DNA of 64,000 bases from Hoeflea phototrophica DFL-43. Lineage in GTDB: Bacteria; Pseudomonadota; Alphaproteobacteria; Rhizobiales; Rhizobiaceae. The notes beneath the pieces are model-generated. The model was not told where the DNA came from. It searched no databases and worked only from the letters and a program-made list of their open reading frames with translations. The stretch spans positions 948,461-1,012,460 of the forward strand of contig NZ_CM002917.1 of assembly GCF_000154705.2 (NCBI RefSeq). Direction: 5' to 3'. Both the position numbers and the translations under genes were made by a program. This document shows positions 1 to 64,000 of this stretch, one piece after another (position 1 is the stretch's first letter; each line of letters starts with the position of its first letter).

Positions 1-958
1 TGGCGGGGTCTGCGGTGGCGTAAATCAGCGGCGCCTGGCCAAGGTCTTGCCGCGACAGCCAGTCAAGCGCTGGCTGCGGACCGCTTTGCGCAAGCACCAG
101 CGGGTGGAGCTGCAACGCCGGTGCGCCCGTGGCGCGGTAGGCCGCGACCTGGGCGTTGGTCATGGCCGAGCAACTGCCTGACAAGATCACTGCCGCCAGC
201 GGCAAGTTTGGCGTCTCCATGCGTGGCGCGTCGAAGGCCAGCGCGCCATCGGCCCGGTACAAGGCAGGCAGCGGCATAGCCACTGCGCTTCCGCCGGTGA
301 GCAGTTTCATGTCGCGGCAAGCCTGCGCAATCACCCCAAGGTCCTCATCTGCCACAGCGTCGACAACCACGTGCGCCACGCCTTTGAGCGACAGTTGATC
401 CAGTTCCGCACGCAACGCCGCTGCGCCCTTGGCAACGCTCAGCCGGTCGGCCAGCCCCACCGGACGGGTCACCTGCGGCTCGAGCAGACGCATCAGGTTG
501 GAATCGCGCATCGGCGTCAGTGGATGATCCTTCATGGGGCTCTCGCAGAGAGGTTCGCGGCCCACAAAGAGATTGCCCATGAAGATCGAGCGGCCGTTCT
601 CTGGAAAAGCCGGGCAGTAGATTGTCTGCTGCACCGCCAGATCGTCCATCAAGGCCTCTGCGACCGGCCCGATATTGCCCTCAGGCGTCGAATCGAACGT
701 CGAGCAGTATTTCCAGAAGAAGCGCTCGGTCCCGGCAGCCTGCAACCAGGCCAGCGCCGCGCGGCATTCTGCCACCGCGTCAGCAACCGGGGCGGTCCGG
801 CACTTAAGCGCAATCACCTCGAAAGGGGCCGTCTCATGGGGCGGCGTGTCCGGTATGCCGATCCGCAGCGAGACCTGCACGCCCGAGCGCGCCAACAGTC
901 CGGCCAGGTCTGTCGCGCCGGTGAAATCATCGGCGATGCAGCCAAGTAGCGTCGTCAT
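1..958 (-). CDS. otnK: Four-carbon acid sugar kinase, OtnK-like (partial, 3' end outside window)
   Basis: Cut by the left window edge, so about 319 codons are visible. The reverse-strand protein starts MTTLLGCIADDFTGATD, the N-terminal signature of the DUF1537/YgbK four-carbon acid sugar kinases. Family members phosphorylate 3-oxo-tetronate or D-threonate/D-erythronate, feeding L-threonate or related acids towards triose phosphate. The ATG overlaps the stop of the upstream dehydrogenase by four bases (ATGA), which indicates translational coupling. The pairing with an LtnD-type dehydrogenase supports the oxo-tetronate branch, but the exact substrate cannot be told from sequence. The C-terminal ATP-binding part is not visible. 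Confidence 0.85.
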   Translation of the reverse strand, partial: MTTLLGCIADDFTGATDLAGLLARSGVQVSLRIGIPDTPPHETAPFEVIALKCRTAPVADAVAECRAALAWLQAAGTERFFWKYCSTFDSTPEGNIGPVAEALMDDLAVQQTIYCPAFPENGRSIFMGNLFVGREPLCESPMKDHPLTPMRDSNLMRLLEPQVTRPVGLADRLSVAKGAAALRAELDQLSLKGVAHVVVDAVADEDLGVIAQACRDMKLLTGGSAVAMPLPALYRADGALAFDAPRMETPNLPLAAVILSGSCSAMTNAQVAAYRATGAPALQLHPLVLAQSGPQPALDWLSRQDLGQAPLIYATADPA

Positions 959-1849
959 TTGTCCTCACCCGGCAAGCTCAGACCGGCATTTCGCGCATAG
1001 ACCTTTGCGATTGCCGCATCGTCATCGCCCCCCAGCCCCATGCCGACCGCCACCATGTATTGCTGCAGGGCCGCAGCCGTGATCGGGGCCGAGAACCCCG
1101 CCGATTTTGCCACGTCGAGCACGATGCCGAGATCCTTGGGCCAGATGTTTATCTGGCTCCGGGGCGTGTAATCGCCCTCCACAATATGGGGCGCCCGGTT
1201 TTCCAGCATCCAGCTGGTGCCGGCACATTTTGATATCACCTCAACGAACTTGGCCGGCTCTACCCCTTGCGTCATGCCAAAGGTCAGCGCCTCGGCCATG
1301 GTGGCGATATGCACGCCTGCCAAAAGCTGATTGACGGCCTTCATGGCCGAGCCCGGTCCGGCCTGATCGCCCAGTTCAAAAACCGTTTGCGCGCAGGCAT
1401 CAAGCACCGGACGCGCGGCGGCAAAGGCCTCACCCTTGCCCGAGGCCATGATGGAGAGCTCGCCATTGGCCGCCTTCGTGGCCCCGCCCGAAATCGGCGC
1501 ATCGAGATAATGCAGCCCCAAACCGGCACATCGCGCTTCCATGGTGCGGGCAAACTCTGGCGCGACCGTGGCGCAGGCGATGACCACAGCGCCTGCGGGC
1601 AGGCCCGGGGCAATGCCCTTCTCGCCAAAGAGCACCGCTTCGGTCTGTGCCGCGTTCAGCACCACCACAACCAGTGCATCGAGATCTGATGGCAGCACGC
1701 CAGTCTGCCCCCCCCGCCTTTTCGAAGCGCTCAACGGCGCTGGCGTTGATGTCGATCCCCCAGGTCCGGTGACCGGCGCGCACACAGGACAAAGCCATCC
1801 CGTATCCCATCGACCCAAGGCCGACCACGGCAGTCTTCAACTCTGACAT
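955..1849 (-). pseudogene. ltnD: L-threonate dehydrogenase-like, frameshifted in a C8 run
   Basis: The N-terminal part reads MSELKTAVVGLGSMGYGMAL, an NAD-binding GxGxxG start of the beta-hydroxyacid dehydrogenases. It stays in frame only to about 1716. The remainder (LPSDLDALVVVVLNAAQ, then GGATKAANGELSIM and a catalytic-Lys region near MKAVNQLLAG) continues in another frame. The switch falls in a run of eight C at 1708-1715; seven C would restore one frame of about 297 residues, the normal family length. LtnD oxidises L-threonate to 2-oxo-tetronate. It is coupled by ATGA to the kinase. It may be a true pseudogene or a homopolymer sequencing error, and everything outside the run looks intact. 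Confidence 0.8.
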
Positions 1850-1891
1850 ACTATCCTGCCTTTCCTACGCTTTTGCGCAACGTGTTGCGCC

Positions 1892-2014
1892 TCAACGGGT
1901 CCAAGTGCCATGCCGGACGTGGTCGGACACAACCTGCTGACTGGCGCCGGTGCCCCAGTTGCCCGGAAGGCCATTGACCATCGGCATCTTCTTGGCTTCG
2001 CGCGGTTCATCCAT
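1892..2014 (-). CDS. Possible 40-residue ORF upstream of ltnD
   Basis: A short reverse-strand ORF begins MDEPREAKKMPMVNG and ends VRHGTWTR. It lies between the LacI operators and ltnD, in the ltnD direction. No family is recognised. It could be a leader ORF or the end of a decayed gene. It is included only because it fills most of the gap in a plausible transcript. Confidence 0.2.
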   Translation of the reverse strand: MDEPREAKKMPMVNGLPGNWGTGASQQVVSDHVRHGTWTR

Positions 2015-2064
2015 GACGGTCTGTGGCTTCAATCATACAAGCTCAACTGACTTTCATTCTTTGA

Positions 2065-2108
2065 TGTTTACGTAAACATATCGTCTTTTTCATCGCGTTT
2101 ACGTAAAC
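2065..2108. promoter_or_regulatory. Twin palindromic operators for the LacI regulator
   Basis: Two copies of the perfect palindrome GTTTACGTAAAC lie at 2066-2077 and 2097-2108; the first extends to 14 bp with T/A. Their centres are 31 bp apart, about three helical turns, so two dimers would sit on the same DNA face. They lie between the divergent ltnD/otnK genes and the LacI-family gene starting at 2172. The central CG palindrome is typical of LacI-family operators. Control of both transcripts is inferred. Confidence 0.85.
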
Positions 2109-2171
2109 AATTGTCAAGACCTTTCTCAGGAGATAGGAGTGGGCGAGTGGTTCGCGCAATGATCGAAGGGA

Positions 2172-3200
2172 ATGAAGTCGGTGTCAGGAAGACCGGATTT
2201 GCGGCCTACAATGGGCGATATTGCGGTCGAAGCCGGGGTCAGCCAAATGACCGTCTCGCGGGTCATCAGAGGCACCGGACAGACCTCTGTGGAAGTCCGC
2301 GAAAGGGTTCATGATGCGGCGCGCAAGCTCGGTTATGTTCAGAACCGGCTGGCGACCGCATTGCGTGATGAAAGCTCCACACTTGTCGCCGTTGTCTTGC
2401 CAACCCTGCGCAACCGTGTGTTTTCTGAAGTGCTTGACGGGATCAATGAGGTCCTCTCAACCGGCGGGTACCGGCCGGTTTTCGGTGTGACCGAATATTC
2501 CCAGGAGCGGGAGGAAGAACTGGTGCTCGACCTGCTGTCATGGCGGCCCAGAGGCATCATCCTCTCAGGCCTGGAGCATTCCGATGCCACGCGCGCTGCG
2601 GTTCTTGCATCCGGTGTCCAGGTGGTCGAAGTCATGGACACCGATGGCGACCCGATATCCGCAGCCTTCGGGCTGTCGCAAACCCAGGCAGGCCGCACGA
2701 CTGCGTCCCATATGATATCGAAGGGTTATCGCCGTTTCGGGTATATTGGCAGCCGAGATGGCAAGGATCTGCGAGCCGAAAAGCGCTTCGCCGCATTCCG
2801 GGACGTCGTTCGGGAATCTGGCGCCCAAATAGTCAATGAAATTCTGGTCGAAGGCCCCTCCTCGATGGTGGCGGGCCGGCGGTCGACAGCGCAGATGGTC
2901 GCCTCGGCAGACCGTCCCGATGCGATCTATTTCTCCAACGACGACCTTGCCGCAGGGGGCATCATGCATTGCCTGAGCGAGGGCATCGAAATTCCGTCAG
3001 AGCTCGCGCTTGCCGGGTTCAACGGACTGTCTTTCCTCGAAGCGCTGCCGATACGCCTGACGACCGTTGAGACGCCTCGTCTGGAAATGGGAAGGCGCGC
3101 AGCCGCACATGTGATGCAAGCATCTGAGCCATCGGAGAGTCTGCCATCGCCGAGTGTGATCGACCTGGGTTTTCGTCTCATCCCCGGCGAAACCTGTTGA
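2172..3200 (+). CDS. LacI-family transcriptional regulator
   Basis: A 342-residue protein with the LacI/GalR layout. The N-terminal helix-turn-helix (MGDIAVEAGVSQMTVSRVI, residues about 14-32) is followed by the hinge region (ARKLGYVQNRLATAL) and a periplasmic-binding-protein-like effector domain, including the YFSNDDLAAGGIMHCL and LALAGFNG motifs. The start has GAAGGG just upstream. It is divergent from ltnD/otnK and sits next to two perfect palindromic operators. It is therefore probably the local repressor, responding to a four-carbon acid or its intermediate; the effector is unknown. Confidence 0.9.
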   Translation: MKSVSGRPDLRPTMGDIAVEAGVSQMTVSRVIRGTGQTSVEVRERVHDAARKLGYVQNRLATALRDESSTLVAVVLPTLRNRVFSEVLDGINEVLSTGGYRPVFGVTEYSQEREEELVLDLLSWRPRGIILSGLEHSDATRAAVLASGVQVVEVMDTDGDPISAAFGLSQTQAGRTTASHMISKGYRRFGYIGSRDGKDLRAEKRFAAFRDVVRESGAQIVNEILVEGPSSMVAGRRSTAQMVASADRPDAIYFSNDDLAAGGIMHCLSEGIEIPSELALAGFNGLSFLEALPIRLTTVETPRLEMGRRAAAHVMQASEPSESLPSPSVIDLGFRLIPGETC

Positions 3201-3384
3201 TCATTTCCGTTTGGTGGGGCATCCGCCGTTGGGCTGTCAGACGAATTCTAACTCGTCTCAAACGACCGGGCGATCGTTTTCCAAAGCGTGTCGCAGCTTT
3301 TCAGATTCGGGATTCCCTGACTGATTGATTGGCCTTGTCACGGTAAGCACCGCTAGCCGCACGAGACCGATGCGTACTCTTCGA

Positions 3385-4031
3385 TCATATGATAGCCGCC
3401 GCTGACTGCCACGTAGCCATTGCATCGCCGCGGAACTTTCGAAGTGTCTTGCGGGAGATGAGATGGCGTTGGACGTTGAAGGTGTTGTAGACGGCGGCAT
3501 GGGTTGAAAGAAATCTCTGTGCAGATCCAGCCGACTTGAAGTGCTGCATTCGTCGCTCCCTCAACCTGACCGGCAGGTGTGAATTTTCCGCTCGGTTGTT
3601 GCTGCGCCAGACAGTGACGTGTTTCGCCTTCATGCCGAGATTTCCGAGGGCGGCGGAATAGGATGGCAGTTTGTCTGTCACAACGGCATCCGGCGAGTAT
3701 CCCTGCTTCTTCAACAGTTTGCGCATCAGCTTTAGCGCAGTTTTCCTGTTTCGACGGGCCTGGACCAGGATATCAAGCACGTCGCCTTCGCTGTCGACGG
3801 CGCGCCACAGGTACATGCGCTGGCCATTGATCAAGACGAAAACCTCGTCGAGATGTCAGCATGTACCAGGCGTTGGCCGTGCACGTCTGAGTTTGGCGGC
3901 GAAAACCAGCCCGAACTTCAAGGACCAACGCCGAACGGTCTCATAGGAAGTGTCAATGCCGCGCTCTGCGAGCAGGTCCTCCACATCGCGGAAGTTCAGC
4001 GGAAATCGGAAGTACAGCCAGACGGCAAGCT
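3385..4031 (-). pseudogene. IS6-family transposase remnant (nonsense codon, 5' end lost)
   Basis: The reverse strand reads KLAVWLYFRFPLNFRDVEDL and YETVRRWSLKFG, then a TGA codon (3856-3858), then directly in the same frame HLDEVFVLINGQRMYLW. The TGA replaces the tryptophan normally found just before HLDE, the first DDE aspartate. The second Asp (VVTDKLPSY) and the Glu (NNRAENSH) follow. The usual N-terminal residues are absent because the frame runs into the terminal repeat of the IS3 element at 4032, and the missing 5' part was not found beyond that element. The transposase should be inactive. Part of the protein upstream of the stop is also uncertain because the real start is gone. Confidence 0.85.
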
Positions 4032-4097
4032 TGGAGTAGCCCCCTGAAAGTGGTCCATCAATTGGGATAGTTTTGTCCCGCAATTGGAGGATCAGCG

Positions 4098-4417
4098 ATG
4101 GCTGGAAAAAGAGAGAAGGCTGAAGAGATTGTATCGAAGCTTCGTCAGGTTGAAGTTCTGCAGGGACAAGGCGCGACGATCGCCGAGGCTGTGCGTCAGA
4201 TCGGCGTGACGCAGCAGACGTTCTATCGCCCCCTCTCGGCATTTGCTTCGCAATTGCCTGCCGGTCAAAGGGACGGAAGCTCTATGGCGGGATGGGGCGG
4301 TCACAGCTCGCCCGGCTCAAGGAGCTTGAGAAGGAGAACCAACGGCTTCGGCGCGCGGTATCGGACCTGACACTGGACAAGCTCATTCTGACCGAGGCGG
4401 CAAAGGGAAACTTCTAA
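4098..4417 (+). pseudogene. IS3 orfA (helix-turn-helix) broken by a palindromic insertion
   Basis: The frame starts MAGKREKAEEIVSKLRQVEV and IGVTQQTFYR, the usual IS3/IS407-group OrfA DNA-binding domain. After TFYR about 44 foreign bases occur (4230-4273). Then the expected sequence resumes in a different frame: RKLYGGMGRSQLARLKELEK, a leucine-zipper-like segment, ending AAKGNF at 4417. The net gain of about 41 bases shifts the frame, so full OrfA and any OrfAB frameshift fusion cannot be made. Confidence 0.8.
4230..4273. repeat. REP-like palindromic insertion inside orfA
   Basis: A 44-base segment bounded by CCCTCTC and CAAAGGG replaces one codon of orfA. Its core arms GGCATTTGC (4238-4246) and GCAATTGCC (4250-4258) pair at 8 of 9 positions around a TTC loop. 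The sharp junctions with orthodox orfA sequence on both sides show it is an insertion. It resembles the short palindromic interspersed repeats of alphaproteobacteria, but family membership is inferred. Confidence 0.7.
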
Positions 4418-4449
4418 GCCCTTCCCGTCGCCGCAAATGCATCGACCAT

Positions 4450-5265
4450 GTGCGGCAGGAGCTTGGTGTATCAGAGCGCCGCGCCTGCCGCACTTTGGGT
4501 CAGCATCGATCTACACAGCGCAAGGTGCCACTGGGCCGCGCTGATGAAGAACGTCTGACAGACGATATCATCGAACTGGCCGAAAAGTACGGGCGCTACG
4601 GATATCGGATGGTGACCGGCTTGCTGAACAACGCGGGCTGGCACGTGAACCACAAGCGGGTCGAGCGCATCTGGCGACGCGAAGGGCTGAAAGTCCCGCA
4701 GAAACAAAAGAAGAAAGGTCGGCTCTGGCTGAACGATGGCTCTTGCGTGCGGTTGCGCCCAGAACGCCCCGATCACGTTTGGTCCTACGACTTCGTCCAG
4801 GATCGAACCGCTGACGGCCGCGTCTATCGGACGCTGAATATCATCGACGAATATACCAGGGAGGCACTCATGATCCGCGTGGACCGCAAGCTCAACTCAA
4901 CGGACGTGCTGGATGCTCTGACAGACCTGTTCATCCTGTGCGGCCCACCGGAGTACATTCGGTCGGACAATGGGCCGGAATTTATCGCCCAGAAAGTGCG
5001 GGACTGGATTGCAGCTGTCGGAGCCAAGACGGCCTACATCGAGCCAGGCTCACCATGGGAGAACGGATACTGCGAAAGCTTCAACGCCCGTTTCCGCGAC
5101 GAACTGCTGAACGGCGAAATCTTCTACAGCCTAAGGGAGGCGAAAATCCTGATCGAGCAATGGCGAGTTCACTACAACGCCGTCAGGCCGCACAGCTCCT
5201 TGGGGTATCGTCCGCCAGCACCGGAAAGCATCGTCCCGATGGACCAGAGGCCCATGATGCACTAA
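4450..5265 (+). CDS. IS3-family transposase OrfB
   Basis: About 271 residues from a GTG start. An HTH_21-type segment (KYGRYGYRMVTGLLNNAGW) precedes the rve integrase core. DDE residues are visible in HVWSYDFVQDRT (Asp), YIRSDNGPEFI (Asp) and SPWENGYCESFNAR (Glu). It ends VRPHSSLGYRPPAPES, typical of the family. The frame is open throughout, but orfA is broken, so the element is probably not autonomously mobile. Confidence 0.92.
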   Translation: MRQELGVSERRACRTLGQHRSTQRKVPLGRADEERLTDDIIELAEKYGRYGYRMVTGLLNNAGWHVNHKRVERIWRREGLKVPQKQKKKGRLWLNDGSCVRLRPERPDHVWSYDFVQDRTADGRVYRTLNIIDEYTREALMIRVDRKLNSTDVLDALTDLFILCGPPEYIRSDNGPEFIAQKVRDWIAAVGAKTAYIEPGSPWENGYCESFNARFRDELLNGEIFYSLREAKILIEQWRVHYNAVRPHSSLGYRPPAPESIVPMDQRPMMH

Positions 5266-5509
5266 CAATCAAGCCGGACCACCCGATAGGGGCACTCCAC
5301 AAGGACGGCCCAGAGCGGGCTTTCTTTCTGCCGTCAAAATGCTGCACTGTTTTTGCGCATTGCTGACATTCGCTGAGAGTACAGATTTTGCGTGGTTTGG
5401 TTCGCTCGCTCAGCGGAACAGGCGTTGAGAACATGCAGAAATTGGCGGTTCTGGACGCTGTCAAGAAAACAACCACCCTGCCGATCTCAACCACTTTCCC
5501 TATGATGTG

Positions 5510-6895
5510 TCAGTTGATATCGACGGTTTTCCCCGGGTTCATGATATTATCCGGATCCACCGCACGCTTCAGCGTCGCCATTAGCGCATAGGCTGCGCCG
5601 TGTTCTTCGGCCATATATTTCTTCTTGCCCGTACCCACGCCATGCTCACCGGTTACAGTCCCGCCAAAAGACAATGCGACTCGGTTTACATCAGATGCAA
5701 GCTGCTTGGCTTTTGTCAGTTCTTCGGGATCGTTGGGGTCAAACAGGATCAGCAGGTGGAAATTGCCGTCCCCCACATGCCCAACGATTGGGGCGATCAA
5801 ACCAGCCTTGTTGATAATCTCCTTGGTGCGTGAGATGCAGTCCGCCAGCGCCGAGATGGGGACACAGCAATCAGTGACAACGCTCTCGCAGCCTTTGCGA
5901 AGTGACTTCCCCGCGTAATAGGCGTTATGCCGCGCCGCCCACAGGCGACCGCGATCTTCGGCCTTTGTCGCCCACGCGAAGCCCGAAACGCCGAATTCCT
6001 CAGCGACACCTTCGAAAAACTCCACCTGTTCCTTCACGCTGGCGTCTGAACCATGAAATTCCAGGAAAAGATGGGGTTTTTCCGGCAGACTCAGATCCGG
6101 ATTGAAGATGTTCATCCCTTTCATCTGGATCTCATCCAGCAACTCGATCCGGGCCATTGGAATACCCATCTGGATGGCCATGATGACGCTATTCACAGCG
6201 TCGTCGACCGTTTCAAATCCGCAGGTGGCGGCAAGTATCGTGTCCGGTTGGCCGAACAAACGCACTGTCAGCCGTGTAATGATCCCAAGCGTGCCTTCTG
6301 AGCCAACAAAGAGATGCGTTAGATCATATCCGGCCGAGGATTTCCGCGCCCGCGATCCGGTCTCGATCACCGTGCCGTCGGGCAACACAACCTCTAGCGC
6401 CAAGACATTCTCGCGCATGGTGCCATAGCGCACGGTGTTGGTACCGGACGCGCGCGTTGCGGCCATTCCGCCAAGCGTCGCATCCGCGCCAGGGTCGACG
6501 GTGAACATCAGCCCGGTGGCGCGCAGTTCCTCGTTCAGCTGAGTGCGTGAAACCCCAGGCTGCACAACCGCGTCCAGATCGCTTTCATGGATTTCAAGGA
6601 TCTTGTTCATCCGGCTGGTATCAACACTGATCCCTCCATGGGTCGGGATGACGTGACCCTCCAGTGATGTGCCGATACCGAACGGCACAACCGGCACCTT
6701 ATGCTGCGCGCAGATCTTCACGATCGCCGAAACCTCGTCAGTGCTTTCCGGAAACGCGACTGCGTCCGGCAAAGCGGGTTCGGAATAGGCCTCATCCCTG
6801 CCGTGGATTTCCCGGATGGACTCGCCGGTGGACAGGCGATCTCCTAACAGGTCATTCAAGGCGGCAATTGCCAAAGCGGTATTGTGCTGTGTCAT
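5510..6895 (-). CDS. FAD-binding oxidase, GlcD / D-lactate dehydrogenase family
   Basis: 461 residues. An N-terminal PCMH-type FAD domain is marked by VVPFGIGTSLEGHVIP and SAGYDLTHLFVGSEGTLGII, and the C-terminal oxidase domain has GHVGDGNFHLLILF and GTVTGEHGVGTGKKKY. The length suits a D-2-hydroxyacid dehydrogenase (D-lactate, glycolate or a related acid). It is the last gene of the malonate operon, 51 bases after matB. This raises a hydroxylated C3 acid as a possible substrate, but that is a guess. No GlcE or GlcF partners are present, so a stand-alone cytochrome-linked enzyme is more likely than glycolate oxidase. Confidence 0.88.
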   Translation of the reverse strand: MTQHNTALAIAALNDLLGDRLSTGESIREIHGRDEAYSEPALPDAVAFPESTDEVSAIVKICAQHKVPVVPFGIGTSLEGHVIPTHGGISVDTSRMNKILEIHESDLDAVVQPGVSRTQLNEELRATGLMFTVDPGADATLGGMAATRASGTNTVRYGTMRENVLALEVVLPDGTVIETGSRARKSSAGYDLTHLFVGSEGTLGIITRLTVRLFGQPDTILAATCGFETVDDAVNSVIMAIQMGIPMARIELLDEIQMKGMNIFNPDLSLPEKPHLFLEFHGSDASVKEQVEFFEGVAEEFGVSGFAWATKAEDRGRLWAARHNAYYAGKSLRKGCESVVTDCCVPISALADCISRTKEIINKAGLIAPIVGHVGDGNFHLLILFDPNDPEELTKAKQLASDVNRVALSFGGTVTGEHGVGTGKKKYMAEEHGAAYALMATLKRAVDPDNIMNPGKTVDIN

Positions 6896-6946
6896 ACCAA
6901 CTCCCTATTTCTCTTTTTAATGTTCGATCAGCGTTGTAGGCGCGCT

Positions 6947-8470
6947 TTATTGGAATACCCCGTCATAAGCCTCGCGCAGCGCATTTTTCTGAACTTTGCC
7001 CATGGCGTTCCGTGGCAGGGCTTCGACAAACTCGATGCTCTTGGGTTGTTTGAAGCGGGCCAGATTATCTTTGATCATGTTAGAGACGTCTTGCGCTGAA
7101 ATCTCGACACCATCCTGGGCGACAATGACCGCCACGACGGCTTCGCCAAAATCCTTGTGCGGGACACCAATGACCGCGCTTTCAACGACGCCCGGCAGGT
7201 CGTCGATCACCAGCTCGATCTCTTTGGGATAGATGTTGTAGCCGCCCGAGATGATCAGGTCTTTTCCGCGTCCAACGATATGAACATAACCGTCTGCGTC
7301 GATGCGCCCAAGATCACCGGTGATGAAAAACCCATTGTCGCGCAACTCTTCCGCTGTTTTATCAGGCATCTTCCAGTAGCCTGCAAATACGTTGGGCCCG
7401 CGCACTTCCAACACGCCAGTTTCGCCCTGCGGCAAGGGTGCGCCGGTTGCCGGGTCGGTGACGATCAACTCAACCCCTGGCAATGGGAACCCCACCGTTC
7501 CGGCCCGCCTATCGCCGTCATATGGGTTCGAGGTGTTCATGTTGGTTTCGGTCATCCCATAACGCTCCAGAATCGCGTGTCCGGTCACATTGCGCCAGCG
7601 ACTATGGGTTTCGGCCAACAATGGAGCCGAGCCGGATACGAACAGGCGCATGTTGGCCGACGCCTTGCGCAGCCCTTCGGTTTCAAGAAGGCGCACATAG
7701 AAGGTCGGCACGCCCATCAGAACCGTGGCTTCTGGCATGTAATCAAGGATTTCATCGGCGTCGAACTTTGACATGAAAATGCAGGACGACCCGGCAATCA
7801 GCGTGATATTTGTGGCGACGAACAAGCCATGTGTGTGAAAGATCGGCAAAGCGTGGATCAGGACGTCATCCGCGCTGAAGTGCCAGCTTTCCTTGAGAGT
7901 TTGGGCATTCGACGCCAGCGCCTGATGCGTCAGCATGGCCCCTTTAGACCGCCCCGTCGTACCCGAGGTATAGAGGATCGCGGCCAAATCGTCGGGTCCG
8001 CGAGGGACTGGGGTGAACCCGGGGGCTGCTGCATCGCGTCGCTCTGGCAGCGACCCACCTTCATCCGCGCCGATGGTCAGCACTTCGGCCACACCAGCGT
8101 CTTTTGCGACGGCTGACAGCTCATCCTCGCAATTTGGATCGCAGACAAAAATCCGCGGTTCCGCATCAGTCAGGAAATAGGTGATCTCGGCGGCAGTATA
8201 GGCCGTGTTGAGGGGTAAAAATACGGCTCCTGCAAGAACTGTTGCGACGTATAGCTCCAACATTGCCTGCGTCTTTGGAGCCTGCACGGCCACGCGGTCG
8301 CCGGGCTTTACGCCTGATGCCACCAAGGCCTGCGCCATACGTTCGGCGTTGGCAAAAAACGCCTTGTACGAGACCTTTTCGCCAGTTTGATGATTGCGCA
8401 GGAACGGATTGTTTTCTGCGCCCAGGCTGGCTGCACGCAATCTCTCGGCCAAGTGGTTTCCGTGATACAT
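6947..8470 (-). CDS. matB: Malonyl-CoA synthetase
   Basis: 507 residues of the ANL acyl-CoA synthetase family. The ATP-binding loop is YTSGTTGRSKGAMLTHQAL, followed by ERYGMTETNMNTSNPYDGD and the A8-type hinge TGDLGRIDADGYVHIVGR. The catalytic lysine lies near the end in PRNAMGKVQKNAL. The TETNMNTSNPYDGDRRAGTV stretch is characteristic of MatB rather than of acetate or long-chain enzymes. It makes malonyl-CoA from malonate, CoA and ATP. Malonyl-CoA decarboxylase lies 11 bases upstream, so the two should be cotranslated. Confidence 0.93.
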   Translation of the reverse strand: MYHGNHLAERLRAASLGAENNPFLRNHQTGEKVSYKAFFANAERMAQALVASGVKPGDRVAVQAPKTQAMLELYVATVLAGAVFLPLNTAYTAAEITYFLTDAEPRIFVCDPNCEDELSAVAKDAGVAEVLTIGADEGGSLPERRDAAAPGFTPVPRGPDDLAAILYTSGTTGRSKGAMLTHQALASNAQTLKESWHFSADDVLIHALPIFHTHGLFVATNITLIAGSSCIFMSKFDADEILDYMPEATVLMGVPTFYVRLLETEGLRKASANMRLFVSGSAPLLAETHSRWRNVTGHAILERYGMTETNMNTSNPYDGDRRAGTVGFPLPGVELIVTDPATGAPLPQGETGVLEVRGPNVFAGYWKMPDKTAEELRDNGFFITGDLGRIDADGYVHIVGRGKDLIISGGYNIYPKEIELVIDDLPGVVESAVIGVPHKDFGEAVVAVIVAQDGVEISAQDVSNMIKDNLARFKQPKSIEFVEALPRNAMGKVQKNALREAYDGVFQ

Positions 8471-8481
8471 GGGGCGTCCTT

Positions 8482-9771
8482 TTACCCTTTGCTCAGTGCG
8501 ATGATACTGGGTGATGCCGAAACATCGTGATGATTTGCGTAGGCCTGATGGTTTTGTTCTATCGTCTCACCGTCATAGAGATAGTTGACCATCACACCCC
8601 ACGAACTGGCGATGCCGCGCGGGCTTTGATCGGCGCCCGGATGAACGCGTAACAAGGTGGCCCCGTTGCCCAGATGGAAATGAGCCACGGGATCAGCCGC
8701 CGTGCCCGACGCCCTTTTGGCTTCGGTCAGAAAGCGCGCAGCCAGCTTGGTGACGAAGTCATCCTGCGGCAGGTAGTTTTCGCCAAGCTCGCTTAGCGTC
8801 GCCTTGTCGGTATCGCTTAGCAAAGCGTCGCCGTTCAGCAAGGATTGCTCGGCCCATTTCCTAAGGCCCGGCACCGGCGACAGCGTGACGAATGTCTTTA
8901 GGTTCGGGCGCAATTTTTGCAGCTCCGCGACAACCTGTTTGATCAGGAAGTTGCCGAAAGACACGCCGCGCAGCCCCGCGTGGCAATTGGAGATCGAATA
9001 AAAGGTCGCAACGGTGGCGGTGTCGAGATCGGTCTGCTTGCGATCGACCGCAAGGATTGGCCCGATTGCATTCGGAACCTCGCTAAGCAAAGCGACTTCA
9101 ACAAAGATCAGTGGATCGTCTGGCATCGCGGGGTGGAAAAAGGCGAAGAGCATCCGGTCAGGATCCCCGACGCGCTGGCGCAAATCATCCCAGTCGGCGA
9201 TTTCGTGGACTGCCTCGTATGTGATGATCTTTTCCAGAATTTGTGCCGAAGTTGACCAATTGATCTGTCGCATCTCCAGAAAGCCGCGGTTGAACCAAGA
9301 CTTAAAGAGGTGTTGAAAGTCCGAGTCCAGCCCGCGCAAATGTGGGTTCTGTTTTGCATGCGCGAGCAAATCAGCCCGCATCGCGACCAATTCAACAGTT
9401 GCTCCGGGGACCCGGTTGATGGTGCGGATCAACTCCTGGGTTTGGGGTTCTGCCACGAAATGAAGTGCGCGTGCAGCGTCGATGTCTCCGGGGGTCCAAT
9501 TGGCGACGGCTGCGCTCAGCGCTGCATCGTCGGGTCCGAATTCTCGGCTGACAGCGAAAAAGAAGGCCGCCTTTTCTGCGACGTCGGCTGCCGCGTAAAT
9601 GTCGAGAATCTGACGCGATATCTTCAGTCCTTCAGCCTCGCTTACGTCGCGGACCAGGGAATGACACAGCGATATCAGGCTGGCTGCGGTATCTTCTACT
9701 GCTTGTGTCCGGCTCCGACCCGCCCCTGCGATCCTTGCAAGGATCTCGCTCAAAAAGCTCTGCTGCGTCAT
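8482..9771 (-). CDS. matA: Malonyl-CoA decarboxylase
   Basis: 429 residues, the size of bacterial MCD. An N-terminal helical domain is followed by the GNAT-like catalytic domain with FYSISNCHAGLRGVSFGNFL, VTLSPVPGLRKWA and VAHFHLGNGATLLRVHP, then SSWGVMVNYLYD. It converts malonyl-CoA to acetyl-CoA and CO2. With MatB it completes the standard rhizobial-type malonate pathway. It begins 99 bases after the TRAP small permease gene on the same strand. Confidence 0.92.
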   Translation of the reverse strand: MTQQSFLSEILARIAGAGRSRTQAVEDTAASLISLCHSLVRDVSEAEGLKISRQILDIYAAADVAEKAAFFFAVSREFGPDDAALSAAVANWTPGDIDAARALHFVAEPQTQELIRTINRVPGATVELVAMRADLLAHAKQNPHLRGLDSDFQHLFKSWFNRGFLEMRQINWSTSAQILEKIITYEAVHEIADWDDLRQRVGDPDRMLFAFFHPAMPDDPLIFVEVALLSEVPNAIGPILAVDRKQTDLDTATVATFYSISNCHAGLRGVSFGNFLIKQVVAELQKLRPNLKTFVTLSPVPGLRKWAEQSLLNGDALLSDTDKATLSELGENYLPQDDFVTKLAARFLTEAKRASGTAADPVAHFHLGNGATLLRVHPGADQSPRGIASSWGVMVNYLYDGETIEQNHQAYANHHDVSASPSIIALSKG

Positions 9772-9870
9772 CGAGATCGATCCTCTGAATGAGTCAAGTT
9801 CGGATTAAGGGTACACACGGCACCCGACACTCACTTCAAACGTGTTCTCGTTCTTGATTAATCAAATCGT

Positions 9871-10398
9871 TCAATCGAGCTCGGTGCCCGTTTCATCCAA
9901 AACGTCATCCCCGGCCCAACGGGCGAAAAGATGGATGAGAATGATGATCATGGACAGGGGCACGGCCACTGAGATCCACACCATTGGTATCCCAAGGGTA
10001 TCCGCTGTCAGCCCCGATTGGCGCGCAAGGTAGCCCTTTGCGAAACCGCCCCGCAGGCCGATGAAGCAGAAATAAACCACCGGCAAGACAAAGATCAGCA
10101 CCGCCGCGCTTTGGATCGCCTCCGCGAGAAGCCCAAGGTAATGTGGGCGTTTGGGAAAGACGCTGTCCATCAGAACAGCATCCGAGCGTGTCTTGAAGGA
10201 CAGGGTCGCGCCCAGCAATCCGGTCCAGACCATTGCATAGCGGGCGACATCTTCGGTCCAGACGGGGGGAGAAGAGAAGACATAGCGCGCGATAATCTGC
10301 ACGACGACCGTCAGGAACATCACACAGACTGCAAACACGGCCACGCGGCGTATGATCAAGTGCAGGCGGTCGCTGGTGCTGATGATGAAATGCTGCAT
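9871..10398 (-). CDS. TRAP transporter small permease (DctQ type)
   Basis: About 175 residues from the ATG at 10398 (MQHFIISTSDRLH), chosen because GGGGAA lies at a suitable distance and an upstream in-frame start would only add non-conserved residues. Four hydrophobic helices are predicted, with the family signature FSSPPVWTEDVARYAMVW after the first. It should pair with the large permease and binding protein upstream in a sodium-driven dicarboxylate-type importer. Its place beside matA/matB suggests malonate or malonamate as ligand. Confidence 0.9.
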   Translation of the reverse strand: MQHFIISTSDRLHLIIRRVAVFAVCVMFLTVVVQIIARYVFSSPPVWTEDVARYAMVWTGLLGATLSFKTRSDAVLMDSVFPKRPHYLGLLAEAIQSAAVLIFVLPVVYFCFIGLRGGFAKGYLARQSGLTADTLGIPMVWISVAVPLSMIIILIHLFARWAGDDVLDETGTELD

Positions 10399-10455
10399 TT
10401 GACTTCCCCGGTTATGCAAGAGGCGGGCCACGTCATGCGGCCCGCCCATATCGGT

Positions 10456-11430
10456 TTAGCGGTTCTCGTCAGAGAGTTTCTTCCACAGAGCCGTGTCCTC
10501 GGCCGACATCAGGTCGGAATTGTAGACCGGCAAAGAGGCTTCGCGGAAGACTGCGCGCTCTTCGTCGGTCAAGCGCTGGACGGTCACGCCTTTTTCCTCG
10601 AGAGCTGTCAGGCCATTCTCAGACGCTTCGGCAAGCCATGCACGGGTTGCCGCATCGGCTGTTTCGACGGCGGCATCCACAGCGGCGCGGTCGTCATCAG
10701 ACAGGCCGTCATACCATGTTTTGGACACGATCACAGCGCGCAGCGGCCAGATTACATCTGCCGTGGCGAAGTTCTTTACAAAGTCGGTTTGTCCAAACAT
10801 TACAGGGATGAAGGGCGAGTTCAGGTAACCGTCGATCACACCGGTTTGCAGACCCGCAGGCACTTCGCCCCAAGGCACGATGGTGCCGCTCGATCCCCAT
10901 GCCTGATACATCGCGATCTGTGCATCATCCAAGGCACGCATCCGTAGGTCTGACATATCCGCGGGCGAGCGCACGGCCTTGGTTGTGGTGATCACGCCAG
11001 AGGCAGGCCCGAGCGGCGCAAGCGCCAGCAGGATTGCGTCTTGTTTAGCAAGGTTTTCGTTGACGCGCGTGTAGACATCCCCGGCAGCCATTGCACGGTC
11101 CATATGGTCGATGTTGTCAAAGATATAAGGCAGGCGGACGCCATAGATGAATGGATCAACCTGCGCAACCGCGCGCACATCGGACAGCGAGACTTCAAGC
11201 AGACCAGTTGAGACCTGATCGAATTTTTCGGCTTCATTGCCCACAGAACCGCGCGGCATTTCCCGCACTTCCATGCCCGCCTCTTTCAGCGCATTGCCAA
11301 AGGCATATGCCCAGTTATACGAGCCAGAGGTTTCCAGATCCGGCTTGCTGTCCAATGCGATTTTTACCTCTGCGGACGCAGTTGTGGCCATCGCGAGCAA
11401 TGCCGCGAGTGTAAGTGCCTTGAGTTTCAT
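10456..11430 (-). CDS. TRAP transporter substrate-binding protein (DctP type)
   Basis: 324 residues from the ATG at 11430, preceded by GGGAGG. The signal peptide MKLKALTLAALLAMATTASA ends at an AxA cleavage site, so the mature protein is periplasmic. The DctP fold is seen in GSVGNEAEKFDQVSTG and in the ligand-binding region LRMRALDDAQIAMYQAWG, followed by EVPAGLQTGVIDGYLNS. Arg in LRMRAL is the expected carboxylate contact. Malonate or a mono-amide is inferred from the operon. Confidence 0.92.
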   Translation of the reverse strand: MKLKALTLAALLAMATTASAEVKIALDSKPDLETSGSYNWAYAFGNALKEAGMEVREMPRGSVGNEAEKFDQVSTGLLEVSLSDVRAVAQVDPFIYGVRLPYIFDNIDHMDRAMAAGDVYTRVNENLAKQDAILLALAPLGPASGVITTTKAVRSPADMSDLRMRALDDAQIAMYQAWGSSGTIVPWGEVPAGLQTGVIDGYLNSPFIPVMFGQTDFVKNFATADVIWPLRAVIVSKTWYDGLSDDDRAAVDAAVETADAATRAWLAEASENGLTALEEKGVTVQRLTDEERAVFREASLPVYNSDLMSAEDTALWKKLSDENR

Positions 11431-11453
11431 TGGTAGTCCTCCCTTAGGTTTGG

Positions 11454-12740
11454 TTAGTTCACAGAAAACCCGAACAGGCGTGGCAACGTGAGGCTGATTG
11501 CGGGCCAATAGACCAGCGCCAGCAGGAGCATCACCTGAACGAGAATGAAGGGCAGCACAGCGTAGGCCAGCCGCCAGTAGTTAAGATTTGTCAGCGCCGA
11601 GACGACCACGAGGCATTTGCCCAAAGGCGGCGTGATCAGGCCGATGCACAGATTGAAGCACAGCACAATTCCAAGCTGAATCGGGCTGATGCCTTGCTCC
11701 ATCGCCTGCGGAGCAAAGAGCGGGATCAGCAGAGTGAGGGCGACGGGCGTGTCCATGAACATGCCCGCGATCAGGAATATGATCACAAGGAAAAACAGGT
11801 ATTTCGTACCTGTCAGCCCGAAGGACTCCACCCAATTGGCCAGTGCGCTGGACCAGCCTAACTGGCCCGCAAGATACCCCAATACTGAAATCGCAGCGAG
11901 GATAATAAAGATCGTCCCGGTCATCTTTGCAGTGGCTTCGACCGCGTCAAAAATCATGCGCCAGTTCAGCCCCTTGTAGAACTGGCCGGCCATGAGCGCG
12001 AAAAACACGGCGATGGCAGAGCCTTCAGTCGGGGTGGCAAGCCCAAAGACCAGCGAGCCAAGGATCACTACAGGCAAGCACAAAGCAGGGGCTGCGTTCA
12101 GCAAGCTGGGCAGAAAGCGCGGCAGGTCGTCGGATGCACCGCCTGGATGCCCCTTCACATGCGCGATGACTGCGTTCAAGATCATCAGCGCAGCGGCAAG
12201 CATCAGGCCGGGGATCACGCCTGCAATGAACAAAGCTGCAACAGAAGCACCCGTCAGGCCGCCATAGATGATCATGATGATCGACGGAGGAATGATCGGG
12301 CCGATCATCGAAGACGCCGCCGTAATCGCGCCTGCATAATAAGGATCATAGCCGCGTGCCTTCATCTCGGGCACAAATGTGCGGGACAAGGCGGCACTAT
12401 CGGCAATCGCAGAACCTGAAATGCCTGCGAAGAATACACTCGTGAGAATGTTCACATGACCCAGACCACCGCGAAAGCGTCCGACAATAGACATGGCGAA
12501 ATCAATCAGGCTGCGGGTCACCCCTGCGCGGCTCATAATCTCGGCCGTCAGGATAAACAGCGGCATTGCCATGAAGGCAAAGACGTCGAGCTGTGCAAAG
12601 ATGCGCTGCGGCAGGATCGACAGAAACTGGGTTTTATCAACGGCGACAAACGTCAGGACCGAGACCGCCCCCATGAGATAGGCAAAAGCCGTGCCACTGA
12701 TCAGCAGGATGATGAAAACTATCGGAACATACCACATCAC
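11454..12740 (-). CDS. TRAP transporter large permease (DctM type)
   Basis: About 428 residues and strongly hydrophobic, with a dozen predicted helices. DctM signatures include FFAGISGSAIADSAAL, SSMIGPIIPPSIIMIIYG, MFMDTPVALTLLIPLFAP and LITPPLGKCLVV. The start is either the GTG at 12740 or the adjacent ATG at 12737. The amidase stop is only a few bases upstream and DctP follows after 23 bases, so the three are one transcript. Confidence 0.93.
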   Translation of the reverse strand: MMWYVPIVFIILLISGTAFAYLMGAVSVLTFVAVDKTQFLSILPQRIFAQLDVFAFMAMPLFILTAEIMSRAGVTRSLIDFAMSIVGRFRGGLGHVNILTSVFFAGISGSAIADSAALSRTFVPEMKARGYDPYYAGAITAASSMIGPIIPPSIIMIIYGGLTGASVAALFIAGVIPGLMLAAALMILNAVIAHVKGHPGGASDDLPRFLPSLLNAAPALCLPVVILGSLVFGLATPTEGSAIAVFFALMAGQFYKGLNWRMIFDAVEATAKMTGTIFIILAAISVLGYLAGQLGWSSALANWVESFGLTGTKYLFFLVIIFLIAGMFMDTPVALTLLIPLFAPQAMEQGISPIQLGIVLCFNLCIGLITPPLGKCLVVVSALTNLNYWRLAYAVLPFILVQVMLLLALVYWPAISLTLPRLFGFSVN

Positions 12741-12741
12741 G

Positions 12742-14271
12742 CTACACCGCCGTTTGCAGGGACGCGCGCGCCGATTGCCCGGATTCGGCTAGGATCGGCG
12801 GGTGCGTCACGATCGACCGCAGATTGATCTTCGAAAGGGCAAGGGTCTTCATATCGGCCAACGGGCGTGCCGTTTCTGCTTCGGCAGCAAACAGACCTTC
12901 GATGGCCTTTGCTGCGCTCAGAAGCTGTTCGTCGCCTCGCACCGCTCCTAGCATCTGGAGTCCAAAGGGCATGCCAAAAGCATCGCGTCCGCAAGGCAGC
13001 GTAATCGCAGGCCCCCCGCTAAGCGAACCGCGATAGCACAGCGCCAGCCAGCGATAGTAGATGTCCATGTCCTGCCCGTCGATCCGGGAAGGGTGTGATT
13101 GGGTCCACGGAAAGGGTGACACCGGCGAAGTCGGCAGCACAATCACATCAACTTCGCGCATAAGCGCGTTGAAACGGCGCAGAATGCGAGTCTGCTCATT
13201 GTGCGCCCAACCGCGATCCGCCAGGGACATGGTCTGACCGAGCGCAACATTCTCGTTGATATGCGGGCCGAAGCCGTCGGGGTCTTCTTGGACACCCGCG
13301 CCAAAGGCTGCGCCAAAGCTTTCGGCCCGCAGTACATCAAAGCAGCGATCCATATCACCAAGATTGAGGTCAACAAGGCGGCATTCTTTGACGTGCGGGC
13401 GCAGCAGATCAAGGCGGGCACGAAATGTCTGGCGGATGGTCGGTTCGACAGGGGCGCCACCAAAATCTTCGCTGAACCCTACACGCAGGTCTTTCAGGGA
13501 CACTGGAGGCAATGCTTCGAAGCGATCCGGCACTGAAGAAACGGACAAAGGATCGTCCCAATCATGCCCCTGACAAACCCCTAGCATCAACGTCAGGTCA
13601 TCCATTGTACGCGCCATTGGGCCCAACACCGAAATCCCTGACCACCCCAAGGGGCGCGTTGGGTGGGCGATCACACCAACTGACGGGCGATAGCCAACGA
13701 TGCCGCAAAGGGCCGCGGGCATCCGGAGCGAGCCGCCCGTATCAGAGCCGGTGCACAGCGGCAGCAAGTTGGCCGCCAGCGCCGCGGCCGAGCCACCCGA
13801 CGAGCCACCCGCAATCAAATTGGCATCAAACGGGTTGCCTGTCGCACCCCAGACGGGATTACAACTGTTTCCTCCGGCCCCCACCTCGGGAACGTTTGTC
13901 TTGGCAAGAATAATGGCGCCCGCCGCGCGCAGGCGTGCGACCATTGGCATATCATCGTTAGGCACATGACCCCTTGCGCGGATGCTGCCATGCGTGGTCA
14001 GCAATCCCTTCGTGTCCTGCAAATCCTTGACACCAATTGGCAGACCATCCAGCGGCCCCATGGGCGTGTCAGACTGCCAGCGCCGTGTCGCCTCTTCGGC
14101 GCTGACAACAGCGCCTTCGACGTCCATCGCCGCCAAGGCATTAATTTTGGGATTGAACTGCGTTATCTGCTCTAGGCAAGCTGCAAGATATTCGCTCGGC
14201 GTCAGGGATTTGGCCGCAAAAGCGGCTAGTACATCACCAGCGGAGAGCGCGCAAAGCTCGGAGCTGCTCAC
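12742..14271 (-). CDS. Amidase-signature family hydrolase, probable malonamidase
   Basis: About 509 residues if it starts at GTG 14271 (SSSELCALSAGDVLAAF); the open frame extends to a TTG at 14361 but that extension looks non-coding. The Ser-cisSer-Lys triad is visible: Lys in LPIGVKDLQDTKG, and the serines in AGGSSGGSAAALAANLLP and CTGSDTGGSLRMPA. It lies first in an operon encoding malonate uptake, activation and decarboxylation. Malonamidase E2, known from Bradyrhizobium, hydrolyses malonamate to malonate and ammonia and belongs to this family, so malonamate is the likely substrate. GatA is excluded by context because no gatB or gatC is present. Confidence 0.85.
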   Translation of the reverse strand: MSSSELCALSAGDVLAAFAAKSLTPSEYLAACLEQITQFNPKINALAAMDVEGAVVSAEEATRRWQSDTPMGPLDGLPIGVKDLQDTKGLLTTHGSIRARGHVPNDDMPMVARLRAAGAIILAKTNVPEVGAGGNSCNPVWGATGNPFDANLIAGGSSGGSAAALAANLLPLCTGSDTGGSLRMPAALCGIVGYRPSVGVIAHPTRPLGWSGISVLGPMARTMDDLTLMLGVCQGHDWDDPLSVSSVPDRFEALPPVSLKDLRVGFSEDFGGAPVEPTIRQTFRARLDLLRPHVKECRLVDLNLGDMDRCFDVLRAESFGAAFGAGVQEDPDGFGPHINENVALGQTMSLADRGWAHNEQTRILRRFNALMREVDVIVLPTSPVSPFPWTQSHPSRIDGQDMDIYYRWLALCYRGSLSGGPAITLPCGRDAFGMPFGLQMLGAVRGDEQLLSAAKAIEGLFAAEAETARPLADMKTLALSKINLRSIVTHPPILAESGQSARASLQTAV

Positions 14272-14388
14272 GAGCGCGCACGATTCTTTAAGTTGATACG
14301 AATAGACACAATAGCCCTCCCAAACCGTGTGTTTGGTTAAGCTAAAAGATGATCTTGGCAATTAATAATGAAAAATATGTCGGAAACA

Positions 14389-15369
14389 TTAACTAAACGG
14401 AATGGTTTCGATATCTTGCGTCGCTTGCCCCAGACACTTCAAGAACAAGACAAGCGCCACATTCTGTGCGATCTGGTCTGTTCGCCAGAAGCACCGCACC
14501 TCTGAAAGTAAATCATGCGTATCCAGCGGCAGCGTGACCAACTCGCCGCGCCCAGCCTGCGTCTGTGCCAGCCGCTGTGGCAGCAACCCAAGAACCGGCA
14601 TGGCTCGCAAAAGTTCGGTATTTAGCGCCAGTGACAAGGATGAAACTGTGTTCGTGGGCGGCGATAATCCATTTGCGGCAAAAAGCGCATCCACGGCTTG
14701 TCTGGCGACCGAGTTTGGTTTCGGTAGTATCCAAGGGAAATTTGCAACATCCGCCCATTTGACGGCAGCCTCTTGTGCAAGCTGATGATCGCGCCCCGCG
14801 ACGACGACGACTGGTTCAGAAAACAAAGCCATTTGATCAATACCAGCCAGTTCCTGAGGCTGCCAAACCCGCGCAATCAACAGATCCAGTGCGCCAGCTT
14901 CAAGTTGCGGCAATAGTTCGACGAAATGTCCTTCGGAGACCGAAACGTTTGCCTGTGGCGTGCTGCGCTTGAACAAGGAAATCGTGCTGGGCAAGAGTGT
15001 CGGCGCAACGGAACTGACGACACCGACCGCAACAGAGCCCGACACACCGCTTGTCATCGCCTCGATATCAAAGGCGGCGCGATCAAGTTGCCCAAGCGCC
15101 TGACGCGCATGTTCAGCAAGCCTCGCGCCGATCGGCGTCAGGTAAAGCCTGTTGCGATCCCGGGTCACGACGGGCACGCCAACGATCTTTTCCAACTCGG
15201 CAATTTGTTTTGACACGGCTGGCTGCGTCACCCCAAGCGCTTCAGAAACCCTCGCGATTAGTTTCAGATCCGACAACGCAACAAGAGCACGCAAGTGCCG
15301 AAGTGTAATCCCCTGTTGAAAACCCTTTCGCAAAATTTGTGCTACCTCCGCGTTGATAACTTGCGCCAA
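14389..15369 (-). CDS. LysR-family transcriptional regulator
   Basis: About 326 residues from a TTG start; no ATG is available, so the start is uncertain by up to a dozen codons. The winged helix-turn-helix is RVSEALGVTQPAVSKQIAEL, and the C-terminal effector domain follows (SGSVAVGVVSSVAPTLLPS). It is encoded on the same strand directly before the amidase, not divergently as is usual. The 117-base gap holds a weak ATGT-N5-ACAT dyad at 14377-14389, which could be part of a binding site. It probably controls the malonate operon. Confidence 0.9.
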   Translation of the reverse strand: MAQVINAEVAQILRKGFQQGITLRHLRALVALSDLKLIARVSEALGVTQPAVSKQIAELEKIVGVPVVTRDRNRLYLTPIGARLAEHARQALGQLDRAAFDIEAMTSGVSGSVAVGVVSSVAPTLLPSTISLFKRSTPQANVSVSEGHFVELLPQLEAGALDLLIARVWQPQELAGIDQMALFSEPVVVVAGRDHQLAQEAAVKWADVANFPWILPKPNSVARQAVDALFAANGLSPPTNTVSSLSLALNTELLRAMPVLGLLPQRLAQTQAGRGELVTLPLDTHDLLSEVRCFWRTDQIAQNVALVLFLKCLGQATQDIETIPFS

Positions 15370-16053
15370 CTCCGCCTTTATAGGGTCATATGCTATCTCG
15401 GACAGGCAAATGATTGGTTTTCACACCACTGGAGCCAACCACGTCAAATAGACCAGAGTTCAACATCACACTATGTGTCGCCAGCGCTTGGTCCATAACC
15501 CGCCTGGGTACACCAAGTGGCAAAGCCAGCTTCTTCAATGGCTACAGCTGATGAAAGGCATGGACGTCGTCACCATCAACTCGAAGACAATGTGCGCCAA
15601 TACAAACTTCAATCCGGCAAAAGTCTTATATGAATTTCAGCTTGCACTGAAGCGGTCAGGGCGCATCATAACCACAGAGAACGTCGGGTTCACGAACATG
15701 GTGTTTCACGCCGCCGCCGCGAACAGAACAAAGCGGACCTTGATGACAATCCACTGAACGGCGGTAGAGTCCGCAACGCAGCCGCTCGCTCGGAGCGCAG
15801 CAAACGACCGCTTCCCGCCCTTTAAGGACATCAACCGGGTATGAAGCGAATGACCGCTTTCGGTATTAGAGTCCCGTTACGCGGGTGACCGTTTCGGGGG
15901 CGTATTGCGGTCGTTCTGAAAGCGACGGCCACCCCTGGGTTCTCCGCTCAGCAACCTTTCGGAACTCCCACTGGACTTCCACGTCAAAGCAAGCATTCCT
16001 GATGTCGGGTCAGCGAAATCGTGTCGCTGCTGATCCTGCCCGCATAGCGGGCT
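15370..16053. other. Intergenic stretch with no convincing gene
   Basis: About 680 bases separate the LysR gene from the DUF3489 gene. A forward 94-codon ORF at 15473-15757 has no recognisable family. Three related motifs occur at 15806-15815, 15852-15863 and 15887-15897 (GACCGCTTCC, GACCGCTTTCGG, GACCGTTTCGG). They look like a degenerate repeat and may mark the edge of the recombinase module. Confidence 0.5.
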
Positions 16054-16098
16054 TCACTCAGTGCGGGGCCGGATGTTCCGGTCCTGGAACCTGAGTGA
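16054..16098. repeat. Inverted repeat just upstream of the DUF3489 start
   Basis: TCACTCAG at 16054-16061 is the exact complement of CTGAGTGA at 16091-16098. A second inner pairing is GGCCGGA with TCCGGTCC around TGT. The hairpin ends seven bases before the ATG at 16106 and covers the place of the ribosome-binding site. It may be an operator, a translational control hairpin or a recombinase crossover/accessory site. Confidence 0.65.
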
Positions 16099-16105
16099 GA
16101 TCACG

Positions 16106-16462
16106 ATGAATACGCAGAAGATCGAGAATGACGCAGACCAGAATGCGCTCCCGGGCGCCGCGACAGCGAATGCGTCGAAAAGGAAGCGTGGGGCCACTTC
16201 AGCGAAGTCGGGCAACAAAGGCGCCAAGAGCAAGCAAGATCAGTTGGTGGCCCTGCTGTCGAAGCCGAATGGCGTGCGGGTCTCGGTGATCTCGGACCGG
16301 CTGGGATGGCAGGCCCATACTGTGCGCGCTGCAATCTCGGGTCTGCGCAAACGTGGGCATGAGATCGTGACGTCGAAGTCCCCAAAGACCGGCGAGATGG
16401 TCTACGCGATCAATGCCAACTCGAAGGAGAATGAAGCCGATGCCGCCGAGGCGTCGTCATGA
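16106..16462 (+). CDS. DUF3489 domain protein
   Basis: About 118 residues starting MNTQKIENDADQNALPG. After a basic, Ala/Lys-rich linker, the C-terminal half (KQDQLVALLSKPNGVRVSVI, then WQAHTVRAAISGLRKRG) is the winged-helix-like DUF3489 domain. It overlaps the DUF2924 gene by four bases. This trio with a large serine recombinase recurs in alphaproteobacterial integrative elements. A DNA-binding accessory or regulatory role is likely but unproven. Confidence 0.85.
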   Translation: MNTQKIENDADQNALPGAATANASKRKRGATSAKSGNKGAKSKQDQLVALLSKPNGVRVSVISDRLGWQAHTVRAAISGLRKRGHEIVTSKSPKTGEMVYAINANSKENEADAAEASS

Positions 16463-16908
16463 ATCGGGCGGCAAGGGCAGGGGAGTTTGTCAAGATCGCT
16501 CGCTTCGAAACAATGTCTCGCGAGGACTGCATCGACGAATGGCGGCGTACGATGGGAGGTCAGTCGCTGAAGTATGTCTCGGTGCAGTTCATGCGCAGCG
16601 CGCTGGCATATGAAGCACAGATGAAAACCCATGGTGGCCCTTCAACGGCGGTTCGAAAGGCCCTCAAAGCCGCTTTGAAGGCCGATCAAAGAACATCCGA
16701 AGGGGGAGGTCGTCCTAGACCGGCTCTCCAATCCACGCTCAGACCCGGAACCCATCTGGTCCGCGAGTGGAACGGCAGGACCTATCAGATTGAGGTTCTG
16801 GACGATGGCTTCCAGATGGATGGCAAACGGTATCGGTCGCTCAGCGCCATCGCCAGGAAGATTACGGGCGCTCATTGGTCGGGTCCGCGCTTCTTCGGAT
16901 TGGGGTAG
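16459..16908 (+). CDS. DUF2924 domain protein
   Basis: 149 residues. The C-terminal region has the DUF2924 pattern GTHLVREWNGRTYQIEVLDD, FQMDGKRYRSLSAIARKITG and HWSGPRFFGL, found almost only beside phage-like serine recombinases. The ATG overlaps the preceding stop (ATGA) and the recombinase begins three bases after its own stop. The molecular function is not established; partnership with the recombinase is inferred from the tight coupling. Confidence 0.88.
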   Translation: MNRAARAGEFVKIARFETMSREDCIDEWRRTMGGQSLKYVSVQFMRSALAYEAQMKTHGGPSTAVRKALKAALKADQRTSEGGGRPRPALQSTLRPGTHLVREWNGRTYQIEVLDDGFQMDGKRYRSLSAIARKITGAHWSGPRFFGLG

Positions 16909-16911
16909 ACC

Positions 16912-18657
16912 ATGAAGAAGATCCGCTGTGCCATCTACACACGGAAATCATCGGAAGAGGGACTAGACCAGGAGTTCAATTCCCTCCATGCCCAGCGGGA
17001 AGCCTGTGCCGCCTACATCGCCAGCCAGAAGCATGAGGGCTGGGTGGCATTACCCGAGCACTATGATGATGGCGGCATCTCCGGTGGTACGTTGGAAAGG
17101 GCCGGGCTCAAGAAACTCCTCGAGCATGTGGATGAGGGGTTGGTCGACCAGATCGTCGTCTACAAAATCGACCGGCTGACGAGATCGCTTGCAGACTTCG
17201 CCAAGCTGGTCGATCGGCTGGATGCAGCCGATGCGTCGTTTGTCTCCGTGACACAATCCTTCAACACCGCGACCAGCATGGGGCGGTTGACGCTCAACGT
17301 GCTTCTCTCCTTCGCCCAGTTCGAACGCGAAGTCACGGCGGAGAGGATCAGGGACAAGATCGCGGCTTCCAAGAAGAGGGGGCTCTGGATGGGAGGCACG
17401 ATCCCGCTAGGCTATGAGCCGGATGGGCGAACGTTGAAGATTGTACCGGAAGAAGCTGAGACGGTGAGAACGCTCTATGATCTCTACCTTAAGCATCGTT
17501 CGATCCTCGCGGTGGTGGATCACGCCAACCGGCTGCGGCTGCGCGGCAAGGTAAAGTTGAGGAAGCAGAAGAAGGCTAACATGTGGCCTGACGAAAACAG
17601 AAGCGATGCCACAACGCCTTCAACCAACCCTGATGCTTATAGTGTCCCTTTCGAGCGCGCAGCACTTCACTACCTGCTGACCAACCCGGTCTATGCCGGT
17701 CGCATCCGGCATAAGGAGACAATCCACGAGGGGCAGCATCCGCCAATCATCGATCCGGATGTTTGGGTTCGGGTCCAGGAGCATATGAAGGAAAGTGCCG
17801 GCCGAAAGCGTGGTGAGGGGAAGGATGGGTCAATCATCAGTCCTCTTGCCGGCACGCTTGTTGATGAGACCGGTGACAAGTTCACCCCAAGTCATGCCAG
17901 CAAGAAGGGAAAGCGCTACCGTTATTATGTCTCCAACCGCCTGCACAACACTGCCGGGAAAGACGGTAGCAACAGGAAGACCGGTGGCTGGAGGCTGCCA
18001 GCCAAGGCGCTTGAAGATCAGATCGCCAAGGCAACCTTGTCCCACCTTCGCAACCGGCTCCCGGTCGATCTCCTGATCAATCCCGCAGCTGATGCACTTT
18101 CAAAGATCGGCAACCACCTCGATCTGCTTGATGCGCAGTCGCGCACAAAAGGTCCGAACAGCATCCTGTCCTGCATCGAAAAGGGAACCGTCAGGCCAGG
18201 TGCAATCGAGATCAGCCTCAATCCAGAGGCGATCGCCGACACAATAGAGATCTCGGAAGACGAGCTGAACCCGGATGGTCTGGTGCTCAGACTGCCGTTC
18301 CAGTTCAGAAAGCGTGGAGTTGAAACGAAACTCACGATCGGGTCGGACACTTCGAAACCAGCCGACACCAACCTGATCCGCAGCATCGCCAAGGCGCATC
18401 AGTACTACAGCGCGATCAAGAACGGTCAGACATTTGAGGAGATCGCGGAAAGCGAAAACCTCTCCAAGAGACGGATCATGCAGGTGATCGACCTGGCCTT
18501 CCTCGCCCCGGACATCGTCAAGCTCATCGTCCAGGGTGACCAGCCCGATGGCCTTACCGCGAAATGGCTTGGCATCAATCCGCTGCCCTCGGACTGGCAG
18601 GCCCAACGGTCACGTCCGTCAAGGTGGTGTAATTTTCCAGATGGCCTGAGGTCATGA
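16912..18657 (+). CDS. Large serine recombinase, C-terminal tail altered by IS256 insertion
   Basis: 581 residues as read. The resolvase catalytic domain starts KKIRCAIYTRKSSEEGLDQE (nucleophile Ser in RKSSEEG), with YDDGGISGGTLERAGL and VYKIDRLTRSLADFAKL, followed by the Recombinase domain (GYEPDGRTLKIVPEEAETV) and a long DNA-binding C-terminus. The frame crosses into the IS256 element at about 18610, so the last 15 or so residues are foreign. Joining 18609 to 19994 restores the ending DWQAQRRILATL and a stop at 20014. Only a few terminal residues were changed, so activity may persist. Confidence 0.92.
   Translation: MKKIRCAIYTRKSSEEGLDQEFNSLHAQREACAAYIASQKHEGWVALPEHYDDGGISGGTLERAGLKKLLEHVDEGLVDQIVVYKIDRLTRSLADFAKLVDRLDAADASFVSVTQSFNTATSMGRLTLNVLLSFAQFEREVTAERIRDKIAASKKRGLWMGGTIPLGYEPDGRTLKIVPEEAETVRTLYDLYLKHRSILAVVDHANRLRLRGKVKLRKQKKANMWPDENRSDATTPSTNPDAYSVPFERAALHYLLTNPVYAGRIRHKETIHEGQHPPIIDPDVWVRVQEHMKESAGRKRGEGKDGSIISPLAGTLVDETGDKFTPSHASKKGKRYRYYVSNRLHNTAGKDGSNRKTGGWRLPAKALEDQIAKATLSHLRNRLPVDLLINPAADALSKIGNHLDLLDAQSRTKGPNSILSCIEKGTVRPGAIEISLNPEAIADTIEISEDELNPDGLVLRLPFQFRKRGVETKLTIGSDTSKPADTNLIRSIAKAHQYYSAIKNGQTFEEIAESENLSKRRIMQVIDLAFLAPDIVKLIVQGDQPDGLTAKWLGINPLPSDWQAQRSRPSRWCNFPDGLRS
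18600..18609. repeat. Left copy of IS256 target-site duplication
   Basis: GGCCCAACGG, repeated exactly at 19984-19993 on the far side of the element. It lies inside the recombinase codons Ala-Gln-Arg. The length fits the 8-9 base duplication expected of IS256, allowing for one base of chance match. Confidence 0.8.
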
Positions 18658-19983
18658 TCAGGCGGCTTTCATTGTTATGCTGAGGATGGGGTCGATCTCC
18701 TCCTTGTCGATCTGGGCGAAGGCTTCGACCATCATGTAGCGGCTTGAAGTCTGCCACTCGTCATTCTGTTCGAACAACACCGCGCCTATGAGACGCATGA
18801 TCGAGGCCTCGTTGGGGAATATCCCGACGACGTCGGCACGTCGTTTCACTTCCTTGTTCAGCCGCTCGATCGGATTGGTGCTGTGAAGCTTGGTCCTGTG
18901 TTGGCGGGGGAACGCCATGTAGGCCAGCACATCGTTTTCGCTGACATCCATCAGATCGGCGAGCTTGGGCCATCTCGGGCGGAGCTGATCTGCGACCCGT
19001 TGCCATGTTTCGCCTGCATGCTTGCGGTCTGGCTGATCGAAGGCCTGCCGGATGGCGGCCGCGACGACCGTGTGCTGGCCCTTTGAGACATGAGCCAGGG
19101 CGTTGCGCATCCAGTGAACGCGGCACCGCTGCCAGGTTGCCTCGAAGACCCGGGAGATCGCGCCCTTCAAGCCGCTGTGGGCATCGCTGATCACCAGCTT
19201 CACGCCGTCAAGACCGCGGGCCTTCAGCGAGCGCAGGAAGTCCATCCAGAAGGTCTCAGCTTCCGAGGGGCCGACGCCAAGGCCGATGATTTCCCTGCGG
19301 CCCTCGGTATTGGCGGCAACAGCGATTATGGCGGCCACGCTGACGATCCGACCGCCCTGGCGCTGCTTGAGGTAGGTGGCGTCGAGCCAGACATAGGGCC
19401 ATTCGCCGGAGAGCGGGCGATTGAGGAACTCGCCGACCCGCTCGTCGATGTCCTTGCACAGCTTGGACACCGTGCTCTTCGAGATGCCGCTCAGCCCCAT
19501 AGCCTGAACCAGTTCGTCCACCCGCCTTGTGGACACTCCGCCAATCCAGGCTTCCTGTATCACCGCAACCAGAGCCTGCTCAGAGGTCTTGCGGGCTTCG
19601 AGGAAGCCGGGGAAATAGGTGCCCTGCCGCAACTTCGGCACCTTCAGGTTCAGCGTCCCCAATCGGGTATCGAGACAACGGTCACGGTAGCCATTGCGCC
19701 AGGTCGTCCGCTGCTCGGCCCGTTCGTGGCGTCCTGCGCCGATCAGGCCGTCGACATCGCTCTCCATCATCAGCTGAAGAACAGCCTCGGCAATCGAGCG
19801 CAGCAAGTCGCCCTGATCGTGCTTTTGCAGAAGCTCTGAAAGGTCCATATTGGTCTTGGTCATCGGGGTCTCCGTGTGGCTCGTAGTTGAAGCTGCTAAC
19901 TCCACCTCGACCATACACCTCGATGGCCACCCAGATTACACCGGCAATGCCGATGAAATTACACCACGTGTACGGACACTACC
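18610..19983 (-). mobile_element. IS256-family insertion sequence
   Basis: About 1.37 kb, bounded by the direct repeat GGCCCAACGG and holding one transposase gene. The ends carry imperfect inverted repeats sharing GTCCGT and GTGGTGTAATTT: at the left, near 18614-18640; at the right, the complement near 19960-19978. The insertion is recent enough that the host recombinase frame can be rebuilt exactly. Confidence 0.85.
18658..19863 (-). CDS. IS256-family transposase
   Basis: About 401 residues from the ATG at 19863 (MTKTNMDLSELLQKHDQGD); an upstream in-frame start would add 17 unlike residues. The mutator-type DDE core shows VWLDATYLKQRQGG (first Asp), LVISDAHSGLKGAI (second Asp) and the HSTNPIERLNKEVKRR Glu region, with WQRCRVHWMRNAL between. 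It is complete and apparently functional. Confidence 0.95.
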   Translation of the reverse strand: MTKTNMDLSELLQKHDQGDLLRSIAEAVLQLMMESDVDGLIGAGRHERAEQRTTWRNGYRDRCLDTRLGTLNLKVPKLRQGTYFPGFLEARKTSEQALVAVIQEAWIGGVSTRRVDELVQAMGLSGISKSTVSKLCKDIDERVGEFLNRPLSGEWPYVWLDATYLKQRQGGRIVSVAAIIAVAANTEGRREIIGLGVGPSEAETFWMDFLRSLKARGLDGVKLVISDAHSGLKGAISRVFEATWQRCRVHWMRNALAHVSKGQHTVVAAAIRQAFDQPDRKHAGETWQRVADQLRPRWPKLADLMDVSENDVLAYMAFPRQHRTKLHSTNPIERLNKEVKRRADVVGIFPNEASIMRLIGAVLFEQNDEWQTSSRYMMVEAFAQIDKEEIDPILSITMKAA

Positions 19984-20014
19984 GGCCCAACGGCGCATCC
20001 TTGCGACTCTCTGA
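19984..20014 (+). other. Displaced 3' end of the serine recombinase gene
   Basis: It begins with the right copy of the duplication GGCCCAACGG (19984-19993) and then encodes Arg-Ile-Leu-Ala-Thr-Leu and a TGA stop at 20012-20014. It joins in frame to 18609 and gives the ancestral C-terminus. Confidence 0.8.
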
Positions 20015-20687
20015 TTGAGCACCAAACCCCAAATACCCCAAGAACCCCGATGGCCTGGTGATGCTCTTTCGGCAAACTGTCAGCCCCAAATTGGCCGACT
20101 GAGACTTTCGGCGTTTCAGGGGCCGGGAAAAGCCAAATATCCGGTCTCAGTCACACGAGTGCGCTTGCAAGCCATTGAAATATAGCTGCAATCCGAGCGA
20201 GAAAGTAAATCAGATCAAAAACTTGAAAAGAGTGGCTGGGGAACCTGGATTCCCAGCTAAGGGTTTTCTACCCTATCTCAAAGCTCTGAAATAATTAGGA
20301 AAAAACGGATCACCTCAGTTCTTGTAAGACAATTGTCATACACTCCTGGGGGACAGTCGTGCAAGACAATTTGCTGGACCACGATTCAAAGGCCGCAAAC
20401 CGCGACCAAATGGATAGACCTTCTCCGGCGGAGTTTGGAGATAGAATCACGGACGGCGCTTGTCGGATTTTCAGATTTATTTTGGGAGCCGGAAATTCGC
20501 GGCCCCAGACCCAGCGGGTGGTCAGCCAGTGGCAAGCTTCCCCTGCAACAAATATTGCGTAGGTGGAAGCGGCCCAACCAAGGAACAGATGTGTGAAGGT
20601 CACCTGTCCACACATCAGCGGTCTAACAAAACTAGATCCATTTGTATCAGAGCCAAAAACGGATGCGAAAATTTGAATTATTGGGAG
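20015..20687. other. Gap before the polysaccharide locus
   Basis: About 670 bases between the recombinase tail and the methyltransferase. A 67-codon forward frame at 20359-20562 opens with GTG (QDNLLDHDSKAANRDQMD) and has unremarkable composition, but no family is recognised. Promoters for the forward sugar operon should lie here; no confident consensus was identified. Confidence 0.4.
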
Positions 20688-21479
20688 ATGGGCCTTCGAT
20701 TCCTAAGGCGCGGAAAATATATGCTCGAGCGGGCTTCAATTATGAAGCGGATTGATCGTCAAAGAATTCGACTTGACGATCAGATCGCAAGGCTGATGGA
20801 AACCGAAGCTGGAAGGGCTGAATACTGGCAACAGCTCGATGTCGCATGTCATGAGAACCCGCTCATGAAGCTGTTCGAGGAAAGTCTTAAGCTTGATGGG
20901 GATGTGATCGAATGCGGTGTTTATCGCGGCAACACGACACGTCTTTTAGGCAGACGAATGCGTGACCTCGCCCCGACAAAGAACCTCTTTGCCTGCGATA
21001 GTTTTGAAGGTTTCCCGCAAGACCGTATTCTGGACTCCGACCTTGGGCCGTTCCGTTTCCGCTTCAAGATTCGCCGAAAATTTAAGCATGCACTTGATGT
21101 GCCTTATAGGCTCACACAGTTTTTTGATGTCTATGGCATCAGAGGCAACATTGTTAAAGGCTTTTTTTCCGACACTTTGCCAAAGCTAACACCTCGCGAA
21201 TACTGCTTCATTTTTATCGATTGCGACCTTTACGAATCGCACCTTGATTGCCTCAATGTCCTCTACGATCAGCTGGTCCCTGGCGGCGTGATCGTGTTTG
21301 ATGACTATGCCCAAGCAAAATGGCCTGGAGCTTCGCTGGCAGTGGATGAGTTCTTTGCCGGACAGCCAACCAAACCCGAACGAGTTGCAGGCGAGAGTAA
21401 AGGAGTTTGGTTCGTGCGCAAGCCAATTTCCGATAAGAAAATTGTCACAACATATGAGCCGTTACGCATTTACGGTTAA
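20688..21479 (+). CDS. TylF/MycF-family sugar O-methyltransferase
   Basis: About 263 residues from the ATG at 20688; starts at 20721 or 20742 are also possible because no strong ribosome site decides. The SAM-binding fold shows GDVIECGVYRGNTTRLLG and FACDSFEGFP. The metal-binding acidic motifs are FIFIDCDLYESHLDCL and GGVIVFDDYAQAKWPG. Relatives methylate hydroxyls of glycans and macrolide sugars. It opens the forward sugar cluster and probably methylates a residue of the polysaccharide. Confidence 0.85.
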   Translation: MGLRFLRRGKYMLERASIMKRIDRQRIRLDDQIARLMETEAGRAEYWQQLDVACHENPLMKLFEESLKLDGDVIECGVYRGNTTRLLGRRMRDLAPTKNLFACDSFEGFPQDRILDSDLGPFRFRFKIRRKFKHALDVPYRLTQFFDVYGIRGNIVKGFFSDTLPKLTPREYCFIFIDCDLYESHLDCLNVLYDQLVPGGVIVFDDYAQAKWPGASLAVDEFFAGQPTKPERVAGESKGVWFVRKPISDKKIVTTYEPLRIYG

Positions 21480-21768
21480 GTTTGCGCAACGGTTTTAGAC
21501 AGCAATGAATATCGACCCCTTATGGGAGTGAACCTGCGAGCCGGACCACGTGACACAGAAAGGCTGATACGTTTTGAAGGTCTACCCAATTTTGGGCCAG
21601 CGTAAGCGAAAATTTCCAGGGGCCAAACAAACCTAGCGCGGCTCACTTTTTTAGTTGTGTGCTTGCAATACAGGGATATGGCATGAAACAAGAAGAAGCC
21701 GCAAAGGGGCTTACCATGGCGTTCAACATCTGCAGTTTGGTAGCAAATCGAAAGCCCCAGGGAAACCC

Positions 21769-22890
21769 ATGCTCAAGATTATGACTATCGTCGGAACGCG
21801 TCCGGAAATCATCCGGCTGTCACGTATCATCGCCAAGTTCGACCAGCATTTCGAACACGTGCTTGTCCACTCCGGCCAGAATTATGACTACGAACTTAAC
21901 GAGATCTTCTTTGGCCAGTTGAACATTCGCCGTCCTGACGAGTTCCTTGAGGCCGCAGGTCAGAGTAGCGCCGAGACCATTGCCAATGTCATTGTCAAGT
22001 CGGACGCTGCGCTCGAAAGACACAAGCCCGACGCCGTCTTATTGCTGGGTGACACCAACAGCTGCATCGCGGCCATTTCAGCCAAGCGGCGCAAGATACC
22101 GGTCTTTCACATGGAGGCGGGAAATCGCTGCTTTGATCAGCGGGTTCCTGAAGAAATCAACCGCAAGATTGTCGACAATGTCTCGGACATCAATCTGACC
22201 TACAGCCAGATTGCGCGCCAATATCTGCTGCGCGAAGGTTTCCCCCCCGACCAGGTGATTGTTACCGGAAGCCCGATGGGAGAAGTGCTCGAGCATTACC
22301 TCGAGGATATCCGGAAATCCGACGTTCTGGCGCAGCTCGGCCTAGAGCAGGGGCGTTACTTCGTCATCAGCGCGCATCGGGAGGAAAATGTCGACGCCCC
22401 GGAACGGCTCTCGGCTCTCATCAGGATCGTCAATGGCCTGGCAGAGCGTAACGGCGAGCCGGTGATCGTTTCTACTCATCCGCGCACGCGCAATCGCCTG
22501 GATGCACTGGGACTGGCGGCCCATCCGCTGGTCAGGTTCGAAAAGCCCTTCGGATTCCTCGACTACATCCAGTTGCAGATCCGGGCTCGCGCCGTGCTGT
22601 CGGACAGCGGAACCATCACCGAGGAAAGTGCGATCCTGAATTTTCCGGCGCTCAATATGCGTGAAGTGCACGAACGACCGGAAGGCTTCGAGGAAGCGTC
22701 GGTGATGATGGTCGGGCTTGATTCCGAGCGGATCCTGCAGGCGCTCGATATTCTCGAACAGCAGCCTCGCGGCGAGGACCGCAGCCTCAGGATACCCAAT
22801 GACTACCTGCCCACTAATGTGTCCGACAAGATCGTCCGGATCGTCATGAGCTATACCGACTATGTCAATCGCCGGGTATGGCGCCGCTGA
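21769..22890 (+). CDS. Non-hydrolysing UDP-N-acetylhexosamine 2-epimerase
   Basis: 373 residues from the ATG at 21769 (MLKIMTIVGTRPEIIRLS). The epimerase fold has VHSGQNYDYELN, LLGDTNSCIAA, HMEAGNRCFDQRVPEEINR, ISAHREENVD and LSDSGTITEESAIL. The EAGNRCFDQRVPEE stretch resembles WbjD/CapG/FnlC, which make UDP-N-acetyl-L-fucosamine, more than WecB (EAGLRT type). The partner enzymes FnlA and FnlB are not seen in the window. An alternative role is 2-epimerisation of the diacetamido-uronic sugar in a WbpI-like step. The sugar product therefore remains open. Confidence 0.88.
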   Translation: MLKIMTIVGTRPEIIRLSRIIAKFDQHFEHVLVHSGQNYDYELNEIFFGQLNIRRPDEFLEAAGQSSAETIANVIVKSDAALERHKPDAVLLLGDTNSCIAAISAKRRKIPVFHMEAGNRCFDQRVPEEINRKIVDNVSDINLTYSQIARQYLLREGFPPDQVIVTGSPMGEVLEHYLEDIRKSDVLAQLGLEQGRYFVISAHREENVDAPERLSALIRIVNGLAERNGEPVIVSTHPRTRNRLDALGLAAHPLVRFEKPFGFLDYIQLQIRARAVLSDSGTITEESAILNFPALNMREVHERPEGFEEASVMMVGLDSERILQALDILEQQPRGEDRSLRIPNDYLPTNVSDKIVRIVMSYTDYVNRRVWRR

Positions 22891-23204
22891 CGAAAAGGAA
22901 AATGCGCCTGTCGACTGGGTCAGGCGGCGCGATCCGCCCGGCCTTTGGCCAGCGCCCCTCTGCCGTCCCGGCCTCTCGATAGTTGTTCCCGCGGATGAGC
23001 ATTGCTGCAATCGCAGCAGCAGCGGTTTTTGTTCTTCATGTATACAAAAGCGGCAACAAAGGGGGTGGCAAGTCAAACGGGTTGAAGGTAATGAATGCTT
23101 TCTGCATCCGCGGCTTTTCAGAGTCTTCGACGCACTCGTTGAAGACGTGCTGCAGACCGGAAATGATGGATGGGGCGCATCGCGGGCGCAAAAATGCTAG
23201 GTAG
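22891..23204. other. Gap between 2-epimerase and ptmE
   Basis: About 310 bases with no recognisable gene. A short forward frame near 22995 encodes an Ala-rich hydrophobic stretch (MSIAAIAAAAVFVLHVYK), but no family or ribosome site supports it. The block may hold an internal promoter for ptmE-legB-legC. Confidence 0.4.
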
Positions 23205-24299
23205 GTGAATACCGTGTATGTCGATATAGAAAAAGTTCTGTTGCTTCCTGACCAGCCGATGCGCGCCGCGATCGAGGCAATCGATACCAGCGGGCTGAAA
23301 ATCGCGATCATCATTGATGACAGCCGGCGGCTGCTGGGATTGGTAACTGACGGCGACATACGGCGGTCCCTGCTACAGGGGCATGGTCTTGAGACACCGA
23401 TTCGGGAATTCATGCAGGCCAAGCCGCGGACTGCCAACTGGGGATCCGACAAGCAGGTACTGTTGAGCCGCTTGCGGCATGAGCAAATCCTCCACATGCC
23501 GATTGTCGATGACGAGGGGCGGGTCCGCGACCTTGCCTATCTGCCGATGCTCGAGCAGCAGTCCAGCCATCTCAACGAGGTGGTGATCATGGCCGGAGGT
23601 CTGGGAACCCGTCTTCGTCCCCTGACCGAGAAAGTTCCCAAGCCGCTGATTTCGGTCGGCGGCCGGCCGCTCATCGACACGATCGTCGACCGGCTGGTGG
23701 CGCAGGGGCTGTCCAACATCACGCTGTGCGTCAATTACCTCGGCCATATGCTTGAGGAGCATCTGGGTGACGGATCGCGCTACGGCGCGAGATTCACCTA
23801 CGTGCGCGAGAACAAGCGCATGGGAACAGCTGGTGCCCTCTCTCTGCTCGACAAGCGGCCTGAAACCTCGTTTTTTGTCATGAACGGCGACATTCTGACC
23901 TCCGTCGATTTGATGGCGATGCGCAGTTTTCACCAGGAAAACAACTCGTTGGCGACCATGGCAGTCAACAACTTCAGCTATGAGGTCCCCTTCGGCGTCG
24001 TTGATGTCCGGGACCGGCGCATCACCGGACTGAGTGAAAAGCCGCAATGCAACTTCCTGGTAAATGCAGGTATCTACCTGTTTGAGCCGGAGGTGCTTGA
24101 TCATGTCCCGTCTGACGAGTTTTTCGACATGAACAGCTTCTTTGACCGCCTGATCGATCTCGACAAGCCGATTGTGGCGTTCCCGGTGCGCGAACACTGG
24201 CTCGACATTGGTCGGCCGGACGATCTCGAGCGCGCCAACAACACGTTCTCCGCCGTGGCCGGCGGAAAGGGATCTCCGGACACCGGCTCCACCACTTGA
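23205..24299 (+). CDS. ptmE: CBS-domain nucleotidyltransferase, PtmE-like
   Basis: 364 residues from a GTG start. Two N-terminal CBS motifs (residues about 1-120, including LLGLVTDGDIRRSLLQG) precede a nucleotidyltransferase domain with VVIMAGGLGTRLRPLTEKVP, the catalytic-metal region FFVMNGDILTS and FPVREHWLDIGRPDDL. This fusion is the PtmE type, known in Campylobacter to make GDP-glucosamine for legionaminic acid. LegB and LegC follow directly. The CBS pair may sense nucleotides. Confidence 0.85.
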   Translation: MNTVYVDIEKVLLLPDQPMRAAIEAIDTSGLKIAIIIDDSRRLLGLVTDGDIRRSLLQGHGLETPIREFMQAKPRTANWGSDKQVLLSRLRHEQILHMPIVDDEGRVRDLAYLPMLEQQSSHLNEVVIMAGGLGTRLRPLTEKVPKPLISVGGRPLIDTIVDRLVAQGLSNITLCVNYLGHMLEEHLGDGSRYGARFTYVRENKRMGTAGALSLLDKRPETSFFVMNGDILTSVDLMAMRSFHQENNSLATMAVNNFSYEVPFGVVDVRDRRITGLSEKPQCNFLVNAGIYLFEPEVLDHVPSDEFFDMNSFFDRLIDLDKPIVAFPVREHWLDIGRPDDLERANNTFSAVAGGKGSPDTGSTT

Positions 24300-24339
24300 G
24301 CGCACGCGCTCGCGTAAACACTAAGCAATAGGTGAATTC

Positions 24340-25578
24340 GTGCCGAACACACTCGCCAGCCTCGCCACCGGACGATCGACGCCACTGTTTTCCGGTGACC
24401 TCCGGAAGCTTGCGAGTACACTGGAGGAACGGGTCAAGGGGCGGCGGATTCTGGCGATCGGCGCAGCCGGCTCCATTGGCTCCTCGACCGTTGAAGTGCT
24501 TGCCGGCTATGAACCGGCATCCTTGCATGTGGTCGACCAGAACGAAAACGAGCTTGCCGAACTGGTGCGCACCCTCCGCTCGCGTGAACAGGCGCTCGCC
24601 GTCGAGGATTTCCGGACCCTGCCGCTGGATTATGGCTCTCCGGCGATGCGGCTGCTTATTCACGAGCAGGCGCCTTATGACATCGTCCTTAACTTCGCCG
24701 CCATCAAGCATGTCCGCTCGGAGAAGGACGTCTTCTCCATGTTGCAGATGTTCGACACCAATTTCCGCAAGCAGGCGCAATTGCTGCGCTGGTTGAAGGA
24801 GACCGGATTCTCGGGACGCTTCTTCTCGGTTTCGACGGACAAGGCCGCAAACCCCAGCTCCTTCATGGGGGCCAGCAAACGGCTGATGGAACACGTCATG
24901 TTCAGCGGCGAGGCGGCCGAAGGACTGGAAGCGACCATTACATCCGCGCGCTTTGCCAATGTTGCGTTCTCCAACGGATCGCTGCTGCAGAGCTTCGAGC
25001 GGCGACTGCAGCAAGGCCAGCCATTGGCCGCGCCGCGCGACACCCGCCGCTATTTCGTCTCGCTCGAGGAATCCGGGCAGCTCTGCGCCCTGGCATCGAT
25101 CTGCGGACCGGATCAGCACATCATCGTGCCGAAGCTCAATCCGGATGAACACCTGCTTCTGCTTGAGAGCATGGCAAGCGGCTTTCTCGAGAAATCCGGC
25201 TTCAAGCCGGAAATCATGACCGACGAAGCCGAGGCGCGGGCATCGGTTGGCAGGCTTCGCGCCGAAGGCCGCTGGCCGCTGTTGCTGACGCCGCTCGATA
25301 CGGCCGGCGAAAAGCCCTACGAGGAATTCATCGCCGAAGGCGAAACTGCGCTGGACGTGGGGTTCAACGAGCTGATGGCGATCGCCTACAAGCCGGCCGA
25401 AAAGGGGCTTGTCTCGGCATTGATCGATGACGTCGAGGCGATTTTCCGTGAAGGTGCTACCGCTGCGCGTCCGCCGAGTATCGACAAGGATCACCTCAAG
25501 AACCTGGTTGCGCGGATCGAGCCGTCCTTTCTCACGACCCACAAATCCAGCGATAAATCACTCGATCTTAGAGTATGA
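24340..25578 (+). CDS. legB: NDP-GlcNAc 4,6-dehydratase, LegB-like
   Basis: 412 residues from GTG 24340. The extended SDR fold starts ILAIGAAGSIGSSTVEVL. Further motifs are NFAAIKHVRSEKDV and FSVSTDKAANPSSFMGASKR; Met in place of the usual Tyr in YxxxK is normal for the FlaA1/CapD group. It lacks the membrane domain of long CapD proteins. Between PtmE and LegC it should dehydrate GDP-GlcNAc to the 4-keto-6-deoxy sugar, the first committed legionaminate step. Confidence 0.82.
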   Translation: MPNTLASLATGRSTPLFSGDLRKLASTLEERVKGRRILAIGAAGSIGSSTVEVLAGYEPASLHVVDQNENELAELVRTLRSREQALAVEDFRTLPLDYGSPAMRLLIHEQAPYDIVLNFAAIKHVRSEKDVFSMLQMFDTNFRKQAQLLRWLKETGFSGRFFSVSTDKAANPSSFMGASKRLMEHVMFSGEAAEGLEATITSARFANVAFSNGSLLQSFERRLQQGQPLAAPRDTRRYFVSLEESGQLCALASICGPDQHIIVPKLNPDEHLLLLESMASGFLEKSGFKPEIMTDEAEARASVGRLRAEGRWPLLLTPLDTAGEKPYEEFIAEGETALDVGFNELMAIAYKPAEKGLVSALIDDVEAIFREGATAARPPSIDKDHLKNLVARIEPSFLTTHKSSDKSLDLRV

Positions 25579-25582
25579 GCCG

Positions 25583-26737
25583 ATGATCCCCTTAGCCGTC
25601 CCGAACCTTGCCGGCCGCGAGGCAGAGTACCTCCAGGAATGCATCACATCGACCTTCGTATCGACGGTCGGCCCCTTCGTGGGACGCTTCGAGGAAATGG
25701 TGGCTGAAGCTTCAGGCGCGAAATACGCGGTCGCGACCTCGGCCGGAACCACGGCCCTGCACGCAGCCCTTGTTGCCTCCGGCGTGCGGCACGGTGATCT
25801 GGTCATCGCGCCGTCGTTTACCTTCATTGCCTCGGTTGCCGCGATCGCCCATTGCGGCGCCCAACCATGGCTCTTTGACGTGGCCGCCGACAGCTGGACA
25901 CTCGATCCGCGACTGCTTGCGGCAACGCTTGAGGCGGAAACCGAACGGGCGGAAGACGGAATCCTGCGCCACAGGGCGACCGGGCAGCGCGTCGCAGCCA
26001 TTCTTCCGGTCTACACGCTCGGAATCCCGGCCGACATGGACCCGATCGTCGCTCTGGCGGAACGCTACGGCCTGCCGATTGTCTCCGATGCGGCCGCGGC
26101 GCTCGGCACCAGCTACAAGAACCGTCCGTCAGGCGCGCTGGGCGCGGATTTCACCATGTTTTCTTTCAATGGCAACAAGACGGTCACTGCCGGGGGTGGC
26201 GGTGCCATCGTCACGGATGACGAGGCCAAGGCGAAGCTGTTCCGGCATCTGACCACGACCGCACGCGTCGGCGCCGACTACGATCACGACATGGTCGGCT
26301 TCAACTACCGCATGACCAATCTCCAGGCCGCGGTCGGCTGCGCCCAGATGGAGAATCTGGATCTGTTCCTGAATGCCAAGCGGCGCATTGCCATCGCCTA
26401 TCGTGATGCATTTGCCGACCTCGACATGGTTGAGCCATTCCCGGACCCGGATTACGTCCGCAACGGTCACTGGTTTGCAGGTGTCGTGCTCCGCCGGGAT
26501 TTTGCCGGGCATCTGCCCGATCTGCGCGCCCGTCTGCGTGAGGCAGGGATCGATGCCAGGCCGTTCTGGAAACCTGCCCACCTGCAGGCACCCTACGCCG
26601 CCGCACCTGCCACCGCGATGGCAGTAAGCGATGATATTTGGCATAGAGTGTTGACGTTGCCCTGTTCTACCGGGTTGAGTACTTCCGATCAGGCTAAGGT
26701 CATTGAGGTTATGCGTAACGAAATCGCAAAATCATGA
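25583..26737 (+). CDS. legC: DegT/DnrJ/EryC1 aminotransferase, LegC-like
   Basis: 384 residues from the ATG at 25583, four bases after the legB stop. The PLP fold shows KYAVATSAGTTALHAAL, APSFTFIASVAAIAHCG, IVSDAAAALGT and the lysine motif FSFNGNKTVTAGGGGAIV. It would transfer an amino group to C4 of the keto sugar made by LegB. The IPADMDPIVALAERYGLP insertion and the gene order fit LegC better than WbpE. It overlaps the next gene by ATGA. Confidence 0.85.
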   Translation: MIPLAVPNLAGREAEYLQECITSTFVSTVGPFVGRFEEMVAEASGAKYAVATSAGTTALHAALVASGVRHGDLVIAPSFTFIASVAAIAHCGAQPWLFDVAADSWTLDPRLLAATLEAETERAEDGILRHRATGQRVAAILPVYTLGIPADMDPIVALAERYGLPIVSDAAAALGTSYKNRPSGALGADFTMFSFNGNKTVTAGGGGAIVTDDEAKAKLFRHLTTTARVGADYDHDMVGFNYRMTNLQAAVGCAQMENLDLFLNAKRRIAIAYRDAFADLDMVEPFPDPDYVRNGHWFAGVVLRRDFAGHLPDLRARLREAGIDARPFWKPAHLQAPYAAAPATAMAVSDDIWHRVLTLPCSTGLSTSDQAKVIEVMRNEIAKS

Positions 26738-27408
26738 GCAGGGCAGCGGATAATACACGCCTGTATGCAGCAACCGTGGCGATTTTTGCTGTCGGCGTCA
26801 TTTCCTTTTTGCTGATGGCGCCCATCAACAAAAGAGCTTCGCCTTACTGGCATGAACTCGACAATGGTTGCTTCATGCTGTTCGCCACGGCAGTACTGGA
26901 CCAGCCCGGCTGTTTTGAATTGCAGGAAGATGTTGTACTAGAGGGGGACAACGATTATTTTCTTTACATCAATTCTTCTGATGTTCAGGTGAATCTGAAG
27001 GGAAAGGCAGTCACCGGACCCGGTCAATCAAGCACCCAGTCCGGGATCTATATTAATGGAGGCGACAACATCAAGATTGCCAATGGTTCCATAGCTGGCT
27101 TTCTGTTCGGTATCCGCGGAGAGCCTACTTCTGATGGAGAGCCGATTAGACGTCTAATGCTTAGCAACCTTAAAGTCTCGGATGCCTCTCTGATCGGTAT
27201 AACGCTTGATGTTAACGAGGTGTCCATGTCGGGCATCACCGTGATAGCCCCGCAAGAGGTTCAGAACAAAAAATATGACTATTTTGTAGATATCAGGGTC
27301 AACGCCCAAACCTGCTACTACGAGCAAGATTGGCACGAAGCAGAATCTTTGAAGCCACCAAGGACGCAAATTCTGGCATTACAGGCTGATTGTGAGCTTT
27401 CAAAATAA
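26734..27408 (+). CDS. Membrane-anchored right-handed beta-helix protein, function unknown
   Basis: 224 residues. One N-terminal transmembrane segment (residues about 10-30, VAIFAVGVISFLLMAP) is followed by an outside domain with beta-helix rungs such as QSGIYINGGDNIKIANGSIA and FLFGIRG, as in NosD/pectate-lyase-like repeats. Cysteines cluster at the ends. The start overlaps legC by four bases, so it is translated with the sugar genes. Roles such as glycan binding, trimming or surface assembly are possible. It is short for a lyase and no catalytic residues can be identified. Confidence 0.6.
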   Translation: MSRAADNTRLYAATVAIFAVGVISFLLMAPINKRASPYWHELDNGCFMLFATAVLDQPGCFELQEDVVLEGDNDYFLYINSSDVQVNLKGKAVTGPGQSSTQSGIYINGGDNIKIANGSIAGFLFGIRGEPTSDGEPIRRLMLSNLKVSDASLIGITLDVNEVSMSGITVIAPQEVQNKKYDYFVDIRVNAQTCYYEQDWHEAESLKPPRTQILALQADCELSK

Positions 27409-27530
27409 GCAAGCGTCGCAATCTCTAGTGCAAGCGATATCATCTGGATTATGTGCTGTATTTATTCAAGTCTTATATAGACCAATCGCTGTTTAAGTAA
27501 AAACTATCACAAAGGCTTATGCGAGATGGA

Positions 27531-28346
27531 TCACCAGCAAGAAAGTCCACCGTCGATGATCAGATTTTGTCCGGTGACATATGAAGATGCATCGGACGCT
27601 AGATATAGAAGCGCACCGTGCAGCTCATTTGCTTGACCCATTCTACCCATTGGTACGCGGTTGCTATAGTTTTTATTAAAAACCTCATTTTGACCACTTT
27701 CAATTCCGCCCGGAGTCAAAACATTGACGCGAATGTTATCCTTTGCCCAGTATGTTGCAAGGAAATTTGATAGCCCTATTACGCCGGCTTTGGAGGCGGC
27801 ATAAACTGCTGGAGTGTTGATTTGCTGTCCTAAATAGAACGAACCTTCGTATATGCGGTGATCAGGCGCGACGACGCCATAAATAGATGCCGTATGGATG
27901 ATACTTCCACCACAACCCTCTCGAGCCATGTGCGTGCCAACAGCTTGTGATACCAAGAAGACGCCGTCCAAATTAACAGACATGATGTTCCGCCATTCCG
28001 CTAAGTCATATTCCTCGAAGGGCGCAAAAAAGGCGGCTAGATTGGCAGATTTGCTGGCAGCATTATTGTGGAGAATCTCCACCGACCCGAACGTGTTGAG
28101 CACAGCCGAAAGCATCCTATTGACGTCGTCCTTGTTTGATACGTCACAGGAGAGGGGAAGCAGTTGTCCGCGCGGACGCGACTCCCGAATTTCGCTTGCT
28201 GTTTGTTCGGCTGCTTCTTTCTTGAGGTCTACAATCGCTACATTGGCACCGTGCTCAGCGAGAACGCGGCAAAAGCCCTGACCGAGAATTCCGCTACCGC
28301 CCGTAACGATTGCAGTCTTGCCGCTAAGATCGAATAGCGCACTCAT
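27531..28346 (-). CDS. Short-chain dehydrogenase, PtmA-like
   Basis: 271 residues from the ATG at 28346, overlapping the upstream oxidoreductase stop by ATGA. The cofactor loop is AIVTGGSGILGQGFCRVL and the active site is IYGVVAPDHRIYEGSF followed by AVYAASKAGVIGL (Tyr and Lys). The APDHRIYEG segment matches the PtmA-type SDRs of nonulosonate clusters. It is a paralogue of the SDR at 29296-30156, which shares YG-V-APD-R-Y and the final GQN-DGG-W pattern. The substrate is unknown. Confidence 0.85.
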   Translation of the reverse strand: MSALFDLSGKTAIVTGGSGILGQGFCRVLAEHGANVAIVDLKKEAAEQTASEIRESRPRGQLLPLSCDVSNKDDVNRMLSAVLNTFGSVEILHNNAASKSANLAAFFAPFEEYDLAEWRNIMSVNLDGVFLVSQAVGTHMAREGCGGSIIHTASIYGVVAPDHRIYEGSFYLGQQINTPAVYAASKAGVIGLSNFLATYWAKDNIRVNVLTPGGIESGQNEVFNKNYSNRVPMGRMGQANELHGALLYLASDASSYVTGQNLIIDGGLSCW

Positions 28347-29302
28347 ATTTGGCTGCCCCAATCCAGCGCTCGAGTGTCTCCCACGCCCATTTCCTGCATC
28401 GCCATAAGAAGCTTCATTGTTCCGATAGTCTGCTCAGGTGCAATCGGCTGAATTCCAGTTTGAACCATAGTAAAAAATGCAGCAAGTGTTCGCCGGAAGG
28501 CGCCAAAATTGTCATGGAGATCGGCCTGGAAATTGCCCGCGGCGCCATAAATTCCAAGATGGAAAGTTTTCCCAACAGCTCCAAGGCAGTTGAGAATGAA
28601 CTGGGGGCCGTCTTCTCCGAAGATCATGGAAAAAGAGTCGTGTGGCGAAATTAACCGGGTCAATCGCGTTGGAACCCCGTACCCCAAACCGAGAAGCGCA
28701 TCAATCAGATGAATACCGTATCTTTCGGGGCTATTCAGCACTGCACCGTGAATAAGTTTGACCGCTCCGACCAGTTTGGGATTGTATCGAATAGGATCTA
28801 GTTCGACGGCATAACGCAGGCCTGCAGTTGACATCATTTGACCTGCTTTCAAGTAAGGCTCCAGTAGACGCAGTTCTTCGGCGTTTAAGGTAAGTGGTTT
28901 GTCGATGAATACCTTTATGCCGCGTTCCAGAGCTGGCATGGCCAGAGAAAAATGGGTCTCCCAGTCATCCCGGCCAATGATTAGAGCGTCGATTTCCCCA
29001 AGCATTTCTTCGGGTCGGCCAACCGCTTTGTCAATTTTGCATGCTTTGCAAAGCTTTTCCGTGGTCTCAGGAAACTGCGTCCAAGCATGGGTTACTCTAA
29101 CGTTTGGAAAGCCAAATGCCTCTGCTGGCTGAATCCGTAAGTATTTCTGAATGACCGGCCATCCAGCCTGGGAAAAAAGGTCATCGTCGTATCCGTTAAC
29201 TATGGCTGAGAAGGAAAACGGATGTCCGTTCCCTTCGCTCAGACCAACGATCCCCACCCTGATATTGGACGACGATGTCACCCTTTCTGACGACGTTACC
29301 AT
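28343..29302 (-). CDS. Gfo/Idh/MocA-family oxidoreductase, atypical nucleotide loop
   Basis: About 319 residues from the ATG at 29302. The N-terminal fold has GIVGLSEGNGHPFSFSAIV instead of the usual GxGxxG, then IDALIIGRDDWETHFSLAM and the family lysine in VFIDKPLTLNAEEL. The C-terminal domain includes SPERYGIHLIDALLGLG, where His is the likely catalytic residue. It lies between two PtmA-like SDRs and next to a CMP-sugar synthetase, so it probably acts on a nonulosonate precursor. The long N-terminal insertion is unusual for the family. Confidence 0.8.
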   Translation of the reverse strand: MVTSSERVTSSSNIRVGIVGLSEGNGHPFSFSAIVNGYDDDLFSQAGWPVIQKYLRIQPAEAFGFPNVRVTHAWTQFPETTEKLCKACKIDKAVGRPEEMLGEIDALIIGRDDWETHFSLAMPALERGIKVFIDKPLTLNAEELRLLEPYLKAGQMMSTAGLRYAVELDPIRYNPKLVGAVKLIHGAVLNSPERYGIHLIDALLGLGYGVPTRLTRLISPHDSFSMIFGEDGPQFILNCLGAVGKTFHLGIYGAAGNFQADLHDNFGAFRRTLAAFFTMVQTGIQPIAPEQTIGTMKLLMAMQEMGVGDTRALDWGSQI

Positions 29303-30156
29303 ACGGCCCACCCGCCATCGACACAGATGTTCTGGCCGGTGATATAAGCACCCGCATCGGTGCAGAGGAGAGCGGCCGCGCCCTTGAGGTCCTGTGGGTG
29401 TCCAATCCGGTTCATCGGGTTTCTCGCCTTTAGACGATCGATGAAATCCGGATTTTCTTTCTGGGTTGACTCGAACGGGAAGGGGCCCGGGCTAATGCAA
29501 TTGGCCCGGATGCCGTGGGGGGATAGGAAACTTGCGAGATATTTCGTTAGTTGGATCACTCCTGCCTTTGCGGCGCCATAGCTCGGAGGATTGGCGAAGC
29601 GTTCACTATCATATAATCTGTAATCAGGAGCTACGTGACCATACATCGACGCGATATTGAGAATACAGCCCCGCGTCGGCTTAAGCATTGGCACTGAGGA
29701 CTTAATAGTGCGAAAAACGCCGTTCAGGCAGACTTCAATATCGAGATCCCAATCTTCGTCATTAATGGATTCAAACGTGTTTTTTCTGCCAGACCACCCC
29801 GAGTTCACCAAAACATCGAGGCAACCGTCATTTAGAGCGGAAACCGTTGTCATCAATCCTTTGATAGACGAAGGATCGGTAATATCGACACTGGCAGCAT
29901 GAATGGTCCGTTCAGGAAATCGGCTTCGAATGTCGTCTGCGAAAGCTTCACATTTATCGACGTCACGGCTTGCAATAGTTACATCCGCGCCGAGTTCGAC
30001 AAGAACAGATGTTATTTCCCCACCGAGCAGACCTGCGCCTCCGATGACCAGCGCCTTACGGCCTTCTAAAGATAATAAATTAGTTAGACTTAGCGCTGTC
30101 TTGGGTGAGGAGTATGGCGTTTGCAATGGCGAAATCCTTCTGTTCGTCGATGTCAA
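29296..30156 (-). CDS. Short-chain dehydrogenase, PtmA-like (second copy)
   Basis: About 286 residues; the N-terminus overlaps the cytidylyltransferase gene by 77 bases and no internal ATG lies closer to the fold, so the start is uncertain. The cofactor loop is ALVIGGAGLLGGEITSVL. The active site reads SMYGHVAPDYRLYDSER and PSYGAAKAGVIQLTKYL. The catalytic Ser, Tyr and Lys are present. It is a paralogue of the 27531 gene rather than a duplicate (clearly diverged), so the two may act on different steps or substrates. Confidence 0.83.
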   Translation of the reverse strand: MTSTNRRISPLQTPYSSPKTALSLTNLLSLEGRKALVIGGAGLLGGEITSVLVELGADVTIASRDVDKCEAFADDIRSRFPERTIHAASVDITDPSSIKGLMTTVSALNDGCLDVLVNSGWSGRKNTFESINDEDWDLDIEVCLNGVFRTIKSSVPMLKPTRGCILNIASMYGHVAPDYRLYDSERFANPPSYGAAKAGVIQLTKYLASFLSPHGIRANCISPGPFPFESTQKENPDFIDRLKARNPMNRIGHPQDLKGAAALLCTDAGAYITGQNICVDGGWAVW

Positions 30157-30805
30157 TTACATCGTTGGAGTCTACTATCTCGGCGCCGATCTTGCCAAAG
30201 AGAAGTCGAGGACTGTCCGCAGGTAATCGGCCGGGTCGGAATGCGTATACCGCCCCATTGAGTTGATAGGCGTCAGGGAGCTGCTGACGCGGGAGCCAGG
30301 GGATTGCATCCGGAATGAACGGACTGGGTTCGCCGTCTGTGATTCGCCACGTGCGCCAAGGGTTTATCTCGGCGCGGTGGAAGGTGGCAATTGAATCCAA
30401 ATCTTCATCTACCATGCGTTTCAAGCATCGGCGTATCATCTCAGGTGTTCTGAAAGGTGAGGTGGCCTCTAGTAGGACAAAAACATCGATCTGCTCAGAT
30501 TGTTCGACAAGCATTGCATAGAGATGCCGAACGGTATCGGCGACCAAAGCCGTGTCACTGGCGAGCTCAGCCGGGCGATGGTGGATTCTCACGCCGTATT
30601 TAAGTGCGCAGGAAGAGATGCGGTCATCGTCGGTCGAAACATAAATATCGTCGATTTCAGGCGTAGCAATCGCGGTTTCGATTGGCCAGGCCACCAACGG
30701 CTTTCCACCAACCGGATAAAGATTCTTGTAGGGAACAGATTTGCTGCCCCCTCGCGCCGGTATCAGTGCAGCTACCCTCAATTTATTATACAAAGATCTC
30801 TCCAA
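30080..30805 (-). CDS. Acylneuraminate cytidylyltransferase family (PtmB/NeuA-like), copy 1
   Basis: 241 residues. The CTP-binding motif ALIPARGGSKSVPYKNLYP is followed by DIYVSTDDDRISSCALKY, LLEATSPFRTPEMI and the metal-binding end DVIDIDEQKDFAIANAI. It activates a nonulosonic acid, or a related keto acid, as the CMP derivative. It is first in a four-gene reverse operon with two SDRs and an oxidoreductase, the neighbourhood typical of ptmA/ptmB. Confidence 0.85.
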   Translation of the reverse strand: MERSLYNKLRVAALIPARGGSKSVPYKNLYPVGGKPLVAWPIETAIATPEIDDIYVSTDDDRISSCALKYGVRIHHRPAELASDTALVADTVRHLYAMLVEQSEQIDVFVLLEATSPFRTPEMIRRCLKRMVDEDLDSIATFHRAEINPWRTWRITDGEPSPFIPDAIPWLPRQQLPDAYQLNGAVYAFRPGRLPADSPRLLFGKIGAEIVDSNDVIDIDEQKDFAIANAILLTQDSAKSN

Positions 30806-31153
30806 GGGGACGCCTGTTCCGAAAGCAAATTTTCAATATCACCCAAGTTCTAGCGGCTTATATCCGAAACTCAAATTTCATTGAAAATACCACCAAAAAG
30901 CAAGTTAGTCTGAATCTCAATTTCCTAATTCGTCGGGGCCAAGCGCCGAAATTGGGCGAAGTTTCGGTGCAGCCAGCCACAGTGAGGATCGTAGCCGTTA
31001 TGGCAGATATACTTGCAGCGAAGCTTTTGCAAAATCGGTCTTCCGTGGGAGTTGCCACCCAATGCCCGATTGCTTTTTCAGTGTCACGGACATTAGCATT
31101 CATCTGAGCCAGATGTACATATTTTCAAATGACGGCACTCCTACCATACGAGT
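30806..31153. other. A/T-rich gap with no gene seen
   Basis: About 350 bases between two reverse operons. All frames are broken or non-conserved. It should hold the promoter of the cytidylyltransferase-SDR operon (reading left) and the end of the oxidoreductase gene at 31154. Confidence 0.4.
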
Positions 31154-32191
31154 TCAGGCCCACGGAAAAGTACGTGAACCAAAATCATCCAATGTTTGCA
31201 AGCCAACTGCCACATTTCCGGTCTCGGCTGACTTATAACAGGCGGCGAGTGCGGCCACAACCAGACGTGCATCTTCACCGGTAGGATAATTACGACCTGC
31301 CGCAAGAGCGGCCAGCACTGCTTTGGTCGGCTGCACATTATCGCTTTGTGGAAAGTGTATGGTCTCTCTGTCCCACGGCATGCCGTAGCGTGTCGCAGGC
31401 ATTGCGCGGTGCTCAGGTTTGCGAGTTGTTATTATCGCTTCGCCCTGAAGTTCGTCCACAAATATGTGGCCGTAGGCGCCGGCGTAGGTAACCGTCATGC
31501 CGTGCCCCTGATCTGGACCGATGATTAGATTAAGCCGTTGACCATCTGTCCCCACGATGCGTATCTCGCCGGCTTGGTCGAAAAAATGCGGACCACGCGG
31601 ATTGGGCACGGTAGCGTCGCTGAACCACGCGGTCGCATACTCCGGCTCTGAGCCAGTAAGGTATCTGAATGCTTCGATGTAATGAGAACCGTTCATTGCA
31701 AAACCGAAGCATCCTCCTACGACGGTCATGCTCGCCATCTTCCCGAGGCCCCCGTTTTTTATGGCCTCTTTGACCACCAGATACTGATCCATAAAGCGCA
31801 TCTGGTGATTGATTGCCAGCTTGGTTCCAGATGCCGCGCAGGCGGCGATCATCGATTCACAATCTTTGACGCTTGTTGCCATTGGTTTTTCGCAAAGAAT
31901 AGCGCCGCATTTTGCTTCGGCTGCCAAACAGGTAAAGTTTTTGTGACTTTCAGCTGTTGTTGCGATTGATACTATGTCAACACTACCTAGCCGCTCAAAC
32001 AGCCTACTTGCAGAATCGAAACGCATTTCGTTGGGAACGCCAAACGCGTCCCCAAGTTCGCCGAGCGCATTGAGGTTGGAATCGCAAATGGCCGTCAGTT
32101 CGACTCCCAATTCGCGAAGTGCGGTTGCGTGAGCACGTCCCATGCGTCCAGCTCCAATAAGCGCTGCTGACTTCCATTTAGTCGTCCGCAT
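31154..32191 (-). CDS. Gfo/Idh/MocA-family sugar oxidoreductase
   Basis: 345 residues. The NAD-binding loop is AALIGAGRMGRAHATALREL, followed by the family motif AILCEKPMATSVKDCESM and INHQMRFMDQYLVVKEAI. A C-terminal substrate domain includes MNGSHYIEAFRYLTGSEP. It probably oxidises or reduces a nucleotide sugar or free sugar in the reverse-strand pathway. It is distinct in sequence from the other two Gfo/Idh proteins in this block. The substrate cannot be read from the sequence. Confidence 0.83.
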   Translation of the reverse strand: MRTTKWKSAALIGAGRMGRAHATALRELGVELTAICDSNLNALGELGDAFGVPNEMRFDSASRLFERLGSVDIVSIATTAESHKNFTCLAAEAKCGAILCEKPMATSVKDCESMIAACAASGTKLAINHQMRFMDQYLVVKEAIKNGGLGKMASMTVVGGCFGFAMNGSHYIEAFRYLTGSEPEYATAWFSDATVPNPRGPHFFDQAGEIRIVGTDGQRLNLIIGPDQGHGMTVTYAGAYGHIFVDELQGEAIITTRKPEHRAMPATRYGMPWDRETIHFPQSDNVQPTKAVLAALAAGRNYPTGEDARLVVAALAACYKSAETGNVAVGLQTLDDFGSRTFPWA

Positions 32192-32284
32192 CCAGCCGGT
32201 CCTTTCCGATGAATGTTGTCATGATTTTTCTAGCGTCCCGGAAATGATAGGTTAAGTTGGCATGAAAATCGGAGGGCATGCCAG

Positions 32285-33208
32285 CTACCTCGCCCAAAGC
32301 AGGACTCTACCATTTTCGGAATCTGCTGCGACCACCTGATCCTCGAATGCAAGCGCATCATAGGGTTTCGAAAGCCCCCGCCCTTCTTCCATTGACAGCA
32401 GATTCCCGATATTGTCAAACCACTGCAACCTGTTGTTCCCCCAATCAGTGATCAGTACTGAGCCGTCAGGAGAGACGGAGATGGCGACCGGGCCACAGTA
32501 TTCTCCAGGCTGTCCGCCTGCCGACTTGCCGAAGTAACCAAGCCACTTACCGTCGGAGTTGAACCTTTGAATTCGATGGTTCCAGGTGTCGGCAACGAGA
32601 AGATCGCCACCGGGCACCTCTCGACACATATGAGGACGATCAAAAGCACCCTGTTTTTGGTCTGCCGAGAAGCTGGCGTCGGATAGAAAACCGTCCCTAC
32701 CGCCTCCAAGGCCTCCCAAGAAGCATCCAATAGCAGCCCCACGACCTTCAAATGCCAGAATGCTGTTGCTGGCATACTCTGCCACCAGAAGCCGGCCCCG
32801 GCTGTCCAGGGTAATGGTGGCGGGCCCTTTCAAGTGGCCACGCCCGATTTCGCTACGGGCCGCCCCTGAACGATCGAGAAGAAACAATCTGGGAGTATAG
32901 TAGGTGAGCACTGCAAGCAGACCGCTTTCCAGTTCGCAGACCGAATGCGGGCCGTTGAAGCGGCCCGGCGCAACGGCTGTCTTTTGGGCAAAGGTCTGGT
33001 CGCGCTGAACCGCACCCAAAGAGACCCAATTGTCGTTTGAACCGCCAAGCCATTCGATTTGCCCAAGATTGTTGGAAAAACGAAACACGCCATGAAGATT
33101 CATGTCAGTTACCAGCAGGCGGCCCGAACTGTCCTTCAGCAATCCAAATGGGCGACCGAAGCCAGTCAGGCATAGCATGCCATTTTCCTCATGCAGGCCG
33201 ATCTGCAC
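32285..33208 (-). CDS. NHL-repeat beta-propeller protein
   Basis: 307 residues made of repeated blades: GRPFGLLKDSSGRLLVTD, KGPATITLDSRGRLLVAEY, DRPHMCREVPGGDLLVAD, TWNHRIQRFNSDGKWLGYFG and CGPVAISVSPDGSVLITD. No signal peptide or membrane segment is seen, so it is probably cytoplasmic. It starts three bases after the upstream oxidoreductase stop and is clearly part of the operon. NHL propellers bind ligands or act as lactonases and lyases; none is a standard polysaccharide enzyme, so its task here is open. Confidence 0.82.
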   Translation of the reverse strand: MQIGLHEENGMLCLTGFGRPFGLLKDSSGRLLVTDMNLHGVFRFSNNLGQIEWLGGSNDNWVSLGAVQRDQTFAQKTAVAPGRFNGPHSVCELESGLLAVLTYYTPRLFLLDRSGAARSEIGRGHLKGPATITLDSRGRLLVAEYASNSILAFEGRGAAIGCFLGGLGGGRDGFLSDASFSADQKQGAFDRPHMCREVPGGDLLVADTWNHRIQRFNSDGKWLGYFGKSAGGQPGEYCGPVAISVSPDGSVLITDWGNNRLQWFDNIGNLLSMEEGRGLSKPYDALAFEDQVVAADSENGRVLLWAR

Positions 33209-33211
33209 AGC

Positions 33212-34159
33212 TTATACGCCAAACATCTGGTGGATCATCCGCATCGTACGCAGGCTTTCGTTGATATCGATCGCGTTGCTCGGTTTGCCGCATACTGCAT
33301 CCAGCACCGCCTGCGCCTGACTGACGAAGCCAGCCTTGAAATCGATATCCCGGGCTTCAGGCTCGACCTGTGTCTGCGCGCGACTGTTGCGGTTCTGAAA
33401 TGTCGCTCGCTCAAGCGGTTGCATCGTCCAACGACGGCTTGGCGTGCTGACGGCGCATGCCCAAGGGCCAGGGCCTTTCCAGATGCCCTCGTAAAGCGCC
33501 GTATCACCGCTGTCAAACCTGATATGCACTAGAACGACTTCCGTTTCCTCCCCTTTCCAGGGCATGATAGGCAAAACTTCGACCGGTTCGCCGCGGCACA
33601 GGGCCATGATCAGGTCGATGTTATGGATCGAATTCGCATACATGAACTTCTCAACCACCTTTTCCGGATGGTTATAGCGCCGAGCCTCTTCATAGCTTTG
33701 CTGATCCTGAACATGGACATAGCGGAGCTCCGTCGGGCGGCTCTCCAGATCGGCGCGAACCGCCTGGGTGCTGGAATAGAACCGGCGATTGAACCCCACA
33801 AGAACCGGCTTCGATCGTCCCCGAGCAGCAGCGGCTATATCTTCCGCGTCGGCCAGATCATACCCTGCCGGCTTTTCCAACAAGACCGCCCAATCGCGAG
33901 CGAAGCACTGTTTCGCCACGGCGTTCGCGGACAATTCGGGGACTGTGACTATCACGAGATCAGCCCCGCTTTGCTCACGAAGCTGCGGGATGCTGTCGCA
34001 GATATGAGCAATGCCGAATTCCTCAGCTAGTTTCTGAGCCCGCTCGGTCGTGCGGCTATGGATGCCCGTAATTTCCACGCCGTCCAGCGATTGGAAAGCC
34101 CTGATATGTTCACGCGCCATGTTCCCGGCGCCAACTATTGCAATTCCTGTCATACCCAT
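33212..34159 (-). CDS. Gfo/Idh/MocA-family oxidoreductase
   Basis: About 315 residues from the ATG at 34159 (MGMTGIAIVGAGNMAREHIR); an earlier in-frame start would add four residues. The family lysine is in WAVLLEKPAGYDLADAED and the substrate domain includes FMYANSIHNIDLIMALCRG, where His is the likely catalytic residue. It lies in the reverse operon between a transferase-like gene and the NHL protein. The start GAG-M-A pattern also resembles the decayed fragment at 49512-49620. Confidence 0.83.
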   Translation of the reverse strand: MGMTGIAIVGAGNMAREHIRAFQSLDGVEITGIHSRTTERAQKLAEEFGIAHICDSIPQLREQSGADLVIVTVPELSANAVAKQCFARDWAVLLEKPAGYDLADAEDIAAAARGRSKPVLVGFNRRFYSSTQAVRADLESRPTELRYVHVQDQQSYEEARRYNHPEKVVEKFMYANSIHNIDLIMALCRGEPVEVLPIMPWKGEETEVVLVHIRFDSGDTALYEGIWKGPGPWACAVSTPSRRWTMQPLERATFQNRNSRAQTQVEPEARDIDFKAGFVSQAQAVLDAVCGKPSNAIDINESLRTMRMIHQMFGV

Positions 34160-34181
34160 TGTCACTCTCATGTATCCAAAT

Positions 34182-35645
34182 TCAAGCCGAACGACGCGAA
34201 ACCGGTTTCTCAGATCGCAACTCTTCGATCAGCCCCACTATCCGTTCGACCGAACGGCCATCGAGCCGCCCCCAGTCTTCGCAAATTTCTGCCTGCTTGC
34301 GCTTCAGCAATGCAAAATCCTCCTGATGCGGGACCAATCTGCGCAAGGCATCATCGAATTCCTTCAAGGAATTTGCATGAACGACCCCTTCAAATCCCTT
34401 GTAATCGTCATAGTTAAATTGAAAAACATCATAGTTGACGACTGGAACGCCACAAGCAATCGCCCAGCGAATGGTTGCGGAGGCGAAGGCAACTATGGCG
34501 TCAGACAGTGCAATTAGGCGCGCCGTATCCACTGTGGTCTTTCTGAAACCGGCTTCTTCGAGCAAGTCGCCCATTTTGAGGAAGTTGGGGTGAGGTCGCA
34601 CTACGATTTCGTAGTGCACTTTCAGTGGTTGAAGCGCCTCGGCGATATGCTTGCACATGTCCGCCATATCCTCGTACTCAAACCCGCCGGGATGGTGGCC
34701 GCTGGACTGATCAGGGCAACCCACGATTGTTAAGACCGGCTTGCCCTCAGCCAAGCCCAACTCTTGTCGCAGGTTGGCGAGTTCAGCTTCTTTGTTCAGG
34801 CGATATTTGGCAAGATAGTCATCATATACGGCACCGACCAGACGCAGTTTGGAATCTGGCAAGCCAGCGTCCCTATAGTAATCCAGCATCGCCCGGTTTT
34901 CGACCGCTATGGCATTGGCAAATCCGCTGTTCATCATCCATGGGTCAGGCGGTGTCGTGCCCGTGAACTCATGTCCCAATAAGTGGGGACCGGGTAGACG
35001 GACGAGAGAAATGCCGTCCCGTTCCATAACCCATCGAGGATAAAGCAACGAAATCACCCAGTTTGCCGGATGTGTCCGCTGGTACGCTGGTTGAGCGCTC
35101 AGGCTGCGAAACGCCTCCTCCTGATTCGCGATCGTGTAAGGCAATATCAAGCTTGGTATTCCCAGCCGATGCGCCGCTTTGATGATCTGCGGTGAAACTA
35201 TGCCCACAACATCTTCCGGCAAAATTATCAAATCAGGATTAATGCCCTTGATTTTTTTTTCATAGATACGGCACATTCGCGTATACCTAACAATATTTAC
35301 AATGCCACCTAAGATTTCATGGATAAGAACAATGTATTTAACAAATCTTGGACCCAGTCTAGATTTTCTATCTCTAGACTTTTTTGACGGTGTCTTCTCC
35401 ATTATATGAAAGAAATCAAAGATCTCAAATCGCTCCAATTTTTCATCTTGTTCAGCCTGTTTGCCATCCTGGAGAACCAATGCTTCGGATGCAGAATTAG
35501 GGCCTTCGCAAGGATGATACATGATTTGAATCGTGTAGTCGCATAGATGAAGCGCATCTGCACCACGACGCATTTCTACATAGTCCGACGGCCGCTGCGC
35601 GACGAGGAGGATTTTCCCTTTGCTCACAATAGAATTCTCTCCCAA
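34182..35645 (-). CDS. GT-B-like capsule/O-antigen transferase candidate
   Basis: 487 residues. The C-terminal half resembles CDP-glycerol/polysialyltransferase-type GT-B proteins: EIVVRPHPNFLKMGDLLE, LSDAIVAFASATIRWAIACG and VPVVNYDVFQFNYDDYKGF. The N-terminal half has a charged region and IILPEDVVGIVSPQIIKAA, which suits the acceptor domain. A run of nine T at 35252-35260 is crossed in frame. It is a paralogue of the protein at 39302-40711 (shared SxxIRWA and NYD motifs). A CMP-nonulosonate donor is possible but unproven. Confidence 0.6.
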   Translation of the reverse strand: MGENSIVSKGKILLVAQRPSDYVEMRRGADALHLCDYTIQIMYHPCEGPNSASEALVLQDGKQAEQDEKLERFEIFDFFHIMEKTPSKKSRDRKSRLGPRFVKYIVLIHEILGGIVNIVRYTRMCRIYEKKIKGINPDLIILPEDVVGIVSPQIIKAAHRLGIPSLILPYTIANQEEAFRSLSAQPAYQRTHPANWVISLLYPRWVMERDGISLVRLPGPHLLGHEFTGTTPPDPWMMNSGFANAIAVENRAMLDYYRDAGLPDSKLRLVGAVYDDYLAKYRLNKEAELANLRQELGLAEGKPVLTIVGCPDQSSGHHPGGFEYEDMADMCKHIAEALQPLKVHYEIVVRPHPNFLKMGDLLEEAGFRKTTVDTARLIALSDAIVAFASATIRWAIACGVPVVNYDVFQFNYDDYKGFEGVVHANSLKEFDDALRRLVPHQEDFALLKRKQAEICEDWGRLDGRSVERIVGLIEELRSEKPVSRRSA

Positions 35646-35945
35646 GATGGCTCATCCAACCGATGTATTTTGATTACAGGGTCGAGTCTGATTACAACGC
35701 GAATACCTTCAACGCATTTGGACACATTCATGGCAAAACCTTCAAGTGTTCCACCTTGGTGCACGGAGGGGTTTCCGAGATCTGTAAGGTTCTCATTTGC
35801 TCGCTTTTGAGCGTAGATTTGGGCAGGCAAAACAACCTTACACGTTCATTAACTGGTGGCCAGGCCAACCAACTGTCTTTGATTAGAGCCAGCGGTTCCC
35901 GGCTGCAGTCGAGCAAATGAAATCGTCGTTTGGCCTCTGCATACA
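35646..35945. other. Gap between two transferase-like genes
   Basis: 300 bases with no convincing coding frame on either strand. It could hold a promoter for the gene ending at 34182. Confidence 0.35.
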
Positions 35946-37067
35946 TCAGCATGACGTATGGCCCTGGAGCACACGCTCTAACACCTTTCCTGGGGCCGCA
36001 ATTGGACTGTGCAGGCGTTGCGCCGCCTGCCAGTATCGCAGCTTGGTCTGAGGCTGCGCCGCGCTGCGGAGACTTTCGGCGAGGTCGCCCACCTTCTTGA
36101 CCTCTTCGACCAGACCAGCCTTGAGATACGGAAACTCGCTGAGCCTAACCATCTTGCGGAAATAAGCGATGATTTCCTCATCGAAAAACAAGGAGAGCGG
36201 AGTGATAAGGGGTTGCCCGGAGAAGTAGTTGAGATAGGCCACATCGTAGGTACAGTTGGAAAAAGCGCTACACACCACGTCGCAACCCAGTAATGCGTGC
36301 TCGACGTCCTTTTCCTCGGACATGCGGACATCGAGCCCCATTTCCCGAAGGGTGTTGCAGGTCCACTGACAGTCATCGTCGCTTTCTCTCGGGTGCGGTC
36401 GATAGACCGGAATGCAGGACGAACCAAATTGATTGACGGCGCTTGCCCATTCCCGGACGGTTCGCCGATACCCGTCCAGATGGTGGAGTCCCTGGCCAAA
36501 AAAGCCAATCACCGTCTGGCCGTCGTCGGCGCCCAACCTCGCACGAGTGAAGATGCGCTCTCGTTGCAGGTCCAGCTTTCTATATGCCGAATGGCGCGGC
36601 GAACCTACAATTTCCGCCTCCAAGCCGTGACGTTCCCGGCTCAGGCGTACCCCCTCTTCGTCGAGCGACAGGTAGATGTCCGCAGGACGTCCCAGGATGA
36701 GATTGGCCTCGCCCCAGAAATCCTGCATGACGAAACTCGGCCCCTTGAAGCTGGCAAGGATGGCCTCGTCTATGCCGGCATCAAAGGGAGTAGATAGTCC
36801 GCAAAGAATGCTGTCGGGCTGGAATTTGGACAGCAAACGATCAGCTTCCGCCAGAAGGGCCTTCGCCTCCTCGGTGTCTGCATGCTTGCCGGCGGGAAGA
36901 TCGATAGTCGTAACCGGGATATCCGCTGATTGAAAAAATTTAGCCGCCGGAAATTGGGTCACAATCTCAAGAACAAGATCATCCCTTGCCCGAGCAACCT
37001 TGGCCACTTCGATCAGATGCAGGGCAGCGGCGGCGTCTCGCGCTGTAATCAGAAGGCGTTTTTTCAC
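35946..37067 (-). CDS. GT-B-like protein of unknown specificity
   Basis: 373 residues. The start reads MKKRLLITARDAAAALHLIE. Features include PSFVMQDFWGEANLILG, GSPRHSAYRKLDLQ and IGFFGQGLHHLDGYRRTV, then PVYRPHPRESDDDCQW, a pattern like the RPHP motif of polysialyltransferase-type or CDP-glycerol-type GT-B enzymes, and LGCDVVCSAFSNCTYDVAYL. It follows the kinase gene in the reverse operon. It may transfer the sugar made by this block. No catalytic assignment is possible. Confidence 0.5.
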   Translation of the reverse strand: MKKRLLITARDAAAALHLIEVAKVARARDDLVLEIVTQFPAAKFFQSADIPVTTIDLPAGKHADTEEAKALLAEADRLLSKFQPDSILCGLSTPFDAGIDEAILASFKGPSFVMQDFWGEANLILGRPADIYLSLDEEGVRLSRERHGLEAEIVGSPRHSAYRKLDLQRERIFTRARLGADDGQTVIGFFGQGLHHLDGYRRTVREWASAVNQFGSSCIPVYRPHPRESDDDCQWTCNTLREMGLDVRMSEEKDVEHALLGCDVVCSAFSNCTYDVAYLNYFSGQPLITPLSLFFDEEIIAYFRKMVRLSEFPYLKAGLVEEVKKVGDLAESLRSAAQPQTKLRYWQAAQRLHSPIAAPGKVLERVLQGHTSC

Positions 37068-37136
37068 AGATGCTCGATTTCTCCAGAGGATTTCCGGCGA
37101 AAACAGATCGCCTTCACCGCTCTATGCTCTTTGCTT

Positions 37137-38273
37137 CTACGCAATTCCGGACGCAAAGCCGGCTCCCGCTTCTGCTGGAATTGCTCTAGTCATGCGTTCA
37201 ATCAGATGTCCCTTATCTGTCGCCAATTGCTCGAGATAAAAAAACTTCTCCCATTCTCCGGTTTCGACCCGGATACCGCTTTCTTCTCCCAATGCGAGAG
37301 TACAAAGAGACCGAAGTGCCAGGGACCGAAGAACGGATGTCCATTCCTGTCCAGACAGTGGCGCCACGTCAACGAAACTCCCCCCGCTTCGTGAATACTC
37401 GAACATAAAGGCTTGGCCAAGATCTATCGCAAGCTGTTCTTCCCCTACCCTTACCAGGACCAATCTTTCTAGGACCAGCGCCAGATCAAAAGCAATCGGC
37501 AAGACACTGTGGAAGACGTCCTCGAAGTCCATCAAGACGGCCTTGTCCCCAGCGATGAGGATATTGCCCGGGTTCAGGTCGCCATGCAGCGGACGCCGTG
37601 GAAGCGCATCAAACCGGAAGTCAAGCGATCGGTCTGCGGCGAGTTCGGACAGACGGTCCGCATATTGGGGCCTGGCGCCCTGTTTTTTAACCAGGCGCTC
37701 ACGAACAGCGTTGAGTTCGCTCAACCTGTCATCGGTGAAGTCACGCCAGGAACCAAGGTCCGGATGCCGGACAAGATTGTGGTGAAACGCACCGAGAGCC
37801 TTCCCGAGCGCGCGCATGTCGGAGATTGATGCTTCTACCCGCCGCCCGCTCATGAAGGGAAGCAATATCGCGACGTCGCCCTCCGGCGTCTCACGCGGAA
37901 AACCAGGCAACGGGGCGGGAAGATCTAGCCCCTGCTCCGCCAACCACGCAGCAACGCCTTCTGCACGCAAGACGCCTTCCTGCCGTTCGACATCGATAAG
38001 CTTCAGCAGAAAGGACTGACCTGCCGTCGTATCCACGCGATACATATGGCTTGGGGCGTCGCCAAACAGGAGAGCAGCGACCCGCGAGATCTGCGCGGGC
38101 TCCAGGCCAATCATCCCAAGTATATGCGTCGCACTCTGCTCATCCAGAACGTCCGCGCGCGGAAGCGCAGGTGTCAGTCCGCTCCAGGACGGACTTCTAA
38201 CGAGCGTCGCACTTTGCGTCCGACCAGCGGATTGGCGTCCCGGCTTGGATCGAGGCCGTAATTTTCCATCCAT
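37137..38273 (-). CDS. Aminoglycoside-phosphotransferase-fold sugar kinase
   Basis: Up to 378 residues; the 5' part overlaps the NeuB-like gene by 77 bases, so a later start (down to 38117) is likely. The fold shows MYRVDTTAGQSFLLKLID (ATP lysine), the catalytic loop RRPLHGDLNPGNILIAGD and the metal site VLMDFEDVFHSVLP. Members phosphorylate small molecules such as sugars, choline or antibiotics. Its place next to an atypical NeuB-like synthase suggests it phosphorylates the sugar substrate or product of that pathway. Resistance is unlikely from context. Confidence 0.78.
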   Translation of the reverse strand: MDGKLRPRSKPGRQSAGRTQSATLVRSPSWSGLTPALPRADVLDEQSATHILGMIGLEPAQISRVAALLFGDAPSHMYRVDTTAGQSFLLKLIDVERQEGVLRAEGVAAWLAEQGLDLPAPLPGFPRETPEGDVAILLPFMSGRRVEASISDMRALGKALGAFHHNLVRHPDLGSWRDFTDDRLSELNAVRERLVKKQGARPQYADRLSELAADRSLDFRFDALPRRPLHGDLNPGNILIAGDKAVLMDFEDVFHSVLPIAFDLALVLERLVLVRVGEEQLAIDLGQAFMFEYSRSGGSFVDVAPLSGQEWTSVLRSLALRSLCTLALGEESGIRVETGEWEKFFYLEQLATDKGHLIERMTRAIPAEAGAGFASGIA

Positions 38274-39282
38274 CTACCAAATCCCACTGTTCGACCGGAA
38301 TGCCGCGGCAAGGAAAGGCGAACCGCACGGTATCAAGGCCGATTGTGTCACCGGGAACGAGGTCCCTTTTAGCGACCAGGCACTGACGTTGGGAGGTGCC
38401 GATCACACCGTCGATCTTCATGTTCGCATCGCGAACAGGCTTGCCCAACGCCTGCCAGCAGTTATAGACGGTCCGCAAAACCTCAGGCAAGCTATCCATG
38501 CTGAATGTATGCGAAATGTCGATGTCGAGATCATCGGGCGCAACGTGAACACCCTTCTCCAACACCGTCGCACCGAGGGCAACGGACAGATAGAGCATCT
38601 CAACACCCACATGGTGATCGGATATGCTGGACGGCAGGCTGAAGACATTATTGTAGGTCTGCAGGATCCGTAGATTGTGGGCCTTTGGCAAGGCCGGGTG
38701 TCCGTCAGGGCTGTGTTGCAGGACGATATCCACGCAGCCCGCCGCGCGCGCAACCGCCACCGCCCGATGAACCTCTGCAATATTGGAACGCCCGGTATCC
38801 AGCAGCAGTGGAATACCCTTGCTCGCGCAATGGCGGATCAGCGGCACATGGACAAGATTGCCGGAGGCGATCTTGAGCGCAGCAGCTCCAGACTGCACCG
38901 CGAAATCGGCACCTGCAAAGTCATATACCGAAACGATGAACGGGGTGTTTTCCGCCCTGCACAGTCCAAACAGCTTGGCGTAATGTTCGAGCGGGAATAC
39001 CTTGCGCTCGATCAGAGCACGATAATTCTCCTGTTGAACCCTTCCATCCTTGGAGGAATAGGTCTCAAGCGTATCGCCCGGTAGACAGATTTCCGCATCG
39101 TGCAGAATTTCGGTCTTGAGGATGAGCGGTTGATGCGGCACCTCGCGGCCAGCAGCGATAATGCGAAGAATCATCGCTCGCGCCAGATTGTAGTCCTGTC
39201 CGAAAAAGCCACCGATCTCTGCCAGGAAGACCGGGGGATTCTCGTGGGAAAGTTCAAAAGGACCCAAATGAAAACGTCGCAT
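38197..39282 (-). CDS. Divergent NeuB-family synthase with C-terminal SAF domain
   Basis: About 361 residues from the ATG at 39282. The TIM-barrel architecture and C-terminal SAF-like domain (VAKRDLVPGDTIGLDTVRF) fit NeuB/LegI/SpsE. Conserved motifs are changed: LAEIGGFFG for AEIGVNHNG, DTGRSNIAEV for STGMATLEE, SDHHVGV for SDHT-GI, and LEKGVHVAPDDLDID where IEKH-TLD is normal. The KIASGN motif remains. NeuB enzymes condense PEP with a hexosamine-type sugar using two metal-ligand histidines. The first is kept (SDH) but the second has shifted, so a different aldehyde acceptor or chemistry is probable. The true LegI-like enzyme is at 51740. Confidence 0.75.
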   Translation of the reverse strand: MRRFHLGPFELSHENPPVFLAEIGGFFGQDYNLARAMILRIIAAGREVPHQPLILKTEILHDAEICLPGDTLETYSSKDGRVQQENYRALIERKVFPLEHYAKLFGLCRAENTPFIVSVYDFAGADFAVQSGAAALKIASGNLVHVPLIRHCASKGIPLLLDTGRSNIAEVHRAVAVARAAGCVDIVLQHSPDGHPALPKAHNLRILQTYNNVFSLPSSISDHHVGVEMLYLSVALGATVLEKGVHVAPDDLDIDISHTFSMDSLPEVLRTVYNCWQALGKPVRDANMKIDGVIGTSQRQCLVAKRDLVPGDTIGLDTVRFAFPCRGIPVEQWDLVDGWKITASIQAGTPIRWSDAKCDAR

Positions 39283-39301
39283 GAATACTCCTGTATTCGG
39301 T

Positions 39302-40711
39302 TCAGTGCCCACCAATGTGCTTTTCCATCAGTTGGTCTATTTCTGCCAGAATTCGTTCGTTGCACTTTCCGTCAAGGAAGCCCCAGTTCGGAGCGTCGGC
39401 CGCCTGCGCGCCGGCCAGACGCGCGAACTCCGCTTCGTTCGCCACCAGCTCTGCAAGCCTTGTTTTCAACTGCGCACTCTCCGCCGTGGTCCAAAAGCCT
39501 GGTGCAGAGCTGTAATTGTCCAGGCCAATTCGATAGGCATCGTAGTTCAGCACGACTTTTCCTGCGCCCAGTGCCCAGCGGATACTGCTCGAAAAATAGG
39601 TAATGAAGATATCGTTGCAGGGAAGGAGCCTGATCACATCGTCCGCAGATGTGCTGATACCAATACCATTCAGCAACTCGTGGACTTTTGCATCGGCTGC
39701 GGGATGAACCGAAACCGTAAGGTCGCAATCCCGCAATGTGCTGACAAAGTCCAGAATATCGACCGTCATTTCCTCATAGGTCGAAAATTCGTTTCTGCCC
39801 GGGAAGATCGAATGATAGCTTGGCGGCCAGGAAACCAGCACTCTGGGCCGGCCAGACACAATGTAGCGGGATTTGAGGAAGGCGCTGGAAGCCTGGCTGT
39901 CCTCGGCCAGCCCCTCCAACATACAATCACTATAGGGAGAGCCGGTCAGAGAAATTTTCTCCCGCGGGATTCCCTCTTCGAGATACTGCTGCAAAGCCAA
40001 GGAATTTTCTGCACAAAGCCTGTCGGACGCTCCTCCGTGCACGATCCAGGGGTCTCTGATCGATATTCCCAGCAATTCCTGTTTCAGAATATATGACTGG
40101 GGAAACATAAGCTGCCCTGCATGCTTGCCGGTCTTGAGCCACTGAGGGGCGAACTTACTTAAGAGCCAACCTTTTACGCCCTCGGTCGTGATGCAATTCC
40201 CCTCGGACACCTTTCGCTCGATATCGATATCAAAATCCTGGCGTGTCGCGTTGCCATAAGGCACATCCACAACTGGAATGCCCATACGTTTCGCCGCATT
40301 CAAAACAAACTGGGAGGTCGAGACGCCGTCCTCGGACACAACGAGCGCGCAGGGGGAAACAGAGTCCAGCAGCATGAAGCTGTCAAGGGAAAGCCCGACC
40401 TGAGGCCAGCGCCCGTTCACCCACCTGTTGAATGGAAACGCGCTCAGTAAGCGGGTTATCAGTGGGACACCTGTTGTCCTGAAGGATTTCAGGTTTTTCC
40501 AGCTACCGGAGAACTGTTCGGTGGCGATGCACTCGATATTCAAGCAAGCCGCTTCGGACTTGATTTCCTGAAATACCGGATTCTCGGGACCGTTAAATAG
40601 GACGACGACCTTTCGTCCCTGATGAAGGCAATACTTCAACAGATACCGTTGCAGCCGGAAGCTTCCGATGTTTCCAACAAAAAAAGCGAGTGGCCGGCCT
40701 CGACTATCCAT
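39302..40711 (-). CDS. GT-B-like transferase candidate, paralogue of 34182-35645
   Basis: About 469 residues from the ATG at 40711 (MDSRGRPLAFFVGNIGSF), chosen because it lies ten bases after the methyltransferase stop; an upstream in-frame start would overlap by 41 bases. Motifs include LTVSVHPAADAKVHELLN, CNDIFITYFSSSIRWALGAG and VVLNYDAYRIGLDNYSSA, shared in spacing with the 34182 protein. It resembles capsule or teichoic-type transferases. It follows a methyltransferase and CMP-sugar synthetase in the same transcript, and a CMP-sugar donor is plausible. Confidence 0.6.
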   Translation of the reverse strand: MDSRGRPLAFFVGNIGSFRLQRYLLKYCLHQGRKVVVLFNGPENPVFQEIKSEAACLNIECIATEQFSGSWKNLKSFRTTGVPLITRLLSAFPFNRWVNGRWPQVGLSLDSFMLLDSVSPCALVVSEDGVSTSQFVLNAAKRMGIPVVDVPYGNATRQDFDIDIERKVSEGNCITTEGVKGWLLSKFAPQWLKTGKHAGQLMFPQSYILKQELLGISIRDPWIVHGGASDRLCAENSLALQQYLEEGIPREKISLTGSPYSDCMLEGLAEDSQASSAFLKSRYIVSGRPRVLVSWPPSYHSIFPGRNEFSTYEEMTVDILDFVSTLRDCDLTVSVHPAADAKVHELLNGIGISTSADDVIRLLPCNDIFITYFSSSIRWALGAGKVVLNYDAYRIGLDNYSSAPGFWTTAESAQLKTRLAELVANEAEFARLAGAQAADAPNWGFLDGKCNERILAEIDQLMEKHIGGH

Positions 40712-40721
40712 GATGGCCAGA

Positions 40722-41444
40722 TCAGTCCTTGACCTTGCAAACCATGAAGTAATGGTCGACAAGAAGCTTCAGTCCATTGGTGAGCTGGCGTTCGCGTTTT
40801 TCCGTCGCCATCGTCCAGGTTCGAATTGGATCGGCGCTTGGCGGCAAATCGATTGGCAATTCAAAGCGCTCCAGCACAAGATCAATGCCGCGGGCCTGAA
40901 GGATCTCACGGATGGTATCCTGAGAGAAAATGTTCCAGCCGCTTTCCCAATCTCCTGCCGCGCCGTTGGGTCTCTTGCGATGCCTGATCATGGCATCGAC
41001 ACCGAACTCGTTTAGCGGTGAAAGGACCAGAATAAGCCCACCCGGCCTGACTGCACCGAGCAGATTGTCCCAGAACGCTTCAATCTGTGTCTCGTCAAAG
41101 ATCGACATGCAGCCAATGGCACAGACGATATCAAAATCCTTGAGCTCGCTCGGGAGCGCCAAGGCAGAAGCATTGACGAACTCAGCCTGCGGCAGCAGCC
41201 TGCGCCCCTCTTCCAGAAGATCTTCAGTCACATCAACGCCGACAAAATGAGCCTCCGGCATGCATTTCGAGAGAAAGCCAACGAACTCGCCGGTAGCACA
41301 TCCCACGTCCAGAACCTTTGCAACGTCCTTGTCGATTGACGAAGAGATGATGTTCCAGGCGGCCTTGAAACTCTCTTTTGGCTCCCGACTCCAGCCTTCC
41401 TTGATGTAATGGCCATGATTGCTGTATTTTGCGGAAGTCGTCAT
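40722..41444 (-). CDS. Class I SAM-dependent methyltransferase
   Basis: 240 residues. The Rossmann motif is AKVLDVGCATGEFVGFLS, followed by FVGVDVTEDLLEEGRRLL, FDIVCAIGCMSIFDETQI and RPGGLILVLSPLNEFGVD. It overlaps the preceding cytidylyltransferase gene by ATGA, so it is translated with it. Methylation of the CMP-linked sugar or of the finished glycan is likely; N- and O-methyl groups are common on legionaminate derivatives. The target is unknown. Confidence 0.83.
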   Translation of the reverse strand: MTTSAKYSNHGHYIKEGWSREPKESFKAAWNIISSSIDKDVAKVLDVGCATGEFVGFLSKCMPEAHFVGVDVTEDLLEEGRRLLPQAEFVNASALALPSELKDFDIVCAIGCMSIFDETQIEAFWDNLLGAVRPGGLILVLSPLNEFGVDAMIRHRKRPNGAAGDWESGWNIFSQDTIREILQARGIDLVLERFELPIDLPPSADPIRTWTMATEKRERQLTNGLKLLVDHYFMVCKVKD

Positions 41445-42154
41445 CTCTTATCCACGCCTCTCAGCTTCAGCAGGTTCTCGGCCAACTGCAGATCCAACTC
41501 GTCATCTATATCGATACTGTCACGCCGGTCCATTTCATAGGCACCACACGGTTTTCTGTAAAATCGTCCGTTCGTCATGAAATTATCGGCTTCAACGACG
41601 TAAACCGCGCCATTCTGCCGATAAACCGCCTGCATGTCCTGACGACGCGCCTCCATGTCCCAGTCGTTCGTGAAAGGCTCGATCCTTCCATCCCTGATAT
41701 AAACGCATTTTCCGGGATGCACATCGACCTCACACACGGAGAGGACCGTTTCGACGCCCCCCTGCCTGAAAAGGGCGACGCAGGCGTCGATGTCCCGAGC
41801 CCGGCGAAGAGGTGACGTCGGCTGGAGGAGTACGGCGATATCGCGGACATGAGCCGGAACGCGGACTGTTTCCAGGGCATGACGGAAGACCGCGTCGTTC
41901 TGGGCCGTATCCGTGGCAAGTTCCGGGGGGCGCTGTACGACCTGCGCACCATGGGCCTCCGCGACGTCGGCGATCTCGGCATCCTCGGTCGACACGATCA
42001 CGAGATCGACCAGCTCGGCTTCCTGTGCGGCGCGGATCGAATGGACGACGAGAGGGATGCCGCCCAGCATTCTCAGGTTTTTTCGGAGCAATCCCTTTGA
42101 GCCGCCGCGTGCGGGTATGACCGCAATGACTCTGGCCGCTGACGCGTTGCTCAT
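41441..42154 (-). CDS. Acylneuraminate cytidylyltransferase family, copy 2
   Basis: 237 residues. Motifs are VIAVIPARGGSKGLLRKNLR, VIVSTEDAEIADVAEAHGA, VLLQPTSPLRRARDID and the metal-binding DSIDIDDELDLQLAENLL. It overlaps both neighbours by ATGA (flippase upstream, methyltransferase downstream). In this operon with the divergent NeuB-like gene it probably activates that gene's product. It is clearly distinct from the copies at 30080 and 48643. Confidence 0.87.
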   Translation of the reverse strand: MSNASAARVIAVIPARGGSKGLLRKNLRMLGGIPLVVHSIRAAQEAELVDLVIVSTEDAEIADVAEAHGAQVVQRPPELATDTAQNDAVFRHALETVRVPAHVRDIAVLLQPTSPLRRARDIDACVALFRQGGVETVLSVCEVDVHPGKCVYIRDGRIEPFTNDWDMEARRQDMQAVYRQNGAVYVVEADNFMTNGRFYRKPCGAYEMDRRDSIDIDDELDLQLAENLLKLRGVDKR

Positions 42155-44004
42155 GACGGCAACTTATCGAGGCGGGACAGATCTACAAGTTGCTTGAACG
42201 AGGGGCACCGACTTTCCAGTGTCTCAAAGGACGCCATGTCAATCACCTCGCCCTTCTCCATCATGATGACCTGATCACATTCCCGCAGAGTGCTCAACCT
42301 GTGTGCAATGATGATGATCGTACGCGACCCGCGAAGTCGCATCAGGCTGTCGGTAAACGCCTTTTCAATCGCTGCGTCCAATGCCGATGTTGCCTCGTCG
42401 AGAACAAGCACCTCCGGATCAGCGTAGAGCGCCCTGGCAATTCCAAGGCGCTGCCTCTGTCCGCCAGACAAACGGTTGCCATCCTCGCCGACAAATTCAT
42501 GCATGCCGTTGGGAAGCGATTGCACGAAATCCCACAACTGAACGACCTCAAGCGTGGAACGAATACGTCCTTCGTCTAGCTCTTCCGCTCCTGCTGCAAA
42601 TGCCACGTTGCGGGCTATGCTGTCTTCGATCAAGAAGACGCTTTGCGGCACGTAACCAATATGTCGATGCCAGGCGCGCAATGCTTCCTGTGAATTGAGC
42701 ATATCGCCGTCCACCTTGATGGAGCCACATTGGGGCCGCAACAGACCCATCATCAATGTCACCAGCGTACTCTTGCCCGACCCAGAGGTCCCCGTAATGC
42801 CGATAATGCCATTGCGCGGAATTTCCACCGATACGTTTCTGACCGCTGGCGCGTTCCCGGTTGGGTAAGAATAACTAACTCCCTCAAGTCGCAGTTGGTG
42901 CTTGAAACTCAGGGCTTTGGGTTCGACAGTGGGTTGATAAACCTTTCCCTCTTGGTCCGACAACTCCTTGGCGACAATTTCAACCGAGTTTTTGCTCAGA
43001 TTCATCATCTGCAAGCCGGTCAGGATGCGATTGACAAGGGGTGCTACGCGGAACAGCGTGGCCGCCATCACGCCCAAGATTGCGAAACCGACCGGTTGAC
43101 TACCCGACAATATCAAAATGTATCCAACAAGCGAGAGAATTGCTAAAATCACTGCACCCTCTATTGCAAGAGGTGGGAAGCTGGACAAGAAGTTGTAATG
43201 TGCCTGACGATTGAAGTTTCGGCCTTCTACTGTCTTGAAGCTTTCCAGAAAAAAGCTTTCGCGCGCGAGAAGCTTTGTTTCTTTAATCATACCGATTGAT
43301 TGACGTAGGATGGACTGACGACGTTGGAAGATTGAGTTCATTTCCCTGCCAATATCCTCAAATCGACGACGCATAAAATAGTAAATCATCACAGCTATAA
43401 CAAAAATTGCAATCAATCCGTAGATGCTTTCCCCAGGAAGGAAGGCAAACAAGAGCAGACCAAGGGCTGTTAGCATTATGCCGTTTGTGGTCAAACTAAT
43501 TATTGCGGTTATGTATTGATCAAACACGGCTGCCGTTAAGGATATGTTGCGAATGATTTCCGAGCTGGATTTAGATAGATGCAATTCAAAATCTGAAAAT
43601 ATATAAACCCTCATCAAACGATAGCTAAGCTCGGTTTTCCACTGAGCCAACAATGAATATTGCAAGCGATTGAAGATTAGCATGTAGGCATTTTTGGCAA
43701 CCATAATCCCGCCAATTAAAGCAATCAGAAAAATGGATGTACTTGTTCCAGCGTCAATACCTAAGGTGCCTGTTAACCAAACAAGAAACTGAAAACGTTC
43801 TATCTGGTGCGGCTCGACAATCAGAATCAACAGCGGGAACACAAGGCCCAAGCCTGTCATCTCGATAATAGCTGCAAACAAGCTTAATGTCAGAAGTCCA
43901 GCTACCTTGAACCGTCGAGGCCAGAGCTGATCCTTGATGAAGGACAAGCCTTCTGGGCTCAATGAATTTGAAAGCAAGCGCTTCACCAGAAAACCCAAGT
44001 CCAA
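42151..44004 (-). CDS. ABC transporter, PglK/MsbA-like flippase
   Basis: 617 residues in one polypeptide: a six-helix transmembrane domain (residues about 1-330) and an ATPase domain with ITGTSGSGKSTLVTLM (Walker A), the signature NRLSGGQRQRLGIARALY, VLVLDEATSALDA (Walker B) and the IIIIAHRLSTLRECDQV H-loop. Such half-transporters homodimerise and flip lipid-linked glycans (PglK), lipid A (MsbA) or peptides. The sugar operon suggests a lipid-linked oligosaccharide, so the window holds a second export route besides Wzx. Confidence 0.9.
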   Translation of the reverse strand: MDLGFLVKRLLSNSLSPEGLSFIKDQLWPRRFKVAGLLTLSLFAAIIEMTGLGLVFPLLILIVEPHQIERFQFLVWLTGTLGIDAGTSTSIFLIALIGGIMVAKNAYMLIFNRLQYSLLAQWKTELSYRLMRVYIFSDFELHLSKSSSEIIRNISLTAAVFDQYITAIISLTTNGIMLTALGLLLFAFLPGESIYGLIAIFVIAVMIYYFMRRRFEDIGREMNSIFQRRQSILRQSIGMIKETKLLARESFFLESFKTVEGRNFNRQAHYNFLSSFPPLAIEGAVILAILSLVGYILILSGSQPVGFAILGVMAATLFRVAPLVNRILTGLQMMNLSKNSVEIVAKELSDQEGKVYQPTVEPKALSFKHQLRLEGVSYSYPTGNAPAVRNVSVEIPRNGIIGITGTSGSGKSTLVTLMMGLLRPQCGSIKVDGDMLNSQEALRAWHRHIGYVPQSVFLIEDSIARNVAFAAGAEELDEGRIRSTLEVVQLWDFVQSLPNGMHEFVGEDGNRLSGGQRQRLGIARALYADPEVLVLDEATSALDAAIEKAFTDSLMRLRGSRTIIIIAHRLSTLRECDQVIMMEKGEVIDMASFETLESRCPSFKQLVDLSRLDKLPS

Positions 44005-44057
44005 TACCTCACTAACCGAATTCGTAGTTTTCTATCTGGCGCCTGAAGCTCCTCGTA

Positions 44058-45380
44058 TCAGTCGTCAAGACCGTCATAAACTGTCCTGCGTAATTTCCAT
44101 TTGTTGCCCTCAATCTTCCAAAGGTGAGGCGATCGGAAACTATCAGTCAATCGCTCGAAATAGACCCTATCCATAATGGGCTGCTCGAAAATCTTCGAAG
44201 CGACCGGAAATTGAGTTTCTGGGAGCGAGAGATATTCGAAATTTTCCTTCTCGAACCGGGTGGAATACTCGCCATCAAAGCGACGAATGAGACGAATCGC
44301 CTCATCGCGATCAAGTTCGCCATTACGGACTTCTTGCGAAGAATCGTAGGTAGCGCGACCTATGCCAAATTTAATAAAGGTCGTATAGTAATGAAGATCA
44401 TCGATCTTGTCGTCTATCGAGCTGTACTTGCTGTAAGTACCTGCAGTGCGCTCCGGCGCAGCCTGAAATCCGCCATGCTCTACCGAATAATAGTAGCATT
44501 CTTGCGGGTGCCAAGGCAAATAGTAGCCCAGATAGTGTACGTCAATGTTCGCGGCCTTCAGGTCTTCGGGGTTCGGTGGCATGTATGGTGCCAGATCATG
44601 ATCAGTTAGGCCGAAACTCTCTCGCAGATCTAAAATTGGCGTCCCTGCCAGGTGGATGGCAGATTTGTCCTGCGAGGTAAAATAGTCCCAGTCCTTCGTG
44701 GCCTTGCTGTCCGCGGCAGCGGCATTTCCGTATTCGGTTGGATTTTCACCGTAGAACACCAATGGAATATTCAGCTGAGCTGCAATTTTCGGCGGGAAAT
44801 ACATCTGTCCCATAATGAATGGTTGAAAGGGGTGAAACATCTGCTCAAGCGCCAAGCGAGTCAGCAGTCGATGCACTCGTCCATTCGGTGTAAATAGGTA
44901 GTTGTCAAATCCGGCATGAATCCAAGCTTGGAAGTTGCGCCACCCCCAGTCCGTGTAAATATGCGGGGACCATGTCACGGTTAAAGGGTTCATCCCATAC
45001 TCGTACTTCAGCTTGTGGGCCGCATAAAAACTATCTTTGCCACCCGACCCTGGCACAATGCAGTCATAACCACCATCGGTACGACGATAACGGTCGCACA
45101 GTTCCCGCAACTGCTGCTGCCGCTCTGCCCAATCGATAGCAGCTTTTTTTTCCGCGACGCGGCACGCAGAACATACGCCCTGTTCATCGAAAGCGACTGT
45201 TGGCTTTTTCGATTGCCGAGTATGTTTGTATTCTTTATCCGAATTCGGCTTCTGGTTGCTGTAACCGCAATTTGCACAGAAGATTATGTCCTGAGGAAGC
45301 CCGTAGTAGGCTTCCGGATCCGCTAGATCAGGACTATAATTTCTTTGGTCCACTAGGGCCGGATATCCAACCATTTTCAT
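44058..45380 (-). CDS. N-acetyl sugar amidotransferase, orphan copy (long WbpG/PseA family)
   Basis: About 440 residues from the ATG at 45380. Two zinc-type cysteine pairs (CANCGYSN and CSACR) lead into the ATP-pyrophosphatase loop CIVPGSGGKDSFYAAH. Further conserved blocks are NPLTVTWSPHIYTDWGWR and HYYTTFIKFGIGRATYD. It is closely related along its length to the protein at 52859-54187. These enzymes use ammonia from a HisH glutaminase, passed through a HisF-like partner, to convert an acetamido group to acetamidino. No HisF or HisH lies next to it, so it must borrow partners or act otherwise. Confidence 0.88.
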   Translation of the reverse strand: MKMVGYPALVDQRNYSPDLADPEAYYGLPQDIIFCANCGYSNQKPNSDKEYKHTRQSKKPTVAFDEQGVCSACRVAEKKAAIDWAERQQQLRELCDRYRRTDGGYDCIVPGSGGKDSFYAAHKLKYEYGMNPLTVTWSPHIYTDWGWRNFQAWIHAGFDNYLFTPNGRVHRLLTRLALEQMFHPFQPFIMGQMYFPPKIAAQLNIPLVFYGENPTEYGNAAAADSKATKDWDYFTSQDKSAIHLAGTPILDLRESFGLTDHDLAPYMPPNPEDLKAANIDVHYLGYYLPWHPQECYYYSVEHGGFQAAPERTAGTYSKYSSIDDKIDDLHYYTTFIKFGIGRATYDSSQEVRNGELDRDEAIRLIRRFDGEYSTRFEKENFEYLSLPETQFPVASKIFEQPIMDRVYFERLTDSFRSPHLWKIEGNKWKLRRTVYDGLDD

Positions 45381-45982
45381 CGAAAACTCCAAAATCTTGG
45401 TACTGTGCAGCAGGACTTCCCTCCGCACGGAACGTCACCATATAGGCGGCGAAATGGATCATTGGTCAGTGTCATTCAACGCCTGGCCCGCATACGACCC
45501 CCTAAATACGTTGGCACTTTCCTAGAAGCGTCTAGGCGCAGCGTGAAGCTGATACGAACACCTGAACGCAGAGTCAATGCCGATGGATGTTTACAGAGAC
45601 CTCGAAACAAGGGTTATGGGAGGCCTGAGATTTCTTATGCTGATCCAATTAAAAAGCGCATATCCGTCAGCATGTAATATACCGTACAAGAATGCGTGGT
45701 ATGGAGATCGGCACGTCCCAGGCCGAGCCGATCTGGGCCGAGTTCCTTCGCAAGCTGACCAGGCGAGGCCTGCGCAGCGAGAATCTTGCTGTCTCCGATG
45801 CACAAGTGGGCATCAAGGCTGCGTTTGACGTAGGACCCGGTTTTGGACCACCCGGCTGGGGGATTTTCCAGGGGGCATACGACTGCCAAATCCGATTTCG
45901 ATGAGCTTCCATTGACCGCAAGCCTTCATTGGCGGAGCCATAGTGTATTTTGGGTTTCGCGTCATGTACGCCGATCACGTAG
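45381..45982. other. Gap containing an IS256 fragment
   Basis: About 600 bases between the orphan amidotransferase and the SGNH gene. Apart from the transposase fragment at 45692-45826 no gene is seen. It divides the reverse-strand block into two transcription groups. Confidence 0.5.
45692..45826 (+). pseudogene. IS256-family transposase fragment
   Basis: The frame reads EIGTSQAEPIWAEFLRKL and TRRGLRSENLAVSDAQVG, matching the second-Asp region of IS256 transposases (compare VGPSEAETFWMDFLRSL and LVISDAHSGLKGAI in the complete copy at 18658-19863). Only about 45 residues are recognisable and both ends are lost. It is a relic of an older insertion, not a copy of the complete element. Confidence 0.65.
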
Positions 45983-46909
45983 TCAGAAGTCGGGGACTCT
46001 CATGCGACTATTTACTAAGTGCGCCAGATAGGTGGCACCTTCCGAGCCGAGGTGAGTCAAATTGCTGTAGTAGGCCGGTTCTTCCAACATCGTGTCTGTT
46101 CGAATGCATCGATCACCGGCGATGTCGATGCAAGCAGATTGGGCAAAGTCGAACTGTCGCCGCACGTTTTCAGCGTCTCGCCCAGCTTCCGCAACGCCGG
46201 GAATGTAGACCGGGGTGACGAAGAGATAGGCTTCGTCGGAAACCTCGCGGGCCAACGCGTAGGTATCTGCCATTCGCGCGTGAAGCTCATCCTTGATGGC
46301 GGCAAACTGCTCCGCAGTGGCAAAGTAGTCGTCGGGGACCGGAGCTATGGATATCTTTTCGTTTGGTATCGCGCTTCGATAACGGTCGGTCAGCAAGTCT
46401 ACCCATTGAAGGCCGATTGGGGCCTCGAGCGCAAATTGAAGAAGCGTGGGGCTAACGGGCGGGCAATCAGCGTATGGCCGCGTGTATGCTTTAATCGCCG
46501 CAACCTCATTAATGAGAGGCACCTCTACAACCAGCCGAGACGCTCGAAGACTGCGTTTCCGCATTTCGCACAGAACGATCTTGCCAATGCCCTCGAGTCC
46601 GAATCCTATTACGCTTGCATTGACTGTGCCTGCACCCATCAACGTGGCGGTAGAAAGTTCCGCTGCGAAGGGATAGCCGAACGAGAACGAGGAACCGGCC
46701 ACGACCGTTTTGTCGCGTATGTTGCGGGATTGAAGGTACCCTCCAACGAGGGCCGCATAGTCTCCGCCATCGGGAAACTCACGAACATCAAACATCCGTT
46801 TGTCGTAACTCGTCATCATGTAGGTCGCCGCTGCGCTGAAGGCAACGTGTGCGACACCGGCCGTTGCGGCGGCGATGAAAGTCGAAAAAAGGATGCGTGC
46901 GATCAGCAT
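45983..46909 (-). CDS. SGNH-like membrane-anchored acyl-handling protein (AlgJ/AlgX/DltD type)
   Basis: 308 residues from the ATG at 46909, one base after the MBOAT stop. An N-terminal transmembrane segment (LIARILFSTFIAAATAGV) anchors an outside domain. VVAGSSFSFGYPF may carry the nucleophile serine and NLTHLGSEGATYLAHLV the catalytic histidine; Asn-Leu-Thr replaces the Asp that often precedes this His. With the MBOAT upstream it should move acyl groups, most likely acetyl, onto the exported glycan. Confidence 0.65.
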   Translation of the reverse strand: MLIARILFSTFIAAATAGVAHVAFSAAATYMMTSYDKRMFDVREFPDGGDYAALVGGYLQSRNIRDKTVVAGSSFSFGYPFAAELSTATLMGAGTVNASVIGFGLEGIGKIVLCEMRKRSLRASRLVVEVPLINEVAAIKAYTRPYADCPPVSPTLLQFALEAPIGLQWVDLLTDRYRSAIPNEKISIAPVPDDYFATAEQFAAIKDELHARMADTYALAREVSDEAYLFVTPVYIPGVAEAGRDAENVRRQFDFAQSACIDIAGDRCIRTDTMLEEPAYYSNLTHLGSEGATYLAHLVNSRMRVPDF

Positions 46910-46910
46910 A

Positions 46911-48365
46911 TCAGAAGTTGTAGTAGAGGAACGTGGCTTCCTCGCGTGTGAGCGAGGCGATTGCCACATAGAGCGATAACCCAACGAGTGCGGATCCTGC
47001 CGCTACGCCAGGCGCGAGCGGTCCCCGGTTTGCAACCAACCGGCGGACCATGCGACTGATCTCGAACGTGTTAGGCAGCAGCAGTGCGCCGGCTCCGACG
47101 ACGCCTAGTATGAGTGGGATGTCTCGATACATGCCCAGGTCGGGGAACACGACGCTAGTCCATTCCTCGGTCTGGAACGCCATCCCCGAATACACGCGCA
47201 TTGCATCATCGAATCCTTCGGCACGGAACAGCACCCAGAGGAGCAGTATAGCGAGGATGGTTGTGATCCGTGAGGCTGTGAGCCTGATGAAGGCGGGAAT
47301 ACTGGCTGTCCAGACGGGGCGCATCCTGCGCCAAAGATGCGCTGCCGCAACAAGAATTCCGTGCCCCGCGCCCCAGGCGATGAACGTCCAGCCAGCGCCG
47401 TGCCAAAAGCCAGTGAGCAGAAAGACAAAGAGGACATTTCCAATCTGTCGAGGAAGACGGACGCGATTGCCTCCGAGCGGGATGTAGACGTAGCTTCTGA
47501 AAAAATCCGTCAGCGACCGGTGCCAGCGCTGCCAGAAATCGAGGATGCTGACGGCCTTGTAGGGTGACAGGAAGTTGATCGGGATGCGGAAGCCAAACAT
47601 CCGGGCAAGGCCATAGGCCATGTCGGAATAGCCTGAAAAGTCGAAGTAGAGCTGAAGGCTGTAGGCAATGGCGCCGATCCATGCGTCAGACGGGGAGACA
47701 ATGTCGGTTGCGGCGCGAGCGAAGACAGGTTCAGCGAAGGGTGCCAGACTGTCGGCTATCCCCACCTTCTTGAACAGCCCAATCGCAAAGATCAAAACGC
47801 CCACTTCGAATGACCGGGCCAGAAAGCCAGACGGCCAGGCCGGCCGGAGATACTGACGGGAGATGTTCACATAGAGAAGTATCGGCCCCGCGATCAGATG
47901 CGGGAAAAACAGCATCGAGAAGGCGTGGGCGTCGATCGGTGCGGGAGTAACGCGTCGCCGGTGAACGTCGACCAGATAGGCGATCTGCTGGAATGTCCAG
48001 AAGGATATGCCGAGCGGAAGGATCACGTTGCGCAGCACTTGTGGAGCGTTCTCAGCTAGGCCGGCAACCTCCAGCAGGAACAAAGCGTATTTGAAGAAGC
48101 CAAGGACGGCCAGATTAACGGCTACGCCGAGTGCAAGCGGCCGGCTGGATGATGAGCGCGCAATGACGCGGCTTAGCAGGTAGTTGAACGCGATCGAACC
48201 ACATATTAGCGGCAGAAAGCGCCAATCCCAGTAGCCGTAGAAGACAAGAGATGCGGCCACGACCCAAGCCAGAGCGGAGCGGCGGTGGACCGAAAGCAGA
48301 CTGTAATATCCTATGAGGGTCAGCGGCAGAAAAAGGCCCAAGAACACGTAAGAATTGAATAGCAT
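46911..48365 (-). CDS. MBOAT-family O-acyltransferase
   Basis: 484 residues with about ten transmembrane helices. Family marks are VFLGLFLPLTLIGYYSL at the start, SILDFWQRWHRSLTDFFR and the invariant histidine motif FLLTGFWHGAGWTFIAWG. Relatives AlgI, DltB and PatA pass acyl groups across the membrane. The next gene is an SGNH partner, so this is a two-protein O-acylation module for the polysaccharide. Acetate is the commonest group, but not proven. Confidence 0.92.
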   Translation of the reverse strand: MLFNSYVFLGLFLPLTLIGYYSLLSVHRRSALAWVVAASLVFYGYWDWRFLPLICGSIAFNYLLSRVIARSSSSRPLALGVAVNLAVLGFFKYALFLLEVAGLAENAPQVLRNVILPLGISFWTFQQIAYLVDVHRRRVTPAPIDAHAFSMLFFPHLIAGPILLYVNISRQYLRPAWPSGFLARSFEVGVLIFAIGLFKKVGIADSLAPFAEPVFARAATDIVSPSDAWIGAIAYSLQLYFDFSGYSDMAYGLARMFGFRIPINFLSPYKAVSILDFWQRWHRSLTDFFRSYVYIPLGGNRVRLPRQIGNVLFVFLLTGFWHGAGWTFIAWGAGHGILVAAAHLWRRMRPVWTASIPAFIRLTASRITTILAILLLWVLFRAEGFDDAMRVYSGMAFQTEEWTSVVFPDLGMYRDIPLILGVVGAGALLLPNTFEISRMVRRLVANRGPLAPGVAAGSALVGLSLYVAIASLTREEATFLYYNF

Positions 48366-48642
48366 CGCGCCTCATTGCCCTGTCGGCACCGTTCGATCCA
48401 CTGCCCTCCTACAACTGGGTGCGGTCTTTGGCAACCTGATCTTGTCACAGCGGAAATGGGGAAAGCTACTGGCCGGGCAAAATGACACAGCAAAAGAGGC
48501 AACCAATGCAATGGCGTCAGCGGGTAATATACTTTAGGCTCCATGCTGCTATGAAAAGACTGAATTCAAGCTCTTGGCTAGGGTATGGGTCTCTCAACTC
48601 CGGGGTGCAGCACCGTTACATCGTGGTTTCATTAAGTGAATT

Positions 48643-49356
48643 TCAACGCGTTTCCGGCCATCCAAAATGGTGTCGCGCGATAAACCCTGCAATGGCAAAA
48701 TCGAGTGATGTGTCGATGTCAATATTACATTCGTCGGCCATCAGCCAAAAACCGGTCTTTTCTGTGAGAGCAGGCATTTCTTCGAGAATTGGTTGACGTC
48801 TCCAAGCGTAGATGGAACCGTTGAGTTCGTAACACGTTGGCAGGTCCTGGCGGCGACCGTAGCGCGCGTCGCGTGGCTTGGAAAGTTCCACACGCCCGTT
48901 TTCGGCTTCCTCCACAAGCGTTTGGTAAGGCGAGGCCTTGGCGCGGCAGACCGAGACGACATTGTACAAATCCGGCCTCGAATCCAGAGTCTTTGCAGCG
49001 CCCAGAATGTCGCCGGGTGCGCGCAGTGGCGATGTCGGCTGCAGATCAAACAGCCGCTCCATTTTCCTACCTGCTTCTGCTTCCGCCAGCGTGAGAGCGT
49101 GGCGCAGCACCGGCGGCTTTCTAGTTGTATCAGTCGCCAGTTCGGCAGGACGTTTGATCAGCAGGTTCGCCCCGGCCTCGCGCCCAATATCGAGATAGTG
49201 CGCACTGTCGCTGCTCACGGCGATGATGTCGAAGATGCCGGAGTCTTTCGCCTGCTCGACCGTGTGCGCAAGCAATGGTTTGCCCGCAAACATCTTGATG
49301 TTCTTGTCGGGCAGTTCTTTGGATCCTGACCGCGCGGCGACGACGCATATTTTCAT
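48643..49356 (-). CDS. Acylneuraminate cytidylyltransferase family (LegF/NeuA-like), copy 3
   Basis: 237 residues. Motifs are CVVAARSGSKELPDKNIKMF, IIAVSSDSAHYLDIGREA, LFDLQPTSPLRAPGDI and DIDTSLDFAIAGFIARH at the metal site. It reads away from, and lies about 490 bases left of, legG-legH-legI. This position makes it the best candidate for the CMP-legionaminate synthetase. Assignment among the three copies is by neighbourhood only. Confidence 0.83.
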   Translation of the reverse strand: MKICVVAARSGSKELPDKNIKMFAGKPLLAHTVEQAKDSGIFDIIAVSSDSAHYLDIGREAGANLLIKRPAELATDTTRKPPVLRHALTLAEAEAGRKMERLFDLQPTSPLRAPGDILGAAKTLDSRPDLYNVVSVCRAKASPYQTLVEEAENGRVELSKPRDARYGRRQDLPTCYELNGSIYAWRRQPILEEMPALTEKTGFWLMADECNIDIDTSLDFAIAGFIARHHFGWPETR

Positions 49357-49845
49357 ATCCTATTCCTCGTAGGCTATGGCGAATCACTCCTGTATGTATC
49401 AATCGGACGCAGAATGCGAGACATACGATTGACACGCGGGGTAGGCTACTTTAGGCGGGACCCCCAGACATACCCAGTTTTTACCGAGAGTATTGCTATG
49501 AAGGAACGACGATATGTCGAATAGTTTTCACCGGCGCTGGCGAGATGATAGCACAATACGTCGAGGCGCTTGAATGGATCGCGGGTGTTGAGTTCACTGC
49601 GGTGTGTCGCTGCTGGAAAAGGCGGCCGATTGAATTTACCATATTTGAGGATGTGCGAAAACGTGATCTCAATGAGGTGGCTGTCCTTGATACCAGTCAG
49701 GAATACAAACCCGAATTCGGAACTCCAGCGGACCGGATTCTCTTTGTCTGTCAGGCAAGGGAACCCGCTAGAGTAGCCACAAATAGAGCACTCACGTGCA
49801 CGGATTTAGTTGCCCATACCTACTGTATTGCCGATCGTTGAGGCC
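49357..49845. other. Divergent intergenic region with a Gfo/Idh remnant
   Basis: About 490 bases between divergent copy 3 of the cytidylyltransferase and legG. Promoters for both should be here. A decayed oxidoreductase N-terminus occupies 49512-49620. Confidence 0.5.
49512..49620 (+). pseudogene. Fragment of a Gfo/Idh-type oxidoreductase
   Basis: Forward translation gives RIVFTGAGEMIAQYVEAL and WIAGVEFTAV, matching the NAD-binding N-terminus of Gfo/Idh proteins (compare IAIVGAGNMAREHIRAF at 34159). No start codon lies in frame; an ATG at 49498 is in another frame and soon stops. The continuation to 49841 is open but unlike the family. Confidence 0.45.
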
Positions 49846-51030
49846 ATGACCCGATCACGCATCTGCATCGCGACCGGAACCAGAGCGGACTACGGTCTCC
49901 TCTACTGGTTGATGCGTGATCTCCGCGATCACCCCCGGTTCGAGCTCAGCATCATCGCCTCCGCCATGCACCTGGCGCCGCAGTTCGGCGAAACCATTCG
50001 GTTCATCAGGCAGGACGGGTTCGAAATCGATGCCACGGTGCCCTGTCTGGACGAGGACGATAGCGATGCCGGCATGGGCCGGGCCTATGTCCGCGCGACA
50101 CAAGGCTTCCTGTCGGTGCTCGATGGAATCAGGCCGGACTGCCTCATCCTGCTCGGTGACCGGTTTGAGGCGTTGGCGGCGGCGACAGCGGCCACTTTCC
50201 TGCACATACCTGTCGGCCACATCCATGGCGGGGAAGTAACCCTCGGCGCAATCGACGAGGTGTTCCGGCACGCCATCACGAAAATGGCGCACCTTCATTT
50301 CACCGCTGCCGAAGAATACCGGCAGCGGGTCATCCAGATGGGCGAGGCGCCGGACCGGACTTTCAATGTGGGGACGGTAGGGCTGGACAATTTCCTTCGG
50401 CTGGATCTGCCGTCGAAGGCCGATCTGATGGCTGACCTCGATCTTCCCGAAGACTCTGACTACGCACTTGTCACCTATCACCCGGCAACCATGGAAAAAG
50501 CCGGCCCGTTGGCCGGTCTCGAAGCCCTTATGGAGGCGCTCGAAGCCTTTCCGGAGCTCAGGCTGGTGATCACCAAGGCCAATGCCGATCCGGGTGGGCG
50601 CCGCATCAACGAGCTGCTGGAAAGCTTCGCGGCGCAATGGCCAGACCGGGTGCGGCTGGTTACATCTCTTGGCCAGGTGCGTTATCTTGCGGCCATGAAG
50701 ACTGCGACGATGGTGATCGGCAACTCATCCTCGGGCATCATCGAAGCCCCTGCGGTTGATGTTCCCACGGTCAATATCGGAACACGGCAGGAGGGGCGGC
50801 TGCGCGCGCAGAGCATCATCGACGTCGCTGAAACCGCCGCGGACATGAAGGCAGGTATCGCCAGGGCGCTCGACCCGGATTTCCGCAACGGCTTGAAAGA
50901 TACAACCCCTCCCTATGGCAGACCGGGCAATGCGACGGGCCGGATTGTTTCGGTGCTGGAGAAGGCGCAGTTTGGTTCGCTGGGAAGAAAGCCGTTTTGC
51001 GATTTGCCAGGCTTGTGCCGGAAAGGATAG
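49846..51030 (+). CDS. legG: Hydrolysing UDP/GDP-sugar 2-epimerase, LegG/NeuC-like
   Basis: 394 residues from the ATG at 49846; an upstream TTG would add 12 residues. Motifs are ICIATGTRADYGLLYWLM, LLGDRFEALAAATAA, VGHIHGGEVTLGAIDEVFRH and MVIGNSSSGIIEAPAV, diagnostic of the hydrolysing NeuC/LegG branch. It releases the diacetamido hexose for condensation with PEP. legH and legI follow, so this completes the PtmE-LegB-LegC pathway encoded 22 kb to the left. Confidence 0.88.
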   Translation: MTRSRICIATGTRADYGLLYWLMRDLRDHPRFELSIIASAMHLAPQFGETIRFIRQDGFEIDATVPCLDEDDSDAGMGRAYVRATQGFLSVLDGIRPDCLILLGDRFEALAAATAATFLHIPVGHIHGGEVTLGAIDEVFRHAITKMAHLHFTAAEEYRQRVIQMGEAPDRTFNVGTVGLDNFLRLDLPSKADLMADLDLPEDSDYALVTYHPATMEKAGPLAGLEALMEALEAFPELRLVITKANADPGGRRINELLESFAAQWPDRVRLVTSLGQVRYLAAMKTATMVIGNSSSGIIEAPAVDVPTVNIGTRQEGRLRAQSIIDVAETAADMKAGIARALDPDFRNGLKDTTPPYGRPGNATGRIVSVLEKAQFGSLGRKPFCDLPGLCRKG

Positions 51031-51040
51031 TTGCCAGACC

Positions 51041-51739
51041 ATGTCAGGAACCCGTGACAGTGCCGAAACCTCGAAGACAGCGGGTCGTGGCTCCCTGCCG
51101 GGTCTTCTGATCGTTGGCGGCGGCAGTCACGGCAGGGTGGTTGCCGAGGCGGCCTTTCTGAGCGGTCGGTTTTCGCAGTTGCTGGTGATCGACCCCCATG
51201 CGGCCGCTGATTGGGCCTTTCCGCTTTGCTCCTGTGTGGCAAGCGAAGCCAATGCGGATGCGCGGCCCGCGGACTGGCAGTTCATTGCCGCGGTCGGCGA
51301 ACCCGTCCTGCGGCGGCGGCTCTTTGAAGAATTCGTGCAGAAGGGGTTTGTTCCCGCAAACGTCCTTCATCCCGCTGCCATTATAAGCCCTTCGGCGCTG
51401 ATTGGCAGAGGGGTTGCCGTGTGCGCCGGAGCGGTGGTAGCAACTCTCGCTAGGATCGGCGATGGCGTTATCGTCAATCACAATGCAGTGGTCGAGCATG
51501 ACAGCGAGGCGGCCGCCTTTGCGCATCTCGCACCGGGGTCTGTTCTTGCGGGCGGTGCCAGACTTGGAGAAAACTCTTTCCTCGGGTCGAATGCGAGCAT
51601 TCGCCATGGAAAGAGTGTCGGCACCGGTATCGTCATCGGAAATGGGGCTTCGGTGGCAACCGACATTTCTGAGCCGGGGATCTATGGCGGGACGCCCGCG
51701 AGACTGTTGAAAACTACCACACTGCCCAAGGAGGGCTGA
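51041..51739 (+). CDS. legH: NeuD/LegH-like sugar O/N-acetyltransferase
   Basis: 232 residues from the ATG at 51041, ten bases after the legG stop. A short N-terminal Rossmann-like region (GLLIVGGGSHGRVVAEAA) precedes left-handed beta-helix hexapeptides (PSALIGRGVAVCAGAVVA, GDGVIVNHNAVVEHD, GKSVGTGIVIGNGASVA). The catalytic His is probably the one in IVNHNAVVEHD. It would acetylate the 4-amino group installed by LegC. The start of legI follows the stop directly. Confidence 0.87.
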   Translation: MSGTRDSAETSKTAGRGSLPGLLIVGGGSHGRVVAEAAFLSGRFSQLLVIDPHAAADWAFPLCSCVASEANADARPADWQFIAAVGEPVLRRRLFEEFVQKGFVPANVLHPAAIISPSALIGRGVAVCAGAVVATLARIGDGVIVNHNAVVEHDSEAAAFAHLAPGSVLAGGARLGENSFLGSNASIRHGKSVGTGIVIGNGASVATDISEPGIYGGTPARLLKTTTLPKEG

Positions 51740-52768
51740 ATGAGCTCGAACAGATGCTTTGTCATCGCCGAAATCGGAGTCAACCACAACGGCGACATGG
51801 ACATCGCCCGGCGGCTCATAGATGTTGCTGCGGATGCTGGGGCGGATGCCGCCAAGTTTCAAACGTTCCGCGCCGACGATCTGATCGTTGAGGGAACACA
51901 GGCGGTTGCCTATCAGAAAAAGAATGATGCTGATCTGGACCAGTACAAGCTTCTCAAAGCTCTGGAACTCAGCTTCGAGGACCACGAAGAATTGGTGGCC
52001 CATTGCGCGGCTCGCGGGATCGAGTTCATGTCGACCGGGTTTGACAAGGGCTCCCTGCAACTGCTCCTCGATCTCGGGATCAAGCGGATCAAGATTGCTT
52101 CGGGTGAGATCACCAACACGCCGCTGGTTGAAGCCTCCTCGGAAGCATGCCTGCCGATAGTATTGTCAACCGGCATGGCCACCCTTGAGGAGGTTGCTGA
52201 ATGTGTGCGTACGATCAGGACCGTCTGGGACAGGCTCAATCATGATGGTGACCTGATCGTGCTGCATTGCACATCCGCCTACCCAACGCCGCTTGAAGAG
52301 GTGAATTTGGCTGCGATGGGGACGATGGCCAGCGAGCTCGGTGAAGCCGTCGGCTATTCGGATCACACCACCGGCATCTTGGTTGCGCCAATGGCGGTCG
52401 CGGCCGGTGCGCAGCTGATCGAGAAGCACATCACCCTTGATCGCACCATGCAAGGGCCCGATCATGCAGCTTCCCTGGAACCGGATGAACTCAAGGCCAT
52501 GGTCGACGACATCCGCCGCGCCGAGCTCATTCGGGGTGACGGCGTCAAGACACCGCGGCCGGTCGAGATGGAAGCCCGGTCGCTGGTCAGAAAAGGCCTG
52601 AAATTCTTGCGCGATCTGCCTCGAGGCCATGTTGTCACGATCGATGATCTGGTACCGCTAAGGCCGGAAACAGGATTGCCGCCGGCCCGCCTCAGAGGGC
52701 TGGTCGGCCAGTCGCTTGCGCGGGACGTTGTTGCCTTCTCGCCGGTGGAAGACGCGGATATAGATTGA
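51740..52768 (+). CDS. legI: N-acetylneuraminate/legionaminate synthase
   Basis: 342 residues; GGAGGG precedes the ATG. Canonical NeuB motifs are intact: FVIAEIGVNHNGDMDIARRL, DAAKFQTFRADDL, MSTGFDKGSLQLL, KIASGEITNTPLVEA, LSTGMATLEEV, HCTSAYPTPLEEVNL, GYSDHTTGI and IEKHITLDRTMQGPDHAASL. The C-terminal SAF domain is present (LRDLPRGHVVTIDDLVPL). It condenses PEP with the LegG product to make the nonulosonic acid. Legionaminate is inferred from the upstream genes rather than from the enzyme. Confidence 0.92.
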   Translation: MSSNRCFVIAEIGVNHNGDMDIARRLIDVAADAGADAAKFQTFRADDLIVEGTQAVAYQKKNDADLDQYKLLKALELSFEDHEELVAHCAARGIEFMSTGFDKGSLQLLLDLGIKRIKIASGEITNTPLVEASSEACLPIVLSTGMATLEEVAECVRTIRTVWDRLNHDGDLIVLHCTSAYPTPLEEVNLAAMGTMASELGEAVGYSDHTTGILVAPMAVAAGAQLIEKHITLDRTMQGPDHAASLEPDELKAMVDDIRRAELIRGDGVKTPRPVEMEARSLVRKGLKFLRDLPRGHVVTIDDLVPLRPETGLPPARLRGLVGQSLARDVVAFSPVEDADID

Positions 52769-52858
52769 ACCTGCGAAGCTGCGGGCTTTGGCCTTGCACT
52801 CGCGCGTGATTGCGGTTAACCACCGCCAAACGAGATCATACTTAAGGCAGGACTTTCC

Positions 52859-54187
52859 ATGGGCTTTGTCCATTCGGATCCACGCAAAGATAAAATCGAT
52901 TTGAACAGGTATGCGTCCAGTCAGGATGATCCAGAAACCTATTATGGCCTGCCTCAGAGTGTGGCCTTTTGCTCGAAGTGCGTGATCTCGAACCAGCGAC
53001 CCAACTCGACGATCGAGCACAAGCACACCAAGGACAGCAAGAAGCAGACCATCAATTTCGATGCCGAGGGTGTTTGCGATGCCTGCCGCATGGCCGAGCG
53101 CAAGCATGGGGACATCGACTGGGAAGAGCGCCGCCGCGAATTGCAGGTCCTGTGTGATAAGTACCGCTCGCGCAACGGCCATTACGACTGCCTGGTTCCC
53201 GGATCCGGCGGTAAGGACAGCTTCTACCAGTCATGGATGCTGAAATACGAATTCGGCATGAACCCGCTGACGGTAACCTGGGCGCCGCACGTCTACACGG
53301 AATGGGGCTGGCGCAACTTCCAGCGCTGGATTCATTCCGGGTTTGACAATTATCTTCTGACTCCGAATGGCCGCGTCAAGCGCCTGATCACACGCCTGGC
53401 AGTGGAAAACCTGTTCCATCCGTTCCAACCGTTCATCTTTGGACAGAAGTCCTATGCGCCCAAGATGGCGGCTCTCATGGACATCCCGCTGATCTTCTAC
53501 GGTGAGAACGAAGCCGAGTACGGCAATCCTATTGCAGACAATACCTCCGCCAAGCGGAATTTTTCCTACTTCTCGAATTCCGCCGACAGCGAGATCTTTC
53601 TGGGTGGAACTTCCATCCAGTCGTTGCTTGACGATTACAAGGTGCGCCCGGTCGATCTCGAAGTGTATCGACCGTCCAACCCGGAAGAGCTCAACAAGAA
53701 GGGCATCGAGGTGCACTACCTCGGCTACTATCTCAAGTGGCATCCTCAGGCGGCCTATTATTTTGCTGTCGAGAACGGCGGCTTCGAGGCCTCGCCCGAG
53801 CGCACGCCCGGAACCTATTCGAAGTACAATTCAATCGATGACCGCATCGACGACCTGCACTACTACACGACCTTCATCAAGTTCGGCATCGGACGCACCA
53901 CCTACGATGCTGCCCAGGAAATCCGCTCGAACGATATCGAGCGCGAAGAGGGTGTGGCCCTTGTGCGTCGCTACGATGGGGAATTCCCTGATCGTTTTGC
54001 CGACGAACTGATGGAATATCTCAGCCTGCCCGAGAAGGAGTTCCCGGAAGCGTCCAAGCAGTTCGAAGCGCCGGTCATGGACCGTGACTATTTCGATGCG
54101 CTGGCCAACCGCTTCCGCTCGCCGCATCTCTGGGCTTATGAAAACGGCGAGTGGAAACTTCGCCGTCGTGTCTTCGACGAGAACTGA
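52859..54187 (+). CDS. N-acetyl sugar amidotransferase (long WbpG/PseA family)
   Basis: 442 residues from the ATG at 52859 with AGGA upstream. Cysteine pairs CSKCVISN and CDACR and the ATP loop CLVPGSGGKDSFYQSW mark the family; NPLTVTWAPHVYTEWGWR follows. HisF and HisH genes lie directly downstream, forming a complete ammonia-channel amidotransferase. Its place after legG-legH-legI suggests that it converts the 5-acetamido group of the legionaminate-type sugar to acetamidino, as PtmG does in Campylobacter. Confidence 0.9.
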   Translation: MGFVHSDPRKDKIDLNRYASSQDDPETYYGLPQSVAFCSKCVISNQRPNSTIEHKHTKDSKKQTINFDAEGVCDACRMAERKHGDIDWEERRRELQVLCDKYRSRNGHYDCLVPGSGGKDSFYQSWMLKYEFGMNPLTVTWAPHVYTEWGWRNFQRWIHSGFDNYLLTPNGRVKRLITRLAVENLFHPFQPFIFGQKSYAPKMAALMDIPLIFYGENEAEYGNPIADNTSAKRNFSYFSNSADSEIFLGGTSIQSLLDDYKVRPVDLEVYRPSNPEELNKKGIEVHYLGYYLKWHPQAAYYFAVENGGFEASPERTPGTYSKYNSIDDRIDDLHYYTTFIKFGIGRTTYDAAQEIRSNDIEREEGVALVRRYDGEFPDRFADELMEYLSLPEKEFPEASKQFEAPVMDRDYFDALANRFRSPHLWAYENGEWKLRRRVFDEN

Positions 54188-54207
54188 TCGCGCAGTCAGG
54201 ATCTACC

Positions 54208-54984
54208 ATGAACATCCGTCTTATTGCCCGTCTTGACGTCAAGCTCCAGCACCTGATCAAGGGTGTTCAGATGGAAGGCTGGCGGAAAATGGGCAACCCT
54301 GCCGAGCGTGCAAAGCTGTACTACCAGCAGGGTGCCGACGAACTGCTGTACATGGATGTGGTCGCCAGTCTCTATGAGCGCAACAATCTCTCCGACATTG
54401 TTCGGGAGGTGGCTCAGGAGGCGTTTGTGCCGATCACCGTCGGTGGCGGGATCGGGGACCTCAAGTCCGTCAAGCAACTGCTTGACGTCGGTGCCGACAA
54501 GGTGGCGATCAACACCGCCGCAACCAAGCGGCCTGATATCCTGCGTGAGATCTCCGACACCTACGGGTCCCAGGCGACGGTACTCTCGATCGAAGCCAAG
54601 CGCTTGCCGCAAGGCGGGTGGGAGGCGATGACCGACAACGGCCGCAATCACACCGAGCGTGACGTGATTGCATGGGCCGTGGAAGGCGCGCGCCTCGGTG
54701 CGGGCGAAATTTTCATCACCTCCATTGATCGTGACGGCACCATGAAAGGCATGGATCTCGATCTGATCGCTGCCGTGACCCGCGAAGTTGATATTCCGGT
54801 CATCGCCTCGGGCGGTGCCGCAGGCAGTGCGCATGTTGCCCAGGCCGTGGGAGCGGGTGCGACTGCGGTTTCCCTCGCCAAGGCGTTGCACACCGATGCG
54901 GTAACCTTCGGGGCTCTGCGCGAGGATCTTGCCAAGGCGTCGATACCGGTGCGGGCGCACAAGTCGGAAATGGTGCAGGTATGA
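54208..54984 (+). CDS. hisF: HisF-like amidotransferase subunit, type retaining the catalytic Asp
   Basis: 258 residues from the ATG at 54208. The (beta-alpha)8 barrel starts IRLIARLDVKLQHLIKG, where the Asp matches the cyclase Asp of HisF, and continues VPITVGGGIGDLKSVKQL and ITSIDRDGTMKGMDLDL. It is not histidine biosynthesis because no other his genes are present and it is locked between a sugar amidotransferase and HisH. It channels ammonia to the upstream enzyme. Confidence 0.87.
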   Translation: MNIRLIARLDVKLQHLIKGVQMEGWRKMGNPAERAKLYYQQGADELLYMDVVASLYERNNLSDIVREVAQEAFVPITVGGGIGDLKSVKQLLDVGADKVAINTAATKRPDILREISDTYGSQATVLSIEAKRLPQGGWEAMTDNGRNHTERDVIAWAVEGARLGAGEIFITSIDRDGTMKGMDLDLIAAVTREVDIPVIASGGAAGSAHVAQAVGAGATAVSLAKALHTDAVTFGALREDLAKASIPVRAHKSEMVQV

Positions 54985-55631
54985 GCAAATCCATCGTTGT
55001 GGTCGATTATGGCATCGGCAATGTGTTTTCCGTTTGCAACGCCCTCAAGCAAGCCGGTTGTGAACCGAACCTGACCCGGAGCGCCTCCGATATTCTGTCG
55101 GCTGACAAGGTCATCCTGCCCGGTGTCGGCGCATTCGGAAGGGCAATTGCAGCGCTCCGCGACCTGGGTCTGGATGAAACGCTTCGCCGCTTTGTCGAAA
55201 CCGAACGTCCGTTCCTTGGAATCTGCATTGGCATGCAGCTGCTGATGGACCAGTCCACCGAGTTCGGCGAGAATACCGGATTGGGATTTATTCCCGGGAT
55301 TGTGGACCGCATACCCGGCACGGCGACGGATGGCTCAACGCTGCGTGTCCCGCATATCAGCTGGGGAGAGGTGCGCCCCGCCGAGCAGGTTTCCGAGGAT
55401 GGCTGGAACGCCACGCCGCTGGCCAATGGCGGTGAACACGATTCCTTCTACTTCGTGCATTCATTTCACTGCACTCCCTCTGACCCGGCACACCGCCTCG
55501 CGGTTGTCGACTACGGCGGCAACGCCATCACAGCGGCTGTCCGGCGTGACAACCTGATGGGTGTGCAGTTCCATCCCGAACGCAGCGGGCCGGCGGGTCT
55601 GGGCTTTCTGGAGCGCTTCATAAACCTCTGA
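54981..55631 (+). CDS. hisH: HisH-like glutaminase subunit, copy 1
   Basis: 216 residues overlapping the HisF-like stop by ATGA. The class I glutaminase triad is visible: Cys in PFLGICIGMQLLMDQS, and His and Glu in VQFHPERSGPAGLGFLERF. The start IVVVDYGIGNVFSVCNAL is typical. It releases ammonia from glutamine for the HisF/amidotransferase pair upstream. Confidence 0.92.
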   Translation: MSKSIVVVDYGIGNVFSVCNALKQAGCEPNLTRSASDILSADKVILPGVGAFGRAIAALRDLGLDETLRRFVETERPFLGICIGMQLLMDQSTEFGENTGLGFIPGIVDRIPGTATDGSTLRVPHISWGEVRPAEQVSEDGWNATPLANGGEHDSFYFVHSFHCTPSDPAHRLAVVDYGGNAITAAVRRDNLMGVQFHPERSGPAGLGFLERFINL

Positions 55632-55727
55632 GCCCTTCATCCATTGCGCGCCTGTGGCAACCGTCTCCGTCACAGCGGAATGTGATAAAGCTCTGAACTT
55701 GGACCAAAACAGGCTGGATGGCGCACA

Positions 55728-56783
55728 ATGCTTAACTTCGCCCTCGTGGGTTGCGGCCGGATCGCAAAACGACATTCCGAACTTCTCGGTCACAATCAGA
55801 TCGATGGCGCACGTCTTGTTGCCGTTTGTGACATCGTGGAAGCCAAGGCTGCGGCAATTGGCCGGCAGTTCGATGTTCCCGCGTTCACCGATATGCACGA
55901 AATGATGTCGGGCAGCGAGATCGACGTTGTTGTTGTTCTCACCGAGAGCGGCAATCACGCCAGGCATGTCATCGAACTTGCGAAGTATGGCAAGGCGATC
56001 GTCGTAGAAAAGCCGATGGCACTGACGCTCGAAGATGCCGATGCGATGATCTCGGCCTGCGAGGCCTCGGGCTCGCGCCTTTTCGTGGTCAAGCAGAACC
56101 GTTTCAACGTTCCGGTTGTCAAACTGCGCGAGGCTCTTGACGAAGGCCGTTTCGGCAACCTGATCATGGGAACGATACGGGTTCGCTGGTGCCGCGATCA
56201 GTCCTACTATGATCAGGATGCCTGGCGGGGAACCTGGGCCATGGACGGTGGCGTCTTGACCAACCAGGCGAGCCATCACGTTGATCTTCTCGAATGGATG
56301 ATGGGGGAGGTCGAGAGCGTCTTCGCCAAGAGCATCACGGCGCTGGTCGACATCGAGGCCGAAGATACGGCCGTTGTCCTGCTGAAGTTCAAGAATGGCG
56401 CGCTTGGGCTGATCGAGGCGACCACCGCCGCGCGCCCGAAAGATCTGGAAGGTTCGATTTCGCTGCTTGGTGCCACCGGCACCGTCGAGGTTGGCGGCTT
56501 TGCCGTCAACAAGCTCAAGACATGGAACTTTGCCGATGGCCGTCAGGAAGAAGACGGCTTCATGGAGAAGTACTCGGTGAACCCGCCGAACGTCTACGGT
56601 TTCGGCCACCAGATGTATTACGAGCACGTCGTCGATTGCCTTGCCAACGGCGCGTCCCAGACCGTCGATGGACGCGAAGGACGCAAGAGCATCCAGCTCA
56701 TCAACGCGATCTATGAATCCGTTGAAACCGGCAAGGAGATCTTTCTGCCGGTCAAGCCGGTTCATTCCAGGCTTGGGCGGTAG
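55728..56783 (+). CDS. wbpB: UDP-sugar 3-dehydrogenase, WbpB/WlbA-like Gfo/Idh protein
   Basis: 351 residues. The cofactor loop is FALVGCGRIAKRHSELLG, followed by AIVVEKPMALTLEDADAM, KQNRFNVPVVKLREAL and GGVLTNQASHHVDLLEWMMG. The last block is the WbpB/WlbA substrate site. It would oxidise the 3-hydroxyl of UDP-N-acetylglucosaminuronate. wbpD- and wbpE-like genes follow, which is the standard trio for diaminouronic sugars. No UDP-GlcNAc 6-dehydrogenase (WbpA) is seen in the window. Confidence 0.87.
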   Translation: MLNFALVGCGRIAKRHSELLGHNQIDGARLVAVCDIVEAKAAAIGRQFDVPAFTDMHEMMSGSEIDVVVVLTESGNHARHVIELAKYGKAIVVEKPMALTLEDADAMISACEASGSRLFVVKQNRFNVPVVKLREALDEGRFGNLIMGTIRVRWCRDQSYYDQDAWRGTWAMDGGVLTNQASHHVDLLEWMMGEVESVFAKSITALVDIEAEDTAVVLLKFKNGALGLIEATTAARPKDLEGSISLLGATGTVEVGGFAVNKLKTWNFADGRQEEDGFMEKYSVNPPNVYGFGHQMYYEHVVDCLANGASQTVDGREGRKSIQLINAIYESVETGKEIFLPVKPVHSRLGR

Positions 56784-56787
56784 GGTC

Positions 56788-57258
56788 TTGGCGGCCCCCG
56801 TCATCCGAAGCAGCGGCATAGCCGCCGACGTGACTTTCGGCGAGGGCGTGACCGTCATTGCGCCGGTCAACCTGTATGGCTGCTCCATCGGCGATGATGT
56901 TTTCATTGGCCCGTTCGTCGAGATACAGCGCGATGTCAGCATCGGCCCGCGAACACGGATACAGTCCCACAGCTTCATCTGTGAATTCGTCGACATCGGA
57001 GCGGACAGCGTCATTGCCCACGGGGTCGTCTTTATCAACGACCTGTTTGAAGGGGGTGGCCCCGCCCGCGGTGACAAGACAAAATGGCGCAGCACCGTGA
57101 TCGGCAACAACGTCTCCATCGGCAGCAATGCCACCATACTTCCCGTTCGCATTTGTGATGGTGCTGTGATAGGGGCTGGAAGCGTTGTCACACGCGACAT
57201 TACAGAGCCGGGGATCTATGCCGGAAATCCCTGCCGCAAACTCAGAAACCTGCCATGA
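56788..57258 (+). CDS. wbpD: Hexapeptide N-acetyltransferase, WbpD/WlbB-like
   Basis: 156 residues from a TTG at 56788, just after the wbpB stop; the frame stays open far upstream but that stretch is an out-of-frame copy of wbpB. The left-handed beta-helix shows VNLYGCSIGDDVFIGPFVE, IQRDVSIGPRTRIQSHSF and SIGSNATILPVRICDGAV. The catalytic His is in TRIQSHSFI or SVIAHGVVFIN. It acetylates the 3-amino group made by WbpE. The stop overlaps wbpE by ATGA. Confidence 0.85.
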   Translation: MAAPVIRSSGIAADVTFGEGVTVIAPVNLYGCSIGDDVFIGPFVEIQRDVSIGPRTRIQSHSFICEFVDIGADSVIAHGVVFINDLFEGGGPARGDKTKWRSTVIGNNVSIGSNATILPVRICDGAVIGAGSVVTRDITEPGIYAGNPCRKLRNLP

Positions 57259-58352
57259 TCAAGTTCCTCGACCTCAAGTCGCAGTATCAATCCATTCAGC
57301 CTGAAATCGATGCGGCCATTGCCGCCGTCATCGCCGATACGGCCTTTGTGAGCGGTCCCTACGCGAAGAAGTTCGAGGAAGAATTCGCCTCGTGGCTTGG
57401 AGCGGACTGGTGCATCGGGGTTGGCAACGGAACCGATGCGATCGAGATTGCGCTTGAAGCGCTTGATCTCCCGCCGGGTTCCGAGGTGATCGTGCCGGGC
57501 AACAGTTTCATAGCCAGTTCCGAGGCGGTGACCCGCACCGGTCTGAAAGTGGTTTTTGCCGACGTGGATCCGGGGCATTACACCCTCACGGCGGACACCG
57601 TGCGGGCAAAGCTGACGTCCCGGACATCGGCCATCATGGCGGTGCATCTGTACGGCCACCCCTGTGATATGGCCGAGCTCAAGGCGCTGGCCGACGAACA
57701 TGATCTGAAGATCATCGAGGATTGCGCCCAGGCCCATGGTGCGACCAGCCATGGCAAGACAGTCGGTACGATCGGCGATATCGCAACCTTCAGCTTCTAC
57801 CCGGGCAAGAATCTCGGTGCCTATGGTGATGCCGGAGCGATTGTCACCAACGATGCGGACCTTGCCGAAAAGGCCCGCAAAATCGCCAACCATGGCCGCA
57901 TTGCTAAATATGATCATGACTTTGAGGGACGAAACTCCCGGCTGGACGGGATCCAGGCTGCGGTGCTGTCAGCCAAGCTGCCGCACCTGAATGACTGGAC
58001 GCAGCGCCGCATTGCCATTGCGGAACTCTACATGACGGAACTGGCCGGCATCGAGGGGATAGCGCTTCCACGCCGCGCCAATTGGGCCAGGCAGGTCTAT
58101 CATCTGTTTGTCATTCGCACCGATCGTCGCGACGAACTCAAGCGCTGGTTGGCGGATCAGGGGATCGAAACGGGCATTCATTACCCTGTCGCACTGACCC
58201 AGTTGCGCGCCTATGACTATCTGAACCAGGGTGGCGAAGACCTGTTTGTCAACAAGGCAGCCGGCACTCTTCTCAGCCTGCCTATCGGCGAGCACATGAG
58301 CCAGGCCGACGTTGTAACCGTCAGCAAGGCCCTGAAATCCTTCTTTAGCTGA
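57255..58352 (+). CDS. wbpE: DegT-family 3-aminotransferase, WbpE/WlbC-like
   Basis: 365 residues. The start MIKFLDLKSQYQSIQPEI is the WbpE/WlbC signature. PLP motifs are GVGNGTDAIEIALEALDL, IIEDCAQAHGA and the lysine in FSFYPGKNLGAYGDAGAIV. It aminates the 3-keto sugar from WbpB. It overlaps wbpD by four bases and is followed by Wzx after one base. Its start and catalytic stretch differ from LegC (25583), so the two act on separate sugars. Confidence 0.9.
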   Translation: MIKFLDLKSQYQSIQPEIDAAIAAVIADTAFVSGPYAKKFEEEFASWLGADWCIGVGNGTDAIEIALEALDLPPGSEVIVPGNSFIASSEAVTRTGLKVVFADVDPGHYTLTADTVRAKLTSRTSAIMAVHLYGHPCDMAELKALADEHDLKIIEDCAQAHGATSHGKTVGTIGDIATFSFYPGKNLGAYGDAGAIVTNDADLAEKARKIANHGRIAKYDHDFEGRNSRLDGIQAAVLSAKLPHLNDWTQRRIAIAELYMTELAGIEGIALPRRANWARQVYHLFVIRTDRRDELKRWLADQGIETGIHYPVALTQLRAYDYLNQGGEDLFVNKAAGTLLSLPIGEHMSQADVVTVSKALKSFFS

Positions 58353-58353
58353 T

Positions 58354-59628
58354 ATGCTGAATGCAAGGATCCTGCGATCGGTTTTCCTGTTTACGGCCAC
58401 CAATGCGCTCGCAGCGGCGATGCCGCTGCTTCTCCTGCCTGTTCTGACCAGGGTCCTGACGCCGGCCGATTATGGCATTGTTGCCATGTTCTCGATCGTC
58501 ATTACCGCGTTCGGATCCTTGACCGGGCTTTCCGTCCACGGTGCCGTCGGCATGCGGTATTTCGACCGGGCCGAGTACGACTTCCCCCGCTATGTCGGAA
58601 ACAGCTTCATCATTCTTGCCGTGACCAGCGTGACCCTGCTTGCCCTGGTGGCGGTGTTCCATGAACCGCTTGAACAATTGACCAAGCTGCCGCGCAAATG
58701 GCTGATGATTGCCGTGGGTGTATCGGCCGTGCAGTTCGTGCTTCTCATCCGTCTCGCCATTTTCCAGTCTGCCAAGAACGCGGGCTATTTTGCCGTCTTC
58801 CGGGTCGGGCAGGCCGTGGTGGACGCAACGGTCTCGATGGTGCTCGTGCTGGCGTTTGCGCTGGCCTGGGAAGGCCGGCTGATCGGAATGTCCGCTGGCA
58901 TCCTGCTCCTGGGCTTTGCCGCTGCCGTTTCGCTGATGGCCGGGGGCTACTTCAAGCTGGTCCCGAGCAGGTCCTACATTCTCAATGCGCTGAAGTTTGG
59001 ACTGCCACTCATCCCGCATGTTTTGGGGGGAATGTTGCTTGCAACGGTCGACCGCGTATTGATTGCCAACCTTCTGGGGGTGGCCGAAACCGGGATTTAC
59101 ATGGTCGCGGTGCAGATTGGTCTCGGCATCTATCTGCTGGCAGATGCGTGCAACAGGGCCATTTCACCGTGGCAGCTCGAGGCGCTCAAACGAAATGACC
59201 GCAGTGTCGACGTTCGTATTGTCCGGTACGGCTTGCTGTATTTCCTCGGTCTCTTCGGGGTTGCCCTTGCCGTCGGAGCGGCTGCCCCCTGGGTTCTCCC
59301 CGTGCTGGTCGGTCCCGCATTTGCCGAATCGGCTTCCCTGATTTGGCTGATTGCGCTTGGACAGGCGTTCGGCGGGATGTATTTCTTTGTCTCCAACATT
59401 ATTTTCTACAGGAACAAGACGCTTTCTCTTTCCGCCATCACCATTTCCTGTGGACTCATCAACGCGGGTTTGTCATTTGTGCTGCTACAAGTAGTCGGCC
59501 TGGTGGGAGCGGCTCAGGCCTATCTGGTTGCACAGATTTTCCTGTTCATTTCCGCGTTTATCCTCTCCCAGCGCCTCAGGCCGCTGCCCTGGAGAGCAGT
59601 TCTTGAAGTGCATAAACGCGAGTCATAG
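58354..59628 (+). CDS. wzx: Wzx-type O-antigen/capsule flippase
   Basis: 424 residues with about 12 hydrophobic helices and few conserved residues, the polysaccharide-flippase (MATE-like) pattern: PLLLLPVLTRVLTPADYG in the first helices and FGLPLIPHVLGGMLLATVDR in the middle. It moves undecaprenyl-linked repeat units across the inner membrane. It begins one base after wbpE and abuts the transferase gene. Confidence 0.88.
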   Translation: MLNARILRSVFLFTATNALAAAMPLLLLPVLTRVLTPADYGIVAMFSIVITAFGSLTGLSVHGAVGMRYFDRAEYDFPRYVGNSFIILAVTSVTLLALVAVFHEPLEQLTKLPRKWLMIAVGVSAVQFVLLIRLAIFQSAKNAGYFAVFRVGQAVVDATVSMVLVLAFALAWEGRLIGMSAGILLLGFAAAVSLMAGGYFKLVPSRSYILNALKFGLPLIPHVLGGMLLATVDRVLIANLLGVAETGIYMVAVQIGLGIYLLADACNRAISPWQLEALKRNDRSVDVRIVRYGLLYFLGLFGVALAVGAAAPWVLPVLVGPAFAESASLIWLIALGQAFGGMYFFVSNIIFYRNKTLSLSAITISCGLINAGLSFVLLQVVGLVGAAQAYLVAQIFLFISAFILSQRLRPLPWRAVLEVHKRES

Positions 59629-61089
59629 ATGAATGAATCACAGCAGAAAATGACGGAAGCCGAAGTCTCGACGTTTGTCAGGGACTTCGAACGCCGGACC
59701 GGCGTGTTCGCGGAGCGGGTAAACGGTTCCGCGGTCTGGCAACTCATCCGGTTTGAGATTTCGGTCAGGATCCAGGGGCTGGGCCTCGAGCGCGCGCCAG
59801 CGGGACGGCGCAGGCTAGTTGGCAGTCTCTTGCGTGGTCTTGTTCAGTTTTTCCGGCTGCCGCGCTCGTCCTATTTCTGCAAGACTTTCGATTCGGCCTA
59901 TCGCCGTGAGACCTCGGAAGGTTTTGAGGACATCTATTTTGACGACCTGAAGTCGGTCATACCGGACATGATAAAGGTCTCGTCCTGTGATGCTGCCGGG
60001 TATGAGCAACGAATAGCCAAGGCTTCCACGCCGCCGGTTTTCGATGATACGTCGGTGATCGCGTTGAGCGCCATTCTGGGACGCGTGTTCCCGGTGGTGG
60101 TGAGCAATCCTGCCTTTGAGGCGATTTCGCGGGCAATCACCAGCGAACTGAGCTTTGAGGACTACACACCGGCGCGGATCCGCCGGGTGTACAATGTGTT
60201 CTGGTGGCGCGTCATGCTTTACCGCCTTGTGCTCTGGCGCGTCCGTCCGAAGGCCGTGCTCTGTCCCGACAATGGTCAGTTCGGCCTGATGAGCGCGGCA
60301 CAGCATTTTGGTGTCCCCTACATCGAAATGCAGCATGGCGTTTTTACCCACGTCCATCCCAATGCCCTGCCGCCGGATCTGCCGGAAGATGAGGCAAGCG
60401 GATTGCTCATGCCGTCATCATTCGCCGTCTATGGCAAGTTTTCTGCCGACGTCCTGCATGATTCTTGGCTCTACATGAACAACCGGGTGCATCCGGTTGG
60501 AGCGCCTTTCCTCGAAAGGGCAAGGGCTGTTCGCGCTTCGCAATACAAACCCGGCGCCATCCCGCGCATCACTTTGAGCACCCAGGGCATTGCCCGCAGG
60601 GCGTTGGGGGACTTCATCGCCGAGTTTCTCCGCCTCTGCGACGAACAGTTCGAGTTGGTGATCAAGCTGCACCCGGCCTATGATCATGACCAGGATTTCT
60701 ATGAGCAACGATTTGGCGCCGATCCAAGGGTCGTGATCGATTCGGGAGCGTCCGCCAACAGCACGCATACCTTCATAGCCCGGTCCGATTTCCACATCAG
60801 CATCTCGTCGACATGTCACTACGATGCGCTGGGCATTGGAACACCAACCGGCATTCTCGCCTTGGAGACCCATGAATCGGTGGCAGATCTTCTCGATGTT
60901 TCGGGCGTACACCTGATCGAGACGCCGGCTGATCTCGCTGGGCTGGTTCGGGCTCGTTCCTTCGGAGTTGTGCCCGATGAAACTAGCCGGTACTTCTTCG
61001 AGCGTGATTTCCCCGGGCGCGTCGAAGCTGTTCTTGCCAGCATGTCCGTGGCACCGGGGACGTCGGACAAGGACACGGTTGCGGCATGA
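59629..61089 (+). CDS. GT-B-like glycan transferase candidate
   Basis: 486 residues starting directly after the wzx stop. Motifs include VLCPDNGQFGLMSAAQHFG, PYIEMQHGVFTHVHPN, ELVIKLHPAYDHDQDFYE and FHISISSTCHYDALGIG. The QHG and HP motifs recall polysialyltransferase/CDP-glycerol-type GT-B proteins and the reverse-strand proteins at 34182 and 39302. It may transfer a CMP-nonulosonate or act on the repeat unit. It overlaps hisH copy 2 by ATGA. Confidence 0.6.
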   Translation: MNESQQKMTEAEVSTFVRDFERRTGVFAERVNGSAVWQLIRFEISVRIQGLGLERAPAGRRRLVGSLLRGLVQFFRLPRSSYFCKTFDSAYRRETSEGFEDIYFDDLKSVIPDMIKVSSCDAAGYEQRIAKASTPPVFDDTSVIALSAILGRVFPVVVSNPAFEAISRAITSELSFEDYTPARIRRVYNVFWWRVMLYRLVLWRVRPKAVLCPDNGQFGLMSAAQHFGVPYIEMQHGVFTHVHPNALPPDLPEDEASGLLMPSSFAVYGKFSADVLHDSWLYMNNRVHPVGAPFLERARAVRASQYKPGAIPRITLSTQGIARRALGDFIAEFLRLCDEQFELVIKLHPAYDHDQDFYEQRFGADPRVVIDSGASANSTHTFIARSDFHISISSTCHYDALGIGTPTGILALETHESVADLLDVSGVHLIETPADLAGLVRARSFGVVPDETSRYFFERDFPGRVEAVLASMSVAPGTSDKDTVAA

Positions 61090-61709
61090 CACCCATTACC
61101 ATCATCGACTACGGCACCAGTAATCTTGGCTCGATGAAGAATATGCTGAAGAAACTGGGGGTCGCGTCGCGTTTTGCGACAACGGCCGAGGAGGTGATGG
61201 CGGCCGAGAAGATCATCCTGCCGGGCGTCGGAGCGTTTGACGCCGGAATGCGCACGCTGAAGGCCAGCGGCATGGTTGATGCGCTCAATTTCAAGGTTCT
61301 CGAAGAGCGGGTTCCGATCATGGGCGTGTGTCTCGGCATGCAGATGATGGGCCTTGCCAGCGAAGAGGGAAGCGAGGCAGGTCTTGGCTGGATAGATGCG
61401 CGGGCAATTCAGTTTCGCAGTCAGGACCATCCGGGCATGCGCGTACCGCACATGGGATGGAACGAGGCCCGCGGGGTGAAGCCGTCACCGGTTCTTTCCG
61501 AGCCGCCGGAGCGCTTGCGTTTCTATTTCGCCAATTCGTACCATGTGGTTTGCGCCAATCCGGCAGACGTCCTGCTCGAGACGGAGTATGCTGGGTTTCA
61601 TTTCACCTCTGCCATTGAAAAAGGCCACATACGTGGTGCGCAATTTCACCCGGAAAAGAGCCACCGCTATGGTATGTGGTTTCTCAACAATTTCGCTTCG
61701 AGGGCCTAG
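61086..61709 (+). CDS. hisH2: HisH-like glutaminase subunit, copy 2
   Basis: 207 residues. The triad Cys is in MGVCLGMQMMGLASEE and His/Glu in AQFHPEKSHRYGMWFLNNF. The start ITIIDYGTSNLGSMKNML resembles WbpG-associated HisH2. It works with the HisF-like gene just downstream and the amidotransferase at 63728 to make a second acetamidino system. Confidence 0.92.
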   Translation: MTPITIIDYGTSNLGSMKNMLKKLGVASRFATTAEEVMAAEKIILPGVGAFDAGMRTLKASGMVDALNFKVLEERVPIMGVCLGMQMMGLASEEGSEAGLGWIDARAIQFRSQDHPGMRVPHMGWNEARGVKPSPVLSEPPERLRFYFANSYHVVCANPADVLLETEYAGFHFTSAIEKGHIRGAQFHPEKSHRYGMWFLNNFASRA

Positions 61710-61716
61710 AGCTGCC

Positions 61717-62472
61717 ATGTTGACCACGCGGGTTATTCCGACATTGCTCCTCAAGCAGGGCGGTCTGGTAAAGACCACCAAGTTTTCGAAGCCGGTCTAC
61801 ATCGGCGACCCGATCAACGCCATCAAGATCTTTAATACCAAGGAAGTCGATGAATTGATCATTCTCGACATCTCTGCCTCACGTGACGGGCGGCCGCCGG
61901 CATTCGAGACGATCAGCAACATCACTGCGGAATGCTTCATGCCACTCGCCTATGGCGGGGGGATTCGAACGATTGAGAACATCCGTGCCATTCTGAAGGC
62001 TGGCGTTGAAAAGGTAGTTCTCAATCATGCGGCACTTGCCACGCCGGACCTGGTGCGGGCTGCCGCCGCCGAATTCGGAAGCCAGGCAATCATTGTGTCG
62101 ATCGACGTGAAAAAGTCCCTCTTTGGCGGCTTTCAGGTTTACTCCGCGAGCGGAGCCCGGGTGAGCGAGAAGGATCCGGTCAAGTGGGCCCGGCAGGTCG
62201 AGGCTTTGGGCGCCGGCGAGATCTATCTCACCTCGGTAGACCAGGAGGGAACCATGAGCGGCTACAAGCTCGATCTCGTCGAGACCGTGTGCGCCGCCGT
62301 CAGCGTTCCCGTCATAGCATCGGGTGGCGCCGGAAGCCTTGAGGATTTCAAGGCGGCAAAACAGACAGGCGCGTCAGCTGTGGCTGCTGGTGCGATGTTC
62401 GTCTTTCAGGGGCCGCACAGGGCTGTGCTGATCACCTATCCGCCAAGGGATCAACTGGAGGCTGCGCTCTGA
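61717..62472 (+). CDS. hisF2: HisF-like amidotransferase subunit, Pseudomonas HisF2 type
   Basis: 251 residues from the ATG at 61717. The start TTRVIPTLLLKQGGLVKTTK has Leu where authentic HisF has the catalytic Asp (CLDVKDG), the change seen in HisF2 of Pseudomonas aeruginosa B-band clusters. The remainder has FMPLAYGGGIRTIENIRA and YLTSVDQEGTMSGYKLDL. It should only channel ammonia. It overlaps Wzy by one base. Confidence 0.9.
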   Translation: MLTTRVIPTLLLKQGGLVKTTKFSKPVYIGDPINAIKIFNTKEVDELIILDISASRDGRPPAFETISNITAECFMPLAYGGGIRTIENIRAILKAGVEKVVLNHAALATPDLVRAAAAEFGSQAIIVSIDVKKSLFGGFQVYSASGARVSEKDPVKWARQVEALGAGEIYLTSVDQEGTMSGYKLDLVETVCAAVSVPVIASGGAGSLEDFKAAKQTGASAVAAGAMFVFQGPHRAVLITYPPRDQLEAAL

Positions 62473-63731
62473 TGATGGCTGATCTGAAACGCAATTTCTA
62501 TGTCGGGTTCATCGCCCTCTCGATAATGATGTCGATGCTTGTGGGGCAGGACGCATCGGTGAGACCCTACTCGCCGGTCTATTTTGCCATCGTGCTTCCG
62601 GCACTGGTCGTGCCGCTCTTGTGGTGGAGAGGCATTGCGGCGGCTGCAATGGGCATCGGCTGGCCGCTCGTGGTTCTCGCGCTTCTTGCCGGCGGCTGGC
62701 AGCTTGCGATGGGAGACTACCGTGCCGTCATCCAGCTTTTTCTATTCGTCTGGGTGCTGTTGTGGGTATGCGCGCTTGATGTGCGTCTGAGCACCAGGGC
62801 CTACATGGTCCTGTTTGCGGGATCGATTGTCGCTGGCTGTGTGGGCTACTTCGTCCTGCACAACAATCCGTGGGGGTTCCTGCCGCGAATGACCTCCTCC
62901 GACTTCACGATCTGGCGGCTCTCATTCTTCCCAAGCGTCGTGTTGACTGGATTGTTCTCGCTTTTTCTGTTGATTGCAGTTGCCGAGAGCCGGGAGAGCT
63001 TTCGGCTCCGCCTGGTGTCAAACATGGCGGGGTTCTATTTCCTGATATTCTCCTTCGTCAGGACCGCCATGCTGGCCGGTGCGATTTATGCGCCTTTGGC
63101 AGTCTGGTTCTCCAGGGTTCGGGAGAACTGGCGCATCTTGTTCTTCGTTCCAGTGATTCTGGTTCTGCTCATTCATGGCTCCATTCTGGTCGCCCCCCAT
63201 TTCCTTGTGCTTTTTCAAGACAATGAAATCGTTTCCCGGCTGTTGCTGCGCGGCAAGACGGGGCTCGACGTAAAGGATGTTTACGACCAGATTTCGCGTC
63301 CGTGGATATGGCAGAAGCACTTCGAGTTTTTCCTTAGCAGCCCCTACCTGATGGGCCTTGGCAATTTCGATTTCTTCTCTCTGGCCGTACCCGTTCCCGA
63401 GCCGAACCAACCGGTTCTGTCTGGTTCGGAAGCCCTGGTTACCCGCCTTCTTGCCACGTACGGCTGGCCCGCATTCTTTCTGATCTACTTCATGGTCGCC
63501 CGGCTCTACCAGCATGCAAGAGCCGGCGACTATCTGGTCTGCGCCATCTTCCCCGGTGTTGTGATCCTGGCCATGAACTATGGCAGCGTGCTGCACCCGT
63601 CGAGCTTCCTTTTCGTGCTCTACTTCCAGCTCCTGATTCACGGGCGAAAAACCTTTGCTGATAATGTCAGAGAGGATATGACCTCCGCGAGAGCTGCTGA
63701 CCCGCATATTCGTGAGAGTAATTCCGCATGA
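62472..63731 (+). CDS. wzy: Wzy-like O-antigen/capsule polymerase
   Basis: 419 residues with about ten hydrophobic helices and a larger external loop (residues about 250-310, KTGLDVKDVYDQISRPWIWQ). The overall pattern is that of Wzy/O-antigen ligase proteins, which share little sequence. Its place between hisF2 and the amidotransferase and the presence of wzx support polymerase. A ligase role cannot be excluded. Confidence 0.75.
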   Translation: MMADLKRNFYVGFIALSIMMSMLVGQDASVRPYSPVYFAIVLPALVVPLLWWRGIAAAAMGIGWPLVVLALLAGGWQLAMGDYRAVIQLFLFVWVLLWVCALDVRLSTRAYMVLFAGSIVAGCVGYFVLHNNPWGFLPRMTSSDFTIWRLSFFPSVVLTGLFSLFLLIAVAESRESFRLRLVSNMAGFYFLIFSFVRTAMLAGAIYAPLAVWFSRVRENWRILFFVPVILVLLIHGSILVAPHFLVLFQDNEIVSRLLLRGKTGLDVKDVYDQISRPWIWQKHFEFFLSSPYLMGLGNFDFFSLAVPVPEPNQPVLSGSEALVTRLLATYGWPAFFLIYFMVARLYQHARAGDYLVCAIFPGVVILAMNYGSVLHPSSFLFVLYFQLLIHGRKTFADNVREDMTSARAADPHIRESNSA

Positions 63732-64000
63732 CAGTCTGCACACGTTGCATCATGGATACGACCGATCCCGACATCAGGTTCGATGCCGAAGGTGTCTGCA
63801 ATCATTGCCATCGTTATGACCTGGTATCCAGAACCCGCCTGATCCCTGCCGAGGAGCGGGATGAGCGGCTCAAGGCGCTGATCGACGAGATCAAGGCGGT
63901 GGGCAACGGAAAGCCCTATGACTGCGTCATCGGCGTGAGTGGCGGAGTTGACAGCACCTATGTCGCCTGGCTGGTGAAGAAGCTCGGTTTGCGCCCGCTC
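63728..64000 (+). CDS. wbpG: WbpG-type N-acetyl sugar amidotransferase (partial, 3' end outside window)
   Basis: 91 codons are visible of a family of about 370-380. The start MTVCTRCIMDTTDPDIRFD and DAEGVCNHCHRYD hold two cysteine pairs, and YDCVIGVSGGVDSTYVAW is the ATP loop. This is the short Pseudomonas WbpG type, unlike the two long copies at 44058 and 52859. It overlaps wzy by ATGA. With hisH2/hisF2 and the wbpB/D/E genes it should make the acetamidino group of a ManNAc3NAmA-like uronic sugar. Confidence 0.9.
   Translation, partial: MTVCTRCIMDTTDPDIRFDAEGVCNHCHRYDLVSRTRLIPAEERDERLKALIDEIKAVGNGKPYDCVIGVSGGVDSTYVAWLVKKLGLRPL

Follow-up and report, generated by a model that had tools for sequence, protein, structure and literature searches.

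A NeuB-family synthase clade with a rewritten active site and a linked kinase gene that may make a different acidic sugar

Hoeflea phototrophica DFL-43 encodes a divergent NeuB-family synthase, made up of a TIM barrel and a SAF domain, in which several hallmark residues of the family are replaced. The protein belongs to a small group of such synthases, here called the EKG clade. Since the hallmark losses are common to its relatives and the gene has a kinase gene of its own, the enzyme probably makes a different, undescribed acidic sugar. The gene is located at 38197..39282 on the minus strand of the window, meaning the whole stretch of 64,000 nucleotides that was analysed (NZ_CM002917.1, positions 948,461 to 1,012,460), to which all coordinates given without a locus label refer.

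The open reading frame is intact and runs from an ATG at 39282 to a stop at 38197, encoding 361 amino acids, with an in-frame TTG upstream of the ATG at 39315. Pfam recognizes both a NeuB domain (PF03102, 128.8 bits, cut-off 22.1) and a SAF domain (44.9 bits, cut-off 21), and the predicted fold is that of NeuB. The translation carries AEIGGFFG, KIASGN, LLDTGRS, SISDHH and LEKGVHVAPDDLDID. The sequence-only reading, which gave no strand, had described changed NeuB motifs here beside a remaining KIASG block, first SDH histidine and SAF domain, and all of the motifs it quoted are found in the translation. The intact NeuB it had placed at 51740 is indeed a canonical enzyme (51740..52768, plus strand), with which the EKG protein shares 22% identity. 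Against NCBIfam, the EKG protein scored 125.2 bits with the sialic acid synthase model TIGR03569 (curated cut-off 399.65, a strict one because the window's canonical NeuB itself scores 391.4) and 132.3 bits with the pseudaminic acid synthase model PseI, TIGR03586 (curated cut-off 340.25). It falls outside both NeuB-type models matched in NCBIfam, and membership of a well-characterised subfamily was not found.

Conserved positions were compared in a NeuB alignment of 78 rows, of which 6 EKG, 4 EKT (a second divergent clade) and 57 canonical rows were used. The other 11 rows, consisting of duplicates, fragments and second genes of EKG loci, were left out; the canonical rows of loci L043 and L044 among them retain the EKH motif. 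A seventh EKG member, from genome G1077, was read apart from this alignment and added. Residue numbers are those of the window's EKG protein (the codon of residue n starts at 39282-3(n-1)), and the equivalents in Neisseria meningitidis NeuB (NmNeuB), taken from alignments, are given in brackets.

The key residues of the EKG protein are F26-F27, D162, H223, G244, D253, D255 and F323. Position 244 (H236), which we take to be that of the second metal-binding histidine, is Gly in all seven EKG members, whereas all 57 canonical rows carry His, bearing out the loss of the second metal ligand proposed by the sequence-only reading. Position 162 (S154, whose side chain presumably lies near the PEP phosphate) is Asp in 7/7 EKG members and Ser in 57/57 canonical rows. 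The arginine of the SAF domain, at position 323 (R314), is replaced by Phe in six members and by Trp in one, a change that the earlier reading had missed; Arg is found in 54 of the 57 canonical rows, the other three likewise being without it. Furthermore, positions 26-27 (N29-H30) are aromatic throughout the clade (Phe, with Tyr once at 26) and are Asn and His in 56/57 canonical rows, with a gap in the remaining row. Position 142 (E134) is Asn in six EKG members and Tyr in one, and position 195 (Y186), Tyr in 57/57 canonical rows, is never Tyr in the seven. A new acidic residue appears at position 253 in the whole clade (six Asp, one Glu), where 56/57 canonical rows have Gly. The His that follows the EKG motif (EKGVH) occurs in three of the seven members only and is not a conserved replacement ligand.

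Several residues are unchanged in all seven members, namely K56 (K53), K137 (K129), H223 (H215), E242 (E234), K243 and D255 (D247), so that the PEP-side lysine (K137) and the first metal histidine (H223) are both retained. S140 (S132) is kept in six of the seven and E22 (E25) in four, with Asp in the other three. Position 141 is Gly in the window's protein and Ser, Ala or Asn in the other members. For S132, E134 and D247, we presume active-site roles in NmNeuB.

Besides the window's protein, the clade comprises six relatives in other genomes. The closest are found in an Asaia bogorensis MAG (locus L003, 65% identity) and in Thalassospira tepidiphila (locus L004, 67%). More distant relatives, all from other genera, occur in genomes G086 (41%), G156 (36%) and G589 (41%), and the member of G1077, again of another genus, was absent from the search profile and recovered at E 2.1e-123. 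In the tree, a branch supported at 100/100 separates the six EKG members without that of G1077 from the other rows. Because the altered motifs are common to six relatives in other genomes, one of them kept out of the search model, and the clade is supported at 100/100, they do not represent drift. The tree program warned of long branches, among them two EKG rows and the window's canonical NeuB, which makes the deeper branching order unsure. In the Asaia locus, a second EKG-type NeuB, present as an N-terminal fragment (L003:5596-6024, AEVGGFFGQD), lies between a surface-carbohydrate gene and the kinase gene and is apparently a broken duplicate.

With the own genome included in every sample, the EKG pattern was found in at least 1/81 genomes of the same family, in at least 3/297 and at least 4/397 genomes in two samples of the order, in at least 2/385 of the class and in at least 1/398 of the phylum, where 30 loci were read and at least 85 genomes gave a match. 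These samples overlap and are not additive, and no more than 5-6 candidates per genome were scored in the large searches. A genome of the same genus gave no match at E 1e-70, and the families of G156 (1/5 genomes) and G086 (1/2) and the order of G589 (1/4) held no member beyond the known genome. No relative was found in the viral contigs scanned. This rarity and patchy distribution of the gene are what horizontal transfer would produce.

Other divergent NeuB relatives were observed alongside. The EKT clade (L022, L049, L053 and L069, in G400, G687, G764 and G846) occupies a separate branch with support 100/97, and no characterised member was found. Like the EKG protein, its members have lost the second metal histidine (here Thr) and carry Asp at position 162 (4/4); unlike it, they retain the SAF arginine (4/4), have Glu at position 255 (D247) and show no APH kinase gene within 10 kb (0/4). 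In the fetched EKT loci L078-L081, a WbuX-like gene is present in three of four and an EKH-type NeuB in three of four, that of L078 being without the SAF arginine in the alignment. Another odd relative, in L102 (G156:C188:48960-49649), carries KLNASD, ADHTDS, EKHI and YRHP and has SpsE as its best PDB match. One locus each of the EKG and EKT clades encodes a radical SAM/SPASM protein close to the divergent NeuB gene (L003:3182-4225 and L079:1383-2336).

Directly downstream, on the same minus strand, lies a gene for an APH-type kinase (37137..38273; PF01636, 66.8 bits, cut-off 23.2) with intact HGDLNPGN and DFE motifs, the longest open reading frame of which overlaps the end of the synthase gene. 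A kinase gene of this type was found less than 4 kb from the EKG gene in 7/7 loci and within 10 kb in 1/20 control loci, where some control contigs provide under 10 kb of surrounding sequence (6,988 bases in G764). The control set comprised 16 canonical and 4 EKT loci, hand-picked from search matches with one NeuB place each. Its sole match (G022, E 7.4e-7, in a 761-residue frame) is weak and was still counted. The control search covered 24 genomes, including four with EKG members, and Pfam, run on the open reading frames of the loci, separately identified the kinases of L003, L004 and L090. The kinase is fast-evolving (dN 0.74-0.83); that of L044 lies about 2 kb away and is distant in sequence.

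The next gene on this strand (35946..37067) encodes a GT-B-fold protein with UDP-GlcNAc 2-epimerases as its nearest fold. At the limits applied, its sequence matched nothing in Pfam, NCBIfam or the PDB, and a homologue is found near the EKG gene in 6/7 loci; we regard it as a candidate sugar-releasing epimerase or hydrolase, or transferase. It is followed by a surface-carbohydrate protein with an HP motif (34182..35645, minus), whose matches to TIGR04326 and NF046086 are below cut-off. A related surface-carbohydrate protein is encoded upstream of the synthase gene (39302..40762, minus), with homologues also in L003 and L043, next to a SAM methyltransferase (40722..41444, minus; PF13649) with strong homologues in L003 and L004 and a weak one in L044. 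Further upstream, and again on the minus strand, are a PseF-like cytidylyltransferase (41441..42154; 147.7 bits, below the cut-off of 205.7), an ABC exporter (42151..44004) and a WbuX N-acetyl sugar amidotransferase (44058..45428; 365.8 bits, cut-off 203.2). A homologue of the cytidylyltransferase is present in 7/7 loci, making it a candidate for activating the product of the EKG synthase.

The window as a whole holds three PseF-like cytidylyltransferases (30080-30805, 41441-42154 and 48643-49356), all below the PseF cut-off, which suggests that several CMP-activated sugars are made. Within the sugar cluster, an NHL-repeat protein (32285-33208), with a homologue in L004, is flanked by two Gfo/Idh oxidoreductases. 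The EKG surface-sugar regions of L003 (16839-18779) and L004 (18765-20765) each hold an asparagine-synthase-type amidotransferase. Between 28001 and 48000, the G+C content is 51-56% per 4-kb block, compared with 57-61% in 10 of the 11 other blocks. Mobile genes of the window include an rve integrase core (4450-5265), a resolvase/recombinase (16912-18657) and a Mutator-family transposase (18658-19914).

The same cells also contain the ordinary nonulosonate route. The canonical NeuB gene of the window lies beside NeuC (49810-51030; 455.7 bits, cut-off 235.9) and NeuD (50915-51739; 174.8 bits, cut-off 160.8), and a LegC-like aminotransferase reaches 396.3 bits, below its cut-off of 420. In each of the five EKG genomes searched whole (G000, G086, G156, G589 and G1077), canonical NeuB and WbuX are both present, each at least once, and in these five the EKG synthase thus adds to the ordinary pathway and does not replace it.

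Compared with N. meningitidis NeuB/SiaC (1xuu, 2wqp), the EKG protein shares the TIM barrel, the SAF domain and the equivalents of K53, K129, S132, S213, H215, E234 and D247. It differs in having Gly for H236, Asp for S154, Phe for R314, Asp for N184 and His for Y186, and less certainly Ser for F288, which was taken from alignments in a badly predicted stretch. Campylobacter jejuni PseI (8h2c), a pseudaminic acid synthase, retains both EKH and the RP arginine, unlike the EKG protein. The nearest fold outside the family is that of KDO8P synthase, at 11% identity. Non-metallo KDO8P synthases have Asn in place of the metal-binding Cys, contain no metal and use arabinose-5-phosphate as substrate. 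According to the available part of PMC3052366, KDO8P synthases occur in metal and non-metal forms and the replaced ligand is a Cys, unlike in the EKG protein; the available part of PMC6795526 describes them as being without the SAF domain that the EKG protein has. In this split into metal and non-metal forms, the loss of a metal site has a precedent.

The published mutants give these changes different weights. In NmNeuB, the SAF-domain residue R314 positions the ManNAc N-acetyl group, R314A being inactive and R314K active, and the 13-residue list in the available portion of that source includes H215 and R314 without H236 (PMC6795526). The NeuB of Caulobacter crescentus is a pseudaminic acid synthase in which R322A and E30A are inactive, and H245A, affecting one of two Mn-binding histidines, shows some function when induced, far below wild type even at a higher protein level, as reported in the accessible sections of PMC7591256, which give no NmNeuB numbers. 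From the numbering offsets (E30/E25, R322/R314), we infer that H245 probably corresponds to H236 of NmNeuB. The H245A result indicates that losing the second histidine costs activity in an ordinary NeuB; by analogy, this loss alone need not inactivate the EKG synthase. Without the SAF arginine, it would be expected to be inactive on ordinary substrates, unless another element had assumed this role. The SAF arginine change may be more telling than the histidine change. The available text of PMC7371886 states that the surroundings of PEP and of the sugar C1 are conserved among Neu, Leg and Pse synthases; near this region, the EKG protein, judged by its sequence, departs from them.

We give about even chances to the reading that the EKG protein is an active PEP-dependent synthase, which would condense PEP with an open-chain aldose to an acidic 2-keto-3-deoxy sugar unlike the product of canonical NeuB. 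The rewritten active site of the sequence-only reading holds, more strongly than it was put there, and its proposal that PEP is condensed with another sugar is plausible and consistent with the lost N-acetyl arginine. Since the arginine responsible for positioning the N-acetyl group is lost, the acceptor would differ from the N-acetyl sugars of the Neu, Leg and Pse synthases. The metal site might be rebuilt on H223, D255 and the new acidic residue 253; alternatively, the enzyme might do without metal, like the non-metallo KDO8P synthases. The kinase may phosphorylate the acceptor before condensation or the product after it, and the product would then be activated by a CMP-sugar synthetase and placed on a surface glycan. 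With the HAD hydrolase of L090 as the one phmmer query, 0/6 other loci yielded a relative; the absence of a conserved phosphatase weakens the version with a phosphorylated acceptor. The change of S154 to Asp would be odd if the residue is still in contact with the PEP phosphate. Further points against this reading are the activity cost of H245A, E134 to Asn or Tyr, E25 to Asp in three of the seven members, the fast-evolving kinase, the distant kinase of L044 and the canonical NeuB found in all five EKG genomes searched whole, which makes an auxiliary role possible.

The most direct alternative is that the EKG protein makes a known nonulosonate, of the legionaminic, pseudaminic or neuraminic type, through an unusual but equivalent active site, which we consider unlikely. 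It would fit the nonulosonate surroundings of the gene (NeuC and NeuD above their cut-offs, the LegC-like enzyme at 396.3 of 420 bits, and WbuX) and the residual activity of H245A in C. crescentus (available sections of PMC7591256). In the part of PMC7371886 available, position 132 is Gly in Neu/Leg enzymes and Phe in Pse enzymes; assuming that it corresponds to our position 141, the EKG protein resembles the former, but the other EKG members are not Gly there. Against this reading, the SAF arginine, essential in two canonical enzymes when changed to Ala, is lost in 7/7 (as in 3/57 canonical rows), and the equivalents of S154 and H236 are altered in a region conserved in the three known isozymes (same source). 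Moreover, all five EKG genomes searched already possess a canonical NeuB. A non-catalytic role of the EKG protein, as partner or regulator of canonical NeuB, for example in mixed dimers, would agree with this co-occurrence (5/5) and with the swapping of the SAF domain in NeuB dimers, where a paralogue could supply it. This too is doubtful, as K137, H223, E242, K243 and D255 are invariant across a very deep clade, unexpected for a dead enzyme, and identity to the window's canonical paralogue is only 22%. In G1077, furthermore, the EKG operon has its own cytidylyltransferase, kinase and GT-B protein, and its contig, one of about 300, is not the one that carries the canonical gene.

We consider it quite improbable that the EKG protein catalyses another reaction in the same fold, without PEP or without a sugar aldehyde. 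Here, the Asp in place of S154, a residue presumably near the PEP site, counts in favour, and the EKT clade shares it (4/4). Positions 182, 184, K129 and T110 of NmNeuB lie at PEP in the available text of PMC7371886; the stretch 182-186 (HSPDGHP) near this site is altered, but the equivalents of K129 and T110 (as Ser) are retained, and a cytidylyltransferase homologue accompanies the gene in 7/7 loci.

More tentatively than for the single enzyme, we propose that the EKG clade may be a separate branch of PEP-dependent ulosonate synthases, which would have lost the canonical metal site together with the arginine that reads the N-acetyl group and, with a dedicated kinase, would use a non-acetamido or phosphorylated aldose to form a new class of CMP-activated ulosonic acids on bacterial surfaces. 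No description of the clade was recognised in the open-access literature, subscription papers falling mostly outside this scope; as far as that literature shows, the NeuB family is known and the EKG subfamily with its residue pattern is not described. Surface nonulosonic acids are now predicted from NeuB sequences together with known pathway genes, and a clade with a broken catalytic pattern on a kept scaffold would be filed as ordinary NeuB-family and its product missed. The EKG clade also represents a natural test of the roles of the metal and the SAF arginine, parallel to the metal and non-metal split of the KDO8P synthases.
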